This document shows positions 1 through 64,000 of a DNA stretch of 64,000 nucleotides, piece after piece (the first letter of the stretch is position 1; each line of letters starts with the position of its first letter). Position numbers and translations under genes: made by a program. The notes under the pieces were generated by a model. The model made no database searches, had not been told where the DNA came from, and worked only from the letters and a program-made list of their open reading frames with translations. The stretch comes from Peribacillus simplex (GTDB lineage: Bacteria; Bacillota; Bacilli; Bacillales; DSM-1321): the NCBI RefSeq assembly GCF_001542915.1, contig NZ_LNNH01000018.1, positions 1-64,000 of the forward strand, read 5' to 3'.

Positions 1-44
1 GACATGTGGAGCTGACTGATACTAATAGATCGAGGACTTAACCA
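1..44 (+). rRNA. 23S ribosomal RNA, 3' end (partial)
   Basis: The first 44 bases match the conserved 3' end of Bacillus 23S rRNA, with the CTGACTGATACTAAT and CGAGGACTTAACCA segments. The rest of the gene lies upstream of the window. It is followed in order by 5S rRNA and an initiator tRNA, as in a Bacillus rrn operon. Confidence 0.9.
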
Positions 45-161
45 ACGCTTTAAAAAATGAAATACCTTCTTATTATCTAGTTTTGAAGGAATGAAAATTC
101 CCTCTTGCATTTCAAAATCATATATGTTATGATAAGAGATGTACTGGAAAATGTTTATATG

Positions 162-277
<116 letters not shown>

Positions 278-311
278 TGTAATCAATTTCATAAAGCATC
301 ATTTATACCGT

Positions 312-385
<74 letters not shown>

Positions 386-390
386 TCATG

Positions 391-421
391 AAAAAAACGA
401 AACTTATGTTTCGTTTTTTTG
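391..421 (+). terminator. Intrinsic terminator of the rrn-tRNA operon
   Basis: An inverted repeat AACGAAAC/GTTTCGTT with a 4-nt loop is followed by a run of T. It sits immediately after the tRNA and closes the rRNA operon before tsaE. Confidence 0.9.
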
Positions 422-586
422 TTTTATCCAAAATGCGAATAATAAGACCTTAACTTATTTGTTTCTTCTTTTGAAACAAGGTAAACTACATATAGAGCTC
501 TTTGACCATCGTGTTAAATATCGTTTCTGGTTCACGTCAAGATCCGGATGATGATTTTGCTAATAATGATAAAAGGTGATTGATAT

Positions 587-1039
587 ATGCAGCATGTTGA
601 ATGGATTTCTCAAAATGAAGAAGAAACGGCGCAGTTTGCACAGAAGCTGGCCCAAAGGCTTTCAAGCCGTGATGTATTGGCCTTGGAAGGCGACTTGGGT
701 GCAGGGAAAACGGCATTTACCAAAGGCCTGGCCAAAGGGTTAGGCGTTTCCAGAACGGTAAACAGCCCAACTTTTACGATTATAAAGGAATACATGGGCC
801 GATTGCCTTTATTTCATATGGATGTATACCGGGTTAGTGAATCCGAAGAAGATTTAGGATTCGATGAATATTTTGAAGGTGATGGTGTGACTGTCGTTGA
901 ATGGGCACATATAATAAAGGATCAGCTTCCAGATGAAATCCTGACCATCTATATTTATCGTCTCGGTGATACTAGCAGGCGGATTGTCCTGGAACCTAAA
1001 GGTGACCGGTATGTAAAGTTATGTAAGGAGATTATTTGA
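587..1039 (+). CDS. tsaE: tRNA threonylcarbamoyladenosine biosynthesis ATPase TsaE
   Basis: TsaE (YdiB, 150 aa) is the small ATPase that works with TsaB and TsaD to make the t6A37 modification of ANN-decoding tRNAs. The Walker A motif GDLGAGKT lies at about residues 36-43, followed by the family segments NSPTFTI and HMDVYR and by VVEWAH near residue 103. The ATG has the ribosome site AAAGGTGA upstream. Its stop shares one base with the start of tsaB, so the two are translationally coupled. In B. subtilis thiL lies upstream; here that place is taken by an rRNA operon end. Confidence 0.95.
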   Translation: MQHVEWISQNEEETAQFAQKLAQRLSSRDVLALEGDLGAGKTAFTKGLAKGLGVSRTVNSPTFTIIKEYMGRLPLFHMDVYRVSESEEDLGFDEYFEGDGVTVVEWAHIIKDQLPDEILTIYIYRLGDTSRRIVLEPKGDRYVKLCKEII

Positions 1040-1731
1040 TGAAAGTTTTAGCGATAGATACATCGAACTTCACATTAGGGGTCGCCCTTGTGGATGGCAA
1101 TCAGGTAATTGGAGAGTACACGACAAATTTGAAGAAAAATCATTCAGTTCGGGTCATGCCGGCCATTGAAACGCTGCTTAAGGATTGTGATACCGCTCCA
1201 AAGGAATTGACCAAGATAGTGGTCGCCAAGGGGCCAGGCTCTTATACAGGAGTAAGGATTGGTGTGACGATCGCCAAAACTTTGGCCTGGACGCTTCAAA
1301 TACCGTTATCAGGCGTTTCGAGTCTGGAAGCATTGGCCGCTAATGGACGCCATTTTAATGGGCTGATTTCTCCCTTGTTCGATGCAAGAAGAGGGCAGAT
1401 TTATACCGGTCTATATGAAATGGACAATAATCTGTTAAAAACGGTGATGGAAGATTGTAATATCCTATCCTCTGAATGGGCGAAACGATTGAAGGGATTG
1501 GATCGTCCCATTTTATTTGTTGGCCAAGATGCAGATATCCATCGGGAGGCAATCACGGACTCACTGGGCGAATCAGCCGTATTTGCCCCGATACAGTCCT
1601 TCAACTCAAGACCAAGCGAACTGGCTTTCCTTGGCCTTAACAAGACGGAAGAGGATATTCACAAGTTTGTACCGAACTATATACGCATGGCGGAAGCAGA
1701 AGCTAAGTGGCTTGAACAGCAGGGGAAATAA
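1039..1731 (+). CDS. tsaB: tRNA threonylcarbamoyladenosine biosynthesis protein TsaB
   Basis: TsaB (YdiC, 230 aa) is an ASKHA-fold paralogue of TsaD that dimerises with it in the t6A synthase complex. It starts MKVLAIDTSNFTLGVAL and carries the glycine-rich segment KGPGSYTGVRIGV at about residues 67-79. I chose the ATG at 1039, just behind AAGGAG, instead of the in-frame TTG three bases earlier. The start overlaps the tsaE stop (TGATG). Length matches the family. Confidence 0.94.
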   Translation: MKVLAIDTSNFTLGVALVDGNQVIGEYTTNLKKNHSVRVMPAIETLLKDCDTAPKELTKIVVAKGPGSYTGVRIGVTIAKTLAWTLQIPLSGVSSLEALAANGRHFNGLISPLFDARRGQIYTGLYEMDNNLLKTVMEDCNILSSEWAKRLKGLDRPILFVGQDADIHREAITDSLGESAVFAPIQSFNSRPSELAFLGLNKTEEDIHKFVPNYIRMAEAEAKWLEQQGK

Positions 1732-1752
1732 AAAAGAAAGCGACCGATTATT

Positions 1753-2205
1753 ATGAGTAAAACAATGACGTTCCGAAAGATGAAAACGGAAGATATCGAC
1801 CAAGTGCTGCACGTGGAAACACAGTCCTTTACTCTGCCTTGGAGCCGGGAAGCTTTTTATAATGAATTGAATCATAATCAATATGCCGTATACATGGTAA
1901 TAGAGGACGAGGGGAAAATTGCCGGTTATTGCGGTGCATGGATCGTCATCGATGAATCGCACATCACCAATATTGCCATTCTGCCCGAATATCGAGGGCA
2001 AAAGCTTGGGGAAGCCTTGCTCAGGAAGATGGTTGAGATCTCCATTGCCATGGGTGTGGTGAGGATGACTCTTGAAGTTCGTGTCAGTAATGTAGTGGCC
2101 ATTACACTTTATGAAAAGCTAGGTTTTCAAAAGGGTGGAATCCGGAAGAATTATTATACAGATAATCTAGAAGATGCTTATGTTATGTGGGTGAATTTTG
2201 CATGA
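1753..2205 (+). CDS. rimI: Ribosomal-protein-alanine N-acetyltransferase RimI
   Basis: A 150-aa GNAT-fold acetyltransferase (YdiD/RimI), which in bacteria acetylates the N-terminal alanine of ribosomal protein S18 using acetyl-CoA. The acetyl-CoA binding loop is seen as [14 protein letters not shown] at about residues 77-90, and the family signature [17 protein letters not shown] follows at about 114-134. It is embedded in the t6A operon as in other bacilli. The 3' end overlaps the tsaD start by an ATGA. Its own ribosome site is weak, so coupling from tsaB is likely. Confidence 0.92.
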
Positions 2206-3215
2206 AAACAGATCAACTTATATTAGGAATAGAAACGAGCTGTGATGAAACCGCGGCTGCGGTCATCAAAAATGGAACAGAGATAGTAAGCAATGTCGTG
2301 GCTTCACAAATAGAAAGCCATAAACGTTTTGGCGGGGTCGTCCCTGAAATAGCCTCGCGTCATCACGTGGAGCAAATTACGATTGTAATTGAAGAAGCCC
2401 TGCTCCAGGCAGGTGTGAGCTATGAAGATTTGGATGCGATAGCTGTTACAGAGGGCCCTGGTCTGGTAGGGGCACTCCTGATAGGTGTGAATGCGGCTAA
2501 AGCGGTGGCTTTCGCCCATGGACTCCCGATTGTAGGGACACACCATATTGCCGGCCATATTTATGCGAATCGGCTTATTCAGGAAATTGAATACCCTGCA
2601 TTATCTTTGGTCGTTTCAGGCGGCCATACCGAATTGGTCCTTTTGGAAGAACCGGGCTCCTTCAAGGTGATAGGGGAGACGCGTGATGATGCAGCAGGGG
2701 AGGCCTATGATAAAGTGGCACGGACCTTGGGGCTTCCTTATCCAGGCGGTCCGCATATCGATAGGCTTGCCCAAATGGGTTCACCTTCATTGAAGCTTCC
2801 CCGGGCGTGGCTGGAAGGCAGCTATGACTTTTCCTTCAGTGGATTGAAATCCGCCGTGATCAATACTTTGCATAATGCAGAACAGCGCGGGGAAAAGATT
2901 GAACCTGAAGATTTGGCTGCCAGCTTCCAGGCGAGCGTAATAGAAGTTCTCGTCGTGAAGGCTGTGAAGGCTGCCAAAGAGTACAATGTTAAACAGGTAT
3001 TGCTTGCAGGGGGAGTTGCTGCGAATAAAGGGCTAAGGGAAGCGTTAACGGAGGCATTTTTGGAGTTGCCTATCGATCTATCCATCCCTCCCCTTTATCT
3101 TTGCACGGACAATGCGGCGATGATCGGTGCTGCTGGAAGTGTAATGTTCGAAAAGGGTAAACGCTCCGGAATGGATTTGAACGGAAACCCTGGATTGGAT
3201 ATAGAAATGTTTTAA
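2202..3215 (+). CDS. tsaD: tRNA N6-adenosine threonylcarbamoyltransferase TsaD
   Basis: TsaD (Gcp/YdiE, 337 aa) transfers the threonylcarbamoyl group to A37 of tRNA. The N-terminal ASKHA phosphate loop [13 protein letters not shown] and the metal-binding pair HHIAGH (about residues 111-115) are intact, as are SGGHTEL and the late [10 protein letters not shown] segment. I start it at the ATG overlapping the rimI stop (ATGA); a GTG 15 nt upstream is in frame but lacks a ribosome site. It is the last gene of the operon, with a terminator 10 nt downstream. Confidence 0.95.
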
Positions 3216-3225
3216 AGAATGAGAA

Positions 3226-3257
3226 GACAGGATCCCCATTGAGGGATCCTGTTTTTT
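3226..3257 (+). terminator. Terminator of the tsaE-tsaD operon
   Basis: A strong hairpin (ACAGGATCCC / GGGATCCTGT, short ATT-containing loop) is followed by six T residues, directly after tsaD. Confidence 0.93.
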
Positions 3258-3285
3258 GCCCCGTTTTATTAAAAATAGAATATTC

Positions 3286-3432
3286 TGTGGATAATTATTT
3301 TGGGGAAATCGAACGTCATGTGTATAAACAGGTGATTATGTGGATAAGTGGATATGTTTCTGTGGATAATGTGTATAACTCTAATTGTTCGCTAGTGAAT
3401 GGTAATTGTTTTGTTAACAAATATGTGGATAA
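3286..3432. promoter_or_regulatory. DnaA-box cluster
   Basis: Within 147 bp there are four exact copies of TGTGGATAA (the complement of the DnaA box TTATCCACA), starting at 3286, 3339, 3361 and 3424. Two single-mismatch copies, TGTGTATAA, start at 3319 and 3370. All are in the same orientation. The block fills the non-coding space between the tsaD terminator and the ydiF terminator. From memory, the gcp-ydiF gap is one of the known DnaA-binding clusters outside oriC in B. subtilis, where such clusters titrate DnaA. Confidence 0.85.
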
Positions 3433-3458
3433 CTTTAATTGTCTTTTTCATTCAAAAA

Positions 3459-3491
3459 GAAAAGACCGAGTCATCAGACTCTGGTCTTTTG
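3459..3491 (-). terminator. Terminator of ydiF
   Basis: An inverted repeat AAAAGACC...GGTCTTTT with inner arms AGTC/GACT stands just after the ydiF stop. Read on the minus strand it ends in a T-rich tract. Confidence 0.85.
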
Positions 3492-5411
3492 TCATTCTTC
3501 CAGTTCCGCCCATTCCTCGAGGAGCTGGTCCAATGTTTCTTGGGCTTGATCGAGCTTTGTTTGGACCTCCATCACCTTTTCGTGGTCCTGAAAGACATTT
3601 GGGTCGCAAAGGAGTTCATTGTATTCGTTTATTTCGGCTTCAAGCTGCTCCATGGCCGCTTCGATTTCCTCTATCCGCCGCTTTCTCTGCCGTTCAGCCT
3701 TTTTAGCTTCCTTATCGATCTTGTAATTCGTTTTTTCGACAGCCACATCTACGATTTTCGCTTGATTTTCCTGTTCAAGCGCCTTGATCTCCGCTTGCTC
3801 TTGTTTTTTCTCTACATAATAATCATAATCACCAAGGAATTCCTCATTGCCTTCCTTGGAGAGCTCGATGACCTTGGTGGCAATTCTATTTATGAAATAA
3901 CGGTCATGTGAGACGAAAAGTATCGTTCCCGGATAATCGATCAACGCATTTTCAAGCACCAATTTACTGTCGAGATCCAAATGGTTCGTGGGCTCATCCA
4001 GTATCAAGAAATTCCCTTTCTCCATCATCATCTTGGCCAGCGCCAGCCGGGCCTTTTCCCCGCCGCTTAAAGTGGACACGGTTTTCAAAACATCGTCCCC
4101 GCTAAAAAGGAAATTCCCGAGAACCGTGCGGATATCCTTTTCCGGTTTAAGGGGATAGTCATCCCATAATTCATTGAGTACGCGCTTATTGGAAATAAGG
4201 TTGGCTTGTTCTTGATCGTAGTAGCTGACCTCGACGTTCGTTCCGAAACGGAAAGATCCGGCACGTGCAGGCAGCTTGGAGATGATCGTCTTCAGTAATG
4301 TCGATTTTCCAACCCCGTTCGGACCGACTAGCGCTATGCTTTCGCCTTTCGTCATCCGCGAGTTAATGTTTTTGGAAACCGTTTCATCTTCGTAACCGAT
4401 CGCCAAATCCTGAAGGTGGAGCACTTCGTTTCCGCTTTGCTTCTCAATCTGGAATGAAAAATTGGCGGATTTCTCATCACCTTGCGGCTTGTCCAGCACG
4501 TCCATCTTTTCAAGCTGTTTGCGCCTGCTTTGCGCCCTTTTCGTGGTCGACGCCCTTGTGATGTTCCGTTGGACAAAGTCGCGGAGCTTTTCGATTTCCC
4601 CCTGTTGTTTCTCGAACAGCTTCATGTCCCGCTCATAATCCTCGGCTTTTCCCTCCAGGTAGGAACTATAATTCCCATAATACTTTTTCATATTATTGCG
4701 GGAAATTTCATAAACCTGATTGACCACTTTATCGAGGAAATAACGGTCATGGGAAACGATGAGGACAGCGCCTTGATAGCTCTGTAAATATTGTTCAAGC
4801 CATGAGAGGGTTTCGATATCCAAATGGTTCGTCGGCTCATCGAGTATCAATATATCCGGTTTCCTTAGCAACAGCTTCCCTAACGCAAGCCTCGTTTTTT
4901 GGCCGCCGCTCAATGTGGAAATCAGGGTAGAGTAGTCAAAGTCTGCAAACTGAAGGCCATGCAATACGGAACGGATATCCGCTTCATACTGATAACCGCC
5001 CTTTTCCTTGAATGCGACCATCAGTGCGTCATATTCGTTGAGCACCTTTTGGTACACGGCTTCATTTCCAAAGATATCAGGCTTGGCCATATCCGCTTCA
5101 AGGCGGCGCAGCTCCTTCTCTTGATCCATAAGATCCTTGAATACGGTCAGCATCTCATCCCAGATGGTCAGCTCGGATTCAAGGCCGGTATCCTGTGCCA
5201 TGTAGCCGATCGTGACACCTTTTGGCTTGATGATTTCACCGCCATCATGCGATAGCTGGCCGGCTATGATTTTCAGCAATGTGGATTTACCCGCACCATT
5301 CCGCCCGACAAGTGCAATTCGATCTTTATTCTGAACTTCGAGCTTCATGTTTGATAAAATAAGTTCAGCTCCGTAATATTTTGATAGTTGATTGATTTGT
5401 AATAAAATCAT
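3492..5411 (-). CDS. ydiF: ABC-F family ATPase (YdiF-like)
   Basis: A 639-aa cytoplasmic ABC-F protein with two ATPase domains and no membrane segments; family members act on the ribosome. The first domain has Walker A GRNGAGKST (about 36-44), signature LSGGQKTRLALG and LDEPTNHLD (about 190). The second has GPNGVGKST (about 350) and LSGGEKARLALA with a second LDEPTNHLD. A charged C-terminal coiled coil (about 545-639) is rich in E, K and Q, as in YdiF/Uup-type proteins. It is divergent from moaC. Whether it confers any antibiotic protection cannot be judged from sequence. Confidence 0.9.
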   Translation of the reverse strand: MILLQINQLSKYYGAELILSNMKLEVQNKDRIALVGRNGAGKSTLLKIIAGQLSHDGGEIIKPKGVTIGYMAQDTGLESELTIWDEMLTVFKDLMDQEKELRRLEADMAKPDIFGNEAVYQKVLNEYDALMVAFKEKGGYQYEADIRSVLHGLQFADFDYSTLISTLSGGQKTRLALGKLLLRKPDILILDEPTNHLDIETLSWLEQYLQSYQGAVLIVSHDRYFLDKVVNQVYEISRNNMKKYYGNYSSYLEGKAEDYERDMKLFEKQQGEIEKLRDFVQRNITRASTTKRAQSRRKQLEKMDVLDKPQGDEKSANFSFQIEKQSGNEVLHLQDLAIGYEDETVSKNINSRMTKGESIALVGPNGVGKSTLLKTIISKLPARAGSFRFGTNVEVSYYDQEQANLISNKRVLNELWDDYPLKPEKDIRTVLGNFLFSGDDVLKTVSTLSGGEKARLALAKMMMEKGNFLILDEPTNHLDLDSKLVLENALIDYPGTILFVSHDRYFINRIATKVIELSKEGNEEFLGDYDYYVEKKQEQAEIKALEQENQAKIVDVAVEKTNYKIDKEAKKAERQRKRRIEEIEAAMEQLEAEINEYNELLCDPNVFQDHEKVMEVQTKLDQAQETLDQLLEEWAELEE

Positions 5412-5540
5412 AGTTTCACCTCAATTGATTATTGTTAGTGTAACGTATTATAGTTATTATCGGCAATAGCTTGGTTCCGGGCCAAAACAAGCTGTTACAT
5501 AAAGTGGAATAATAGTGTATTATTTAGGAGGGGTTATTTA

Positions 5541-6047
5541 ATGGCAGACTTGACGCATTTCAATGATCAAGGCAGGGCAAAAATGGTCGATGTGAGTGCC
5601 AAGCCGGAAACGACCCGGACGGCCACGGCTCGATCGAGCATTATGGTGAACGATGAAATATATGAAGCGATCACCAACCAGAAAATGAAAAAGGGTGATG
5701 TTTTGGCTGTCGCCCAAGTTGCGGGAATCATGGCCAGCAAGAATACGTCCAATATCATCCCGATGTGCCATCCCATTGCACTGCAGGGGGTCAATATAGC
5801 CTTTGATTGGGAAAAGGAACCAAAGGGATATAGACTTGGGATTGAAACGGAAGCCAAGACCAAAGGGAGTACAGGTGTGGAAATGGAAGCGTTAACAGCT
5901 GCATCCGTGACTGCCCTTACTGTATATGATATGTGTAAGGCCTTGGATAAGGGTATGGTAATCGGGCCTACATTCTTAGTCGAGAAAACCGGTGGAGTAT
6001 CCAGCAGCGATTATAGAAGACAAGTAAATCAAACAAATAGAGATTGA
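5541..6047 (+). CDS. moaC: Cyclic pyranopterin monophosphate synthase MoaC
   Basis: MoaC (168 aa) converts the 3',8-cyclo-GTP intermediate to cyclic pyranopterin monophosphate in molybdenum-cofactor synthesis. The conserved segments MCHPIAL (about residues 74-80) and [11 protein letters not shown] (about 110-120) and the final [17 protein letters not shown] are present. The ATG is preceded by AGGAGGGG. It is divergent from ydiF and is followed 28 nt later by rex, which is the B. subtilis order. No other moa genes lie nearby. Confidence 0.94.
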
Positions 6048-6075
6048 AAAGCATGTGTGAAGGCGGGGAAGAATG

Positions 6076-6735
6076 ATGAACCATGACCCAAAGATACCGC
6101 AGGCAACTGCAAAAAGGTTGCCACTGTACTATCGATTTTTAAAGAACTTACACTCCTCAGGAAAACAAAGAGTTTCCTCGGCAGAGTTAAGCGAAGCTGT
6201 AAAAGTGGATTCTGCCACCATTCGCCGCGATTTTTCCTACTTTGGCGCGCTTGGGAAAAAAGGCTACGGCTACAATGTCAATTATTTATTATCCTTCTTC
6301 AGGAAAACCCTGGATCAAGATGAGCTGACGAAAGTCGCTTTGATCGGGGTAGGGAATTTAGGGACTGCGTTCTTGAATTACAATTTCATAAAAAATAATA
6401 ATACAAAGATCGAAATGGCATTTGAAGTTTCTGAAGACAAGGTAGGGAAGCAAATAGCTGACGTGCCGATTTATCATATGGACCAAATCGATACACTATT
6501 GCAGGAAAATAATATCACGGCTGCTATCTTGACAGTCCCTGCACAAGTGGCCCAGACGATTACCGATCGCCTGGTCAAAGCGGACATTAAAGGGATATTG
6601 AATTTCACCCCTGCGCGGCTGACGGTGCCGCCATCCATAAGGGTGCACCACATTGACCTTGCCGTGGAGCTCCAATCGCTCATCTACTTTTTGAAGCATT
6701 ATCCGGTAGTGGAGGAAGCGGCATTAGAAGAATGA
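6076..6735 (+). CDS. rex: Redox-sensing transcriptional repressor Rex
   Basis: Rex (219 aa) represses fermentation and respiration genes until NADH binds. The N-terminal winged helix (about 1-80) includes [16 protein letters not shown] and the recognition segment [14 protein letters not shown]. The Rossmann NADH site is [14 protein letters not shown] at about residues 91-104. The C-terminal domain-swap helix holds [19 protein letters not shown]. Two adjacent ATG codons are possible (6073 and 6076); the second aligns with the usual N-terminus and has better spacing from GGCGGGG. A terminator overlaps the stop. Confidence 0.95.
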
Positions 6736-6767
6736 AAAAACGCTGCACATTTGCAGCGTTTTTTTAT
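6735..6767. terminator. Bidirectional terminator between rex and ydiK
   Basis: The hairpin AACGCTGCA/TGCAGCGTT is flanked by an A run on one side and a T run on the other, so it can stop transcription from rex and from the convergent ydiL-ydiK pair. Confidence 0.88.
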
Positions 6768-6976
6768 TTTTTCTTATTTTTTTGCGCTGCCTTGATCTTA
6801 AAATGGATCATGATCATCCGTAAGCCCGATCCAAAATCAAGCGTCGCGATAAGGACAAGTATGTAGGCGAAGATGCCCCATCCTGACGAATTGACGGTTT
6901 GGACCGCAATCGCCGTAAAAAGGACACCTAAGCCTGCATAGATGATTCCGATGAACAAGGGTGACTGTCGTTTCAT
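6764..6976 (-). CDS. ydiK: Small membrane protein YdiK (DUF4305-type)
   Basis: A 70-aa protein with two hydrophobic segments (about residues 8-28 and 34-52) and a very basic tail ending KAAQKNKKK, which suggests a cytoplasmic C-terminus. Position and length match YdiK of B. subtilis, encoded between the rex region and ydiL. Its start overlaps the end of ydiL by ATGA, so both are translated from one message. Function is not known. Confidence 0.82.
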   Translation of the reverse strand: MKRQSPLFIGIIYAGLGVLFTAIAVQTVNSSGWGIFAYILVLIATLDFGSGLRMIMIHFKIKAAQKNKKK

Positions 6977-7698
6977 AATAAACCTCCGATGAAGGCTTGA
7001 GCAGTATCCAGCATCTTCTCAATTTGCTCGCGATTCACGACTTGAAAGATGACGACAAGCGTATTCATCGCAATATGTGCGCTCATGGACACGAGGATGC
7101 GGCCTGTTTTCGCATAAAGAAAAGCAAAGGTAAAGCCCATTGCCGTATATAAAAGCAGATGCTCCAATTCACCATGCGCCAAGCCGAAAATAACCGAGCT
7201 AAGTACAGCGGAAATGAAGAAGTTAAAGCGTTTATGAAGTGATCCGAAAATGATCTTCCGGAAAATGATTTCTTCCATGATTGGTCCGAGTACTGAAGTG
7301 ACGAAAATGACCATGGGGACTTGGGAAATGATTGCAATGAGTTGCTGCGTATTTTCCGATTCAGGCTCCACACCAAGATTTTGTTCAATGATCCCAGCGA
7401 CCGCTTGAGCAGCCAGGGCCAGGAACACACCGCCTATCGCCCACAATATCGATTCGGAAACGGGAGCTTGGTTGCTTGTGTCCATCTTTTCCTTCATATC
7501 TTTTCTCATTAAAAAAAGAATCAAGGCTAATGCAACGAAAAAGCTGAATACGATCCAGTATGCTGCAGACTTTTGCTCAAGTTCATCAGCAGGCATTCCG
7601 GTTGAAGTCCCAATCAGCATGAAGATGGGTACCCCGACAATACTGGATAATTGCATGGCAATGTAAGTGATGATGACGAACCAATATTCTTTTTTCAA
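6973..7698 (-). CDS. ydiL: CPBP family intramembrane metalloprotease YdiL
   Basis: A 241-aa polytopic membrane protein of the CPBP (Abi/CAAX protease and bacteriocin-processing) family. The catalytic motif EEIIFR lies near residue 140, a conserved H (FGLAHGELEH) about 30 residues later, and HIAMN near 208. The start is a TTG at 7698, placed 8 nt after AAAGGAG. It leads the ydiL-ydiK pair and is divergent from groES. The substrate is unknown. Confidence 0.88.
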   Translation of the reverse strand: MKKEYWFVIITYIAMQLSSIVGVPIFMLIGTSTGMPADELEQKSAAYWIVFSFFVALALILFLMRKDMKEKMDTSNQAPVSESILWAIGGVFLALAAQAVAGIIEQNLGVEPESENTQQLIAIISQVPMVIFVTSVLGPIMEEIIFRKIIFGSLHKRFNFFISAVLSSVIFGLAHGELEHLLLYTAMGFTFAFLYAKTGRILVSMSAHIAMNTLVVIFQVVNREQIEKMLDTAQAFIGGLL

Positions 7699-7912
7699 AG
7701 ATGAAAACTCCTTTTATTTAGTCGCCCATTTCGCCTGAAAACGTTCCTGACAGGGGAAAATCGATAAACGCATACTCCAAAATGGTATCAAATAATGAGG
7801 CAGAACACCACTCAAAGGTACCCCTGCAAAAACATTTCCGTATCTAATCATTATGTTAATGTAGTATACCCGGAATTTATCAGAAATTAATAAAAAATTT
7901 TCGATAAGATAC

Positions 7913-7941
7913 TTGCAAAAAAGGCTCGGTTTATTTAATAT
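7913..7941 (+). promoter_or_regulatory. Sigma-A type promoter of groES-groEL
   Basis: The -35 element TTGCAA (7913-7918) and the -10 element TAATAT (7936-7941) are separated by 17 nt. They lie immediately upstream of the CIRCE operator, as in other bacilli, so HrcA bound at CIRCE would block initiation or early elongation. Confidence 0.75.
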
Positions 7942-7951
7942 TATAAATGTG

Positions 7952-7978
7952 TTAGCACTCGATGATGAAGAGTGCTAA
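7952..7978. promoter_or_regulatory. CIRCE operator (HrcA binding site)
   Basis: A perfect consensus: TTAGCACTC, 9-nt spacer, GAGTGCTAA. It lies 46 bp upstream of the groES start codon and marks the operon as a class I heat-shock operon repressed by HrcA. Confidence 0.97.
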
Positions 7979-8024
7979 TAATCATGAAGCACATTATCAA
8001 GAGAATATGAGGAGGTTGTTTCAC

Positions 8025-10014
<1,990 letters not shown>

Positions 10015-10111
10015 CTAAAACCCTTGGTATATAGGGGTTTGTAAGGTGGAGATTAGTGAAATGCTAACTTTTTGCTAACTTTCAGTTTTTGAAACAATTT
10101 TACTTCACCAA

Positions 10112-11272
10112 TTAGAGGAGACCTTTCGTAAGTTCACTGAACTTATGGGAGGTCTTTTCTTCGATATTTTTTGTCATATGAGCGTAAATGTTCATCGTCG
10201 TGTTTATATCTGTGTGCCCTAATCTTTCTTGAATCTCTTTTACGCCTGCCCCAGCTTCAATGAGAAGGGATGTATGAGTATGTCTAAAGCTGTGGGGGGT
10301 AATATGCTTGTCTACTTCCAAATGCTTCATTAAACGCTGTAAACGCAATACCATTTGCTTCATAACCCTTGGGTGCCCGATGTTTTCAGCAAAAATGAAA
10401 TCGTGATCCTCATATACTAACCGTTGTTTCATTTTCAATTCCATCTGCTCACGCTTGTGTGCTTTGAATAAGGCGACAAGTCCATCGTCAATCATGATTG
10501 TGCGGATTGACTTTTTTGTTTTTGGGGTTAGGAGTTGATAACCTGTACTTTTGTTATTTGGATTATAGTATGTTTTGGTGATTCTTATAGTTTTCTTAGT
10601 AAGGTCCAGGTCTGTCCATTTTAATGCTAACATTTCGCCTAAGCGCATACCGGTATATGCCAAAGTAGCAAAACATAGATAGTCTAGATATAATCCTTGT
10701 TCTTTTGTGATACGTAGAAAGGTTCTCAGTTCATTTAACTCAAGAAACTTTCCCTTAACCTCGTCTTCCTCGATATCCTCAACAGTCACATGCTTTCTGG
10801 GCATGACAAAACCATAGGTTGGATTTGTCTTTATCAAGTCTTGCCTGATAGCATGCTTGAAGATCATGTTTCCCGTCGTATGAATACTGTCAATATAGTT
10901 AGGGCTAAATTGTTTGCTTAATTCATCTATGCGAGTTTGGTACATATGCCTTGTAATCTTTTTCAAAGGAGTATTTTGCCACGAAGAGACAAGGTGTTTC
11001 ATCGCTATCTTGCGCGCTCGAACGCTACTGATTTTTACTTGGTGTTCATAATAGCTTAACCATTCAGTAGCAAATTCTTCAAAGGTTATGTTGCTTTCCT
11101 GAAACACTCCACCGTTTGCTATAGCATCTTCTACCTTGTTAGCAGCAAGTTGTGCCTCTTTTTTTGTTTTAAAGCCGGATTTAGTAATTTGTCTCCTTTT
11201 GCCGGTCACTGGATCTTTTGCGACGTTAACCATGTAAGCCCATCTGTCACCACGTTTTAAAATGTGCGCCAT
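10112..11272 (-). CDS. Tyrosine site-specific integrase
   Basis: A 386-aa tyrosine recombinase that presumably integrates and excises the island at the groEL tail. It has an AP2-like/arm-binding N-terminus (about 1-60), a SAM-like core-binding domain (about 60-160) and the catalytic domain. Catalytic residues visible are R210 (TGMRLGE), H327-x-x-R330 (HSFRH), H353 (LGHTDINTT) and Y363 (NIYAHM). I use the ATG preceded by GGGAGGTG; an upstream TTG touches the repressor stop. It is transcribed towards the left attachment site and coupled to the upstream repressor gene. Confidence 0.94.
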   Translation of the reverse strand: MAHILKRGDRWAYMVNVAKDPVTGKRRQITKSGFKTKKEAQLAANKVEDAIANGGVFQESNITFEEFATEWLSYYEHQVKISSVRARKIAMKHLVSSWQNTPLKKITRHMYQTRIDELSKQFSPNYIDSIHTTGNMIFKHAIRQDLIKTNPTYGFVMPRKHVTVEDIEEDEVKGKFLELNELRTFLRITKEQGLYLDYLCFATLAYTGMRLGEMLALKWTDLDLTKKTIRITKTYYNPNNKSTGYQLLTPKTKKSIRTIMIDDGLVALFKAHKREQMELKMKQRLVYEDHDFIFAENIGHPRVMKQMVLRLQRLMKHLEVDKHITPHSFRHTHTSLLIEAGAGVKEIQERLGHTDINTTMNIYAHMTKNIEEKTSHKFSELTKGLL

Positions 11273-11290
11273 TAGTTCACCTCCCTTCAA

Positions 11291-11773
11291 TTAATCATCT
11301 AGCAGCAATTCAAGCATTGTTTTAACTTTTTCAATTTCTATTCTAGTTAATACGCGATCTTTATAAAAAATATCATTGGTATCTTGTGTTATCAAATGAT
11401 GTAAATTAAAGAAATTGCTCTTCAATTCTTCTTCAGTGTATCTCACATATTTTTCCGAACCATTTTCATCTGTCTTTTTATATACAGTTTTCACATTAAA
11501 ACAAATATTTGTGAATTCTTCCTCGTTGGTTGTAGGGAATTCGTTTGATGTTGCCATATAGCCAGCAGCTCTCATCAATATGAAATAATCAACACCTAAG
11601 CCATTCGCGATTTTTTTAATCATGTCAGGTTGTGGAGTATCCCTTGAACCATTTTCAATTTGTGAAATGTAAGATTGGGAAACGCCAGATTTTTTACTTA
11701 CAGTATTAATGGTCATCCCATTTTCCATTCTTATTTCTTTTATTTTTTTACCGAATGGACTAATTGCTCTCAT
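11291..11773 (-). CDS. Xre-family repressor of the island
   Basis: A 160-aa protein with an N-terminal Xre/HTH_3 domain (about 6-62), including GMTINTVSKKSGVSQSYISQIENGSR. The C-terminal part is of unknown fold with no metalloprotease motif, so it is not an ImmA-type fusion. It is immediately upstream of and collinear with the integrase, and divergent from the excisionase-like gene. By analogy with phage-inducible islands it would repress the divergent promoter and keep the island quiet. The ribosome site is a G-rich GGGGGGG. Confidence 0.88.
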   Translation of the reverse strand: MRAISPFGKKIKEIRMENGMTINTVSKKSGVSQSYISQIENGSRDTPQPDMIKKIANGLGVDYFILMRAAGYMATSNEFPTTNEEEFTNICFNVKTVYKKTDENGSEKYVRYTEEELKSNFFNLHHLITQDTNDIFYKDRVLTRIEIEKVKTMLELLLDD

Positions 11774-11985
11774 TATTTAACCCCCCCTATTAAAAAAGTA
11801 TAAAACCGTTATTTAATAAAATCTTCAATCAAAGAAAGATAACACAATAACACAATAACACACAAGTGAAATAATTTTATACACACTTGCAATAACATTT
11901 TGGTTATTATATCATGTTTAGTAACAATCTGTTAAATGGTTTTTTATTACTTTTAATGATTGTAAAAATAGAAGGAGGAGTAGTT
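11774..11985. promoter_or_regulatory. Divergent control region between repressor and excisionase-like gene
   Basis: An AT-rich 212-bp gap holds the lysis/lysogeny-type switch. It contains a tandem run of the octamer ATAACACA (about 11840-11865) and a further AATAACA near 11890, which are candidate repressor sites. A possible rightward promoter is TTGCAA (11887-11892) with TATCAT 17 nt downstream. The operator assignment is inference. Confidence 0.5.
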
Positions 11986-12288
11986 ATGATTACTTTAGAG
12001 ATTAACCAAGAACAGTTGAAAGAGTTGTATCTAAGAAAAGTGGAAGAGCGTCTTGAGGAACTTGAGGCAGAGGTGTTTTTTATGAATTCTAAACAACTAA
12101 CGTCATATCTCAATATGTCTTGGAATTCAATTTGTACGCACCTTTTATACGAAGAGAACTTTCCTAAAATTCGCCTCGGGAGTAAATGGTTGTTTAAAAG
12201 AAAGGATGTTCAAGAATATATGGAAAAATACTACGATAATGTGAGAAATAATGGCGGAGATATTCTGAAATATAAAAGGAAAGGATGA
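11986..12288 (+). CDS. Excisionase-like helix-turn-helix protein
   Basis: A 100-aa protein with an N-terminal acidic coiled segment (LKELYLRKVEERLEELEAE, a heptad-like pattern) and a C-terminal MerR/excisionase-type winged helix (about 33-82: MNSKQLTSYLNMS, then KIRLGSKWLFKRKDVQEYME). It starts at the ATG behind AAGGAGGAG. First gene of the rightward operon, divergent from the repressor. A role in excision or in controlling replication genes is inferred from position and fold. Confidence 0.8.
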   Translation: MITLEINQEQLKELYLRKVEERLEELEAEVFFMNSKQLTSYLNMSWNSICTHLLYEENFPKIRLGSKWLFKRKDVQEYMEKYYDNVRNNGGDILKYKRKG

Positions 12289-12476
12289 ATGTTGTTGTGA
12301 GGAGAAACATGCAACCTGATGCAAAGAAAAAAGGCCCATTAGCTCATTGGGGTGAGTTAATAGGCATGAAAAAACATTACACTATTATTTTAAATCGTAT
12401 CACTCGTTTTATCAATCAAATATGTGAAGCAGGGGGGAATCATCATGTTACACAGCTCTTACGTACAAGAGGTTGA
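12285..12476 (+). CDS. Small hypothetical protein, doubtful
   Basis: A 63-aa reading frame whose ATG overlaps the stop of the excisionase-like gene (ATGA) and whose end overlaps the start of the primase gene by 32 nt. An inner ATG at 12309 has GAGGAG upstream. No family is recognised. Its basic composition and operon position make it possible but not certain. Confidence 0.35.
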   Translation: MNVVVRRNMQPDAKKKGPLAHWGELIGMKKHYTIILNRITRFINQICEAGGNHHVTQLLRTRG

Positions 12477-14859
12477 AATGATATTCCCGAACACAAATAT
12501 TATAAAATGTCTGGGTTACTCGAATGGAAATACTCATTACAGTACAGCGAAAAAGCCACTTGGCTCATATATTAATAGAGAGAGCTTAACTGAAACAGAG
12601 ATTAGAGACCACCTAGCAAGGGGAGGGTGGATCGGTGCTCTAGTACCAAAAGGATTTATCGTTATTGATGTCGATGATGTAGAACACGGTTCTTATCTAA
12701 TCAAACTTTTAAAGGGAGAAAGAGTTCGACATCATTTAATTAGGACCCCGCGAGGCTATCAGTTCGTGTTTAAGGCGTCATCAATATCAAACAAGCAAGT
12801 TAAAATGATTAGTCGATTTTTTACATCACTCGGAATACTTATTGATACACGTGTTGGAACAACGAATAGCTTTATTGTGTTTCCGAGCCAGAATACAGAA
12901 AAACGCTTTATTGTTGAGGTTGCAGAAGATTTAGACGAGCTTCCTGTTTACTTAAGACCAGTATGGAATGCCCAGAAAACCAAAGACTATTACTTTGCGA
13001 TTCCAATGGTAAATGGGTCTCGTAACCAATCACTTTATGACCTTGGAAGACGACTTAAATCTATAAATGTTCCATTAGACCAAGTGAAACAAAGCATGCT
13101 ATTAATCTATAAATATTTCTGTATTGACAAGGATCGAAGTTATACATGGGAGGACGTTAAGGCCTCAATAGATAGCATCGCCAAGTTAGAACAAACCTCA
13201 AGAAAAAAGGAAGAACCTTTAGAAGTAAATAATATCTTTCAATCGTTTGAATTTAAGCTTCCTGATCCTTATCTGAAAAAAGAAGGTTCACTCTACAAAA
13301 AAGAAATGAAAAAAATTGATGGTAAATTACAAGAAGTTAGCACTTTTGTGAGTCGGAATGTACCTTACATTACTAAATACTTAGAGCACCTAGAGAGAAG
13401 CGAAATATACTATGAAATTTGCTGGAATAACATGGGGAGAGACTTTAAGGAAACAGTTGCAGCCAGCACAATTGCTTCAAAACGTGAGATTCTATCTCTA
13501 GCTGATAAAGGACTAAGTTGCAATGACTCTAATTCCAAACATTTAATAGAATACTTTGATCTGTTCATAGCAAAAAACGATATTCCAACAGTACAGATTG
13601 TTAATCGGCTTGGGCAGATTAAAGGAAAATTCATTCACCCAGTAATATCAAATGAGATTCAGGTACTACCAAATGATGGGGGAGAACTTCAACTACATGA
13701 ATCTTTTAGGGTAAAGGGGACTGTTGATAGTTGGATCAAAAATGTTTTTAATTTGGTTAAAAATCATCCGAAAGCAGTTCTTCCTATCCTTTCTTCATTT
13801 GCTTCTGTGATTTTGCACGAATTTGATATGAAACCTATTGTTATTGATGTATCAGGGACATCAAGTAGTGGGAAAAGTGGCCTTCTTAGAATGTGTGCAT
13901 CTGTATGGGGTGATCCTGAAAGATATCTTGGAACATTCAATACTACACTCGTAGCTGTTGAAAGAAGATCTACCTTTTTAAACTCATTTCCTCAAATCCT
14001 GGATGATTCAAACGGTGCGAATGAAACTAAAATGATACAACCAATGATTTACCAATACGTTAATAATACAGGAAAGCAAAGAGGAAGCTTGAATGGCAGT
14101 CAATACACGGATTCATGGAATTCTTTAATGATTACTTCTGGAGAGAATGAGATCGTAACATATGCAAACGCCCAAGGAGTTCCTGCCCGCGTCATACTAA
14201 TTTCAAACTTTTCATTTGAAGGAGAAGACCATGATTATTTGAGGAAAGTGTATGATTCGTTTCGAGATAATTACGGAGCAATCGGAATAGAGTTTTTAAA
14301 AAGATGGCAGGAAAATCGAGAGCACTATATGAAATATTTTAAAGCATATGAAAAACAATTTTTAGAAATTAGTTGTGATAATAATATTTTAAAGCGGTTA
14401 TCAAGACATTACTCTTTCATTGTATTTACAGGAAGAGTGTTAAATGAGATGTTTAAAAACGAATCTATTGAAATAAATTTGAGGGATTTAGAAGAACTCT
14501 TTGTTGAAATGTCTAAAACAAATAAGGCAATGGACTTGCCAATTGTGGAACTACAAAATGCTTTGGAGGATATTGATGCAAATCGTAATAAACTGTATGC
14601 AGATTACGAGCCACAGGGAACAATCAACGCTTTTTTCCATAATGGAGATTTTTACTTTGCACCTGCTTATTTAAAACAACGGTTAGGACTCAACGAAAAG
14701 CAAATTCGCTACCTATGGATGAAAAGAGGACTGACTGACACATTTATCAATAAAGACAATGAAGTCGATTACAAAGTCATAAAAAAAAACAAGCGATCGT
14801 TTAGAGGCGTATTAGTGAATAGGGAGATCATTGAGCAATTGGGATTCAATTTCAGTTAA
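12445..14859 (+). CDS. Replication protein: Prim-Pol domain plus DUF927 helicase-like ATPase
   Basis: An 804-aa protein. The N-terminal third (about 1-200) is a bifunctional primase/polymerase (archaeo-eukaryotic primase type) with GWIGALVPKGFIVIDVDD giving the acidic metal site near residue 75 and a later RTPRGYQFVF segment. The C-terminal part (about 260-700) is DUF927-like, with Walker A GTSSSGKSG near 471 and a Walker-B-like QILDDSN near 516. This is the architecture of replication initiator/helicases in phage satellites and plasmids. The ATG was chosen because it follows AGGGGGG; a GTG 21 nt upstream is in frame. The likely origin lies just downstream. Confidence 0.85.
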   Translation: MLHSSYVQEVEMIFPNTNIIKCLGYSNGNTHYSTAKKPLGSYINRESLTETEIRDHLARGGWIGALVPKGFIVIDVDDVEHGSYLIKLLKGERVRHHLIRTPRGYQFVFKASSISNKQVKMISRFFTSLGILIDTRVGTTNSFIVFPSQNTEKRFIVEVAEDLDELPVYLRPVWNAQKTKDYYFAIPMVNGSRNQSLYDLGRRLKSINVPLDQVKQSMLLIYKYFCIDKDRSYTWEDVKASIDSIAKLEQTSRKKEEPLEVNNIFQSFEFKLPDPYLKKEGSLYKKEMKKIDGKLQEVSTFVSRNVPYITKYLEHLERSEIYYEICWNNMGRDFKETVAASTIASKREILSLADKGLSCNDSNSKHLIEYFDLFIAKNDIPTVQIVNRLGQIKGKFIHPVISNEIQVLPNDGGELQLHESFRVKGTVDSWIKNVFNLVKNHPKAVLPILSSFASVILHEFDMKPIVIDVSGTSSSGKSGLLRMCASVWGDPERYLGTFNTTLVAVERRSTFLNSFPQILDDSNGANETKMIQPMIYQYVNNTGKQRGSLNGSQYTDSWNSLMITSGENEIVTYANAQGVPARVILISNFSFEGEDHDYLRKVYDSFRDNYGAIGIEFLKRWQENREHYMKYFKAYEKQFLEISCDNNILKRLSRHYSFIVFTGRVLNEMFKNESIEINLRDLEELFVEMSKTNKAMDLPIVELQNALEDIDANRNKLYADYEPQGTINAFFHNGDFYFAPAYLKQRLGLNEKQIRYLWMKRGLTDTFINKDNEVDYKVIKKNKRSFRGVLVNREIIEQLGFNFS

Positions 14860-14881
14860 ACGGATTGGATGATTGGATGGC

Positions 14882-15150
14882 GTTACAATGGTTACACATA
14901 GTTACAAGTTAATGTAGCCCATTAAGTATTGATAGACCGTGGATTGAAGCCGTTTATATAAAATAGTTACAAGGGTTACAGAGTTATATGTTTAGTATAT
15001 TAATCTAATGTAATTTTATTATTAGTTAATAGTCCGGTATGTAAAAATATATGTAACTCTGTAACTGGACAGAATAACACCAGTTAAACAGTTATACAGT
15101 AGGGATTATAGTGTTACATAGCATTGTATCTGAAAAGGAAATAATGTAAC
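14882..15150. other. Candidate replication origin of the island (TTAC iterons)
   Basis: Directly after the replication gene, GTTACA occurs at 14882, 14891, 14901, 14966 and 14975 in one orientation. TGTAAC occurs at 15052, 15060 and 15145 in the other, with one more GTTACA at 15113. Between the two groups is a very AT-rich stretch (about 14985-15050). Two inverted iteron groups around an AT-rich core just 3' of the primase gene is the layout of staphylococcal pathogenicity-island origins. Confidence 0.6.
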
Positions 15151-15192
15151 TGTTTTTCTTCTTTTTTATTTAAAATGACAAGGGGGAAACTA

Positions 15193-15735
15193 ATGAATAA
15201 GAATAAAGAAGATAATTATAAAACAGTTAGGATTAACCCAAAGGAATATCGTTTTCTAAAAGACTGGGCATATTTTAGTGAATCTACAATTATAGATAGA
15301 ATTTCGTTTCTAATTAATAACTACAAAAAAGATCTTTTATTAGAAAAAGAGAACACAGTAAAATCAATATACTTTCTCAACAAAGAACATAAGGATAAAT
15401 TTATAGCATATCTAATGACTTTTCCTTTCTGTTCGTATGAAAATAATTATTTACTAGCTTTTTACACTAATGCAGCAGCAAATATTTCCACTAAAGAAAT
15501 TATAGAACCTATGAGTTGGACAGGGGGATGGAATAAAGAAAAAACCATGTTCACTCAAAGTGAAAAATTTTTAGCAATGGAAAAAGAAGAGCAACAATTT
15601 GTTGATTTTGCTATGACTCTCTATGATCATCCAGATCCAGCTAACATCATCAAAAAGCTTGCAGATATAGAACCAGCCAATTTACCTTTAGCACAAGCAA
15701 TGATTAGACTTAGATTAAATGGGCTTGGAATATAA
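15193..15735 (+). CDS. Hypothetical island protein (possibly DUF6075/DUF2538-like)
   Basis: A 180-aa protein. The first 45 residues are charged and helical (possible small DNA-binding or adaptor segment). The remainder, from YFLNKEHKDKF to the end, resembles the DUF6075/DUF2538 type of small proteins found on Gram-positive islands, with a final MIRLRLNGLG helix. The resemblance is by eye only. Start at the ATG behind AAGGGGG; an upstream ACA-preceded ATG at 15175 lacks spacing. It follows the origin candidate and is the last clear gene of the replication half. Confidence 0.6.
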   Translation: MNKNKEDNYKTVRINPKEYRFLKDWAYFSESTIIDRISFLINNYKKDLLLEKENTVKSIYFLNKEHKDKFIAYLMTFPFCSYENNYLLAFYTNAAANISTKEIIEPMSWTGGWNKEKTMFTQSEKFLAMEKEEQQFVDFAMTLYDHPDPANIIKKLADIEPANLPLAQAMIRLRLNGLGI

Positions 15736-16097
15736 ATGGAATAGGTTTATAGGAAAAGGGTTGCAAAGGACGACGTAAGGAATTGTCTTTGATTCACTCC
15801 CGACATGTGCCACTGACTTCGTGTAGGCCTGGTAAGGGGAAATGGGGGGCATCCTATTCATTCAAAGATTCTGAAATCGATGGTTTGATATCTCTTTACT
15901 AATCGGATCTGACTTTTCCTTTTGTTGTTTGGCTTCCCTCTTTTATAAGCCCTTCCCTCTCTCAAAAGTGAAAATACGTACCTTTTACTTATGTACCTGA
16001 AATCGTAAGTATTCCGGCAGGTTGATAGATATATAAATATTCATAATTGTGGCCATGCTGTAATTATCAAACCATATATAAAGGAGGAGCTTTAATC

Positions 16098-16196
16098 ATG
16101 GCAAAACTAGTGGTAAACGTGTCAAAGAAAGAGGGCTTGGAGCTGCTGAAGAAAATAAAAAATCATTCAGAGAAAAAAGGATATCCAGGAAAATGA
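16098..16196 (+). CDS. Small basic protein (32 aa), hypothetical
   Basis: A short frame beginning MAKLVVNVSKKEGLELLKKI and ending in a lysine-rich tail, preceded by an excellent ribosome site AAGGAGGAG at 8-nt spacing. No family is recognised. The strong ribosome site and codon pattern argue for a real gene; size alone makes it uncertain. Confidence 0.5.
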   Translation: MAKLVVNVSKKEGLELLKKIKNHSEKKGYPGK

Positions 16197-16643
16197 AATA
16201 CTCCGATGAATTCTTTGTTTTTCGGATAGAAGATGCAATTTTTTTCATTACCCAACACTCCATCCATTGTAGAAAGTCGTCTGAGGTGCCAATGAATAAG
16301 GAATGAGATCTATTTTAAATTTACTTATAACAGCATGAACAACTCCAGATATTAAACTGTAATTATGAGAAAAGTGAATATTTATTCCTGATTGGTATTA
16401 ACCATATATGTGCATCACAGAATTCGCTTTTAAAACCAGACCCAACACTAATTAACCAAGAATAGATAAAGCAATCAAAACCCTTAATAGAACCTGTAGG
16501 CGTCCACATTGGACTTTGAGGAGTACTATGCAGAGATGTCATTAGAGGATTTGGTATAGACGAAATCCTGATCACAACTAATTCTGCTTCAAGTAACGGA
16601 TGGTTTAACAAGGGGTTGATGCAGCAATCCTTTTTCTTTTAGC

Positions 16644-16665
16644 ACTAACGGGGCAGATTAGTTGA
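16644..16665. repeat. GGGGCAG palindromic repeat, copy 1
   Basis: An imperfect palindrome of form CACTAA-CGGGGCAGA-TTAGTTG. One of six related copies in the island between 16.6 and 24.8 kb. Confidence 0.7.
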
Positions 16666-17047
16666 ACAATAATCGTAAAGAATATAAAAAATCCTTTAAA
16701 ACTGATTAAGAGACTTGATTATAATAGAGATGGAAATGAAACTTGGAATCATAGGTGGTAAAAAAATTTGAAGTGGAAACTGGTTGCATACGGCAATATT
16801 CATTGTATTCCTCTTTCTTAGTCTGTATCTTGATAAAATGGATATCTCTTATTGGCTTAAATCATTTTATATTGTAGTTGTAGTTTTGTGCATTAATTTT
16901 CCTTTATCTAAAATTAAATTCCTTCAGAAACTGGTAACAAAAAAGGCTGGTCCACTTTGATTACAGTATAAAGTCGCATACATGATAACGTTTGCTCCTT
17001 TGTGCATGTTATAATCAATTTATTAGAAGTCTTAAGAGGTGAATACT

Positions 17048-20000
17048 TTGTACGAAAGTTTATATAATACGTTAAAGACTGCAAAAAATAAATGGGAGAA
17101 TGAAGAGGAACTCAGAATTAGTTGGATTAGAGCCCTTTCCGATTCGCTTGGCATAGACCTTCAAGCAGAAAGAGATCGTAATGACTCTAGCTATAATGAG
17201 GTAATTATAGAATTTAAATCAAAAGGTTTGTTTAAAGGAAAAACAACAAGCCGTTCTTTTAAAGAGGCAATTTATGACCGTTTGAAACCCTATATCGAGA
17301 AAAAGGCAAAAGGTGAGGGGTTAAGTGAGGGAGATTATATAGGTATTGCAATTGACGGTGAACATATTTGTTTTGCCAAAATGTTGGACGGAGAAATCAT
17401 TCATGACGAATTATTACCGTTTTCGCTTGAGTCAGTAACTATGGTGGCTACTGCCTTTAAGGATTCTTTTAGAAGAGCTGTTACGGCAAAAAACTTGGTG
17501 GAAGATTTTGGTTTGTCATCTGACACTGGACATGAATTGATGCAAGCATTGTCAGATGCTTTATCTATGAATTTGTTGGATAGAAAAAACAACAAAATAA
17601 AGATGCTTTTCGAGGAGTGGCGAACGCTTTTTGGTCAAGTCGCTGATTTAACCAGCACACAAATAAATGGTATTAAAAAATCCATCGGTTTTAGTGTTTC
17701 TCCGAACCTCCCAGCTCATCTTCAAATTCCCGCTAGTCTTTTTGTTATCCATTCTTATAATTCCTTGATCATCAAATTGCTGGCTGCTGAAATAGTTTCT
17801 GCACATGGAATGACATCTAAAAAAGTATTTGCACAGACTGCTGCTACTTATGACGATGAGAGACTAATGCGTAGCTTCAGCCAAGAAATTGAAAAAGGAA
17901 GACTTTTTGAAGCAGCAGGTATTAGTGGTTTTGTTGAAGAGGCTATCTTCAGCTGGTACTTAGATGCCTGCCAGCACAAAGCAACTAGGGAAGTAATTTT
18001 GTCTTCTTTACGTAACACACTGATCAAAATGTCTTTTTATCGGACAGACGTGCTTGTAGAAGCAAGAACCCAGGATGTTCTAAAAGGGTTTTATCAAGCA
18101 TTGGTACCTACAGAACTAAGGAAATCACTTGGGGAATATTATACTCCTGATTGGCTTGTGGAGTTTACATTAGATAAATTTGAAGACCTTAATTGGCTTG
18201 GAAGTCGTTTCTTAGATCCTACATGCGGATCAGCATCTTTTTTACTTGGCTTAATCAAGAGGATTAGGAAAGAGGCTGAGAATGAGGAGTTATCATCGCG
18301 CCAGACTCTGCAATTAATAACAGAGAATGTGTGGGGTTTCGATCTCAACCCATTAGCTGTTCAAACGGCAAGAGTAAATTATCTTATTGCAATTGCTGAC
18401 TTGTTAAAGATGTCACCTGGCCGAAATGTAGAAATACCAATCCTTATGGCCGATGCTATTTATGCTCCATCGGATGATCCAAAAAGTGATGAAGAAGTAG
18501 TAACTTATTCAATTGGCAGCCAGATAGCGAATTTAACAGTACAAATCCCAAAATCCTTAGCGTTTGACCGTAAAAGGCTAGACAGAGTATTCGAGATAAT
18601 GGGCGAACAGGTAGAGCAGGATGTAGAGTTTGAAAAAGTGCTAGGACGTCTGGTAAGAATCAAGTTATTAAGAGAAGAAGAGGCAAAAAGTTGGGAACAA
18701 CCGTTAAAGGCAACTTACAATCGTATTTTAGACTTACACAGAGAAAGTTGGAATGGTATATGGTTCCGTATCATAAGAAATTTCTTCTGGTCAGCTAATG
18801 CTGGTGAATTTGACGTTATTGTCGGAAATCCACCTTGGGTCCGCTGGTCCAAATTGCCAGAACTATATCGTAAGAGAGTAAAACCAACATGTTTGCAGTA
18901 TGATATATTCTCAAGCACTCCATATCATGGGGGCAATGAGTTAGACATATCAGGAATGATAACATATACAGTAGCGGATAAATGGCTAAAAGAAGATGGT
19001 TATTTGGCATTTGTTATTACACAGACGCATTTTCAATCTCCGTCATCTGAAGGATTCCGAAGCTTTAGAATCAATGATGAGGAAATGCTTGTCCCGATTT
19101 CTATTGATGACATGAAAGAATTAAAACCTTTTAACGATGCAGCTAACAAAACGGTGGTTGCTCTTTTTAAAAAAGAATTACGAAGCAGCATCGATTATCC
19201 TGTCCCATATAATATTTGGAGGGCGAGAACTGGCTCCAAGAGAACAATTCTTCCATATTTGCCTTTAAATAAAGTGTATGAGCAAGTTCAAATGTTTGAG
19301 ATGGAAGCAAATCCAGTAAATGAAGAGAAGTCACCGTGGGCTGTTCTTCCTCCAGGAAGATTTAAGGATATGAAAAATATCACTGGGAAGGGTGGTTGGA
19401 TTCAAGGGAGAAAAGGAATTACTGCAGACCTGAATGGGGTTTACTTTGTTAATATAGTTGCAGTGAACGATGAGGATGGTTTGGTACAAATAGAGACTCG
19501 GCCAGAATCAGGAAAAAAAGATATTGGTCCAAAAAGTAAGTATTGGATTGAACCAGGCATGCTACACCCATTGATAAAAGGAGCAAGCGATTTTAAAAAG
19601 TTTAAAGTTCAGCCGAAAAATGACCTTTACGTACTTCTGCCTAATGAGGGTATTAAAAAAGAACACTTTGAAACAAGTGAAGAGCTTTTAGATACAGAGT
19701 ACCAACTTACTAAGCGATATTTCGCTGATTTTAGAGATTTGCTTCTGCAAAGATCTACAAGAAAGCTTTACTTAAAGGACAAACCGTACTATGGGGTATA
19801 CAACGTTGGTGAGTACACTTTTGCACCATTTAAGGTTGTTTGGGCAGAGCAATCAAGCAAGTTTGTTTCTGCTGTAGTTACAGAAAAAGATGTTCCTTTG
19901 GTTGGCAGTAGACCTTATATCCCGGATCATAAAGTATTTTTCGTTGACTTTGAAGTTGCTGAACCGGCGTATTATTTGTGTGGCTTACTTAATTCTAAAT

Positions 20001-20203
20001 TAGTCAGAGAGTTTGTAGAGAGCCATAACATTGCGATACAAGTGGGGAATATTTTTAAACACATGAACTTACCATTCTTCGACCCTGATAATGAGCAACA
20101 CGTTGCTCTTGCCGACTATGTACAAGAGGCTCATTCTTCAGGTCTTACAGAAGGGTTGGAAAATGTTATCCAAGAACTGTCTGATTCCATACTTGGACTA
20201 TAA
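17048..20203 (+). CDS. Type IIG restriction-modification enzyme (fused nuclease, N6-adenine methylase, specificity)
   Basis: A 1051-aa protein. An N-terminal PD-(D/E)xK-like nuclease is suggested by VIIEFKSKG near residue 57 after an acidic segment. A helical linker leads to the methylase: motif I FLDPTCGSASFLL near 390, then VWGFDLNPLAVQTARVNY, and motif IV NPPW near 596, the signature of N6-adenine (gamma-class, Eco57I-like) methylases. The C-terminal 300 residues would hold target recognition. I start at TTG 17048, 6 nt after AGAGGTG; a GTG nine bases earlier is in the ribosome site itself. It stands alone, as expected for type IIG. Recognition sequence cannot be predicted. Confidence 0.85.
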   Translation: MYESLYNTLKTAKNKWENEEELRISWIRALSDSLGIDLQAERDRNDSSYNEVIIEFKSKGLFKGKTTSRSFKEAIYDRLKPYIEKKAKGEGLSEGDYIGIAIDGEHICFAKMLDGEIIHDELLPFSLESVTMVATAFKDSFRRAVTAKNLVEDFGLSSDTGHELMQALSDALSMNLLDRKNNKIKMLFEEWRTLFGQVADLTSTQINGIKKSIGFSVSPNLPAHLQIPASLFVIHSYNSLIIKLLAAEIVSAHGMTSKKVFAQTAATYDDERLMRSFSQEIEKGRLFEAAGISGFVEEAIFSWYLDACQHKATREVILSSLRNTLIKMSFYRTDVLVEARTQDVLKGFYQALVPTELRKSLGEYYTPDWLVEFTLDKFEDLNWLGSRFLDPTCGSASFLLGLIKRIRKEAENEELSSRQTLQLITENVWGFDLNPLAVQTARVNYLIAIADLLKMSPGRNVEIPILMADAIYAPSDDPKSDEEVVTYSIGSQIANLTVQIPKSLAFDRKRLDRVFEIMGEQVEQDVEFEKVLGRLVRIKLLREEEAKSWEQPLKATYNRILDLHRESWNGIWFRIIRNFFWSANAGEFDVIVGNPPWVRWSKLPELYRKRVKPTCLQYDIFSSTPYHGGNELDISGMITYTVADKWLKEDGYLAFVITQTHFQSPSSEGFRSFRINDEEMLVPISIDDMKELKPFNDAANKTVVALFKKELRSSIDYPVPYNIWRARTGSKRTILPYLPLNKVYEQVQMFEMEANPVNEEKSPWAVLPPGRFKDMKNITGKGGWIQGRKGITADLNGVYFVNIVAVNDEDGLVQIETRPESGKKDIGPKSKYWIEPGMLHPLIKGASDFKKFKVQPKNDLYVLLPNEGIKKEHFETSEELLDTEYQLTKRYFADFRDLLLQRSTRKLYLKDKPYYGVYNVGEYTFAPFKVVWAEQSSKFVSAVVTEKDVPLVGSRPYIPDHKVFFVDFEVAEPAYYLCGLLNSKLVREFVESHNIAIQVGNIFKHMNLPFFDPDNEQHVALADYVQEAHSSGLTEGLENVIQELSDSILGL

Positions 20204-20218
20204 ATAGGAAGGCTATTA

Positions 20219-20260
20219 AAAGTCTGAGAAGCTTAGTTGCTTGCTCAGACTTCCTTTTCT
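20219..20260 (+). terminator. Terminator of the type IIG gene
   Basis: AGTCTGAG / CTCAGACT arms with a 15-nt loop, followed by TTCCTTTTCT, 16 nt after the stop codon. Confidence 0.75.
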
Positions 20261-20291
20261 AGTACCCATCATTCGGATGCAACGAATACCA

Positions 20292-20316
20292 GGGCGGCCA
20301 CAGGTGGCCCTTTTTT
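20292..20316 (+). terminator. Second terminator hairpin
   Basis: GGGCGGCCA / TGGCCC arms with a short loop are followed by six T. It is a back-up stop for rightward transcription. Confidence 0.75.
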
Positions 20317-20320
20317 CTTG

Positions 20321-20356
20321 AAACGTTCAGAGCATTTTATACTCTGAACGTTTTTC
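20321..20356 (-). terminator. Terminator of the SEFIR gene
   Basis: AAACGTTCAGAG / CTCTGAACGTTT arms with flanking A and T runs, immediately 3' of the minus-strand SEFIR gene. It can work in both directions. Confidence 0.85.
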
Positions 20357-20363
20357 TGTTGCT

Positions 20364-21806
20364 TTATAACGAAGCAATATCTTCTGGACGAATAATCGTA
20401 TTTTTGATGAACATCAAAGATCTCGTGTTCCCTACACGCTCAAGATAATCCTTGAAACCTTTTACTAATTTCTTCATCTCTTCCACATCGGAAATGCCAA
20501 ACATGAGTTTAACACTTTCAAAGAACCTTTTCGATTTCAGTTTTGCCATGAATGAAATCCTTTCGTTGGTAAAATAAGGGGCTGTAGGCGGATTCCAGCT
20601 AAAATAATCATTCAATTTATCGAATGAGCAGCTTAGGAAATATAACAGAAAATCGGCCTGAACTAGGTCGGCAGTTGTTATCCCCTTATAGTTGGCTCTG
20701 TCTAAAATCAATTGTCCTGAGTTTGATATATATCTCTGGCCGGTTGACGGGTTTGGAGATTCTTCTATAAGTCTAGGATAACTATTAAAAATCCCAATCG
20801 ATCCGTCCAATTCTCTGCCGGTATCATTCAACACGAAATAATGGTTATTGACTAAATCCCTTATAGTTGTATATTTTCTATATTTATACAATAGGGTTAT
20901 CGTGTAGATCATCAGTTCGGTAACGAAGAGTTTCATATGGTCGAACTGATTTTCGGAATAAAGAGAGCCGTTTTGTTTTGTGTAAATGATAGGGTATAAC
21001 GATTCAAAAAAATTAATAATCAGATCAACATCAACTGTTTCTGATTCCCTTATATAAAACTCTATAAATTCAATATAGACATTTCGAAGTTCCACGGTTT
21101 GATGCAGGCTGTTATAGATAGAATTTATAAGTGAGTCAGTATTTGAAACGGTAATGGCAAATGAGGCAAAGTCCTCTTTAAACGTCTCGCTGAATTCCTG
21201 GGTATAGATATCGATGTTTCGGGGCCTTTTTTCTACATTGTGCCGAAACCTACTCAGTGCCCTTCGGCTCTCCAATGCTGTTTTTTTTTCATCTTGTAGG
21301 AGAAAAGACGGGGCTTTCCCCCTTATTGGCCGGACATATTCTGGTTTCCCATACAAATTCCGCAGTAATTTTTCATATCCATCTTCATAACTTTGCTCGG
21401 AAGACATGTCAATATATTTTGTTCCCTTAAGGTAGGTGGGGATATACGCTTCCCCATCAACACTTCTTTGGGTGATAATTGGGATGAATTTCGTCTGCTT
21501 CACATCTTGATAGACTTCATTTGAAATAATGACAGTCTCGGTCCCCACTCCACCTTCAAACCCATCAGCCTTTTTAGCATACTTTTCATCACAAATAACC
21601 AATACTTTTGTAATAGTGGGGTCATTAACGCTTCTTTGCATAAAAGCGTTCAGGTTTTGCCCTTCGGTGCTGTCCCATTTATCGATAACTACTGATACCC
21701 CATTACTTTCCAGCCTTTCTGCTAGCTCCAGTACCCATTTTTCATGTTCTGGACTAGACCAGGCATAGGATATGAACAACTTGTCTGCGTTTAATTCTTC
21801 CATCAT
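20364..21806 (-). CDS. SEFIR-domain protein, probable single-gene anti-phage defence
   Basis: A 480-aa protein. The N-terminal SEFIR (TIR-related) domain spans about residues 7-150: KLFISYAWSSPEHEKWVLELAERL, VVIDKWD, VLVICDEKYAKKAD, GGVGTETVIIS and KFIPII are the classic bacterial SEFIR blocks. The rest (about 180-480) is a helical region without a known family, likely the sensor. SEFIR proteins of this layout in Bacillus are known to protect by NAD depletion after phage sensing; that role here is inference from family. ATG 21806 sits 7 nt from GGGGG; the in-frame TTG at 21812 is less well placed. Monocistronic. Confidence 0.87.
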   Translation of the reverse strand: MMEELNADKLFISYAWSSPEHEKWVLELAERLESNGVSVVIDKWDSTEGQNLNAFMQRSVNDPTITKVLVICDEKYAKKADGFEGGVGTETVIISNEVYQDVKQTKFIPIITQRSVDGEAYIPTYLKGTKYIDMSSEQSYEDGYEKLLRNLYGKPEYVRPIRGKAPSFLLQDEKKTALESRRALSRFRHNVEKRPRNIDIYTQEFSETFKEDFASFAITVSNTDSLINSIYNSLHQTVELRNVYIEFIEFYIRESETVDVDLIINFFESLYPIIYTKQNGSLYSENQFDHMKLFVTELMIYTITLLYKYRKYTTIRDLVNNHYFVLNDTGRELDGSIGIFNSYPRLIEESPNPSTGQRYISNSGQLILDRANYKGITTADLVQADFLLYFLSCSFDKLNDYFSWNPPTAPYFTNERISFMAKLKSKRFFESVKLMFGISDVEEMKKLVKGFKDYLERVGNTRSLMFIKNTIIRPEDIASL

Positions 21807-21985
21807 ACCCAATCCCCCATAAATTTATCAGATTATAATAAATTGAATTGCTATTATTTTCATTTCCAATTATGGCTTTCCTGTATACACCGTTCACTTT
21901 TTGGGTTATGGATTCCCCTATTCTTCCATTCTTATTTTATATCTTTATGAAAATGGCAGCAAGCTAAATTAATACCTCCTTTTTC

Positions 21986-22005
21986 AATTAACGGGGCAGC
22001 ATTCC
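21986..22005. repeat. GGGGCAG repeat, copy 2 (degenerate)
   Basis: AATTAACGGGGCAGCATTCC: the left arm and centre of the palindrome are kept, the right arm is decayed. Confidence 0.5.
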
Positions 22006-22453
22006 GGTAATGAATGAAAATAAGACTTGTTCACCAAAAGACCTCATGTTATCCCAAAGCTCGACAGCAAAGGACAAATACATCAAAATGGGAACTAATT
22101 GTGGAATTAAATTTCTTTAATTTAGGCCTAAATCAAACATAACCTTTCGTTACTTCCATTAAATGTTAGATTGTGTTAGAAGAGAGTTTTTTGTTATTTC
22201 ATCAAAAACTTTTGTTTGTGATGATTAAGTAACTATCCCTAGACCAAACAACATAAAAAAATATTTCAGAGCCATTGAAGTATATCCTATAATGATTAAT
22301 TTAGGTCGATGTAAAATCCCAATCATATTAAGAGTTTTTTAAGAACACTTGCTATCTTAGGTAGCTTTTTTATTTTTCCTTAATTTTCTACCAAGAGATT
22401 TTTATTGGTGATAAAAAAATTAGAAATGGTAAACGCTAGTTTGAAAAATCTAG

Positions 22454-22513
22454 GAAGACCATCATGATTTAGATCGTGATAATGATGGAATGGCTTGTGA
22501 TTGGTATCCTTGA
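22454..22513 (+). pseudogene. Relic of an excalibur calcium-binding domain
   Basis: In one frame the sequence reads EDHHDLDRDNDGMACDWYP and then stops. DxDxDGxxC is the signature of the excalibur domain found at the C-terminus of secreted nucleases and small surface proteins of bacilli. A stop codon lies directly upstream and no start exists, so this is a C-terminal fragment. Confidence 0.55.
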
Positions 22514-22565
22514 GGTACTGATTAGATGTTGTTAATAAGATTATTGGATTGTTTCCTTCTTATGT

Positions 22566-22588
22566 AACTAACGGGGCAGGATAGTTGA
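22566..22588. repeat. GGGGCAG palindromic repeat, copy 3
   Basis: AACTAACGGGGCAGGATAGTTG: arms AACTA/TAGTT around the conserved centre. Confidence 0.7.
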
Positions 22589-22608
22589 AGAGTACTGTTT
22601 AATCTTTG

Positions 22609-22632
22609 TTCAACAATTGGGCCAGAATGTTG
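22609..22632. repeat. GGGGCAG repeat, copy 4 (degenerate)
   Basis: TTCAACAATTGGGCCAGAATGTTGA: arms TCAACA/TGTTGA with a centre related to the other copies, only about 20 nt after copy 3. Confidence 0.45.
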
Positions 22633-22752
22633 AGTAAAGAAATGGTTGTTTTATGTTAAACTAAAAGAAAGGTAGGATTAGTTAATAAAGGTAAAAAGTG
22701 TAAAGTTATAGCGTTTTAGACTAGGTTTCTATGAAAGGTGTGAATATAATAC

Positions 22753-23685
22753 ATGTCATATCAAGTTCTAACAGATTCTGACGTTTTGAGATTGACTAGA
22801 ATGAAACCCGTCATTGAGGCAATTGAGCGCGTTTTTCGTGAACAAGCAAACGCAACCCTTGTTTCACCACCTCGATTTCAATTGGAGACGGAGAATGGAA
22901 ACTTAGTTTTCACTGCTGGAGCCGCAACGGAGACTGAAAAAGTTATAGGCTTTCGAGTTTACGATACCTATTCAAACGATCATTCGGGTCACGAACAATT
23001 GGTATCTGTGTTTGATTCCGTGACAGGAGTATTCAAAGGCGTTATTATTGGCAATTCACTTGGTGCCCTTCGCACTGGCGCAATTGGGGGAGCTGCCATT
23101 AAAGCCATGTCTCGTTCAGATGCTGAAAAGCTAGCGATAATTGGAACAGGTATACAAGCTCGTACTCAGTTAGAAGCAGCTATAGCTATTCGTGATATCA
23201 AACGGGTTGTGGTTTACAGTCGTAATGATATAAATCGAAAGAAGTTTGCCGAAGAAATGTCTGAAAAACTTGATATGGATGTAATTCCTATGGATTCCCC
23301 CAAAAAGTGTGTGGAGAAGGCAGATATCATCATCTGTGCTACAAATAGTCGTTCACCAGTGATCGATGCAGATTGGTTAAAACCGGGTGTACATATCAAT
23401 ACTGTTGGACCAAAATCGATGAATGGGCATGAGCTACCCATAGAAGTAGCTGGTAAAAGCTCCGTAATTACTACAGATTCCCTTGAACAGTTATGTGCCT
23501 ATTCAACACCTCACTTCTTAGCCAATACTCCTTATGAGCAGAATATTGTACAGCTTTCGGACATCATAACTGGAAAGACACCGGGCAGAACTTCAATCAA
23601 TGATGTTACATTGTTTTGTTCCGTGGGACTTTCTGGCACTGAAGTGGTTGTCGCACATGAGATTATGAACATGGCTGAAAAGTAA
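22753..23685 (+). CDS. Ornithine cyclodeaminase / mu-crystallin family NAD(P)-dependent enzyme
   Basis: A 310-aa protein of the OCD/mu-crystallin family, which includes ornithine cyclodeaminase, alanine dehydrogenase and ketimine reductases. Visible features are GALRTGAIGGAAIKAMSR (about 110-127), the Rossmann motif IIGTGIQARTQLEA (about 133-146) and HINTVGPKSMNGHELP (about 212-227). The ATG follows AAAGGTG. It sits alone between defence-type genes with its own terminator. Substrate cannot be told from sequence; siderophore or opine-type synthesis partners are absent nearby. Confidence 0.85.
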   Translation: MSYQVLTDSDVLRLTRMKPVIEAIERVFREQANATLVSPPRFQLETENGNLVFTAGAATETEKVIGFRVYDTYSNDHSGHEQLVSVFDSVTGVFKGVIIGNSLGALRTGAIGGAAIKAMSRSDAEKLAIIGTGIQARTQLEAAIAIRDIKRVVVYSRNDINRKKFAEEMSEKLDMDVIPMDSPKKCVEKADIIICATNSRSPVIDADWLKPGVHINTVGPKSMNGHELPIEVAGKSSVITTDSLEQLCAYSTPHFLANTPYEQNIVQLSDIITGKTPGRTSINDVTLFCSVGLSGTEVVVAHEIMNMAEK

Positions 23686-23710
23686 GCGAGGAATCTTCCT
23701 CGCTTTTCTT
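23685..23710 (+). terminator. Terminator of the cyclodeaminase-family gene
   Basis: AGCGAGGAA / TTCCTCGCT hairpin followed by TTTTCTT, directly after the stop codon. Confidence 0.9.
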
Positions 23711-23806
23711 AATGAACTAACACAGGTGCGTGCGATAGCTGAAGATTGGAGCTGTCTTTAAGGTAGCTTTTTCTTTATGGAACTAACGGGGCAGGATAGT
23801 TCCATA
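23709..23806. repeat. ~100-bp composite repeat, copy A (contains GGGGCAG palindrome copy 5)
   Basis: The order is GGTGCGT, TAGCTGAAGAT, GGAGCTGTCTTTAAGG, AGCTTTTTCTT, ATGGAACTA and then the palindrome GGAACTA-CGGGGCAGGA-TAGTTCC at 23779-23803. The same order recurs at 24650-24748. The inner AGCTGTCTTTAAGGTAGCT with following T run could act as a terminator. Confidence 0.7.
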
Positions 23807-23926
23807 AGGTATTAAAAAAAGATGAAGAAATAAGAGTAAGCATCCTTTCAAGGGTGCTTTTTATCTGGATATAGGATAGTATTATTTTTGAAACTACATA
23901 CTTTTAAATAAGTGGTGATATAGAAA

Positions 23927-24463
23927 ATGTCAAATATTTATGTGTCTGACCAACTAGAGAATGCTATTGATTTTCTAGAGCAAGCAGGTTCTTATTATAG
24001 AAAATATGGTTACAATCATAGGTTTAAATGGGTTTGTATCAGTTTACATGGAGCACTTTATGGTTTTGCTGTTACTTATGTAAAGTCGGGAAATCCTCTA
24101 GATACAATTTTTAAGAACACTGAAAAAGAAACAAGTAAATGGCGCTTGTTGAGTATCATGGAAATATTGAAGTTGTGTAAGAAAGAAGAATTGATACAAA
24201 GTGTTAATGGAAAAGTTCTAGTTTTAACAGAGAAGCAGAAAATAGCTATTGAAAGATTAAATGAATATAGAAATTCATTTTCTCATTTCGGTGCAAGTGG
24301 ATACTCTGTAATAGGAACAATTGACGAAATTGTGGAGCCTGTTCTTGAAGTAATAAGGTATTTAATATTGGAAAGCAATAGAATTATTTGCTCATCAAAT
24401 AAAAAAGTAAAAATAGAACGAACTTTATCTTCATTTGAAAACGAAGTGAAAAATAATATTTAA
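23927..24463 (+). CDS. HEPN-like protein, hypothetical
   Basis: A 178-aa mostly helical protein. Residues about 112-117 read RNSFSHF, which fits the R-x4-H active-site pattern of HEPN ribonucleases, set in a long helix as the family requires, and the N-terminal segment (LENAIDFLEQAGSYYRKYGYNHRFKWVCISLHGALYGFAV) looks like the first two HEPN helices. No full family assignment is possible by eye. The start follows AAGTGGTGA. It is monocistronic with a clear terminator, and it lies between an enzyme gene and the RT-primase gene in the defence-like block. It could be a single-gene toxin, an abortive-infection factor or an inactive HEPN. Confidence 0.6.
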   Translation: MSNIYVSDQLENAIDFLEQAGSYYRKYGYNHRFKWVCISLHGALYGFAVTYVKSGNPLDTIFKNTEKETSKWRLLSIMEILKLCKKEELIQSVNGKVLVLTEKQKIAIERLNEYRNSFSHFGASGYSVIGTIDEIVEPVLEVIRYLILESNRIICSSNKKVKIERTLSSFENEVKNNI

Positions 24464-24488
24464 GACATCCACTTTGGGTGTCTTTTTA
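24463..24488 (+). terminator. Terminator of the HEPN-like gene
   Basis: AGACATCCA / TGGGTGTCT hairpin with a short loop and TTTTT, overlapping the stop region. Confidence 0.85.
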
Positions 24489-24649
24489 TTTTGCAAATAG
24501 GAATGGCTGAAATGAGAATTGCTGATCACTTATCAGATAAACACCAACTGAGTAAGATAGAAGACTTAAGAAGAAACGTAAGTCTAAATCTAAGCCTAAA
24601 CAAACGGGTGCAAGAGTTTATGATAGTTTATGATTCAGCTGCCATTTTG

Positions 24650-24748
24650 TCGACTTTTCTTATTGAAGTAACGGGTGCGTTAGCTGAAGATCGGAGCTGT
24701 CTTTAAGGCAGCTTTTTCTTATGGAACTATAGGGGCAGTTTAGCTGCA
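24650..24748. repeat. ~100-bp composite repeat, copy B (contains GGGGCAG palindrome copy 6)
   Basis: Same element order as the copy at 23709, ending with GGAACTATAGGGGCAGTTTAGCTGC at 24723-24747. Identity to the first copy is high in GGAGCTGTCTTTAAGG and in AGCTTTTTCTT. Confidence 0.65.
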
Positions 24749-24892
24749 TAAGAAATGGTATAATTTAGAGAAAAATAGGGTGGAGTAACGGATACAATAG
24801 AGGGTTTAGCAGATCTGAATTATAGCAACTTTTTTGTTGTGCTGACAGTTCAGTGTTATGCAATAACAAAGAAGTAGAGAGAGGGATGTGGA

Positions 24893-24949
24893 ATGTCGTT
24901 TATAAAAAAATTGGTTATTTGTGTGACATTCTTCAACAAATACACCTAA
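24893..24949 (+). pseudogene. Relic of a signal peptide or lipoprotein N-terminus
   Basis: A start codon with GAGAGGGA upstream opens a frame MSFIKKLVICVTFFNKYT that stops after 18 codons. The beginning looks like a secretion signal whose gene has been cut off. A link with the excalibur relic at 22.5 kb is possible but unproven. Confidence 0.3.
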
Positions 24950-25162
24950 TTTAGTTAATTCTAAAATAAATAGTTAAACGATAAAAAAGTATAAAGCCTG
25001 TCTAAAATAAGTTTTATTATATTTCTATGGTAATATATAAGGGGTAATTTAGAACAATAGTTATATTATACTAATTTATGGTCGTATTATATATTTATGG
25101 AAAATAAAGTTATTGTTAAACAAGGGTTTTGGATTTATTATTTACTAGTTATTAGGAGGAAA

Positions 25163-25216
25163 TTGTTAAATGTGAACAAAGGGTGGTTAGGGATAAAGGT
25201 AATACAATTAATATAA
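25163..25216 (+). CDS. Possible 17-aa leader peptide before the RT-primase gene
   Basis: The strongest ribosome site of the interval, TAGGAGGA at 25153-25160, is followed 2-3 nt later by TTG opening MLNVNKGWLGIKVIQLI and a stop. The large gene begins 37 nt downstream with a weaker site. This may be a leader peptide or a chance site within an untranslated RNA. Confidence 0.3.
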   Translation: MLNVNKGWLGIKVIQLI

Positions 25217-25253
25217 AGATGTAAGAATTGAAATCCTGAAAAGAGGAATACAT

Positions 25254-28200
25254 ATGGAATTAACTCAAGATTTAACTGAAAATTTAGTGCATTGTGTTTC
25301 GAGAAAAATATTTAATTACTTTTTTTATAACAGGAAGTATTTCGGGCGACAAGTAGTAGGGGAAGATGGGAAAGTAGTTTATGTTCGAAAAAGAAATAAA
25401 ATGTCAGCTGCGATTTTAGAGAACATGATTAATTCTAAGAAAAGCATTATGAGCTACCAACAAGTAAGGCAAAAATTAAAATGGGTTTGTTTAGATATTG
25501 ATATTGCAAAAGATAAAATTGACAGTGACTTTGATTTTTTTAAAAATACAGAGCTGAGAAATTCATTGTATAAGGTATATAGTGAAACTGTTAAGATTTT
25601 AAATAAATATAATATAAAATATGTATCTGAGTTTTCAGGGAATAGAGGAATACATGTATGGATATTCCTTGATAAAGAGGTAAGTAAAAATATTGGCTAT
25701 GCTATTATAAAAAAAATTGATGAAGAATTACAAATTAATATAAAAAATTTATTGGGAATTATATTAACAGATAAGTATCCTAAAAATGGTTCCGCAAAAA
25801 ATAATACAATAGGTTTGGGGGTCAAAGTACCTCTATCATTCCATTTGAAAAGTAATAGATATTCTTATCTTTTCAAAGAGACTTCAGAGATTGAACAAAT
25901 AGCTGTTTTAGATAATGAGTTTCTAGAAAAACAAATGAATATATTGGACAATATCAAAATAAACTCTGTTTCAGAATTAATTGAATCATTAAAAATCAAT
26001 GAAGTAAATGAAGAAGAAAATTACCAAAAGAAAAATATGGTTCTTACGGATCAGGATATTAATCTTGAAGGAATAATAGAAGTATTATCGAAATCAGAGA
26101 TTTTCAGATACTTATTTGATAAACCATTAGCTCATTGGAGTGAGCGTGATAGAATAGTTTTAGTAGCATCGCTTATTAGAATTAAATCTATTAATGATGA
26201 TAACTTTGGCGTTAGATTATTAAATGAGTTCTTTTCTAGTGATGAAGAGTCTTATGATGCGGATGTAACGAATGAAAAGCTACAAAATTTAAAAGGTTTA
26301 TACCCACCTAATATAAAATATCTCGAAGATTTATATAAAAAGGAATGTAGTTATTGTAGGGAAAATGGGATAGAGAATATATATGATTTATTAGATTTAC
26401 ATTTAGAGCTTAAAATTGAGTTGATTTCTAATGACCTTGTGAATTTTGGCAAAATAGCACAGTCTGAATTGAATTACTTATTGCAAAATGATGAGGTACC
26501 ATTAACTTTTATACAAGATGATCTCAAAAATATTAATGATGAAAATTTAAAAGACGATATACAAAAAATATATGAGAAAAATTATAGTTTTAAAAATATA
26601 GTGTCGTATCAGTATGTTAGAAAGGAAACTGAAATAAAAAATAGGCATATGTATAGTTTAGCGGCTAAGGATAGAATACTGAGTACATATATGTCATCAA
26701 AACTTACGGATTATATGTACGGAGATTTTTCAGTTAACAGTTATGCATACCGTCTAAACAAACGTAATAATAATTATATATTCGAAAATTGGAGTAAGGC
26801 GTGGCTAGAGTATGTATATAGTATTGAGGGCATAATTAATGATGGGAGTTATGATGAATATTATTTGATTAAATTAGATATAAAATCTTTTTACGATTCT
26901 ATTGATCATATTGCATTACGAGAAGTACTATTAAAAAAAATAAAATTAAATGTAAATCCAATAAAAGAGAATGAAATTTTTCCTATTATTCATTATCTAA
27001 TTGAACTATCTAAGGAAATAACTGGTTCAGATAAAGGTGTCCCCCAAGGTCCTGCATACGCTAGAATATTAGCAGAACTTTATCTCAGTCAGGTGGATGA
27101 AGTAATTGAATCGTATCTTGATGAAGATTTTGAAAGTTATTATAGATATGTCGATGATATGTTTATTATTCTTAGAGATAAAACTAGAGCAAATGAAATA
27201 TTTCAAAATGTTCAACAAGTCTTAGATACCTTAAAGCTAGATATTAATATGGAAAATGAAAAATTTCAATTTGGTGTAGTTAAGGACTTAAAGTACAAGG
27301 TTATTACGAAGAGTTTTGAAAAGTATTTTGTCGATGGAGTAGATTATATTGGTGCAAGCGATGAATTAATTAATAATACAAAAAAATTATTAAATGAGCT
27401 GTTAACTACTGAGTTTAATGAAGTAGATGTTAAACAATTGCCGTTCTATTTGACACATTTAATAGATAAAGAAATATTTGATTCTAGAAAAAGAGAAATT
27501 GGAGAAATGATATTAAAAAGTGACATTGGTAGAGGTAGTCTGTTTAAACACTTTTATAATAATATTTTATTTGTTGATAAAGATTTAAAGTTTGAGTTGG
27601 ATTTATTGATAAATTTACAGGGTCTTGCTAGAAGCAACTTATTTTCGGCATTAATTAAAAACTTTAATAAATATGATAAAGATGTGCTTAAAAAAATAAT
27701 AACATCATATTCCTCCAAAAAAGATCTCTTAGATTATGAAAGAATAGAATTAATAAGGTTGATTATTTTCTCTAAAATAGATACAAGTGATATTAATTTT
27801 GAAACAGAAGATTTGGATATAATAATTGATAATTTAAAGTATGCAAATGAATTTAGTCTTGGCGAAGAATTGGAGTCAGAGATTTTAACTAGATTTCAAT
27901 TTAAAGGAAACTTAAATCCGTTAACAATTTTAGAAGACTTGGATTATTTTCTTGAGAAGGCTGAGAATTTAAAGAGACTAGACAAAGTTGTTAATACCTT
28001 TGAAAGTATAATTAATATATCGCTTAACAAAAACCTAAATCAATCTAATGGGCAGAGTCTAGTTAATTTAGTATGTTTTTTAAGCTTGTATAGCAATATA
28101 CATTTAGAGGGATTCAAGGGCATGTGGAAGAAAGTGCTTAACTTGGACAAAAATTTTCCAGTTTCAATGAATGAATGGTATAAGTACAAAAAACATATTG

Positions 28201-30581
28201 TATGGCAATCAGTTGAAGAACAAAATCTCATTATGATTATAAGTGATGTGCTAAATGATAGAGCTTTATTTCCAGAGGAGCCTGTAAGTCAAAGGGAAAA
28301 AGAATTTGTTGTATACCTACTACTCTTCATACTAGATCCAAATAGTAATATTAAATCAAAAATTCAAGATGTTAATTTAGATCAAATCAAAGGAATAATT
28401 AAAGAAAAAAATATAGAGTTTTTGAAGTGGTGCATTGATGAAAATACAGATTATTTCCCGGATTTACCAGAAGTACCTAGACTCAATACTTATTACAATA
28501 AACGGGTTGTCTTTAGAAAACAAAACAAGTTATTAGTTCGAGCTAATGCAAAACTGAAAGACCATATTCAAGTGAACGCAGTACTAAATGATAGTTGGCT
28601 GAATGGAGACGAGTATATAAATTTTATATTAGAAATAAAAACTAATGAAGAACTGATGAATATAAATGATAAATTACGTGGGAAAGATTTGATTTATGGA
28701 ATTAAGTTAATATATGGAATATTCCAATTGATAAATAAAGGTCATTTATATAATTACTTTGAAAAAGGAACTTTTGTTAATTCATCAGAAGATATACATT
28801 TCAAATATTCTATGTATGATGAAAAAATAGTAGTTAATAAAATGAATTTATTTGATAATACTCCGAAAAGAGTTAAACAGGAAATTATGGATTTATTAAG
28901 TGACGGGGACTTACTAGAGAAAAATAAAGACGCATATCAATACAGTCCAACAAATTTTAAAAGTGAATTTATACCTAGGAATATAACTGATGAGGATATA
29001 ATAAATTATGTAAATTTTTTGGGTAAATATTTAAATGAAAATTTAAAAGAAGGTGAGATTGATCCAATAAAAATAGAAAAAGCAAAATTATATGCTTTAA
29101 AGAAAATTATTAAAAGTAGTAAAAAGAATTTTAAGGAAGTTGACTTTGTAAATGCTTATGCATCCTTATCTCCGCATGATTTTGACAGATTAATTGTGTT
29201 TGAGAATGATAGAACTAAAATACAAGATAAATTATTATTTGAGCTTTTTAAGGGGATAACCGATAGAATTAAATTTGACATATTTGAAGAACTTAATGGT
29301 TTTTTCAAAGAAATAGAAATTGCGAAAGAAAGAGTAGAGAAATATTTTTCTAGTGAACCTAAAAGGTTAAATAATATTATAAAAGATTATAAGAAACCTA
29401 ATATAGTTTGGATTGAAGAAAAAGAAAAAAATCTGGAAAATGTTAAAATCCTCTATCCTTTTGAACATGAAGATTTAGAAATTATTCCTTCTAACGAAGT
29501 TGCAAATTTAGATGCAAGATATGCATTATATTCTGATAGTCAGTTTGATATAATAATTGCTATTCCTTTACAGGGTTTAATTTCAATAAAAGAAAAAATA
29601 TCTATGATAGACAATAAGAAAGTAGTTCAACTATTGAATAGTAAGAGAAATGCATTAAAAAGTTTAGTATGCTTTAAAGAATCGAGTAAAAAGATACAAA
29701 AACAGAATAATATAAGTGAGAATGAATCTTATCATAGAATATGGAGATTTTTGGACAAATTTGAAGAACAGTACCATGAAGCTTTACTAAAATTGATTGC
29801 TGCATATGAAGTAATTGATGAGCAGATGTGTATTGAATTTTTTAAAGGCCTGATTGAAATAAGTGAAGAAAAGAATGTTTGTCTTCTACCTTTGAAAACT
29901 AAGGAAGATGATAATGGATTCAATGTAATGGTTACGAATATAGGAAGAGATTATGGGTTCGATAGAAATTCAATTTATCAAAATAAAATATGGGAGGACT
30001 TCCGTATCATTAATGATTGTGCTGCGAATCAAGAATATAAATCACTAGCCTTTGTTTTAGATATTGGTATAAGTGGAAAGCAATTTAGGACCACGCTGCA
30101 CAATTACCTTTATCCATCTAAGGATAAACCTTTATCCGAGGAATACTTTAAAATTGATAGTGAATCTTTAAAAGATTTTATGAAACAATTAGACGAAATT
30201 ATTATTTTTTCTGTTGTTCATACGGATGTTTTTGAAGAAAACGTTACTAAAAAGATTCAACAAATATATGAAAGTTTGAAAAGTAAAATGCCAAATTTAA
30301 AATTTAGAGGAAAAAAGATATATAAGGAACAAAGTACATTCAGTAAAAAGTTAGATTATAAAGAAAGAAAATTAATTATTAAATCGTTTGAAGAACCCCG
30401 TTTTACAGACAAAAAGCTTTATATGAGTAACGATACATTCGTTAAATATTTGAAGTCTATAGAAGAAGAGAAAACTAGTAATATTTTAATTGCTAGATAC
30501 AAAAGTATGCCTAAAGCTCATTTAATACCATTAACAGAAAAATTCGGCGTATTTAATTATAGGTATGACTCTAAAAACTAA
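25254..30581 (+). CDS. Giant primase - reverse transcriptase fusion protein, putative defence effector
   Basis: A 1775-aa protein, much more AT-rich than its surroundings. Residues about 1-250 form an archaeo-eukaryotic primase (TOTE-like) domain: CLDIDIA at 79-85 gives the acidic metal pair and FSGNRGIHVWIF at 127-138 the catalytic histidine motif. A CSYC pair follows at 365-368. Residues about 440-720 are a reverse transcriptase: KLDIKSFYDSID (540-551), GVPQGPAYARILAELYL (595-611) and YVDD (632-635) are all intact. Residues 720-1500 are helical and unassigned. The last 180 residues (VLDIGISGKQF near 1602, IIIFSVVHTD near 1653, and a closing PKAHLIPL) resemble a degenerate phosphoribosyltransferase-type domain. 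The start follows AGAGG. No cas genes, retron repeats or group II intron domains are seen nearby. Domain calls for primase and RT are firm; the C-terminal call is tentative. Confidence 0.88.
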   Translation: MELTQDLTENLVHCVSRKIFNYFFYNRKYFGRQVVGEDGKVVYVRKRNKMSAAILENMINSKKSIMSYQQVRQKLKWVCLDIDIAKDKIDSDFDFFKNTELRNSLYKVYSETVKILNKYNIKYVSEFSGNRGIHVWIFLDKEVSKNIGYAIIKKIDEELQINIKNLLGIILTDKYPKNGSAKNNTIGLGVKVPLSFHLKSNRYSYLFKETSEIEQIAVLDNEFLEKQMNILDNIKINSVSELIESLKINEVNEEENYQKKNMVLTDQDINLEGIIEVLSKSEIFRYLFDKPLAHWSERDRIVLVASLIRIKSINDDNFGVRLLNEFFSSDEESYDADVTNEKLQNLKGLYPPNIKYLEDLYKKECSYCRENGIENIYDLLDLHLELKIELISNDLVNFGKIAQSELNYLLQNDEVPLTFIQDDLKNINDENLKDDIQKIYEKNYSFKNIVSYQYVRKETEIKNRHMYSLAAKDRILSTYMSSKLTDYMYGDFSVNSYAYRLNKRNNNYIFENWSKAWLEYVYSIEGIINDGSYDEYYLIKLDIKSFYDSIDHIALREVLLKKIKLNVNPIKENEIFPIIHYLIELSKEITGSDKGVPQGPAYARILAELYLSQVDEVIESYLDEDFESYYRYVDDMFIILRDKTRANEIFQNVQQVLDTLKLDINMENEKFQFGVVKDLKYKVITKSFEKYFVDGVDYIGASDELINNTKKLLNELLTTEFNEVDVKQLPFYLTHLIDKEIFDSRKREIGEMILKSDIGRGSLFKHFYNNILFVDKDLKFELDLLINLQGLARSNLFSALIKNFNKYDKDVLKKIITSYSSKKDLLDYERIELIRLIIFSKIDTSDINFETEDLDIIIDNLKYANEFSLGEELESEILTRFQFKGNLNPLTILEDLDYFLEKAENLKRLDKVVNTFESIINISLNKNLNQSNGQSLVNLVCFLSLYSNIHLEGFKGMWKKVLNLDKNFPVSMNEWYKYKKHIVWQSVEEQNLIMIISDVLNDRALFPEEPVSQREKEFVVYLLLFILDPNSNIKSKIQDVNLDQIKGIIKEKNIEFLKWCIDENTDYFPDLPEVPRLNTYYNKRVVFRKQNKLLVRANAKLKDHIQVNAVLNDSWLNGDEYINFILEIKTNEELMNINDKLRGKDLIYGIKLIYGIFQLINKGHLYNYFEKGTFVNSSEDIHFKYSMYDEKIVVNKMNLFDNTPKRVKQEIMDLLSDGDLLEKNKDAYQYSPTNFKSEFIPRNITDEDIINYVNFLGKYLNENLKEGEIDPIKIEKAKLYALKKIIKSSKKNFKEVDFVNAYASLSPHDFDRLIVFENDRTKIQDKLLFELFKGITDRIKFDIFEELNGFFKEIEIAKERVEKYFSSEPKRLNNIIKDYKKPNIVWIEEKEKNLENVKILYPFEHEDLEIIPSNEVANLDARYALYSDSQFDIIIAIPLQGLISIKEKISMIDNKKVVQLLNSKRNALKSLVCFKESSKKIQKQNNISENESYHRIWRFLDKFEEQYHEALLKLIAAYEVIDEQMCIEFFKGLIEISEEKNVCLLPLKTKEDDNGFNVMVTNIGRDYGFDRNSIYQNKIWEDFRIINDCAANQEYKSLAFVLDIGISGKQFRTTLHNYLYPSKDKPLSEEYFKIDSESLKDFMKQLDEIIIFSVVHTDVFEENVTKKIQQIYESLKSKMPNLKFRGKKIYKEQSTFSKKLDYKERKLIIKSFEEPRFTDKKLYMSNDTFVKYLKSIEEEKTSNILIARYKSMPKAHLIPLTEKFGVFNYRYDSKN

Positions 30582-31319
30582 TAGTTTATTAAATGAAAAG
30601 GGCTTATTTTATTAATATTTTCTAGGCTGTAATAATGATACACTTTTTTTTACTTTCTTAGTCTTCTTTTAAAACATAATCTTTCTATTTATTCATTTTA
30701 TTTGTATTATATAATCTAAATTTCAAACTTGTTTTTAAAGCTAAAAAGGAAGTATAATTTGTTACCTTTATTCAAGAAGCCAACATGTTTTCTTCTTCAA
30801 CAAACTGGGTGTTTTAGTTGAGAAAGGGAACACCATTTCATTCAAGCTTTTTTTATAAAAGAATTATTCAATATTAAGAGCCTGTTTTGATTAATCTTTC
30901 AAAACAGGCTCTTTTCTTAGTTTATCAAGGTTATTAGTATTTGCTCAAGCCTTTTATCGAAGTTACAGTAGTTGACAAAAAATACTCGGAAAATTAAAGG
31001 CTTTTGACATCGAACACGAAAGCGTTAATGTCTAATAAAAAAGACCTCCAATCAATGGTTGAGATACTTTGAAACGGTAATAGAAGAATTACTTATTTAA
31101 GAGGAACTGAGGTATCTGGAAATTGGTCTTGATCACAATTCATAGGCCAATGTACTTTTGGAATTTATCCGCGGTCTGCTCCTATTTTAATAAAAAACAA
31201 CTAATTCCAAATGTGACATATGCTCCTTTGGTCAAATGATTGTGTGCCCTCTACTTTTACATTCTCTTTTACTTTTCAAAAAGATAACTTCAAGAAAAAA
31301 GGAGAAAATGGATTTCCAA
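30582..31319. other. Non-coding interval after the RT-primase gene
   Basis: About 740 bp without a convincing gene. It contains a strong terminator at 30876-30917 and otherwise AT-rich sequence with scattered stops in all frames. It marks the edge between the cargo block and the conjugation-type remnant. Confidence 0.6.
30876..30917. terminator. Terminator downstream of the RT-primase gene
   Basis: AGAGCCTGTTTTGA / TCAAAACAGGCTCT arms are followed by TTTCTT. It lies about 295 nt after the stop codon, so the message may carry a long 3' untranslated region. Confidence 0.85.
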
Positions 31320-31568
31320 TTATTCTTCCATTAATTCAACTAATAGATTTTCAAAACGACTAATCGTACTTGTTGCTTCCTTCATAATTTGAAAGTTCAT
31401 TTCTATTATTCTTTCTAAACGCACTTCGTTTTCATTTCTTTCTGGTTCATATGCAACCTTTTCTACAACTGATTTAAGAAACTCTTGTCTTGATATTGAT
31501 TTTCTTTTTGCCATTTCATCGATTTTTTTCATTGCTACTGGGTCTATGTTTCTTAAAAAAATATCCAT
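31320..31568 (-). CDS. Ribbon-helix-helix type small protein
   Basis: An 82-aa protein starting MDIFLRNIDPVAMKKIDEMAKRKSISRQEFLKSVVE, which fits a ribbon-helix-helix fold (beta strand, two helices). A helical tail of about 35 residues follows. The ribosome site AAAGGAGAG is strong. RHH proteins of this kind on mobile elements act as plasmid copy or relaxosome accessory regulators. It lies next to the repeat-rich region at 31.65-31.90 kb, which would be a natural target. Confidence 0.7.
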   Translation of the reverse strand: MDIFLRNIDPVAMKKIDEMAKRKSISRQEFLKSVVEKVAYEPERNENEVRLERIIEMNFQIMKEATSTISRFENLLVELMEE

Positions 31569-31646
31569 TGTTTAACTCTCCTTTTGGACAAAATCAAAAA
31601 TCTGGATTAAAAAGACTTAGAGTTAGAAAGAGCATAAGGAAAAACT

Positions 31647-31904
31647 GATATCACCAAGGGTGATATCCTAGGCAAAGCCTAGTGTTTTATATGATATCGT
31701 TAATTTCTTTCAGGTGGGCTGACATGGGACTCCTGTTTGATATAGGTGGGCTGACGTGGGATACCTGAACTTTCTCAGATGGACTGATGTGGGTCTTAAA
31801 TAATAATTAAAAAGCAGTCATTTAGTGATATCACTAAATGTTAATCAATGTCCCCTTTGTGTCCCCCTATTTTCGACCAATGTCCCCTTCGCGTCCCCCT
31901 ATTT
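31647..31904. repeat. Hairpin and 32-bp-spaced repeat block (origin or oriT candidate)
   Basis: Three perfect or near-perfect hairpins are packed here: GATATCACC-AAG-GGTGATATC (31647-31667), CTAGGC-AAA-GCCTAG (31668-31682) and the palindrome CATTTAGTGAT/ATCACTAAATG (31819-31840). Between them GGTGGGCTGACATGGGA-type units start at 31713, 31745 and 31778, about 32-33 bp apart. After them a 27-bp unit CAATGTCCCCTT...GTCCCCCTATTT is repeated at 31846 and 31878, again 32 bp apart. Confidence 0.8.
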
Positions 31905-31957
31905 AATTGAATGTTATTTTAAAAAAGAAAAGGAAACCTTCTCTTTCATTCACTTTT

Positions 31958-33838
31958 TTATTGGTTTTTTCGACGGAATTTAGCGATGTTGTTTCTTAGA
32001 CTTTCGCTTGTATTTTGACCAATTTGATAGGTGCGTTTAACCGTTTTTACTGACGGGCTGTTCCGCACATTATCAGAAATTATGCTTCCAACATGACGAG
32101 TTTCTCGATCAGTTCTTTTTTCTTGTAGTGGTGTTTTCATATTAGATTCTCCTTGCATTTCAGATGAAACCAAAGGGGAATTTGATTGTGAGAAGGAAGG
32201 TGATGAAGGAATGGGACTGTAGTAGTCACCTGACGTTTTCTCACTTTTTTGTATATCGCCATTGTTCATTTGGCTTGGCGATCCAGATGAAATGGAGTGT
32301 GGACTGTTTACAGCTGCACTCCGTTTTCCATTACCGGAGACACCATTCAGAGCCATTTGATCATGTAATCCTATTACTTTTCCTCTACCTGTTTGCCCTT
32401 CTTGTTGTTGTTGTTGTTGTTGTGCCATTTTTTGTTCAATAGAAGAAGCAACTTCTTGCGTTCCAGTTTCGATTTCCCAGGAACCTTTCGAACCATTTGG
32501 ACTTTGTTTTTCTTGATTTTGATTTTGTGCTTTTAAATCTACAGAATGAGCACTTTCGGAACCATTCGGAGTCTGTTCTCTGGATTGGTCCTGTCCTATT
32601 GCTCTAAGGCCTTGTGCCATTCCTGCAATACCACTTACACCCTTCAATGCGGCAGATTTACCTTCACTTGATAATCCTTTCAGTGTATTTGCAGCACCCT
32701 TTGTTGCACCCGTTACGCCTTTTGCAATAGTATAACCACCGGCTACGGCACCCCAGCTAGATTTCAGTCCTGCATCAATACCAAATAACCGTTCAACGAT
32801 ATTGGGACCATCAATTACAGCAAGAGAGAAAGCAAATAATGCAATTAAATAGGCGACACCATCCAATTTATCGGTAATAAACTCTGTTCCAATCAGATAG
32901 ATTTTCATTGATAGGAAAATCATAATTGTCACTAGAAAAGTATTTAGGATACTTTGAAGGATTTGCTTTGTCTTTTGCCCTGAATGAATATCAGCAGGGG
33001 CTATAATGATTGCTAATACGTAGTTGAATGTTAATTCAAAGAACAGTTTTGCTAACTTAATAGCAATTGTCAGCATAGTGAAGGCTGTAATAGCTAATGT
33101 TATGGCGATTGTCCAAAAGTTCCAATCCCAACGGTAATACTTTTCTTTAAACGCAGTGAACCAACCATCATCTAACTCAACTTTCTTTGGATTACCTAAA
33201 TCGTCATACTCCAAACGATTAGAAAAAACCCCAAGTCCTATTTCAGACATTTCTTTAGCTTCCCCTGCGGGATCAAAATCCTTATCAATCGCCTGTGTAA
33301 TATTAATTTTTAAAATTCGATCTTTCGGAACTCGGTTTGGATGGTTAAGCTCAGTTGTTTTCCAACCCGTTGCATCAAATTGAGCAAGATCAGTCATATT
33401 GTCTTTAATAACTTTTTGACTAATTGAACCTTCTTCAACAACATCAAGAGCATCAATAGCTTTATCTGTGAATTGGTTTGCTTTTTCCATACCTTCTTGT
33501 ACCAAAGCGAAAAAAAACATTATCATAAACACATTCACTATAATGGCTTCGCGATCCAACTTTTTTTGAAAAATAAGCTGATATCCTGTGTAGAGAAGCG
33601 AAAACCCCATCAATATAACAGAAAGAGGAATAAGGAATTCTACAAAACTTGTAATTTCAGCACTGTCATAAAACATTTTTAAACCCAGGATTGAATCCGT
33701 TATGTTTGATAGGGAATCAACAAGCCATGCCAAACCCTTTATAATGGCCCACCCGATCAAACGTAGCATGTACGAGATTGGATTGGTCATTTCGAGAAAA
33801 TCAGAAAATTTTTCAAGTATCCTTGCTACTTCATCCAT
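31958..33838 (-). CDS. VirB6/TrbL-like conjugation membrane protein (pLS20_p028 type)
   Basis: A 626-aa membrane protein. Hydrophobic segments at about 15-35, 65-90, 95-110, 245-270, 275-295, 310-330 and 340-360 form the channel part; the last 260 residues are Ala/Gly-rich then Gln/Ser-rich and hydrophilic, with a QQQQQQQ run near 470. This layout is that of polytopic VirB6/TrbL-type channel proteins of Gram-positive conjugation systems, and pLS20-type proteins in bacilli are the nearest match I recall. Good ribosome site (AGGAGGGG). Other conjugation genes (VirB4, coupling ATPase, relaxase) are missing, so this is a leftover of a larger module. Confidence 0.72.
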   Translation of the reverse strand: MDEVARILEKFSDFLEMTNPISYMLRLIGWAIIKGLAWLVDSLSNITDSILGLKMFYDSAEITSFVEFLIPLSVILMGFSLLYTGYQLIFQKKLDREAIIVNVFMIMFFFALVQEGMEKANQFTDKAIDALDVVEEGSISQKVIKDNMTDLAQFDATGWKTTELNHPNRVPKDRILKINITQAIDKDFDPAGEAKEMSEIGLGVFSNRLEYDDLGNPKKVELDDGWFTAFKEKYYRWDWNFWTIAITLAITAFTMLTIAIKLAKLFFELTFNYVLAIIIAPADIHSGQKTKQILQSILNTFLVTIMIFLSMKIYLIGTEFITDKLDGVAYLIALFAFSLAVIDGPNIVERLFGIDAGLKSSWGAVAGGYTIAKGVTGATKGAANTLKGLSSEGKSAALKGVSGIAGMAQGLRAIGQDQSREQTPNGSESAHSVDLKAQNQNQEKQSPNGSKGSWEIETGTQEVASSIEQKMAQQQQQQQEGQTGRGKVIGLHDQMALNGVSGNGKRSAAVNSPHSISSGSPSQMNNGDIQKSEKTSGDYYSPIPSSPSFSQSNSPLVSSEMQGESNMKTPLQEKRTDRETRHVGSIISDNVRNSPSVKTVKRTYQIGQNTSESLRNNIAKFRRKNQ

Positions 33839-33914
33839 AGAACCCCTCCTAGTTAACTCATAATCCCTAATATATCAATGGTTAACCGCACTATTTTGGT
33901 TAACGTTATTTGGA

Positions 33915-34376
33915 TTAATCATGTTTCATTTTTTGAACGAATTTTTCAACCTCGCCAGAAACATCATCTTCTGAAATATCCTTAAAATTCAATTCATCTT
34001 TGATTTCACCCTTTTGATAAAAGGCTAAGGTTCCTGAATTTTGCTCAAGAGTACGTTTTGAAGTATCCTGTTCGTAAAGTTCTGAAGTAGGCAGTTCTTT
34101 TGCATCAAACACATAAAAATCAATCTTTTCAGCCTCGGCAACACGTTCAATTTCGCTTAACTGCATTCGATCACTTTCTTTATCAGAATCAGAATCAAAT
34201 GCTGATTTCACATATAAAAACCCAGTTTTTTTATCTTCCATAAATACTTTAACTTCCTTCAAATCGAGTTCAGTAGCTTTTCCGATCCCTCCATTAATAC
34301 CATCACTCTCACAAGCTGATACAACCAACACAAACAATAAAACAAGACAGCCACTAAAAACCTTTTTTAAATTCAT
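33915..34376 (-). CDS. Lipoprotein of the conjugation remnant
   Basis: A 153-aa protein with a lipoprotein signal (MNLKKVFSGCLVLLFVLVVSAC; lipobox VSAC, Cys22). The mature part alternates short beta strands and helices (VKVFMEDKKTGFLYVK, IDFYVFDAKEL, GTLAFYQKGEIKDEL) in an order that resembles a thioredoxin fold lacking the CxxC motif. It is encoded upstream of and collinear with the VirB6-like gene, so a surface role in the same mating channel is likely. No precise family is recognised. Confidence 0.65.
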   Translation of the reverse strand: MNLKKVFSGCLVLLFVLVVSACESDGINGGIGKATELDLKEVKVFMEDKKTGFLYVKSAFDSDSDKESDRMQLSEIERVAEAEKIDFYVFDAKELPTSELYEQDTSKRTLEQNSGTLAFYQKGEIKDELNFKDISEDDVSGEVEKFVQKMKHD

Positions 34377-34403
34377 TTACAAAACTCCCTTGTATTTATT
34401 GAT

Positions 34404-34583
34404 CTAAATAAAAACCACGCCTTTTACCGTTTTATTCGGAGACACAAATCCGTATAAAATCATGCCTGCATCACCATCAATCGTAAAAGCTTCAGTTAAA
34501 ACACCATCTTTTTCTTCGAATTTTTTTATGTGCTTCTTTAATAACGCAGTTTGAATAGGATTTAAGGGTTTTTTCATTTTCAT
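34404..34583 (-). CDS. Small hypothetical protein of the conjugation remnant (59 aa)
   Basis: A 59-aa frame starting MKMKKPLNPIQTALLKKHIKKFEEKDGVLTEAFTIDGDAG and ending VKGVVFI, with AGAAGGAGA at proper spacing upstream. It precedes the lipoprotein gene on the same strand with 27 nt between them. No family is recognised; the arrangement suggests the first remaining gene of the remnant operon. Confidence 0.65.
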   Translation of the reverse strand: MKMKKPLNPIQTALLKKHIKKFEEKDGVLTEAFTIDGDAGMILYGFVSPNKTVKGVVFI

Positions 34584-34763
34584 GATAATCTCTCCTTCTG
34601 AAATTAATAGGGGTGTGATTTAAAAATTCACCATCCAGGGTTGCTAACTTTTCTGCTAACCCAATTTTTATTTTTCATTCCAACGTATACAATCTAGATT
34701 CTTAAAATCCAGGTTACACCAAGAATTTGCCAGCCCATATAAGAGCAAAAAACCACCTCTTAG

Positions 34764-34788
34764 ATGGGCGGCATGATGTAATCTTCGC
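34764..34788. mobile_element. Attachment site copy 2 (right end of first element)
   Basis: ATGGGCGGCATGATGTAATC followed by TTCGC repeats the groEL tail with one mismatch in 25. An AAATCCC/AGGGATTT hairpin follows, as at copy 3. Confidence 0.85.
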
Positions 34789-34821
34789 TTAAATCCCTTA
34801 ATACAGGGATTTAACGAGGAT

Positions 34822-35025
34822 TCAGAATGAATGCTCACCAATCATGTGAATATCTTTAAATTTAAAGGCCTCCCACGGTTTACTGTGGGAGGCCTTTTTT
34901 TTGTTATCAGTCATATGAGCATGGATAATCATCGTTGTTTGAATATCCGTATGTCCTAATCGTTGTTGAATTTCTTTCAAACCCACCCCTGCTTCGATCA
35001 GTAAGGATGTATGCGTATGCCTAGT
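34822..35025 (-). pseudogene. 3' remnant of a second tyrosine integrase
   Basis: The minus strand encodes RHTHTSLLIEAGVGLKEIQQRLGHTDIQTTMIIHAHM, closely matching the C-terminal catalytic part of the intact integrase (H-x-x-R onward, LGHTD). The position of the catalytic tyrosine is H (MIIHAHM in place of NIYAHM), and everything upstream of the HxxR box is gone. It lies the same short distance inside attachment copy 2 as the intact gene does from copy 1, so it belongs to a separate, mostly deleted element. Confidence 0.8.
34833..34902. repeat. Terminator-like repeat family, copy 1
   Basis: GCTCACC, CATGTGAATATCTTTAA and AAGGCCTCCCAC/GTGGGAGGCCTT hairpin with T run. Related copies are at 36023, 41699 and 47203. 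Here it overlaps the end of the integrase remnant. Confidence 0.75.
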
Positions 35026-35203
35026 CCCACATAGCATTTGGGTTCAGTTACTAAATCATCTGGAAAACAAGAAAAACCTATTACTGATCTCTACGCTGCC
35101 ATATATCCAAGGAGGGCTTTTTTATATGAATAACTGTTGAACGTAGGATTAGTATTGAATGCAGTGTACTGTGATACGTGGATCATAAAACGTTCTTTAG
35201 AAA

Positions 35204-35425
35204 ATGTTTTGGCTTGAGTGGGAGGTTTGTTCCCTCGACTGTTTTGTAGAGCTCATTCCCTTCTATTATGTATGGGTGCCCAGCCGCAAGGAAGTAAATG
35301 GGGGGAAAGGAAGGAAGCTGAAAGTCAGCCAGGTCAAAAAAGCAACTGAAACCCACTTATCAGCAAAGATCGGGTTTGCAAGAAAGTATTTCGGAAAGGA
35401 TAAAAGGAAAAGCGGGGAACCCTGA
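35204..35425 (+). CDS. Hypothetical protein, doubtful
   Basis: A 73-aa frame. The second half (VPSRKEVNGGKGRKLKVSQVKKATETHLSAKIGFARKYFG) is basic and reads like protein; the first half does not. An inner GTG could be the true start. The stop is followed at once by a strong terminator, which favours a real gene end. No family is recognised. Confidence 0.35.
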   Translation: MFWLEWEVCSLDCFVELIPFYYVWVPSRKEVNGGKGRKLKVSQVKKATETHLSAKIGFARKYFGKDKRKSGEP

Positions 35426-35450
35426 ATTATCAGTGTTTTCCCCGCTTTTT
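35408..35450. terminator. Bidirectional terminator
   Basis: AAAAGCGGGGAA / TTCCCCGCTTTT hairpin between two convergent small genes. Confidence 0.85.
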
Positions 35451-35467
35451 ATCATTTAATATTTGAG

Positions 35468-35614
35468 TTACATATAATCATAAACAGAGTCATCGAAATA
35501 GAGCCAGTGATAATATTCAACCTGTGAATCCGTCATCTTGGAAATGTCTTTCTCATTGAACTTTTGTTGCTCAATTAATTTCTGCGCTTTGGAATTTCTT
35601 TCTACTTGGCTCAT
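35468..35614 (-). CDS. Small BH0509-like protein (48 aa)
   Basis: A 48-aa frame, MSQVERNSKAQKLIEQQKFN...DISKMTDSQVEYYHWLYFDD, with an excellent AAGGAGGA ribosome site. The layout (basic N-terminal helix, then MTDxxVExxY) resembles the small BH0509-family proteins common in bacilli; this is by eye. It lies in the second element remnant. Function unknown. Confidence 0.6.
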   Translation of the reverse strand: MSQVERNSKAQKLIEQQKFNEKDISKMTDSQVEYYHWLYFDDSVYDYM

Positions 35615-35961
35615 CTTAAATCCTCCTTATAATATGAGAAGTAACGAAGTATTTAAATGTTGAAAACGCTTTCTTTTTTATCTTATTTTTATTATATATC
35701 TCAATGTTAGATTAAACAAATATCAAATATAGATGAATTTTAAGGATATAATATAGAAATGGTATTTATCTATTTACTTTGAAGCAGTTAATGAGACAAG
35801 GTCGGATTTCCAAAGCTTGATTTTTGTTAAGGAGTAGGGATTTGATTCAAAGGTGCCGAATGGATGCCGAAAATGTTATTATTTTAAATTTTTGAGTGAA
35901 TATCCTAGTTTAGAACGTATGTTTTGTTATGTGTTTTAATTAAGGTTAAATTGTATGATGC

Positions 35962-35982
35962 GCGGCATGATGTAATCATCGC
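35962..35982. mobile_element. Attachment site copy 3 (right end of second element remnant)
   Basis: GCGGCATGATGTAATCATCGC matches the groEL tail (9994-10014) in all 21 positions. A hairpin AAATCC/GGATTT and GAGG.TTCAGAATG follow, as at copy 2. Confidence 0.85.
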
Positions 35983-36022
35983 TTAAATCCTCTAATAAAG
36001 GATTTAACGAGGTTCAGAATGT

Positions 36023-36089
36023 GCTCACCTAACATGTGAATATCTTTAACGTTGAAGGCCTCCCACAGTTACTGTGGGAGGCCTTTTCT
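36023..36089. repeat. Terminator-like repeat family, copy 2
   Basis: GCTCACC, ACATGTGAATATCTTTAACG and GGCCTCCCAC/GTGGGAGGCC hairpin. It lies the same distance after attachment copy 3 as copy 1 does after attachment copy 2, so these two copies share a long common segment. Confidence 0.75.
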
Positions 36090-36145
36090 TCGGTATTTTG
36101 AAGGTTAATAGAAGCATTACCTGAATCGGGACTCTTCTTCGCCAT

Positions 36146-36733
36146 CTATTTCGTTATCTCATCTATATGAGTAGAGTTTGAAGTATCAGGATCGAAAGTA
36201 TTGAACCCATTCAAATCAATAAAATGGGCAATAGGATCCTTATCTTTGTCAGCTATAATGAGGTTAAAGCCAGATAGGTTGTTTTTTATTTTCTCCAATT
36301 CTTTTTTCGTTAAATCGATGTTTAGTTTGAATGGAGTTTGATATGTAGTTTTGTGATCTGTAGGCTGCTCTGCCAACACTGATTCACTGGTTGTCTTATG
36401 TAAAACATCGTATACTGCTTCAGGGTACTCCAGTGAAAAGTACAGCTTTTGGGTGTTTTCCTGTAAGATTTCGTATATGTCCTGATCTATTTCGTAATTC
36501 ATCAGAAAAGTTAATTCCTTATTCTCAGGAATATAATTCATTTCAAACTTTGTGATGCTAAATTTAGGGGGAAGCAGCTTGTTTTCCAATGATTTGTTTT
36601 TTTGATTCGATGAGTTATTCTGTTTAGTCTCGATTGGATCATGGACAGATTTTTCACTTGTCTTTTCTGTGGTATCACACCCCATTAGAAGAAACATACA
36701 AATGATAAAAGGGAAAGCATACTTTGGAAGCAT
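36146..36733 (-). CDS. Lipoprotein, hypothetical
   Basis: A 195-aa secreted lipoprotein: signal MLPKYAFPFIICMFLLMGC with lipobox LLMGC (Cys19), then a Ser/Asn/Lys-rich linker (about 22-55) and a mostly beta C-terminal domain. Segments such as ITKFEMNYIPENKELTFLMNYEID suggest an immunoglobulin-like sandwich. Ribosome site AGAGGTG. No family is recognised. It is the first gene outside the groEL-linked island and is divergent from the MocR gene. Confidence 0.7.
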   Translation of the reverse strand: MLPKYAFPFIICMFLLMGCDTTEKTSEKSVHDPIETKQNNSSNQKNKSLENKLLPPKFSITKFEMNYIPENKELTFLMNYEIDQDIYEILQENTQKLYFSLEYPEAVYDVLHKTTSESVLAEQPTDHKTTYQTPFKLNIDLTKKELEKIKNNLSGFNLIIADKDKDPIAHFIDLNGFNTFDPDTSNSTHIDEITK

Positions 36734-36897
36734 ATATGTAGCACCTCTTTATTTTCGTGATGATAGTGTAATCATCAGTTGCAGTCGTTGCTTTTGCTGT
36801 ATGATGGATTCACTTCATTGTCAATGGTATTGTGAATAATAGGAATAATCAATGTTTAGTTAAGGTGATCGGTGCAGGATTGGTTTGAATTTATCGC

Positions 36898-36919
36898 CAT
36901 ACAATATTAAGATTGTATG
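36898..36919. promoter_or_regulatory. Inverted-repeat operator upstream of the MocR gene
   Basis: CATACAAT-6 nt-ATTGTATG, a perfect 8-bp inverted repeat preceded by CGC. The same arms with the same 6-nt spacer occur at 38337-38358 before the MFS gene, so this is the probable binding site of the MocR regulator. Confidence 0.75.
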
Positions 36920-36965
36920 AAAAAGGATGAGGACTGTGCCGATCAATTCGTTTGAGGATTATCCA

Positions 36966-38324
36966 ATGACCTGGAAGCCGACGATCAGTAGGGAGGATAG
37001 GCCGATATATCAGGCATTGGCGAAGCGGTTAGAATGTGACATTATGGAGGGGCTTTTGGTGCCTGGTACGAAGCTTCCTCCGCAGCGGGAATTGGCCGAT
37101 TATTTGGATTTGAATGTAAGTACTGTTTCAAAGGCGTTTAAGGTGTGTGAGTTGAAGGGCTTGCTGAGTGCAACGGTTGGAAGCGGCACGTTCGTTTCGT
37201 ATGATGCTTTATCGAATGCTTACTTACTGGACGAAGTGAAGCCGGGGCATTTGATTGAAATGGGAGCGACACTGCCAGATAATGCTTCGTTTGAGCCATT
37301 GCTCCACCAGCTGAAAAACATGCTGCAGGAGACGGATTATGAAAAGTGGTTCGGATATGGCCGAACAGGTGAAAGCTTTTGGCAAAAGGATGCAGCGATC
37401 AAGCTAATGAAAAGAGGCGGGTTTGAAACGACAGTCGAGCGCATATTATTTGCAAATGGCGGTCAAAATGCGATTGCCGCCACGCTGGCGAGTCTGTGTC
37501 AGCCAGGTGATCGCATTGGCGCTGATCAGCATACGTATCCAGGCTTGAAAACGGCGGCCGCGATGCTTAGTGTGCAAATAGTGCCGATAAAATCCGAGAA
37601 TGGTGAAATGAGTCCAGCTGCTTTTGAGGATGCGTGTAAGCATGACAATATTAAAGGCATATACTTGATCCCGGATTTTCATAATCCGACAGCTTGCTCG
37701 ATGTCTGTCGAGAATCGGAAAATGATTGCGGCAATTGCGAAAAAGCATGATCAGTTCATCATAGAAGATGCGACGTATCATCTACATAACGAAAAACCAT
37801 TACCGGCCATCGCCTCATTTGCCCCGGAACAGGTCATCTACATTGCCAGTTTATCGAAGTCGATCGCACCGGGTTTGCGGCTAGCCTATGTCGCTGTGCC
37901 GAGTCCATTCAAGGAGCCGATTTCAAGGGCACTTTATAATTTGAATATAACTGTTTCCCCGTTATTAGCGGAGCTTGCGGCGCGTACCATCATATCGAAT
38001 CAATTTGAAGGTATGATTGCGGGCCATCGGAAGCAAACAATTCGTCGGAATCAGGTCGTCAATCGATATTTGGCAGGCTATGCGTGTTTAGGTGCTGAAA
38101 CAAGTATCTTCCGTTGGTTACTATTGCCTGGAAAGATTACAGGTGCTGGCTTCGAAGCGTTAGCTGCAGAGCAGGGGGTACAGGTGTATGCCGCTGAACG
38201 GTTTGTAGTGGGGAAAAGTTCCCCGGAGAGGGCTGTACGGGTTTCCATTTGTGCTCCGGAAACAATGGAGGAGCTGGAAAGAGGATTACGTATCCTTGAA
38301 CGTTTACTAAAAAACTTAGCCTAA
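36966..38324 (+). CDS. MocR/GntR-family regulator with aminotransferase domain
   Basis: A 453-aa protein. Residues about 1-75 are a GntR winged helix (KLPPQRELADYLDLNVSTVSKAFKVCELKGLL), the rest (about 95-450) a fold-type I aminotransferase domain in which SLSKSIAPGLRLAYV (about 297-311) places the PLP lysine at SxSKS. Such MocR proteins sense amino acid or vitamin-B6-type ligands and activate or repress neighbouring genes. I start at ATG 36966 (MTWKPTISREDRPIYQ, the usual beginning, behind GAGGA); GTG 36936 and ATG 36927 are in frame upstream. The adjacent MFS gene shares its operator. Confidence 0.87.
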   Translation: MTWKPTISREDRPIYQALAKRLECDIMEGLLVPGTKLPPQRELADYLDLNVSTVSKAFKVCELKGLLSATVGSGTFVSYDALSNAYLLDEVKPGHLIEMGATLPDNASFEPLLHQLKNMLQETDYEKWFGYGRTGESFWQKDAAIKLMKRGGFETTVERILFANGGQNAIAATLASLCQPGDRIGADQHTYPGLKTAAAMLSVQIVPIKSENGEMSPAAFEDACKHDNIKGIYLIPDFHNPTACSMSVENRKMIAAIAKKHDQFIIEDATYHLHNEKPLPAIASFAPEQVIYIASLSKSIAPGLRLAYVAVPSPFKEPISRALYNLNITVSPLLAELAARTIISNQFEGMIAGHRKQTIRRNQVVNRYLAGYACLGAETSIFRWLLLPGKITGAGFEALAAEQGVQVYAAERFVVGKSSPERAVRVSICAPETMEELERGLRILERLLKNLA

Positions 38325-38336
38325 TATATTGTTCGC

Positions 38337-38358
38337 CATACAATTATGATATTGTATG
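38337..38358. promoter_or_regulatory. Inverted-repeat operator overlapping the MFS gene promoter
   Basis: CATACAAT-6 nt-ATTGTATG, the same motif as at 36898. A promoter fits here: -35 TTGTAT (38352-38357) lies inside the right arm, with -10 TATGAT (38375-38380) 17 nt downstream. Regulator binding would therefore compete with RNA polymerase. Confidence 0.72.
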
Positions 38359-38437
38359 GTTTTTTTGTGAATGTTATGATAATGCAAATCTTGGATCGTT
38401 ACAAGAATAGAATCATCATTTTGGAAAGAGAGGTTAG

Positions 38438-39772
38438 ATGGTATTGCAAAATAGTGTAAAAGAGTTGGCAGGCCAATCGAATAGACTGCAAAGCTATATT
38501 GATTCTCCTGAAAAACAACAACAATTATACAAACGGTCGTTACTGGTTGTTGTCATATCCCAAATTTTCGGCGGAGCAGGACTTGCAGCGGGGGTGACAG
38601 TGGGGGCATTGCTGGCACAGGATATGCTGGGTACAGATAGTGTGACGGGAATTCCTACGGCGTTATTCACGTTAGGGTCAGCAGGGGCTGCGCTGCTAGT
38701 GGGGCGTCTGTCCCAGCGCTTCGGACGCCGTCCAGGACTTGCGGCAGGATTTTTTGCGGGAGGCATCGGTGCCGTTGGCGTGGTGATCGCAGCTTTAACA
38801 AATAGCATCCTGCTGTTATTTGCATCACTGCTTATCTACGGCGCCGGGACGGCGACAAACTTGCAAGCACGATACGCAGGAACGGACTTGGCTAACTCGA
38901 GCCAAAGAGCAAAAGCGATCAGCATGGCCATGGTTTCGACGACATTCGGTGCCGTGGCAGGACCGAACCTGGTGGATGTCATGGGGGATTTGGCTGTATC
39001 AATTGGAATTCCAGCTTTAGCTGGTCCATTCATATTAGCTGCGATAGCTTATCTACTTGCAGGCTTCGTATTATTCATGCTGCTTCGTCCTGATCCCTTC
39101 ATTGTTGCAAAAGCGATTGCTGCTGCTCAAAAAGGAACTAGTGATTCACCTTTGAATGGGAAGGCCGATTTGCTATCGGCAAACAGGCGGGGCATTTATG
39201 CAGGAGCTGCAGTAATGGTTTTAACCCAATTCGTCATGATTGCCATCATGACGATAACACCCATACATATGGGCCACCATGGTCACGGGTTAAATGAAGT
39301 GGGGCTGGTCATCGGATTCCATATCGGTGCCATGTTTTTGCCTTCGTTGGTGACCGGTTTTCTTGTGGATAAAATGGGTCGTGGCGTTATGGCGATTGCT
39401 TCTGCCCTTACGTTACTGATTGCCGGCATTTTAGCTGCTCTTGGACCTGCTGATTCGATGATGATGCTCATCATTGCACTTGCCTTGCTTGGGCTAGGCT
39501 GGAATTTCGGTCTGATTAGTGGCACAGCCATTCTGGTGGATGCCGCCCCTCCATCCACCCGGGCTAAGACACAGGGCTCTGTAGATGTTTTGATTGCATT
39601 GTCGGGCGCATTGGGCGGAGGCTTATCGGGAATGGTTGTAGCCCATTCCAGTTATGCAACGTTATCGATTGCGGGTGCCGTGCTTGCCTTACTGCTCATT
39701 CCGTTTGTCCTTTGGGGAGGTAGCGGTCGACATGAAAAAACTTCAGGACTTCAGCAAATTGATAAAAAATAA
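38438..39772 (+). CDS. MFS transporter (drug/metabolite exporter type)
   Basis: A 444-aa major-facilitator protein with about 12 hydrophobic segments. The loop 2-3 motif VGRLSQRFGRRPGLAAG lies at about residues 88-104 and a second half-repeat DKMGRGVMA near 310. A 35-residue cytoplasmic N-terminus precedes the first membrane segment. Ribosome site GAGAGG. Transcribed after the MocR gene and sharing its operator, so it is probably the regulated target. The substrate is unknown. Confidence 0.85.
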   Translation: MVLQNSVKELAGQSNRLQSYIDSPEKQQQLYKRSLLVVVISQIFGGAGLAAGVTVGALLAQDMLGTDSVTGIPTALFTLGSAGAALLVGRLSQRFGRRPGLAAGFFAGGIGAVGVVIAALTNSILLLFASLLIYGAGTATNLQARYAGTDLANSSQRAKAISMAMVSTTFGAVAGPNLVDVMGDLAVSIGIPALAGPFILAAIAYLLAGFVLFMLLRPDPFIVAKAIAAAQKGTSDSPLNGKADLLSANRRGIYAGAAVMVLTQFVMIAIMTITPIHMGHHGHGLNEVGLVIGFHIGAMFLPSLVTGFLVDKMGRGVMAIASALTLLIAGILAALGPADSMMMLIIALALLGLGWNFGLISGTAILVDAAPPSTRAKTQGSVDVLIALSGALGGGLSGMVVAHSSYATLSIAGAVLALLLIPFVLWGGSGRHEKTSGLQQIDKK

Positions 39773-39849
39773 AAAAAGATATCCCTTCCCATTGTTTAAC
39801 CAAAGCATTATGCTTAAAACTATCATTCTTGCATATTAGGAGGTTCATG

Positions 39850-39951
39850 ATGCCAAAATCATGTGAAAATCCATACCTTACAAAGCCAGTTTCGACATCA
39901 CCGCCGCCACCGTTTACTCAGCTGTATTTGCTTATATATAAAACAGATTAA
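39850..39951 (+). CDS. Small proline-rich protein (33 aa), hypothetical
   Basis: A 33-aa frame, MPKSCENPYLTKPVSTSPPPPFTQLYLLIYKTD, with a perfect AGGAGG ribosome site 6 nt before the ATG. A hairpin follows the stop. No family is recognised. It lies between the MFS and EamA genes on the same strand. Confidence 0.5.
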   Translation: MPKSCENPYLTKPVSTSPPPPFTQLYLLIYKTD

Positions 39952-39988
39952 GAATCTGCGAAATGTATAAGCTGTTTCGCAGATTCGA
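39952..39988 (+). terminator. Hairpin just before the EamA ribosome site
   Basis: GAATCTGCGAAA / TTTCGCAGATTC arms with an 11-nt loop, no T run, ending right at the AAGGAG of the EamA gene. It may be an attenuator or RNA-stability element, or a weak terminator for the small upstream gene. Confidence 0.5.
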
Positions 39989-39999
39989 AGGAGTAGACG

Positions 40000-40893
40000 A
40001 TGAAATCTAGCATTCAGTTTATCTTATCAATGATCATCTTTGGTACGATCGGTTTAGTTGTAAAATTCATTGATTTATCCTCGAGTGAAACAGCTTTGCT
40101 GAGCAGTTCGATCGGGTGTCTTTTTTTAGTGTTCGTATTTGTAATGATGAGGAAGCCCATTCCTTGGAAATTCGTAAAGGGCAATGCTCTTCCCTTGTTT
40201 CTTTCCGCTTTCGCTTTGGGAGGGAATTGGATTTTTCTTTATCAATCCTACGAACACACAACACTTGCGAATGCAACATTGGGTTATTATTTTGCACCAG
40301 TCTTTGTCATGGTTCTCTCGCCATTCGTACTGAAAGAACGATTGCCAATCAAAAAAGTAGTTTGCATTGGCGTAGCGATAGTCGGTATGTTATTGATTAT
40401 CGGAAACGGTATTGGCGCCTCTGGCAGAGAAGATTTGCTGGGGATTCTTTTCGGGTTGATCGCGGCTGCATTTTACGCCGCCTTAATGTTATTGAATAAA
40501 TTCATTAAAAACATCGACATGTTGGAGATTACCATCATTCAGCTTGGCACCACTGCCTTCCTGCTCTTGCCTTATGTATTATTCACTGAGGGGCTGGGTA
40601 TTTTGGAAGCACCAAGGACTTCCATTCCGTTTGTGCTGCTCTTAGGGGTTGTGAACACAGGTATTGGTTTTTGGTTGTTTTTTTCCGGAATGGAAAATTT
40701 AAAAGGGCAAAGCATTGCCATGCTAAGCTATGTGGATCCATTTGTAGCGATCCTGATATCGGCTGCATTACTACAAGAAAATATGACAACCGTTCAAATC
40801 TTTGGCGGCACCCTCCTGTTAGGCTCAACCTTTGTAAGTGAATATAATTTCATTCATGTCCGAAAAGTTTACGGGAAGATCTTAACGAAATGA
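40000..40893 (+). CDS. EamA/DMT-family transporter
   Basis: A 297-aa protein with ten hydrophobic segments in two five-helix EamA repeats. The end of the first repeat has PVFVMVLSPFVLKERLPIKK (about 101-120) and the second PFVAILISAALLQENMTTVQ (about 247-266), the characteristic repeat ends. Ribosome site GAAGGAG. Members export amino acids or other metabolites; the substrate here is not predictable. Its own terminator follows. Confidence 0.88.
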   Translation: MKSSIQFILSMIIFGTIGLVVKFIDLSSSETALLSSSIGCLFLVFVFVMMRKPIPWKFVKGNALPLFLSAFALGGNWIFLYQSYEHTTLANATLGYYFAPVFVMVLSPFVLKERLPIKKVVCIGVAIVGMLLIIGNGIGASGREDLLGILFGLIAAAFYAALMLLNKFIKNIDMLEITIIQLGTTAFLLLPYVLFTEGLGILEAPRTSIPFVLLLGVVNTGIGFWLFFSGMENLKGQSIAMLSYVDPFVAILISAALLQENMTTVQIFGGTLLLGSTFVSEYNFIHVRKVYGKILTK

Positions 40894-40897
40894 AAAT

Positions 40898-40930
40898 AGG
40901 GCAGTGGGGGAACTTCCTCCCTGCCTTTTA
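40898..40930 (+). terminator. Terminator of the EamA gene
   Basis: GGGCAG.GGGG / CCTCC.CTGCC arms and TTTTAT, directly after the stop. Confidence 0.8.
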
Positions 40931-41069
40931 TCCCTTTCAAGTAAAAGGCCGGGTTTACCGTGTGGTTCGATATGTCCGCTATCCATCAATGAAAGCTTTC
41001 TAGATAAAATATTGTTTACTCGTAAAACTCATGCAAATCAATCCGGTTAAGAAAGGGGTTTTTGTCAGA

Positions 41070-41567
41070 ATGATTTTTTTAAGAAATGTTCAAGCTGCAG
41101 ATTTAGAACAGCTTATAGTCATTGAGAATGAAGGGTTTTCCGTGGAAGAAGCTGCCACAAGGGAAGCGTTTGTGGACAGGATCACTCTGATATCCGACAC
41201 CTTTATTGTGGCAGAAAAGGAAGGCGGAATCCTTGGTTATATTAATGGTCCCATCATTGATCAGCCTTATATAACGGATGATCTTTTTGAGGAAATCAAA
41301 GAGAATCCGAAAAGTGGAGGATATCAGAGCATCCTAGGGTTAGCTGTGTCCAAGAATGCCAGGCAGCAAGGAATTGCGAAGACTTTAATGGAGAAAATGG
41401 AATCACTTGTAGAAGAACATGACAGAAAGGGAATCACTTTAACTTGTAAACAGGAATTAGTTCCTTTCTATGAAAAATTGGGGTTTGTTAGCCATGGCCT
41501 GTCTGAATCGCAACATGGGGGAGCCAGCTGGTTCAACTTGGTCAAATTTAGAGAGGATAAGAATTGA
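41070..41567 (+). CDS. GNAT-family N-acetyltransferase
   Basis: A 165-aa GNAT protein. The acetyl-CoA motif is LGLAVSKNARQQGIAKTLMEKM at about 86-107, and the C-terminal strand-loop FYEKLGFVSHGLSESQHGGASWFNLV matches the arylalkylamine (AANAT-like) subgroup. I start at ATG 41070 behind AAAGGGG; an upstream ATG at 41031 has no site. Monocistronic. The substrate, probably a small amine, is not known. Confidence 0.82.
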   Translation: MIFLRNVQAADLEQLIVIENEGFSVEEAATREAFVDRITLISDTFIVAEKEGGILGYINGPIIDQPYITDDLFEEIKENPKSGGYQSILGLAVSKNARQQGIAKTLMEKMESLVEEHDRKGITLTCKQELVPFYEKLGFVSHGLSESQHGGASWFNLVKFREDKN

Positions 41568-41698
41568 TTCGTACAGGTGCGTCCGTATTAAAGAGTAGCC
41601 AGTGGGGCGAAAGGTGAAAACACTCGATCTATGCGTATCGGTTTTGACTATTTAAACCCTTCTTTTGGTCATTAAGAATATTTTGGAATTCAAAGGTC

Positions 41699-41760
41699 AT
41701 CAAACATGTGAATACCTTTAAGGTTGAGGCCTCTCACGGTTTACTGTGAGAGGCCTCTTC
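41699..41760. repeat. Terminator-like repeat family, copy 3
   Basis: ATCAAACATGTGAATACCTTTAAGGTTGAGGCC and the GGCCTCTCAC/GTGAGAGGCC hairpin with compensatory changes against copies 1 and 2 (C-G to T-A style pairs kept), showing the stem is conserved. Confidence 0.7.
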
Positions 41761-41837
41761 TCAATGTTTTTGGAGCCAACAGGTTCATTAGGATCTTTTA
41801 GCTGGGGCAAGGTGTGCAGAGATAAGATAGAAGATAG

Positions 41838-42002
41838 TATGATGGATCAGCATTATTACCATATAGCGTTTTTAAACCAAAACAAAAGCTAGAGGGTCTT
41901 TTAACCAATGTTGATATTGTAGATGCAGTTTCCTTAAGGGAGTATGGCTTACCTTACTTCAATCCTGCTCACTCTATTTTATTAAAGTTTACTAACGAAT
42001 AA
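41838..42002 (+). pseudogene. C-terminal fragment of an unrecognised protein
   Basis: A 54-codon open frame between stops, reading YDGSALLPYSVFKPKQKLEG and later DAVSLREYGLPYFNPAHSILLKF, has protein-like composition but no start codon or ribosome site. It is best explained as the tail of a decayed gene. Confidence 0.35.
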
Positions 42003-42168
42003 CAATTAACACAGGGGAATAAAGGAATTGGAAATGTGAAATACATCGTTTCATTTTTGGAACGAGAGAATTTCCTAAATATAGTAGTATAGGGTTAGAA
42101 GAGCAATAACACCTACCTAACCCCGTTGTATTGCACTTTGGGTTTTATAATAAAAGAGGTGGATTATA

Positions 42169-42549
42169 ATGGATAATATGTTAGATGAATTAAATAAGGT
42201 GAAATATCATCAAAAATTACTGCTTACAATTGCATTGGATAATAACCCTGAACAATATACATATTTTCATTTCATTATGAATCATGATTTAAGTGAAAAG
42301 GATTCAAAGGTAATTTTTCATTTGCTGCATGCTTTAGAAGATAAAAGGAAAGGTACTTACCAAAAGGACAAATATGAAGCAGGCATTGCATCACTACTAG
42401 GAGATAATCCTTCAGTGTCCATAGATACTATTGAAAAGGCATTGTTGCATGTAAATATAGATGTAAATCCCGTTTATCTAACTAAATCTATGAGAGATCA
42501 ATATATTCTAGTTGATTTATGTAATTATTTACTACGAGAATTAAAGTGA
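42169..42549 (+). CDS. Hypothetical cytoplasmic protein (possibly DUF1878/YhaI-like)
   Basis: A 126-aa helical protein, MDNMLDELNKVKYHQKLLLTIAL..., with a central segment FHFIMNHDLSEKDSKVIFHLLHALED that resembles the DUF1878 (YhaI) pattern of bacilli. Ribosome site AAGAGGTGG. Flanked by non-coding sequence on both sides and followed by a terminator. Function unknown. Confidence 0.6.
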   Translation: MDNMLDELNKVKYHQKLLLTIALDNNPEQYTYFHFIMNHDLSEKDSKVIFHLLHALEDKRKGTYQKDKYEAGIASLLGDNPSVSIDTIEKALLHVNIDVNPVYLTKSMRDQYILVDLCNYLLRELK

Positions 42550-42668
42550 AAATTTTATAACTGTTGAGTGAATACAGTTTAATGCTGTATAAAAAATCTT
42601 TTTCATACTACTTTTAAAAATACATAAGCGATCTGTGCGGCAGCCGTCATGAGGCATTTATCTTTAGG

Positions 42669-42700
42669 AAAACCCCTACTTGTTGAGTAGGGGCTTTTTT
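42669..42700 (+). terminator. Intrinsic terminator
   Basis: AAACCCCTACT / AGTAGGGGCTTTTTT hairpin, about 120 nt after the gene ending at 42549. Confidence 0.88.
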
Positions 42701-43257
42701 GATTTTAAAATATTGGTTTAACTTTATTAACTACCTCCGTTATAAATCACCTGAACAATATGGAAATGCTTATTAGATGCAAAGTTTTTTTTATCTGTTG
42801 GATCCATTCGTATACTATTACTGAATTGATATCCAATCGTGGTCTGGGGTTATTTTAGATTGGAAAATTTGATTAAAGGGGTCGATATAAATGTATTAGA
42901 GATTAAATATTCAGAGACAATTAAGATCTTGAAAATAAAGGGACTACCAGTAATTAAAATCGGATTCAACTTTCCAACTTAATACAAATAGATGGAATAG
43001 GTTATTTTTTAGCAAAATTATCAGTGATTTTATATGGTGAAACCCGCTTCATTAATAAAAGTTTTTCCTTTTCGTGAAATTTTTGATAAAATTTACTCTA
43101 CAAAGCTAATAATTAATAATTTCCTATTGTCTGAAAATAAAAGGGATGGTATATTGTTAATATTCCTTTGAAAACGATTTCATGATATGAGCTTCTGCAA
43201 GTGCTCCTTGTTGGTCACTTATATCGTCTGAATTATGATTGAAAGGAATTCAATGGC
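42701..43257. other. Non-coding interval
   Basis: About 550 bp with no gene that I can support. A short frame near 42870-42980 (MIKGVDINVLEIKYSETIKI...) lacks a ribosome site and is probably a fragment. The end of the interval must contain the promoter of the DUF3870 operon. Confidence 0.5.
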
Positions 43258-43578
43258 ATGTATGAAAAAGACACGATTTTTATAATTGGTGATGCGAAGT
43301 CGTCACAAAATAACCCGATTACCATGAAATTCAGTCAATATTTTTTGGCGCTGGTAGTCGATCGAAGAGATGGCAAAATTATTGATGTGGATTGCTCGGC
43401 GACAGTGGATTTAACCATTCGCTTTGTGCAATCACTTTTTATTGGACGTCATGTGGATGATCCGTCCATTGTGGAAGATATTACCAACCGTTATTTTGGT
43501 TCTTCCCAAAAGGCGATGGTTGTCGCTTTTCAGGATGCTCTAAAGAAATATATAGCTATAACTGCTTTGTCTAAATAA
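43258..43578 (+). CDS. DUF3870 domain protein
   Basis: A 106-aa protein covering the whole DUF3870 family: IFIIGDAKSSQNNPIT, FLALVVDRRDGKIIDVDCSATVDLT and the closing AMVVAFQDALKKYI. The cysteine in DVDCSAT is a family feature. Members usually sit beside transporters and amino-acid enzymes, as here. It is followed by a terminator and the DUF819 transporter gene, so partial read-through may set the ratio. Molecular function is not established. Confidence 0.82.
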   Translation: MYEKDTIFIIGDAKSSQNNPITMKFSQYFLALVVDRRDGKIIDVDCSATVDLTIRFVQSLFIGRHVDDPSIVEDITNRYFGSSQKAMVVAFQDALKKYIAITALSK

Positions 43579-43587
43579 ACCTAGACA

Positions 43588-43627
43588 AAATCCAGTCTAA
43601 CGATTTTTTGTTAGGCTGGATTTTTTT
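43588..43627 (+). terminator. Terminator or attenuator between DUF3870 and DUF819 genes
   Basis: AATCCAGTCTAAC / GTTAGGCTGGATT arms with a T-rich loop and seven T after the stem. Confidence 0.88.
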
Positions 43628-43650
43628 GTCTTTTTAAGGAGGATATATCA

Positions 43651-44814
43651 ATGATTCAGGATGGATTCATGTATTTCAGTGTATTGGTTGCTTTTGCAGC
43701 TTTAATGGTTGCGTTTGAGAAGAAATTCAATACCAATCGCTTTTTAAAATTTATACCGGGTATAGTTCTTATTTACATCGGTTCTGCGATCATGCAAACT
43801 TGTGGTCTCTTTGCAGATAATGAGTCCACAGCGACTGTTTATTCCAGTGTAAAAGGAGCCTTGCTTCCCGCTATGCTGGCCATCATGTTATTGAAGTGTG
43901 ACATACGCAGTATTATCAAACTAGGACCGCGGATGCTTGGCGGGTTTTTAGTAGCTGTTGTCAGTATTATGATTGGCTTTATCGTAGTCTATATCGCTTT
44001 TCAACACTTTTATATTAAAGATACGTGGAAGGCATTTGGAGCACTTGCAGGAAGCTGGACAGGTGGGTCAGCAAACATGGTGGCCCTTCAAGGCATATTG
44101 AAAGTGCCGGAGAATATCTTTGGTTATGCCTTAATGATGGATACAATTAATTACGCGGTTTGGGTCATGTTCATGTTTTGGCTTGTTCCATTTGCGGGAA
44201 AGTTTAATCGCTGGACAAAAGCGGATACAAGCTTTCTTCAAAAAGGATTTGAGGAAGCGGCAGCAAGTTCCGAAGAAAAGACTGGAGTACAATTCCAGCA
44301 TATGTTGTATTTATTGGGTATTGGTTTATTCATTTCAGCTCTATCTACCTTTGCAGGTCAGCATCTTCCCGAGATAGGTGCCGTAATAAATGGGACAAGC
44401 TGGACAATCATGCTTGCTTCCGTGATCGGTTTAATTTTAGGACAAACACCAGTTGCCAAGATTCCGGGTGCATTGGATGTTTCGAATGTGATGCTATATG
44501 TTATTGTTGCACTCATTGCCTCGCAATCGGATTTTTCAAATATTGCGCAAGCACCGATTTATCTTGTCTCTGGATTCTTGATCATGTTGATCCATTTAAT
44601 CATCATGCTATTGTTAGGGAAACTCTTTAAATATGATTTATTTACACTTGGCGTGGCAAGCCTTGCGAACATCGGCGGGATGGCATCAGCGCCAATGTTA
44701 GCTGCATCATATAGCCGCGCACTCATTCCAGTTGGTGTGATCATGGCATTAATCGGATCATTCCTTGGAACCTATTTTGGTATGATCGTTGCTAAAATAT
44801 TAAGTATTTTCTAA
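43651..44814 (+). CDS. DUF819 family membrane transporter (YjcL-like)
   Basis: A 387-aa membrane protein with about ten hydrophobic segments, matching DUF819. The conserved GSWTGGSANMVALQ (about 131-144) and the second-half GVASLANIGGMASAPMLAASY (about 336-356) mark two inverted repeats. Ribosome site AAGGAGG. Lying directly before a dipeptide epimerase gene and a murein endopeptidase, it may import murein peptides or a dipeptide; that is inference from context. Confidence 0.85.
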   Translation: MIQDGFMYFSVLVAFAALMVAFEKKFNTNRFLKFIPGIVLIYIGSAIMQTCGLFADNESTATVYSSVKGALLPAMLAIMLLKCDIRSIIKLGPRMLGGFLVAVVSIMIGFIVVYIAFQHFYIKDTWKAFGALAGSWTGGSANMVALQGILKVPENIFGYALMMDTINYAVWVMFMFWLVPFAGKFNRWTKADTSFLQKGFEEAAASSEEKTGVQFQHMLYLLGIGLFISALSTFAGQHLPEIGAVINGTSWTIMLASVIGLILGQTPVAKIPGALDVSNVMLYVIVALIASQSDFSNIAQAPIYLVSGFLIMLIHLIIMLLLGKLFKYDLFTLGVASLANIGGMASAPMLAASYSRALIPVGVIMALIGSFLGTYFGMIVAKILSIF

Positions 44815-44840
44815 AAGGGCTATAAAAAAATGGAAAGGAA

Positions 44841-45905
44841 ATGAGTATCGTGATTATACATGACTTACAAGTCAAGCGTCGTAAGGTTTCCTTGCGTGTA
44901 CCCTTTAAAACCGCATTAAGAACAGCAACCGAAATCGAAAATATCGAAGTGTCATTAACGCTTGAAAATGGCATGATTGGCAAGGGGGCAGCAGCACCAA
45001 CCTTCATCATTACGGGAGACTCATCAGAGGGCATTGAAGCGGCTCTAGTTGGGCCAATAAAAAATGAACTTGTCGGTGCTGATATTACTCATTTTCAAAC
45101 GGTCCTTCAAAGAATCCAATCCTGCTGTGTCGGGAATACAAGTGCCAAAGCAGCTGCTGACATTGCTGTACACGATGCTTATTGCAAACTATTAAATATC
45201 CCTTTGTATGCTTTTCTTGGCGATAAAAAGGACTTGAAAACATGTATGACAGTGGGGGTAGATACACCAGAAAAAATGGCATCTGATGCCAGCAAAAGTG
45301 CTGATGATGGTTTTCAGACCTTAAAAGTGAAGGTTGGAGCAAATCCAGAGCTTGATATTGCACGAATCGAAGCCATCCGTGATGGAATACCAGAAACGAT
45401 TAAGCTTCGTCTCGATGCGAACCAAGGCTGGAGACCCAAACAAGCGGTACAGCTGATTAACGAGATGGAACGAAAAAAGTTTAACATCGAATTCATCGAA
45501 CAGCCTGTAGCAAGCTATGATCTGGAGGGACTAAAATTCGTCACGGAACGAGTTGGGCTTCCAATTATGGCGGATGAAAGTCTCTTTTCGACCAAAGATA
45601 CGTTGAAACTTGTCGCTGGTCGATATATTGATCTATTAAACATTAAATTGATGAAATGTGGTGGAATCTCACAAGCCTGGAATATTGCGAGTATCGCCGA
45701 AGCAAATGGAGTCGCTTGCATGATTGGAAGCATGATGGAACCAGCCCTTTCTGTTGGAGCTGCAGCCCATTTTGCGGCCTCACATCCAAATGTGAAATAT
45801 TTTGATCTTGATGCACCGCTTTGGCTTTCGGAAAAACCGGATGTACTTATGTATCACGGGGAAGAAATTCAATTATCGGATTTGCCTGGGATTGGTCGGG
45901 TCTAA
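44841..45905 (+). CDS. L-Ala-D/L-Glu-type dipeptide epimerase
   Basis: A 354-aa enolase-superfamily protein of the muconate-lactonising subgroup. The N-terminal capping domain (about 1-130) is followed by a TIM barrel with the catalytic KxK (LKVKVG, about 161-165), metal ligands D (LDANQGW, about 191) and E (EQP, about 219), ADES (about 244) and the C-terminal lysine in KLMKCGG (about 268). Its neighbours (NlpC/P60 endopeptidase, DUF819 transporter) match the ykfB-ykfC murein-peptide recycling set, so the substrate is most likely L-Ala-D-Glu. Confidence 0.88.
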   Translation: MSIVIIHDLQVKRRKVSLRVPFKTALRTATEIENIEVSLTLENGMIGKGAAAPTFIITGDSSEGIEAALVGPIKNELVGADITHFQTVLQRIQSCCVGNTSAKAAADIAVHDAYCKLLNIPLYAFLGDKKDLKTCMTVGVDTPEKMASDASKSADDGFQTLKVKVGANPELDIARIEAIRDGIPETIKLRLDANQGWRPKQAVQLINEMERKKFNIEFIEQPVASYDLEGLKFVTERVGLPIMADESLFSTKDTLKLVAGRYIDLLNIKLMKCGGISQAWNIASIAEANGVACMIGSMMEPALSVGAAAHFAASHPNVKYFDLDAPLWLSEKPDVLMYHGEEIQLSDLPGIGRV

Positions 45906-46008
45906 GTAGAGTAATGGAAGTTTTAACTATAGCGTGCAATAGTAATTTAATTGGATGATAGTTCCGAGGATTCAAACCATGTTAACAAAAAAAAGGAGGA
46001 CTTGGATT

Positions 46009-47016
46009 ATGAAACATTTCATTTTAACGATTATCGCCATTTTCCTAGTAGGATTTGGTTCGAATGTACAAGCAAACACGAAAGAGAAAAAAATGGATGA
46101 AACCGCTTATGTGGATGTCTCAGTTTCGACACTTTGGACAGCTCCCAATATTTTACGCCCCGTTGATGAACCATCTGCTGCCAACCCAGTGAATATGAGA
46201 AAATGGACGAGTGCTATGACATATGAGCAGCAATTGCAATTATCCGCTGACGGAATGCTGGAAACTCAAGCTCTTTACGGAAATAAAGTGACAATTCTTG
46301 AAAGACAAGGTGAATGGGTGAAAGTAGCTGTAGCGGGTCAACCAACCCCAAGAAATGATTTGGGATACCCTGGTTGGTTGCCAGCATCCCAATTAACCTA
46401 TAGCAAAAAGTTTGCAAAGGCAGAAAATCAACCTTTTATTATGATTACCGAACCTACAACCTTTCTTTATCCATCACCATCTTTTAAAGAAAAAAATATA
46501 GAAATTAGCTACAATACTCGCCTTCCCTATGAAGGTGAAACCAAACATGCATATAAAGTACTCAAACCAAATGGCAAAAAGGCTTTTGTAAAAAAGGAAC
46601 ACGCCAAGTTGTTTCACTCAACAGCTGAAATTCCTGCGCCAACAGGGGAAGTGTTAGTAGAAACGGGAAAAAGATTTCTTGGATTGCATTATTTATGGGC
46701 CGGCATGAGCGGCTTTGGTTTTGATTGTTCAGGATTTACCTTTACGATGTATCAATCATACGGAATTACCATACCAAGGGATTCCAGTGTTCAAGCAAAA
46801 AATGGTGTATCAGTTGAACTTGAAGATCTCCAGTCGGGGGACTTACTTTTCTTTGCTCATGATAATGGAAAAGGAAGTGTACACCATGTAGCGATGTACG
46901 CGGGAAATGGTATGATGATTCACTCGCCTAACTCAAAGAAAAATGTTGAAATCATTCCTGTTAATACTAAAGGGTATATAGAGGAATTAACAGGTGCAAG
47001 AAGGTATTTGCCTTAA
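46009..47016 (+). CDS. Secreted NlpC/P60 endopeptidase (YkfC-like)
   Basis: A 335-aa protein with a signal peptide (MKHFILTIIAIFLVGFGSNVQA). Two SH3-like domains (about 30-120 and 125-200) precede an NlpC/P60 domain with catalytic Cys240 in FDCSGF and His in SVHHVAMYAG (about 290). YkfC-type enzymes cut the gamma-D-Glu to diamino acid bond in murein peptides, producing the L-Ala-D-Glu substrate of the neighbouring epimerase. I start at the ATG 8 nt after AAAGGAGGA; the longer frame from 45955 lacks a site. Confidence 0.9.
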   Translation: MKHFILTIIAIFLVGFGSNVQANTKEKKMDETAYVDVSVSTLWTAPNILRPVDEPSAANPVNMRKWTSAMTYEQQLQLSADGMLETQALYGNKVTILERQGEWVKVAVAGQPTPRNDLGYPGWLPASQLTYSKKFAKAENQPFIMITEPTTFLYPSPSFKEKNIEISYNTRLPYEGETKHAYKVLKPNGKKAFVKKEHAKLFHSTAEIPAPTGEVLVETGKRFLGLHYLWAGMSGFGFDCSGFTFTMYQSYGITIPRDSSVQAKNGVSVELEDLQSGDLLFFAHDNGKGSVHHVAMYAGNGMMIHSPNSKKNVEIIPVNTKGYIEELTGARRYLP

Positions 47017-47148
47017 CAAGAAATTTGTGAAGTAAGGAAATTGACGGTAAATCTTCCGTCATAGGCTGTAGAGAAAGTTTTACCCTTCATCGTTCCATAA
47101 AGAGTGTGGGTGCCGCTGAAGGTAACAAGTAGATTGATATTTTTTGGT

Positions 47149-47185
47149 GTAGCACCCGACTAAGTCAGGTGCTACCCATTTTTTG
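47149..47185 (+). terminator. Intrinsic terminator
   Basis: GTAGCACCCGAC / GTCAGGTGCTAC arms with a 4-nt loop and CCATTTTTTG, 130 nt after the NlpC/P60 gene. Confidence 0.85.
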
Positions 47186-47202
47186 ACCACGAAATCATGA
47201 AA

Positions 47203-47272
47203 GCTCACCAAAAATGTGAAGATCTTTAACGTTGAAGGCCTCTCGCGGTTTACTGTGGGAGGATTTTTTTTT
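47203..47272. repeat. Terminator-like repeat family, copy 4
   Basis: GCTCACCAAAAATGTGAAGATCTTTAACGTTGAAGGCC and a CCTCTCGC/GTGGGAGG stem that is now partly broken, followed by nine T. It is the most decayed copy. Confidence 0.65.
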
Positions 47273-47591
47273 GTTGTTGAAAGGGAAACTTCATACATCC
47301 AGTTTCATAGAAAGACAGGCATATAGTTCCGGGCAAGGAGGAAGTCCGAATTTGATTTTAGTACAATAAAGTTTTAAAGCAACCATGTTTAACAGGACCA
47401 TACAAAGGCCGTGTTATAAGTTGCGAGCTACAAAAAGAATCCTGTCACCAAGCCTATTTGGCGTGTTTCATTCGAATACGTGCAGTGCTTGTCCTACTAT
47501 CAAACATATAACATGCTCAAGAGCTATCTATATCTTGTGGAACATATTATAATTAAAAGAAATTATGTTATTAAAAGGCAGGCAAGCATGG

Positions 47592-50321
47592 ATGAGTAAT
47601 TTTAGATTTGGAATACGCCAGAAGATTATTACTGGGTATATTATTGTGATTATTTGTTTAATTGCGTCTATTTGGGCTGTAATGAAGCAGTTAGATACGA
47701 TGAACACGGAAAGAAACTTTATCGTCGAGCATGATTTCGCGGTTAGAGATATCACAAATCGAATTGAAAAAGATCTGTTAAAGCTGGAATCGGGTCAGCG
47801 AGCTTATATTATTACGGGAGAGCAGAGCTATTTAGAGCCGTATAATGAGACGCGTTCCCAATTGAGAAAAGACTACAATGCACTTAGGGAGCTTCTGTCC
47901 GACAATCCGAAACAGCAAAAAGTGCTTGATTCGATTAATGAAAACATCAAGCAATGGGTAGCGGTCGCAGGTGATCCGTTCATTAAGCTGAAGGAGCAGA
48001 ACGATACAGCGGGTATTCGCGAATTTTTTAAAGAAGAACGGGGAAAAGAAGAAATCGATAACGTCTTGATCCAATTTGAAACCTTCCGAAATAAGGAAAA
48101 AGCGCTTACGGAACAACGTGCGGAGAGTTTGAACGAGCAGAACCTGAATCTGAAAATTGGTCTCTTTAGCATGTTAGCCTTCGTCATCATTGCATCTGTT
48201 GTCCTAGCGATGATTATATCCGGATCCATCCTCAAAACGTTAAAAGCAGTTGTGGCAAGCATTCGTGCAATGGCGAACGGCAGTGACTTGAGCGGGCGGA
48301 TTCACGTTAAGACCAACGACGAAATTCGGGATCTTGGAGAAGCGACGAACGAACTTCTGAATTCATTTGAAGAACGGGATTGGCTGCAAACGAATGTTAC
48401 AAAAGTCGTAAGTAACAACCAAGGCATATCTTCATTGGAGAACCTTGCGGAGACATTCCTATCCGGTGCCGCTAAAATAACGGGTTCATCATTTGGAGCT
48501 TTTTATAGTAAAGAAGGAAAAGAGAAAGGGACTAAGTTCGTAAAAAAGGCTTCCTTTGCAGATTCCGTGGATGATGCAGGAAGAGAGAGTTTCAACCTCG
48601 GACAAGGCTTGATCGGACAATGTGCACTTGAAAAACGAATACAAGTGATCAATGGAATGGAAGCAGACTATCAGTTGATTTCTTCTGGATTAGGAGAAAC
48701 AAAGCCGAGAAGTATTCTGATCGCTCCAATCATTCATGAAGGGGAAGTCATCGCCGTATTTGAACTTGCGAGCCTTAATGAATTTACGGAGCAGCATATC
48801 GCTTTTATAGATACTGTACTTGAAACATTCGGGTTAACCATCAATAGTGTCATTGATCGCATGGAGATTGCACGATTATTAACTGAATCTCAGGCGATGA
48901 CCGAAGAACTTCAGGCACAATCTGAAGAAATGCAGAGTCAGTCTGAGGAACTGCAGATGCAGTCAGAAGAATTACAGATGATCAATGAGCAGCTGAAAAA
49001 TCGTTCACAAGAAGCGGAAGAAAAGTCAAGAGATCTTGAAATCGCAAAGAAAGATCTTGAAGAGAAGGCGAAACAGCTTACGATTAGTTCTAAATACAAA
49101 TCGGAATTCCTGGCGAATATGTCTCATGAACTACGCACTCCGTTAAATAGTATTTTGATCCTATCCGAGATGCTTACTGAAAATAACACGCGTTCTCTAT
49201 CAGAAGAAGAATTAGAGTTTGCTGGAGTCATTCATTCTTCTGGGCAAGACTTGTTAAACTTGATCAATGATATTCTAGATCTTTCAAAAGTTGAAGCTGG
49301 AAAGCTTGAGCTTACGCTAAGTGAAGTGAATATAAGTGAACTTCCTGCCAGTTTAGAGAGGAATTTTTCACATATTGCGAATCAGAAGGGCCTTAACTTT
49401 CATATAACTATGAGCCCGGATGTACCGACCATTTTCCAAACCGATGAGAAGCGTTTCCAGCAAATCATTAAAAATCTGCTCTCGAATGCCTTCAAGTTCA
49501 CAGAGAAGGGTTCTGTATCCGTCCAAATCAAGAAAGTGCTGACGAATGTGAACTACACGGGTGTCGATTATTGGCTAGAGATTTCGGTTACGGATACGGG
49601 AATTGGCATTCCAAAAGAAACACATGCCCTGATCTTTGAAGCATTCCAACAAGGAGAAGGAGCTACGAGTAGAAAATATGGCGGTACAGGTCTAGGGTTG
49701 TCCATCAGCACTGAATTTGCAAAACTTTTAGGTGGCAGAATCCAGCTTGATAGTGAAGAAGGGAAAGGAAGTACGTTCGCTCTTCTCATTCCGAGTATTA
49801 CCGAAGAAAGTATCTCACGTGAAACATTTTTACAAGCATCCGCAGAAGTAGCAGCAACTCTTGAACAGTCTAATACAGCAATAGCGGCAGTTCCGGAAGT
49901 GGAACATACCAAGTCAAATGAAGAATTGGCCGATGAAAATAATGTTTTCTATGGCAAGACGGTTTTGATCACCGATGATGATCACCGTAATATTTTTGCA
50001 TTAAGAAGAGCTCTTGAAAGTAAAGGGATGAAGATCCTGATTGCGAATAATGGCCTGGAATGCCTGGATGTACTAGACAAAAATAAAGGGATAGACCTCA
50101 TTTTGATGGATATCATGATGCCTGAGATGGATGGGTACGAAACGATGAAGCGGATTCGTGACATAAAAGAATTCGCGGATCTTCCGATTATCTCCCTGAC
50201 TGCAAAGGCGATGAAAGATGACCGGAAAAAATGCCTGGAATCAGGTGCGTCAGACTATATTAGCAAACCATTGAAATTGGAACAGCTGTTTTCGGTGATG
50301 CATGTTTGGATGACAAAGTAA
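47592..50321 (+). CDS. Hybrid sensor histidine kinase with CHASE3, HAMP, GAF and receiver domains
   Basis: A 909-aa membrane kinase. A membrane helix (about 10-28), an extracytoplasmic CHASE3 sensor (about 30-175) and a second helix (about 180-205) precede HAMP (about 206-260), GAF (about 280-430) and a coiled coil with the repeat QSEELQMQSEELQ (about 437-490). The kinase core has H512 (SHELRTPLN), then the ATP-binding N, G1 (TDTGIGIPKE) and G2 (GGTGLGLSI) boxes. A C-terminal receiver carries D840 (MDIMMPEMDG). An ATG at 47565 is in frame but lacks a ribosome site. It has no neighbouring regulator, so its phosphorelay partner lies elsewhere. Confidence 0.88.
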   Translation: MSNFRFGIRQKIITGYIIVIICLIASIWAVMKQLDTMNTERNFIVEHDFAVRDITNRIEKDLLKLESGQRAYIITGEQSYLEPYNETRSQLRKDYNALRELLSDNPKQQKVLDSINENIKQWVAVAGDPFIKLKEQNDTAGIREFFKEERGKEEIDNVLIQFETFRNKEKALTEQRAESLNEQNLNLKIGLFSMLAFVIIASVVLAMIISGSILKTLKAVVASIRAMANGSDLSGRIHVKTNDEIRDLGEATNELLNSFEERDWLQTNVTKVVSNNQGISSLENLAETFLSGAAKITGSSFGAFYSKEGKEKGTKFVKKASFADSVDDAGRESFNLGQGLIGQCALEKRIQVINGMEADYQLISSGLGETKPRSILIAPIIHEGEVIAVFELASLNEFTEQHIAFIDTVLETFGLTINSVIDRMEIARLLTESQAMTEELQAQSEEMQSQSEELQMQSEELQMINEQLKNRSQEAEEKSRDLEIAKKDLEEKAKQLTISSKYKSEFLANMSHELRTPLNSILILSEMLTENNTRSLSEEELEFAGVIHSSGQDLLNLINDILDLSKVEAGKLELTLSEVNISELPASLERNFSHIANQKGLNFHITMSPDVPTIFQTDEKRFQQIIKNLLSNAFKFTEKGSVSVQIKKVLTNVNYTGVDYWLEISVTDTGIGIPKETHALIFEAFQQGEGATSRKYGGTGLGLSISTEFAKLLGGRIQLDSEEGKGSTFALLIPSITEESISRETFLQASAEVAATLEQSNTAIAAVPEVEHTKSNEELADENNVFYGKTVLITDDDHRNIFALRRALESKGMKILIANNGLECLDVLDKNKGIDLILMDIMMPEMDGYETMKRIRDIKEFADLPIISLTAKAMKDDRKKCLESGASDYISKPLKLEQLFSVMHVWMTK

Positions 50322-50456
50322 GAGATTTACGGTAAGTTTGCAAAATCAAGTCCATGAACTATCAGACCTAGGATGATAAGTATATTTTGATTCTATTTCT
50401 CTCAGTTTGACCGATAATTTGCATATATTTTACGTTGTATTTTCCAAATACAACTC

Positions 50457-50508
50457 AAAAAAAGCCCTGAATGTTCTACCTAGCGTAGAACATTCAGGGC
50501 TTTTTATT
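50457..50508 (+). terminator. Terminator of the hybrid kinase gene
   Basis: AGCCCTGAATGTTCTA / TAGAACATTCAGGGCT, a 16-bp perfect stem followed by TTTTTATT. Confidence 0.93.
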
Positions 50509-51252
50509 CGGGGAAATTGTATTAGAGTCTTTGCGTTTTGTCGGCATGCCCCTTAGATATGTGTCTAACAATGGGGGTGCACTTCATTTACTGTGGAATG
50601 CCATTTTTATAGCTCCGGGTGATGGGTGCAATAATGCAGATTGATGTTGCCAGAAGCTACTGCTCGGCTCTTTGGATCTTTTATCGAACAGGGGTTCACA
50701 TGTAAAAAATGAATTATTATAAATTATGGATAAATTATAGATTATATGGAAAAAGCTTATCACTTTCTCTGTGGTGATTGACTATTGACTTTCTGAAACA
50801 TATCGTTAATGTGAAGAAAAATAGAAGAAGGAGATTGTACATGAAAACGGCTATAGGCAACATATAAGAACGATTATAGCGATTGAAATATGTACAAGAG
50901 GTGAAGTCGTCCTAGCACCGGGTGGTTCCGATACCGATAGATTGCCTCGTGTGTGAAAGAATTCGATGCAGCAGTTCCATACCGTTATAGGGACTCCGCT
51001 TCTCCTGGATTAGAAATAAGTGAAGGCACTAAATCCACATAATCTAAATCGTGGCAAGGTCATCCTAAGAAAATATTGATAGCGCTTTCCTAATGGGGTT
51101 GGCTGTTCGTAGTAGGTGATGACTTATTATCATTTTCACCAAGCTGGCTAATGAATGAGATAGGAAAAAGTGTCAGGGTACATGGACGTGACCGAAGGGT
51201 GCTCTGGCGGCTACTTTCCTGTCGAAGGATTAAGATATAGGAGGGAAACAAG
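50509..51252. other. Decayed interval upstream of the mannosidase locus
   Basis: About 740 bp without an intact gene. Around 50841-51060 broken frames give protein-like pieces (GEVVLAPGGSDTDRLPR and AAVPYRYRDSASPGLEISEGTKS) interrupted by stops and frame changes, so a pseudogene is likely. The promoter of the mannosidase operon must lie near its right end, next to a cre-like site. Confidence 0.45.
51077..51090. promoter_or_regulatory. cre-like site (CcpA operator candidate)
   Basis: TGATAGCGCTTTCC agrees with the cre consensus at 12 of 14 positions, with the central GCGC intact. Located about 165 bp before the first mannosidase gene; carbon catabolite repression of a glycan-utilisation operon would be expected. 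Confidence 0.5.
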
Positions 51253-53970
51253 ATGGAATGTAAGACTACTGCGCATATTATTTCTCATTCCCATTGGGAT
51301 CGGGAATGGTATATGCCTTTTGAAAAGCATCGCTACCACTTAGTGAAATTAATGGATACACTTATCGATCTATTTGAAAAGGGGGAAGATTTCAAGAGCT
51401 TTCACTTGGATGGACAGATGATTATCTTGGATGATTATTTCCAAATTCGTCCTGACAAAAAGGAATGGATTAAGAAGCTCATACAAGAACAAAAGCTTCA
51501 TATCGGTCCGTGGTATGTGTTACAGGATGCCTTTTTAACAAGCTCGGAAGCGAATGTCAGGAATATGTTATATGGATTGCAAGCGGCAAAGGAATACGGT
51601 GCTGTGTCAAAGGTAGGCTACTTCCCGGATACATTCGGCATTTACGGGCAAGCGCCTCAAATGCTTCAGCAAGCTAATATCAATACTGCCGCGTTTGGGA
51701 GAGGTGTAAAGCCGACCGGATTCAATAATATGGTGAGCGATGCGAAATCATTTGAATCTCCTTTTTCAGAACTTAAGTGGGAGTCGCCGGATGGTTCGGC
51801 GGTGCTTGGTGTGTTGTTTGCGAATTGGTATTCAAACGGCAATGAAGTACCAGTGGAAAGAGAGACTGCGAGAAAGTATTGGGAAACAAAACTAGCGGAT
51901 GCCAAGAAATATTCTTCAACAGCAAATCTTCTTTTCATGAATGGTTGTGATCATCAGCCAATTCAAGTGGATGTAGGAGAAGCAATCAAGGTGGCTGAAG
52001 AACTTTTTCCGGATATCACGTTTGTACACTCCAATTTTGATGATTATATGGAAGCGCTGCAGAAAGCATTACCAGAACAGCTCCAGACGATTACGGGAGA
52101 ACTGCGGAATCAACGTACAGATGGGTGGTCCACTCTTGTAAATACAGCCTCCGCCCGTATCTATTTAAAGCAGATGAATCAAGAGTGTCAAACGCTTTTA
52201 GAAAAAGTGGCTGAGCCGCTATCCGTTTTTTCATTCATCCTTGGTCATGAATATCCACGTGATTATTTGCGATATGCGTGGAAAACTTTGATGGAAAACC
52301 ATCCCCATGACAGTATTTGCGGTTGTAGTGTAGATGAAGTGCATCGAGAAATGGTAACTCGCTTTGAGAAGGTTCAGCAGGTTGCATCATCCATTGTCGA
52401 GGATAAGGCCAATGAAGTTGTATCTCATATTTCAACGAAACATAGTCTTGTTGATGAGGACATGATTCCAGTTGTTGTTTTTAACACATCAGGAAATCGA
52501 CGAGATGTGGTTATCGAAAAGGAAATTGAATTAGAAAAAGTCTATTTTTCAGATATGCCTTTTTCAGAGATTCCAGCTTTCCTTGGTTCGAAGGATTTGC
52601 CTGATATTAATTTGGTTGATAAAAGCGGCAAGATACTTGCTTGTAAAACAAAGGACCTTGGGACCCGGTTTGGATATGAGTTACCAGGAGATGGCTTCCG
52701 GCGTCCTTATTATGCAAGAATCATCAAATTAACATTCCTGGCTCAATCTCTTCCGGGTTATGGATATCAAACATATTATCTCAAACCGGCCAAGGGAACC
52801 AAGTTGAATGAACAGCCACCGATCAATCCATGTGTTCGTGAATTGGAGAATGAATTTGTTCATTTGTTTGTTCATGAAAATGGTTCGTATACATTGACTG
52901 ACAAGCAGACTGGGAAAGTATTTAAAAATCTCGGAATTTATGAAAATAGCGGGGACATTGGAAATGAATATATGTTCAGGAAGCCAAATGGTGAAGTTCC
53001 ACTTACAACGAAAGATTTGAAAGCGGAGATACGAGTCGTAGAAGACCATCCAGTACGTACAGTTATGGAACTTGTTCATGAGTGGGAGATTCCAAAAGAG
53101 GCCGATGAATCGTTTCAACGAGAAAAGGCACTATTGGTTTGGCATAAGGACCGGCTGTCAGGCAGATCTTCCGAAAATGTAACCATTCGCTTAACTACTC
53201 GAATTCAGTTAGATGAAAAAGCGAAGGGACCTTCAGTTAAGGTGACAATTGAAAATCAAGCAAAGGATCATCGTCTGCGTGTTCTTTTTCCAACTAATCT
53301 ACATACGAATGAGCACTATGCAGACAGTATTTTTGAAGTGGCCAAACGTCCTAATATACCGGAAAGGGAGTGGGACAATCCTAGTTTTGATCATCATCAA
53401 CAGGCATTTGTAAGTGTAACGGATGGGAAACATGGGATGACAATTGCGAATAAAGGATTACATGAGTATGAAATCCTTGAGGAGCAACAAACAATAGCCG
53501 TTACGATTCTCCGTTCCACTTCTGAGTTAGGGGATTGGGGTCTTTTCCCGACACCAGAAGCTCAGTGCATTGGAACATATCAAGCAGAATGGATGGTCAT
53601 CCCTCACCAAGATACAGTCGTTGAGTCAGAAGTATTCAAAGCGGCGTATGACTTCCAAGTGCCTGTGATTGCTGTACAAACAGATATCCATGAAGGGGCA
53701 CTTCCAACCGAAAAGGAATTTTTTACTTGGGAAGGTAAATCATTAGCCATCTCTTCTATCAAGTTAGCGGAGGAAAGAGATGATGTAATTGCCCGATGGT
53801 TCAATACTTCTGAAGAAGCAACAATGGTAAATGCTCAACCATCGCAAGGAATAAATGGCTATAAAAGTACTATCGTTGAGAATGTGAAAGAACCTTTTGG
53901 CAATACGGAAATTCAAGAAAAAGTAAAACCGTTTGAAATCATAAGCCTTGGTTGGCAAGTGAAGGAGTGA
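51253..53970 (+). CDS. GH38 alpha-mannosidase (MngB-like)
   Basis: A 905-aa cytoplasmic glycoside hydrolase of family 38. The N-terminal catalytic barrel has the zinc motif HSHWDREW (H14, D16) and the nucleophile D126 in GYFPDTFG. It then carries the helical and large beta-sandwich domains typical of the family. No signal peptide. Ribosome site AGGAGGG. First gene of the glycan locus and only 5 nt from the GH125 gene, so cotranslated. Likely trims alpha-mannosyl residues (alpha-1,2/1,3) from imported glycans; exact linkage cannot be told. Confidence 0.92.
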   Translation: MECKTTAHIISHSHWDREWYMPFEKHRYHLVKLMDTLIDLFEKGEDFKSFHLDGQMIILDDYFQIRPDKKEWIKKLIQEQKLHIGPWYVLQDAFLTSSEANVRNMLYGLQAAKEYGAVSKVGYFPDTFGIYGQAPQMLQQANINTAAFGRGVKPTGFNNMVSDAKSFESPFSELKWESPDGSAVLGVLFANWYSNGNEVPVERETARKYWETKLADAKKYSSTANLLFMNGCDHQPIQVDVGEAIKVAEELFPDITFVHSNFDDYMEALQKALPEQLQTITGELRNQRTDGWSTLVNTASARIYLKQMNQECQTLLEKVAEPLSVFSFILGHEYPRDYLRYAWKTLMENHPHDSICGCSVDEVHREMVTRFEKVQQVASSIVEDKANEVVSHISTKHSLVDEDMIPVVVFNTSGNRRDVVIEKEIELEKVYFSDMPFSEIPAFLGSKDLPDINLVDKSGKILACKTKDLGTRFGYELPGDGFRRPYYARIIKLTFLAQSLPGYGYQTYYLKPAKGTKLNEQPPINPCVRELENEFVHLFVHENGSYTLTDKQTGKVFKNLGIYENSGDIGNEYMFRKPNGEVPLTTKDLKAEIRVVEDHPVRTVMELVHEWEIPKEADESFQREKALLVWHKDRLSGRSSENVTIRLTTRIQLDEKAKGPSVKVTIENQAKDHRLRVLFPTNLHTNEHYADSIFEVAKRPNIPEREWDNPSFDHHQQAFVSVTDGKHGMTIANKGLHEYEILEEQQTIAVTILRSTSELGDWGLFPTPEAQCIGTYQAEWMVIPHQDTVVESEVFKAAYDFQVPVIAVQTDIHEGALPTEKEFFTWEGKSLAISSIKLAEERDDVIARWFNTSEEATMVNAQPSQGINGYKSTIVENVKEPFGNTEIQEKVKPFEIISLGWQVKE

Positions 53971-53975
53971 AGGTA

Positions 53976-55304
53976 ATGGAAACTGAGAAAACGATCCCGC
54001 AATCACTATCTTATTTCATCGAAAAGGTGAAGGAGAATTTCCCTGAAGATAAAAAGCTTCAGGAAATGTTTGAACGATGTTTTGTTAATACGTATGAAAC
54101 GACACTAAAGCCGCAAGAAGATGGAACAACATTTGTCATTACAGGTGATATACCAGCTATGTGGTTAAGAGATTCAGCAGCCCAAGTGCGTCCATATTTA
54201 CTGGCTGCCGAGAAGGACGATGAAATGGCGAAATTAATTGAAGGTGTGGTTCGTCGCCAAATGAACTATATCGTTCATGACCCATACGCAAATGCATTCA
54301 ATGAAGCCGCTAATGGAAAAGGCCATCAAGATGATAAAACGGAAATGTCCCCAATGACATGGGAACGTAAATATGAAATTGACTCACTCTGCTACCCGAT
54401 TCAGCTTTCTTATCTTTTGTGGAAATCCACTGGGGAAACGGCCTGCTTTGATGACATCTTTGTACAAGCATTGAACAAGATTTTGCACGTCTGGAAAGTG
54501 GAACAAAATCATGAGGATGAATCACCATATAGCTTCGAAAGAATGGATGTAAGGCAATCAGATACTTTGCACCGGGATGGGAAGGGATCTAAAACTGTGA
54601 GAACGGGAATGACCTGGAGCGGATTTAGACCAAGTGATGATGCTTGTTTATATGGTTATTTGGTACCTGCAAATATGTTTGCCGTAGTAGTGCTAGGGTA
54701 TGCCTCAGAGATTTGTAGAGAAGTTTTAAAGGATGAAGGTCTTGCGAAGCAATGTGAGCAATTAGCTTCTGAGATAAAAGCGGGAATAGAAGAACATGCA
54801 GTGTTAGAACATCCGATTCATGGAGATTTATATGTCTATGAAACGGATGGAATGGGAAGATATCATCTTATGGATGATGCGAACATCCCCAGTTTACTAG
54901 CTGCTCCATATCTGGGCTGGTGCCAATTTGATGATACAACCTATCAGAATACTCGACGCTTCTTATTAAGTAGGGATAATCCTTACTTTTATGAAGGAAA
55001 AGCGGCCCATGGAATTGGTAGTCCGCACACACCCGATCATTATATATGGCATATTGCATTGGCAATGGAGGGGATGACATCTACAGATGTTTCGGATAAA
55101 AAGAGGATTTTGGAAGCGATGAAGCAATCGGATGGCGGAACTGGATTTATGCATGAAGGCTTCAATGCAGACCAACCAGAAGAATTTACGAGAGAGTGGT
55201 TCTCCTGGGCAAATTCGATGTTCAGTGAATTTGTATTAAGCTTATGCGGTTTTGCAGTCAAGGGCAGCCCGCTCCATAAAAAGCTACAAGAAAACAATAT
55301 CTGA
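53976..55304 (+). CDS. GH125 exo-alpha-1,6-mannosidase
   Basis: A 442-aa GH125 protein without a signal peptide. Recognisable blocks are TGDIPAMWLRDSAAQVRPYL (about 55-75), GMTWSGFRPSDDACLYGYLVPANMFA (about 207-232) and GSPHTPDHYIWHIALAMEGMTS (about 347-368). The family releases alpha-1,6-linked mannose by an inverting (alpha/alpha)6 barrel. I use ATG 53976 behind GAAGGAG; an upstream TTG overlaps the GH38 gene. It complements the two GH38 enzymes in dismantling the N-glycan core. Confidence 0.92.
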   Translation: METEKTIPQSLSYFIEKVKENFPEDKKLQEMFERCFVNTYETTLKPQEDGTTFVITGDIPAMWLRDSAAQVRPYLLAAEKDDEMAKLIEGVVRRQMNYIVHDPYANAFNEAANGKGHQDDKTEMSPMTWERKYEIDSLCYPIQLSYLLWKSTGETACFDDIFVQALNKILHVWKVEQNHEDESPYSFERMDVRQSDTLHRDGKGSKTVRTGMTWSGFRPSDDACLYGYLVPANMFAVVVLGYASEICREVLKDEGLAKQCEQLASEIKAGIEEHAVLEHPIHGDLYVYETDGMGRYHLMDDANIPSLLAAPYLGWCQFDDTTYQNTRRFLLSRDNPYFYEGKAAHGIGSPHTPDHYIWHIALAMEGMTSTDVSDKKRILEAMKQSDGGTGFMHEGFNADQPEEFTREWFSWANSMFSEFVLSLCGFAVKGSPLHKKLQENNI

Positions 55305-55376
55305 TTCAAGGCACAGTACCGCATCTTGGTTGTTACAGAGGATGAATAAAATGATCTTACTGACAGGAGTGGGGAT

Positions 55377-58037
55377 TTGTTGAAGATAAGATTTGGACTC
55401 GTCACTGCGTTCTTCGGTTTGCTTTTAGTTTGTATACTTCCTATTACGGGGTTTGCAAAACAGCCGGAATCATCTTATTGGTATCCTGAGACATTATTAG
55501 CCTGGAGTCCGGAAAATGACCCGGATGCTGTATATAACAAAAGCACCGTTCCATTAGCTGATAGAGAGGTTGTTTTCAATGTGAATGAAACAGCTCAGTC
55601 AGAAGCTAAATTGGTTGCATTATCGGCATTAAACCCCAACACAAGCGGGGTGCCCTCTCAAGGCGGAAATGAATTTTTTGCGAATACATTTAGCTACTGG
55701 CAGTATGTTGATTTAATGGTGTATTGGGCGGGTTCTGCCGGAGAAGGAATCATTACTCCTCCAAGCGCTGATGTGATCGATGCCTCCCATAAGAATGGCG
55801 TTCCAATCTTAGGCACGATTTTCTTTCCTCCGATAACGTACGGAGGACAAGCGAAGTGGGTAGAACAAATGCTTGCACAGCGGGAAGATGGGTCATTTCC
55901 TGCTGCTGATAAACTTTTAGAGGCAGCTGAATATTACGGATTCGACGGCTGGTTCGTCAATCAAGAAACAGCAGGTGGGAATAATGAAACTGCACAAAAA
56001 ACCAAAAAGTTTTTAAAATATCTTCAAAATAATAAGCAAGAAGACATGCACATTATGTGGTATGACTCAATGGTGGAAGACGGATCAATCAACTGGCAAA
56101 ATCACTTAACAGATCGTAATAAGATGTTCTTGCAAGATGATAAGGACAGAATATCCGACAGTATGTTTTTGAACTTCTGGTGGACGAATCAACAATCCTC
56201 CCATGATAAGGCATTGGAAATGGGTAGAAACCCTTATGACCTATATACCGGCATTGATGTAGAAGCCAATGGAACGAAGACAAACATTCCTTGGAATGGG
56301 ATTTTTCCAGAAGGGCAAAAACCTTTGACTTCATTAGGGGTTTATCGTCCAGACTGGGCTTTTAAAACAACTGAAACAATGGAAGCGTTCTATCAGAAAG
56401 AACAAGAATTCTGGACTGGAAAAGCTGGGGATCCTCGCAAGACTGGTGATAATGGAAACTGGAAAGGAATGGCTCATTATTTTACAGCAAAAACGGTGAT
56501 TCAAGAGCTTCCTTTTGTCACTCATTTTAATACAGGTAGTGGGAAATTCTTTGCCGTGGCTGGTCCAGCACAAAGGATGGAAGAATGGAATAATCGCAGT
56601 TTACAAGATGTTTTACCAACATGGCGCTGGCTAAAGGATAGCAAAGGGGAGCCTCTAAAGGTTGATTTTGATTGGGATACAGCATTTTTTGGTGGCAGCT
56701 CTTTGAAGGTTTCGGGTAACCTAACGAAAAAAAATGCGACACATGTGAAGCTTTATAAAACGAATCTACCCATTGAAAAGGATACGGAGGTCTCTGTAAC
56801 TTACAAAACGGGTGTGAAAAAGCCTAATATGAAGCTTGGTGTAAGCTTTGTGGATCAGCCTGATGATTTTGTGTTTTTTGATGTGAAGAAAAAGAGCCGA
56901 AATCAATGGGTGAAGGAAACATTTAAATTAAACAAATACAAGGGGAAAAAAATCGCAACCATCTCTCTATTCTTCGAGAGTGATGAAGCAATAAAAGACT
57001 ATCAAATCAACATCGGGGAAATTAAAGTTACAAACAAACATAACGCTAAAGAGGTCCCGGCAAAGCCGACGAAAGCTAAGGTGAAAAATGCAACTTTCCC
57101 GAAGGGGCTATATGCTGATTTAGATGTATCATGGGAGTCAGTGAAAGGTGATATTCAGCATTATGAAATATATCGTGACCTTCCTAATGGCAAAAAAGAA
57201 TTTATCGGAGCAGTTCCAAATGATGCATACTACCTTTCGAATCTACGGAGAAGTGGTAAGGAAACAGCAACTACCCTGGAAATCGTAGCTGTAACGACTG
57301 ATTTTGTTCGGGGCAAGGCTGCGAAGGTAATGTTTAAATGGCCTGCATACCCAAAACCAGAGGCAGACTTTAGCGTAAGTCAAACGGTTGCAGCACCAGG
57401 TGAAGAAATTCAATTTTTCAACCATTCATCTGAAGCGACAGAAGAAGTTGAATGGCGGATTGAAGGTGGTACACCTTTAGAAAGTGAAGAGAATAATCCT
57501 GTTGTAAGGTATGAAGAAGAAGGCGTGTACTCCGTTACTCTAACCGCTAAAAATAGCGAAGGAGAAGATGTCCTTACAAAAGAAGGCTTTATTACAATTT
57601 CAAAGGATGCAAAAAACATTACTAACGTTGCACTGAACAAAACGGCAACTGCTAGTGGGCAATGCGACCCCTCTGAAGGGCCAAAGTACGCGATTGATGG
57701 AATCGTGACGAGTAATAGTAAATGGTGTGCAATTGGTGCAAATCATTGGCTGGAAGTCGATTTCGGTGAGGCGTTACATCTATCAAAGTTTGTTGTCAAA
57801 CATGCTGAGGCAGGTGGGGAGCCAGCAGCCTTCAATACGAGGGCATTCACGATCGAGGTGAGTCTTGATGGTGAAAAATGGACGAACGCAGTAACTGTCA
57901 CAAATAATGCAGATGATATCTCGGAACATGCCATTACAACGACAGAAGCTCGCTATATCCGCCTTTCAGTCCAACAGCCAACACAAGGTGGAGATCAAGC
58001 AATTAGAATATATGAAGTCGAGGCATATGGATATTAA
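55377..58037 (+). CDS. Secreted GH85 endo-beta-N-acetylglucosaminidase
   Basis: An 886-aa extracellular enzyme. A signal peptide (about 1-28) is followed by the GH85 barrel (about 30-360) with catalytic N195 and E197 in FVNQET. Beta-sandwich and FN3-like segments (about 400-660), a PKD-like repeat (about 663-743: ADFSVSQTVAAPGEEIQFFNHS) and a C-terminal F5/8-type C carbohydrate-binding domain (about 745-886) come next. No LPxTG anchor is present. GH85 cuts the chitobiose core of N-glycans. The start is TTG 55377 or 55380 behind AGGAGTGGGG. This is the only secreted enzyme of the locus. Confidence 0.92.
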   Translation: MLKIRFGLVTAFFGLLLVCILPITGFAKQPESSYWYPETLLAWSPENDPDAVYNKSTVPLADREVVFNVNETAQSEAKLVALSALNPNTSGVPSQGGNEFFANTFSYWQYVDLMVYWAGSAGEGIITPPSADVIDASHKNGVPILGTIFFPPITYGGQAKWVEQMLAQREDGSFPAADKLLEAAEYYGFDGWFVNQETAGGNNETAQKTKKFLKYLQNNKQEDMHIMWYDSMVEDGSINWQNHLTDRNKMFLQDDKDRISDSMFLNFWWTNQQSSHDKALEMGRNPYDLYTGIDVEANGTKTNIPWNGIFPEGQKPLTSLGVYRPDWAFKTTETMEAFYQKEQEFWTGKAGDPRKTGDNGNWKGMAHYFTAKTVIQELPFVTHFNTGSGKFFAVAGPAQRMEEWNNRSLQDVLPTWRWLKDSKGEPLKVDFDWDTAFFGGSSLKVSGNLTKKNATHVKLYKTNLPIEKDTEVSVTYKTGVKKPNMKLGVSFVDQPDDFVFFDVKKKSRNQWVKETFKLNKYKGKKIATISLFFESDEAIKDYQINIGEIKVTNKHNAKEVPAKPTKAKVKNATFPKGLYADLDVSWESVKGDIQHYEIYRDLPNGKKEFIGAVPNDAYYLSNLRRSGKETATTLEIVAVTTDFVRGKAAKVMFKWPAYPKPEADFSVSQTVAAPGEEIQFFNHSSEATEEVEWRIEGGTPLESEENNPVVRYEEEGVYSVTLTAKNSEGEDVLTKEGFITISKDAKNITNVALNKTATASGQCDPSEGPKYAIDGIVTSNSKWCAIGANHWLEVDFGEALHLSKFVVKHAEAGGEPAAFNTRAFTIEVSLDGEKWTNAVTVTNNADDISEHAITTTEARYIRLSVQQPTQGGDQAIRIYEVEAYGY

Positions 58038-58051
58038 GTAATATTGTAATC

Positions 58052-58080
58052 GGAAAGGGGTTTGTCCCCCTTTCCTTTTA
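58052..58080 (+). terminator. Terminator after the GH85 gene
   Basis: GGAAAGGGG / CCCCTTTCC hairpin with a 6-nt loop and CTTTTA. It may permit read-through to yesL. Confidence 0.75.
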
Positions 58081-58103
58081 TCATATTGGTGGGAGATGAA
58101 AAA

Positions 58104-58748
58104 ATGGGGAGAATGTTACAAGAAGTAAGTGAATGGATCGTTAGATTAGTATGGACGAATATTCTTTGGTTTGCATTTATTGTGGCTGGATTAGGGGTTT
58201 TTGGTATTATGCCGGCGACTGTTGCTTTATTTGCTGTTACACGAAAGTGGAAGATGAAGGACCTGGATGTTTCCTTATGGAAAACATTTAAAGAAACCTA
58301 TAAAAAAGAGTTTATCCGTTCAAATTGTATTGGGCTGATTTATGCAGCGATCGGCTTTTTTTTATATGTCGATTTAAGAATGGCTGAAAGCATGGATGGA
58401 ACGTTTTCCGTTATTCTTTATGTCTTCATCAGCTTTATCATTCTTTTATATTTGAATGCTATCGTTCATTTTTTCCCTATGTATGTCCATTATCATTACT
58501 CACTAAAGGATTACCTAAAACAATCATTCATTATTTCTCTTATTAGTCCTGTTTCCACAATAATGATTTGTATCGGTTTGTTTTTCATAGGCTATTTGAT
58601 CACGAATATGCCGGGACTTATACCATTTATATCAGGTGTACTACCTGCCTATTGGATTATGAATGTTTGTATAAAAAGGTTTAAAACTCTAGAACAGCAG
58701 CAATCGCAAGTAAATGAACATATGAAGATCGAGCAAAGTATAAATTAA
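58104..58748 (+). CDS. yesL: YesL family membrane protein
   Basis: A 214-aa protein with five hydrophobic segments (about 15-45, 75-95, 100-125, 150-175, 180-200) and a hydrophilic tail. The N-terminal ...VRLVWTNILWFAFIVAGLGVFGIMPATVALFAV is the DUF624/YesL hallmark. YesL genes accompany YesM/YesN systems and carbohydrate ABC transporters; the role is not established. Start at ATG 58104, with GGTGGGAG upstream; a longer in-frame TTG start lies inside the preceding terminator. Confidence 0.85.
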   Translation: MGRMLQEVSEWIVRLVWTNILWFAFIVAGLGVFGIMPATVALFAVTRKWKMKDLDVSLWKTFKETYKKEFIRSNCIGLIYAAIGFFLYVDLRMAESMDGTFSVILYVFISFIILLYLNAIVHFFPMYVHYHYSLKDYLKQSFIISLISPVSTIMICIGLFFIGYLITNMPGLIPFISGVLPAYWIMNVCIKRFKTLEQQQSQVNEHMKIEQSIN

Positions 58749-58768
58749 TAGGAAAATGGGGGATTTAT

Positions 58769-61700
58769 ATGTTTTTAGTAGAAAGAAAGCTGGAAGCAAG
58801 AATACAAGAAATGGCACAGTACCGCTATCGTGATGGAATTGAGATTGGTCAGTTCAGCACAACTGAGGATGACGGTGCAGTAGGAGCATATCCTCCTATG
58901 GAAAAGGGGGAAGCGACATTACAACGAAGAGACCAATGGAAGGGGCGAGATCGGTATCTTTGGCTACATGCAGCTGTTAAACTTCCAACGGAATGGGCGG
59001 ATAGAAAAGTAGTCGGTTTATTTGACTTTGGACGTACAGGCGGAGGAAATAATTCTGGTTTTGAATCATTATTATTCTTGAATGGAAATCCATACCAAGG
59101 TGTCGATTCTAACCATCAAGAAGTGTTTTTTCCATCAACCGAAATAGGAAACACAGTTCAACTAGATTTCAGACTTTGGTCTGGACTTGAAGGCGGCGGA
59201 GAGCCAAAGGAACAAATGTATACACTTGAGATGGCCCAATTGGCTTGGTTGGACGAGGCTGTAGATGATTTATATTATACATCCCTAGCAGCTTGGCAAA
59301 CAATTAAAGAACTGGGTGATGAGCGACCAGAAAAACATGCCATTATCAATGCGTTGAATCAAGCCTTCATGAAAATAAATTGGAGTAAGCCTGGTAATGA
59401 AGCATTTTTTGATAGTTGTGCGATTGCTAGGGGGGGATTAAATGAAAGTCTTAACGAAATCGAGAAACATCATCCTGTGACCATTCATTGTGTTGGTCAT
59501 ACACATATTGATGTTGCATGGCTATGGCGTTTGAAACATACACGTGAAAAAGCCGCTCGATCTTTTTCTACTGTTTTAAGATTAATGGAACAATATCCGG
59601 AATATTATTTTCTCCAAACACAGCCACAGTTATATGAGTATATTAAAGAAGACTACCCAGAAATCTATGAAAATATTAAAAAGCGTGTAAAAGAGGGTCG
59701 TTGGGAAACTGAAGGTGCAATGTGGTTGGAAGCGGATTGTAATATCCCTAGCGGGGAATCACTAGTGAGACAAATCTTGTACGGGAAGGAATTCTTTAAA
59801 AGGGAATTTGAGGTCGATTGCACATATCTGTGGCTGCCAGATGTTTTTGGGTATTGCTGGGCACTTCCGCAAATTTTGAAAAAATCGGGAATCGATACAT
59901 TTATGACGACTAAAATCAGCTGGAATCAGTACAATCGTATGCCAAATGATACTTTTAAGTGGCGCGGAATCGATGGGACAGAAATCCTGACGCATTTTGT
60001 AACCACCCCTGAACCTTGGAATCCGGAAGATTCGTGGTTTTATACATATAATGGGCTGATTACCGCAAAGACTGTAAACGGTGCGTGGAATTCATACCGG
60101 AATAAGGATGTGAACCAAGATTTACTGCTTTCCTATGGGTATGGTGATGGAGGTGGAGGAGTCAATCGAGAAATGATAGAGCTTCGTCGTAGATTCGAGA
60201 ATATGCCAGGACTGCCAAAAGTAAAAACGACAAAAGCAGGGGATTACTTCCAAAAGCTACACAGGAATATAGAGAATTCAAATGAGTATGTCCACACGTG
60301 GGACGGTGAATTGTACCTTGAATACCACAGGGGGACCTATACAAGTCAAGCCTATACAAAACGAATGAATCGTAAACTAGAGTTGAGCTATAGGGAGTCG
60401 GAATGGTTGTCTGTTTGGAACTCTTTACTGTCTTCATGGGCCAAATATCCTAAGAAACAGCTTGATGATGGGTGGAAGATTATTTTGCGGAATCAATTCC
60501 ATGATATTATTCCTGGTTCATCCATTAAGGAAGTATACGAAGATGCAAAGGTGGAATATAAACAAGCAGAAGATATACAACTTGGAATGGATCAGAATAA
60601 TTTCAAAGAGTTTATTGAACCTAAGCACGGAACGTATACGGTCTTCAATGCAACGAGCTGGCAAGATCAACAAAGCGTAATCATCCCATATGATCAAACG
60701 AATGCTGCGGTTGGAGGATGGATATCAGGTTCAGATGAAATTCTATGTAGCCAACGAACTGAAAATGGCTGGTTAGTTGAATTAGAGGAGACCAAACAAT
60801 TCGGTGCAGTAGAAATTCAATTCAAACAAGATCGTCCGGTGGAAAATGAAACACCATTTCTTATTAAGGGAAGGGTGCTAGAAACACCTTTTTATCAAGT
60901 TGAATGGAATGACTCGCTTCAACTGACTCGTATATTTGATAAGGAAGCTAGGCGTGAAGTACTGGCACAACAGAAAAAAGGAAACATCATTCAAATTTTT
61001 GAAGATAAACCATTGGCACATGATGCGTGGGATATTGATTTGTTTTACCAAGAAAAAATGGAGGAGATCCGTGATGTAGTATCAAGTGAAGTTGTTGAAA
61101 ATGGCCCGCTCCGTATTGTCATTCGGACGAAATGGAAGTATCAAAGTTCTTTGGTCGAACAAGATATGATTTTCTATGCACAAAATGGACGGATTGATTT
61201 TAAAACAAAAGTGGATTGGCATGAGCAACGTAAATTAATGAAGGTAGCATTCCCAGTTGATGTTCGTTCTACCGAAGCAACATATGATATTCAATTTGGT
61301 AACGTTAAGAGACCGACACATTGGAATACGAGCTGGGATATGGCACGATTTGAAACAGTTGGACATCAGTGGGCAGACCTTTCTGAAACAGGGTACGGAG
61401 TGAGTTTATTGAATGATTGCAAATATGGATATGACATTAAAGACCAAACGATTCGCTTATCCTTGCTAAAAGCAGCACTTCATCCTGATCCAACTGCAGA
61501 TCAAGGTGAACACGAATTTACGTATTCACTGCTACCTCATCAGGGAGATTGGAGAGCTGGGCAAACAGTAAAGCAAGCATGGCTTTTGAATAATGGATTG
61601 AAAGTGGTGAAAGGAGGATTTTCCCCAGCAGAAAGCTCGTTTATGAATGTGAATAACGATCATGTTAAGATCGATGCGATAAAGAAAAAAGAGGGCGATG

Positions 61701-61903
61701 ACGCAGTAATCATTCGCCTTCATGAGTATGAGGGGCGACGCGGAAGGGTCTTGATTGAATTTCCGTGCAACGTTAAAAAATGGTATGAAACAAACTTGAT
61801 GGAACAATTCGATGGCAAGAAACAAACCGAACTTATCGACTTTGAAATAAAACCGTATGAAATCAAAACGATAGCCGTCTATTTTCATGATGAAATAAGG
61901 TAA
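58769..61903 (+). CDS. GH38 alpha-mannosidase, second copy (Ams1-like)
   Basis: A 1044-aa cytoplasmic GH38 enzyme of the long subtype. An N-terminal beta domain (about 1-235) precedes the catalytic barrel, where HTHIDVAWLWR (H246, D248) holds zinc and D358 in WLPDVFGYCWALPQIL is the nucleophile. Characteristic GYGDGGGG (about 454-461) and NQFHDIIPGSS (about 575-585) follow, then the C-terminal sandwich. Its subfamily differs clearly from the 905-aa protein at 51.3 kb, so the two probably attack different linkages. Ribosome site GGGGGA. Confidence 0.92.
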   Translation: MFLVERKLEARIQEMAQYRYRDGIEIGQFSTTEDDGAVGAYPPMEKGEATLQRRDQWKGRDRYLWLHAAVKLPTEWADRKVVGLFDFGRTGGGNNSGFESLLFLNGNPYQGVDSNHQEVFFPSTEIGNTVQLDFRLWSGLEGGGEPKEQMYTLEMAQLAWLDEAVDDLYYTSLAAWQTIKELGDERPEKHAIINALNQAFMKINWSKPGNEAFFDSCAIARGGLNESLNEIEKHHPVTIHCVGHTHIDVAWLWRLKHTREKAARSFSTVLRLMEQYPEYYFLQTQPQLYEYIKEDYPEIYENIKKRVKEGRWETEGAMWLEADCNIPSGESLVRQILYGKEFFKREFEVDCTYLWLPDVFGYCWALPQILKKSGIDTFMTTKISWNQYNRMPNDTFKWRGIDGTEILTHFVTTPEPWNPEDSWFYTYNGLITAKTVNGAWNSYRNKDVNQDLLLSYGYGDGGGGVNREMIELRRRFENMPGLPKVKTTKAGDYFQKLHRNIENSNEYVHTWDGELYLEYHRGTYTSQAYTKRMNRKLELSYRESEWLSVWNSLLSSWAKYPKKQLDDGWKIILRNQFHDIIPGSSIKEVYEDAKVEYKQAEDIQLGMDQNNFKEFIEPKHGTYTVFNATSWQDQQSVIIPYDQTNAAVGGWISGSDEILCSQRTENGWLVELEETKQFGAVEIQFKQDRPVENETPFLIKGRVLETPFYQVEWNDSLQLTRIFDKEARREVLAQQKKGNIIQIFEDKPLAHDAWDIDLFYQEKMEEIRDVVSSEVVENGPLRIVIRTKWKYQSSLVEQDMIFYAQNGRIDFKTKVDWHEQRKLMKVAFPVDVRSTEATYDIQFGNVKRPTHWNTSWDMARFETVGHQWADLSETGYGVSLLNDCKYGYDIKDQTIRLSLLKAALHPDPTADQGEHEFTYSLLPHQGDWRAGQTVKQAWLLNNGLKVVKGGFSPAESSFMNVNNDHVKIDAIKKKEGDDAVIIRLHEYEGRRGRVLIEFPCNVKKWYETNLMEQFDGKKQTELIDFEIKPYEIKTIAVYFHDEIR

Positions 61904-62005
61904 TCGTATTTATCCTCTGTCGGGCAGTGAATCAACTTCACTTTCCGACAGAAAATACGTAAAATGGTAGATGAGTTATTAAATTTGCAGGGAAGGATAC
62001 AAGAG

Positions 62006-63826
62006 ATGTTCTTGAGTAATATAATAAAGCGGCGGCTAACGAATAAGGTGTTTAGCAAAATTCTAATCACTTATTCCGTTACAATCCTTCTTACCATGTT
62101 TCTGTTGCTCCTTGTATTATCACGCTATTATACAGAAGTTATTATCCAGAAAGAAATGGACGCAAGTACAGAAACACTGGAAAGGGTTGAATCTTATCTC
62201 CAGCAAAAAGATGAGCATGTACAATATGTCATGCAGGAATTATATTTAAAGACAGATCTCATATACAATGATATTGCATTTGCCTTGCAGCATGATTATG
62301 ATGCGTATCTTGCGTATCGACTAGATAAGTATAGTGAAAACTCTTCATTCATTCCGAACAACTTAAATACATTTTTTCAAGCGTATTTTAGTCAAGATTC
62401 CGATATAAATGCAGTTCGATTAAAAAGTGCAAGCCCCGGTACGGAGTATGAATATATAAATAGCCACTATAGATGGAATAAATATATGGATAAGAGAGAG
62501 CAAATGAACGGGAATCAGGAAGGTATGGCTGTTCATCCTGAAGACCTGCAATTTAAGCAAGTTGAGTGGGAGCAAAAAAGGAGTATCTTCAACAATATTC
62601 AAATATCTCGTTCGATTAATGATCCTGCGACCCTTAAGAAATTAGGGGATCTAACGGTTTATTATGATACGGCAGGAATTCAAGACTTGATTCGTTTAAG
62701 GAAATCCCAATTTAAAGGAACAGTCCATATTTTTCAACGTAATGGGGATTATCTTTACTCGTCAGACGAGGGTGCCATGCCAGTCCCATTGAAGGATGTA
62801 TCATTTGAAACGAGCTTTAAGAAGATAAAGTGGAAGGGGAAAAACTACTATATCAATACATTGGCTGACGACCATAGGGGCTACCTCTATGTCGGTTTCA
62901 TGCCTGAGGAAGATATTAAGAAAATAACGATTGTTCATAGGTATATGTTATTATCTACCGTTTTACTTTCCTGTATAGCAATTGCTGTAACCTATTTTGC
63001 GATGAGATCGTATTCTAGAAGAATCCATAAAATAGAAACGGCCATTCATGAAGTTCGCGGTGGAAACTTGCAAATCAGAATACCTAATAGTAGAGAAAAA
63101 GACGAATTAACAGCGATATCAGAAAGTTTCAATGATATGTTAGATGATCTGAACATGTATATCAAAGATGTATATGTTTTAAATATTCGCCAAAGGGAGG
63201 CTGAAATGAAAGCGCTTCAGTCGCAAATTCAGCCGCATTTTCTATACAATACACTGGAAGCCATTCGGATGAAAGCTATAGCTGACGGATCTAAACCAAC
63301 TAGTAACATGATTTATAGTTTAGGGCAATTATTTCGTTATTCTTTAAGCAGCAAAGAAATCGTTCAAATTTCTGATGAAATCCAACATGTTAAGGAGTAT
63401 ATAAGCCTAAACCAGATTAGGTATGCTAACCGCTTACATGTGACGTACGAGATTCCAGATAATTGTTTAGACGAAAAAATCCTCAAATTCACCCTTCAAC
63501 CGCTTATTGAGAATTATTTGGTTCATGGCTTCCGAAAAGAAACAAATAATAATGAATTATTAATAAAAGTTCAAAGAACTCATCAGGAAATGGAAATAAT
63601 CATAAAAGACAATGGGAGAGGTATTCCAGCAGCTGGACTATTGGCTATTCAAACCAAATTATTGGAAGGAACTACCACGTCCGAGGGTTCAATCGGGCTG
63701 AGTAATGTTCATCAAAGAATACAATTGAAATACGGACAAAATTATGGGGTGCAAATCAGCAGTAATGAAGAAGAAGAAACGATTGTAAAGGTTCGATTTC
63801 CAGCAGCTAGGAGGGATCAGGTATAA
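62006..63826 (+). CDS. yesM: YesM-type sensor histidine kinase
   Basis: A 606-aa kinase with two membrane helices (about 20-45 and 305-325) that enclose a large dCACHE-like extracytoplasmic sensor. HAMP (about 330-385) follows, then a His-kinase core of the YesM/LytS class: QSQIQPHFLYNTLEAIRM (about 410-427) and a HATPase part with DNGRGIP (about 536) and GSIGLSNVHQRI. I start at ATG 62006 behind GGGAAGGA; an ATG at 61964 lacks a site. It pairs with the response regulator directly downstream and probably senses an extracellular glycan or its transporter. Confidence 0.9.
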   Translation: MFLSNIIKRRLTNKVFSKILITYSVTILLTMFLLLLVLSRYYTEVIIQKEMDASTETLERVESYLQQKDEHVQYVMQELYLKTDLIYNDIAFALQHDYDAYLAYRLDKYSENSSFIPNNLNTFFQAYFSQDSDINAVRLKSASPGTEYEYINSHYRWNKYMDKREQMNGNQEGMAVHPEDLQFKQVEWEQKRSIFNNIQISRSINDPATLKKLGDLTVYYDTAGIQDLIRLRKSQFKGTVHIFQRNGDYLYSSDEGAMPVPLKDVSFETSFKKIKWKGKNYYINTLADDHRGYLYVGFMPEEDIKKITIVHRYMLLSTVLLSCIAIAVTYFAMRSYSRRIHKIETAIHEVRGGNLQIRIPNSREKDELTAISESFNDMLDDLNMYIKDVYVLNIRQREAEMKALQSQIQPHFLYNTLEAIRMKAIADGSKPTSNMIYSLGQLFRYSLSSKEIVQISDEIQHVKEYISLNQIRYANRLHVTYEIPDNCLDEKILKFTLQPLIENYLVHGFRKETNNNELLIKVQRTHQEMEIIIKDNGRGIPAAGLLAIQTKLLEGTTTSEGSIGLSNVHQRIQLKYGQNYGVQISSNEEEETIVKVRFPAARRDQV

Positions 63827-63827
63827 C

Positions 63828-64000
63828 ATGTATAACGTATTTTTAGTAGATGATGAACCATTCATTATTGAGGGCATGAAAGCGTTGGTACCTTGGGAAG
63901 ATTATGGACTAAAGGTTGTTGGTGAGGCTTCTGATGGTAGTGAGGCCATTAAAAAGCTGGCAACGTGTCAGGTTGATATAGTATTAACGGATATCATGAT
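63828..64000 (+). CDS. yesN: YesN-type response regulator (partial, cut by window end)
   Basis: The first 57 codons show a receiver domain: YNVFLVDDEPFIIEGMKALV with the acidic pair D9-D10, and VDIVLTDI at the window edge with the phospho-accepting aspartate. The remainder, expected to carry an AraC-type DNA-binding domain, is outside. The gene starts one base after the kinase stop codon. Confidence 0.88.
   Translation, partial: MYNVFLVDDEPFIIEGMKALVPWEDYGLKVVGEASDGSEAIKKLATCQVDIVLTDIM

Follow-up and report, generated by a model that had tools for sequence, protein, structure and literature searches.

Within the 64,000-nt stretch of Peribacillus simplex DNA analysed here (the window), an integrated element of about 24.8 kb occupies positions 9990–34783, bordered by two copies of a 20-nt sequence from the groEL 3′ end (attL, 9990–10009; attR, 34764–34783). 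Its groEL-side end encodes a tyrosine integrase (10112–11290, minus strand; PF00589, 9.9e-30) and a Prim-Pol/DUF927 primase-helicase (12424–14859, plus strand). The cargo (17039–30581) carries defence genes that PADLOC assigns to a type IIG restriction–modification system (17039–20203), bSEFIR (20364–21812) and a DRT UG10 reverse transcriptase (25254–30581). The last of these has 1775 aa with a TOTE-type primase domain and a GC content of 25–28%, below that of the rest of the window, and a gene of the ornithine cyclodeaminase family (22753–23685) lies within the same cargo. The right end holds a compact cassette read on the minus strand: a small gene that is lipoprotein-like by its N terminus, as judged by eye (33915–34376), an intact gene for a conjugation membrane protein of the pLS20_p028 family (31958–33838; NF045890, 1.8e-131), the intergenic region that is our subject, and a gene for an 82-aa ribbon–helix–helix (RHH) accessory protein with the β strand M-D-I-F-L-R (31320–31568; NF050181 VapB-like RHH, 7.1e-08, below the cut-off). 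Among the element genes that were scanned, there was no relaxase (Pfam), VirB4 or VirD4.

The stretch 9990–34783 is an insertion, because in another genome of the same species (G018) the site is empty and groEL continues directly into the sequence right of 34764. A related 21-nt copy of the repeat lies at 35962, an integrase fragment is seen at 34822–35037, and G018 still has the 34764–36085 stretch; groEL is a hot spot of serial insertions. A sibling element sits in groEL of another species (G001), with a left end 97.7% identical over 6.4 kb including the groEL end, a right end matching from 31272 onwards at 89.8%, and a different cargo, in which PADLOC finds NsnABC and RmrA. In G013 and G034, one contig carries a groEL-side end (integrase and primase, about 67–75% DNA identity) and another the oriT-side end; in G004, too, the right end and groEL are on different contigs. 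Near the oriT in G013 and G004, where borders are partly established, QueC was the sole PADLOC match among five proteins.

A predicted pWBG749/pLS20-type origin of transfer (oriT), whose relaxase family is MobP2 (also called MOBL), spans 31628–31904. At one end is the oriT core, 5′-CCTTATGCTCTT-3′ (31628–31639, minus strand), which is the predicted nic region and is common to the pLS20 oriT region; within it, CTTATGCTCTT matches exactly at 31628–31638 on the minus strand and is identical to the published pWBG749 core. Three stems follow, each supported by folding and covariation: the outer stem IR1 (31641–31688; AAAAC at 31641–31645 with GTTTT at 31684–31688), the hairpin IR2 (GATATCACC/GGTGATATC, 31647–31667) and the hairpin IR3 (CTAGGC-AAA-GCCTAG, 31668–31682). 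The IR2 arm includes the word GATATC at 31647–31652, a predicted ossB site, and the same word recurs as a predicted ossA site at 31693–31698, 46 bp from ossB. On the far side lie two families of accessory repeats on the plus strand, separated by a perfect palindrome. Family 1 (31712–31800) comprises three 24-nt copies at 31712, 31744 and 31777, spaced 32 and 33 bp, the later copies being 88% and 63% identical to the first; family 2 (31846–31904) comprises two 27-nt copies at 31846 and 31878, spaced 32 bp and 93% identical, each with a pair of GTCCCC words. The 22-bp palindrome (31819–31840) contains a fourth GATATC (31827–31832) and is a candidate extra RHH site; by eye it is present in sibling loci too, sometimes imperfectly.

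A preliminary description of this DNA had noted hairpins and two repeat families spaced 32–33 bp at 31647–31904. These are present as described and exceed what shuffling produces; the feature is somewhat longer than stated, with a conserved core that already starts at 31628. When 31570–31960 was shuffled 1000 times with dinucleotides preserved, the best 24-nt repeat (22/24 matches) was never reached, the 22-bp palindrome was reached once and the longest stem (11) twice. As a single strand, the core folds with z = −6.2 (minus) or −4.5 (plus), and its minimum free energy structure is exactly the IR1–IR3 branched hairpin, whereas the repeat stretches are without a folding signal (z = −0.01 and 0.31). 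A search of the 64 kb that allowed up to 3 mismatches found neither repeat word outside this region. In this search the family-2 word greatly exceeds chance, with none of 100 shuffles reaching it. The 16-nt word of family 1, taken alone, does not: its 2 matches, although both exact, are equalled in number in 9 of 100 shuffles. The preliminary description had also set the repeats against iterons of an origin at the left, a comparison that was not confirmed: no such iterons were found, and 14850–17050 holds one 17-nt pair only.

Outside this element, the core is linked to MobP2 relaxases. The left 76 bp of the region (31630–31705) match 68 of 72,556 plasmid records (E up to 1), of which 45 are typed as non-mobilizable and some are as small as 1.6–4.9 kb; in records with a conjugation operon, the matching stretch is followed directly by an RHH gene and a MobP2 relaxase. 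Of 40 MobP2 loci, 37 have the core, with at most 1 mismatch, in the upstream 3.5 kb and in the expected orientation, the three without it being L065, L069 and L084; the 40 include 13 that are closely related (Halobacillus and neighbours). Controls gave far lower counts: 3/40 for the core on the other strand upstream, 4/40 for the downstream 3.5 kb on either strand, and 1/40 for the reversed motif. The core is kept in Bacilli and Clostridia. There were matches in Enterococcus and Lacticaseibacillus. Phages gave no match, and IMG/VR held one MobP2 locus and no p028. A MOBV reading of the TAGTG-TTTTA stretch was dropped once the MobP2 linkage and the pLS20 match had been seen.

The core/hairpin pattern also occurs apart from the relaxase. 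It is present in 42 of 397 genomes of the order, compared with 10 for the reversed pattern (as read from the table), and 10 of the 27 pattern-bearing genomes that were re-examined lack a MobP2 match. Within the genus, 11 of 36 genomes have the core and none of the 36 has MobP2; the host genome has no match either, so no resident helper is known for the element. Twelve loci carry two oriTs 0.2–0.9 kb apart (L015, L023, L025, L086, L098, L145, L146, L173, L183, L185, L186 and L199), 11 of the pairs being on opposite strands; in 9 of the 12, the two oriTs on one replicon belong to different specificity classes, against 56% expected, numbers too few for a claim.

The branched hairpin shows covariation. 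Homologous sites were selected for at most 1 core mismatch and a perfect IR3 stem at least 5 long, and 46 diverse cores were aligned (49 picked; L006 and L141 excluded because no hairpins were seen by eye, and L218 because of one core mismatch). For the 20 proposed pairs, 78.3% of cells are consistent with pairing, compared with 58.3% after shuffling; changes on both sides occur in 18 pairs (14.6 shuffled) and 213 cells (84.4 ± 8.3 shuffled), and the covariation score is 0.519, compared with 0.204 shuffled and at most 0.214 with partners slid. The number of further pair types, 45, is not above that in shuffles (43.0; 137/500). Both-side changes are seen in 5/5 pairs of IR1 (helix 1), 7/9 pairs of IR2 (helix 3) and 6/6 pairs of IR3 (helix 2), of which the 5-bp hairpin was a selection criterion; since sites were selected on the core and an IR3-like stem, the free evidence of covariation comes from IR1 and IR2. 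This selection also accounts in part for the ten invariant columns of the core; the terminal C of the oss word, which stood outside the selection criteria, is invariant too. An ossA-like word accompanies ossB in 91 of 133 sites, at a distance of 44–46 bp in 88 of the 91, and is absent from the other 42 in the range searched. This spacing, 46 bp in the window, contrasts with the 65–67 bp reported for staphylococci (PMC8136818).

The phased repeats, whose absence from all related elements would have counted against the preliminary description, have counterparts there: 57 of 121 distinct homologous regions have significant direct repeats beyond the hairpins (reached in at most 5 of 100 shuffles), compared with 7 of 111 control regions, although these 57 are not independent events because the regions are related. 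Their spacings cluster at about 11, 22, 32, 43 and 54 bp, with 34 of the 57 at 31–34, and the repeat words vary between homologues while the core and hairpin are kept. This survey therefore makes three-turn phasing a family trait. By analogy with what has been reported for Aux2 of pLS20, we infer that the phased repeats may be docking sites for an accessory complex.

The core and the start of the RHH gene downstream of it are 59 nt apart, with the presumed sites just upstream of the gene, and the RHH product is 46% and 45% identical to products of genes that adjoin MobP2 relaxases; no relatives were found in the PDB. In staphylococci, the RHH protein SmpO is reported to bind GNNNNC words, ossA and ossB (Yui Eto 2021, PMC8136818); GATATCA is the word of SmpO49, which has phenylalanine at position 7, TGGGGTCA is that of SmpO45, and the substitution F7K swaps the specificity (PMC8136818). 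Across the present set, this one β-strand residue fits the site class in 50 of 52 distinct RHH/oriT pairs, the residue and word classes having been drawn up after the data were seen: F, L, I or V with GATATC, GATAGC, GATAAC, GTTAGC or GCTAAC (28/30), K with GGGGGC, GGGGAC or GGGTAC (8/8), R with GGGAAC (10/10), T with GGTTGC (2/2) and N with GGTGCC (2/2). L185 and L194 are the exceptions. Scored by majority, 28 of 29 clusters fit at 80% identity and 21 of 22 at 60%, and none of 100,000 permutations did as well; such scoring hides L185 and the mixed clusters at 60%, leaving L194 as the visible exception. Shared descent weakens the test, as it leaves only 5 independent pairs on well-supported branches of the RHH tree, of which about 4.4 agree and 0 oppose (median p 0.125). 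Of the 68 open frames near cores, 15 are without the RHH signature. Three of the 15 (L058, L067 and L098) agree with the code on visual inspection, L072 pairs H with GATACC, and the remaining frames look spurious. By its sequence, the window protein (MDIFLR, with phenylalanine as in SmpO49) fits the code with its GATATC sites. By eye, residue 2 of the strand appears as a second co-varying position: a strand beginning MD mostly accompanies a hydrophobic residue and GATATC-like sites, and one beginning ME mostly K or R and GGG sites.

The cassette as a whole recurs. Plasmid NZ_CP128117 (11,426 bp) has the same order of lipoprotein, p028, oriT and RHH genes, with identities of 59% (lipoprotein), 60.5% (p028) and 46% (RHH), followed by a further small gene; its 12 listed features, in a table that may be incomplete, include no relaxase, VirB4 or VirD4. 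There the RHH strand reads MELKIR and the oriT word is GGGGAC, and by these sequences the plasmid carries the same kit with another specificity. The further gene (L224, 4999–5433), for which no counterpart was seen at that place in the window, encodes 144 aa and is perhaps a second auxiliary protein. On the MobP2 plasmid p3 of Priestia filamentosa, different genes lie between oriT and VirB4. Five of the 36 genus genomes have a p028-family gene above the cut-off, and the core is present in each of them. In four siblings the core is unchanged and ω is 0.19–0.32 for p028, 0.39–0.57 for the lipoprotein gene and 0.17–0.22 for RHH, the last being rough ratios because dS is above 1 in three RHH pairs; the right-end p028-family and RHH genes are under purifying selection. 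The p028 protein has no Pfam match and no PDB relative, and an AlphaFold model of its residues 1–376 made without an alignment has a pLDDT of 43.

From these sequence comparisons, we consider it very probable that the region is the oriT of an integrative mobilizable element that lacks a MobP2 relaxase of its own and is nicked in trans by that of a helper. Of the three functions that the preliminary description had offered, oriT is strongly supported, and the pLS20-type relaxase that it named belongs to the right family. Direct repeats at three helical turns beside palindromes, in an element with a primase-helicase gene, might instead suggest a replication origin of plasmid type, equipped with iterons and DnaA-like boxes. 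However, that gene is about 17 kb away, near the other element end, the repeats adjoin an oriT core linked to MobP2 in 37/40 loci, and it is the repeat words that differ among homologues and the core and hairpin that are kept; we found no support for such an origin and regard it as extremely unlikely. Scarcely more probable is a site serving the RHH protein alone, either for partition (parS-like) or as an operator. The position of the presumed sites just upstream of the RHH gene and the autoregulation suggested for SmpO (PMC8136818) would suit an operator, but the retention of an 11-nt core and of a hairpin with three covarying stems, in both Bacilli and Clostridia, would hardly be expected of one; for partition there was likewise no support, with no ParA-type match among the scanned neighbours. 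Autoregulation may exist on top of oriT function.

An oriT that is dead, left over from an integrated conjugative element that lost its transfer genes and now unused, is a more serious alternative, yet still an improbable one. The absence of a relaxase, VirB4 and VirD4 among the scanned element genes and the lack of MobP2 in all 36 genus genomes would agree with it, as would a p028 that is broken in G029 and decayed copies, whose frames for RHH and the p028 region are short, on plasmids of 305 and 249 kb. Against it stand the intact, above-cut-off p028 genes in five genus genomes, each with the core, the low ω of p028 and RHH (0.17–0.32 together, and rough, given dS above 1 in three RHH pairs), the unchanged core of the four siblings and the recurrence of the cassette on the 11.4-kb plasmid. 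The preliminary description had spoken of a conjugative remnant, a view that is not supported: the unit sits in a bounded integrated element, the same cassette is found on a small plasmid, and its p028-family and RHH genes are unbroken, with purifying selection on them seen across four other genomes. The element is probably not a decaying remnant, and it probably travels by means of conjugation machinery that other plasmids supply.

As a mobilizable element, it would be excised from groEL by its integrase. Its own RHH protein would bind the GATATC sites in the IR2 arm, in ossA and perhaps in the palindrome, and the helically phased repeats would organize a higher-order complex; the MobP2 (MOBL) relaxase of a co-resident conjugative plasmid would then recognize the branched hairpin and nick the CTTATGCTCTT core, and the nicked strand would exit through the helper's type IV secretion system (T4SS). 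Because the element carries its own oriT–RHH pair, it should accept helpers of other oriT subtypes, following the precedent of OT45 and smpO. A more far-reaching proposal, which we put forward tentatively and think somewhat unlikely, is that the element is a Gram-positive counterpart of SGI1: a portable kit of lipoprotein, p028-family channel protein, oriT and RHH would let it hijack MobP2 plasmids generally, with the RHH protein re-labelling the site for the foreign relaxase and p028 replacing a helper subunit, in a family where one residue would largely set site specificity (F, L, I or V for GATATC-like words, K for GGGGNC or GGGTAC, R for GGGAAC, and T or N for GGTTGC or GGTGCC). As part of that same tentative proposal, the p028 swap would favour the hitcher or evade exclusion, and the element would be a groEL-specific defence island.

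If mobilization is true, it would explain the spread of anti-phage genes in groEL islands. The core/hairpin pattern provides a search pattern for hidden hitchers, and the residue code offers a recognition code, occurring in nature and open to testing, for the RHH proteins of relaxosomes. Further, the shared architecture joins the pLS20 and pWBG749 oriT literatures; among the papers listed in literature searches, none was seen to join the two oriTs.

The pLS20 oriT is reported as a 362-bp intergenic fragment proven by mobilization (PMC5313138), and we place it, with approximate borders, at L030 2541–2900, which holds the published nic and Aux1 words. This stretch contains AAGAGCATAAGG, both hairpins, the outer stem and a third arm, TGGTACCA, in the same order as in the window, the arm being the reported Aux1 site (PMC5675868), and the pLS20 relaxase, annotated mobL, belongs to the MobP2 family. 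As in the window, the pLS20 oriT lies upstream of the RHH gene with accessory repeats on the far side; unlike the element, pLS20 encodes the relaxase along with a complete T4SS. Its nic, as published, falls outside the shared core by about 40 bp, on the strand opposite the RHH-coding one as we read the report (PMC5313138), and, in the loci examined, L030 and L200 alone have the exact 20-mer around it, while L071 has a near copy. By contrast, the pWBG749 nic is reported as delimited to 16 bp around the core, within CCTTATGCTCTTACGG (PMC4652767), and it is the core that is common to the family. Because the two oriTs share one architecture, the conflicting positions are directly testable.

For pWBG749 and four other plasmids, O'Brien 2015 reports the core CTTATGCTCTT, IR1–IR3 and accessory repeats (PMC4652767), and pC02, a plasmid of pWBG749 type, encodes MobP2. 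The oriTs and oriT mimics of that family resemble the present region in core, IR1–IR3, adjoining RHH gene and accessory repeats, in GNNNNC words (GATATCA, as in OT49) and in having carriers without a relaxase, and the OT45 oriT reportedly needs its own smpO to be present for mobilization by pWBG749 (PMC4652767, PMC8136818). The present region differs in its groEL-integrated carrier, which encodes its own RHH protein and a T4SS membrane protein, and in the extra 22-bp palindrome. Given the shared core, MobP2 linkage and pLS20/pWBG749 architecture, we file the region as an oriT of the pWBG749 kind in a new setting. The element itself resembles the iOriT elements, described as integrative elements that have an oriT and lack a relaxase (PMC11389934): it has the integrase, att repeats, a precise empty site and the oriT, and the MobP2/MOBL relaxase of its own expected of a MOBL conjugative element has 0 matches in the genome. 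It differs from iOriT elements in carrying its own specificity factor and one mating-channel gene. In this last respect it is like SGI1, a chromosomal hitcher with T4SS subunit genes of its own, whose subunits are reported to enter the helper's mating pore (PMC5389848) and whose TraG reportedly evades entry exclusion (PMC11493245); SGI1 belongs to a different phylum and uses a different helper, and the likeness is drawn without a claim of homology.
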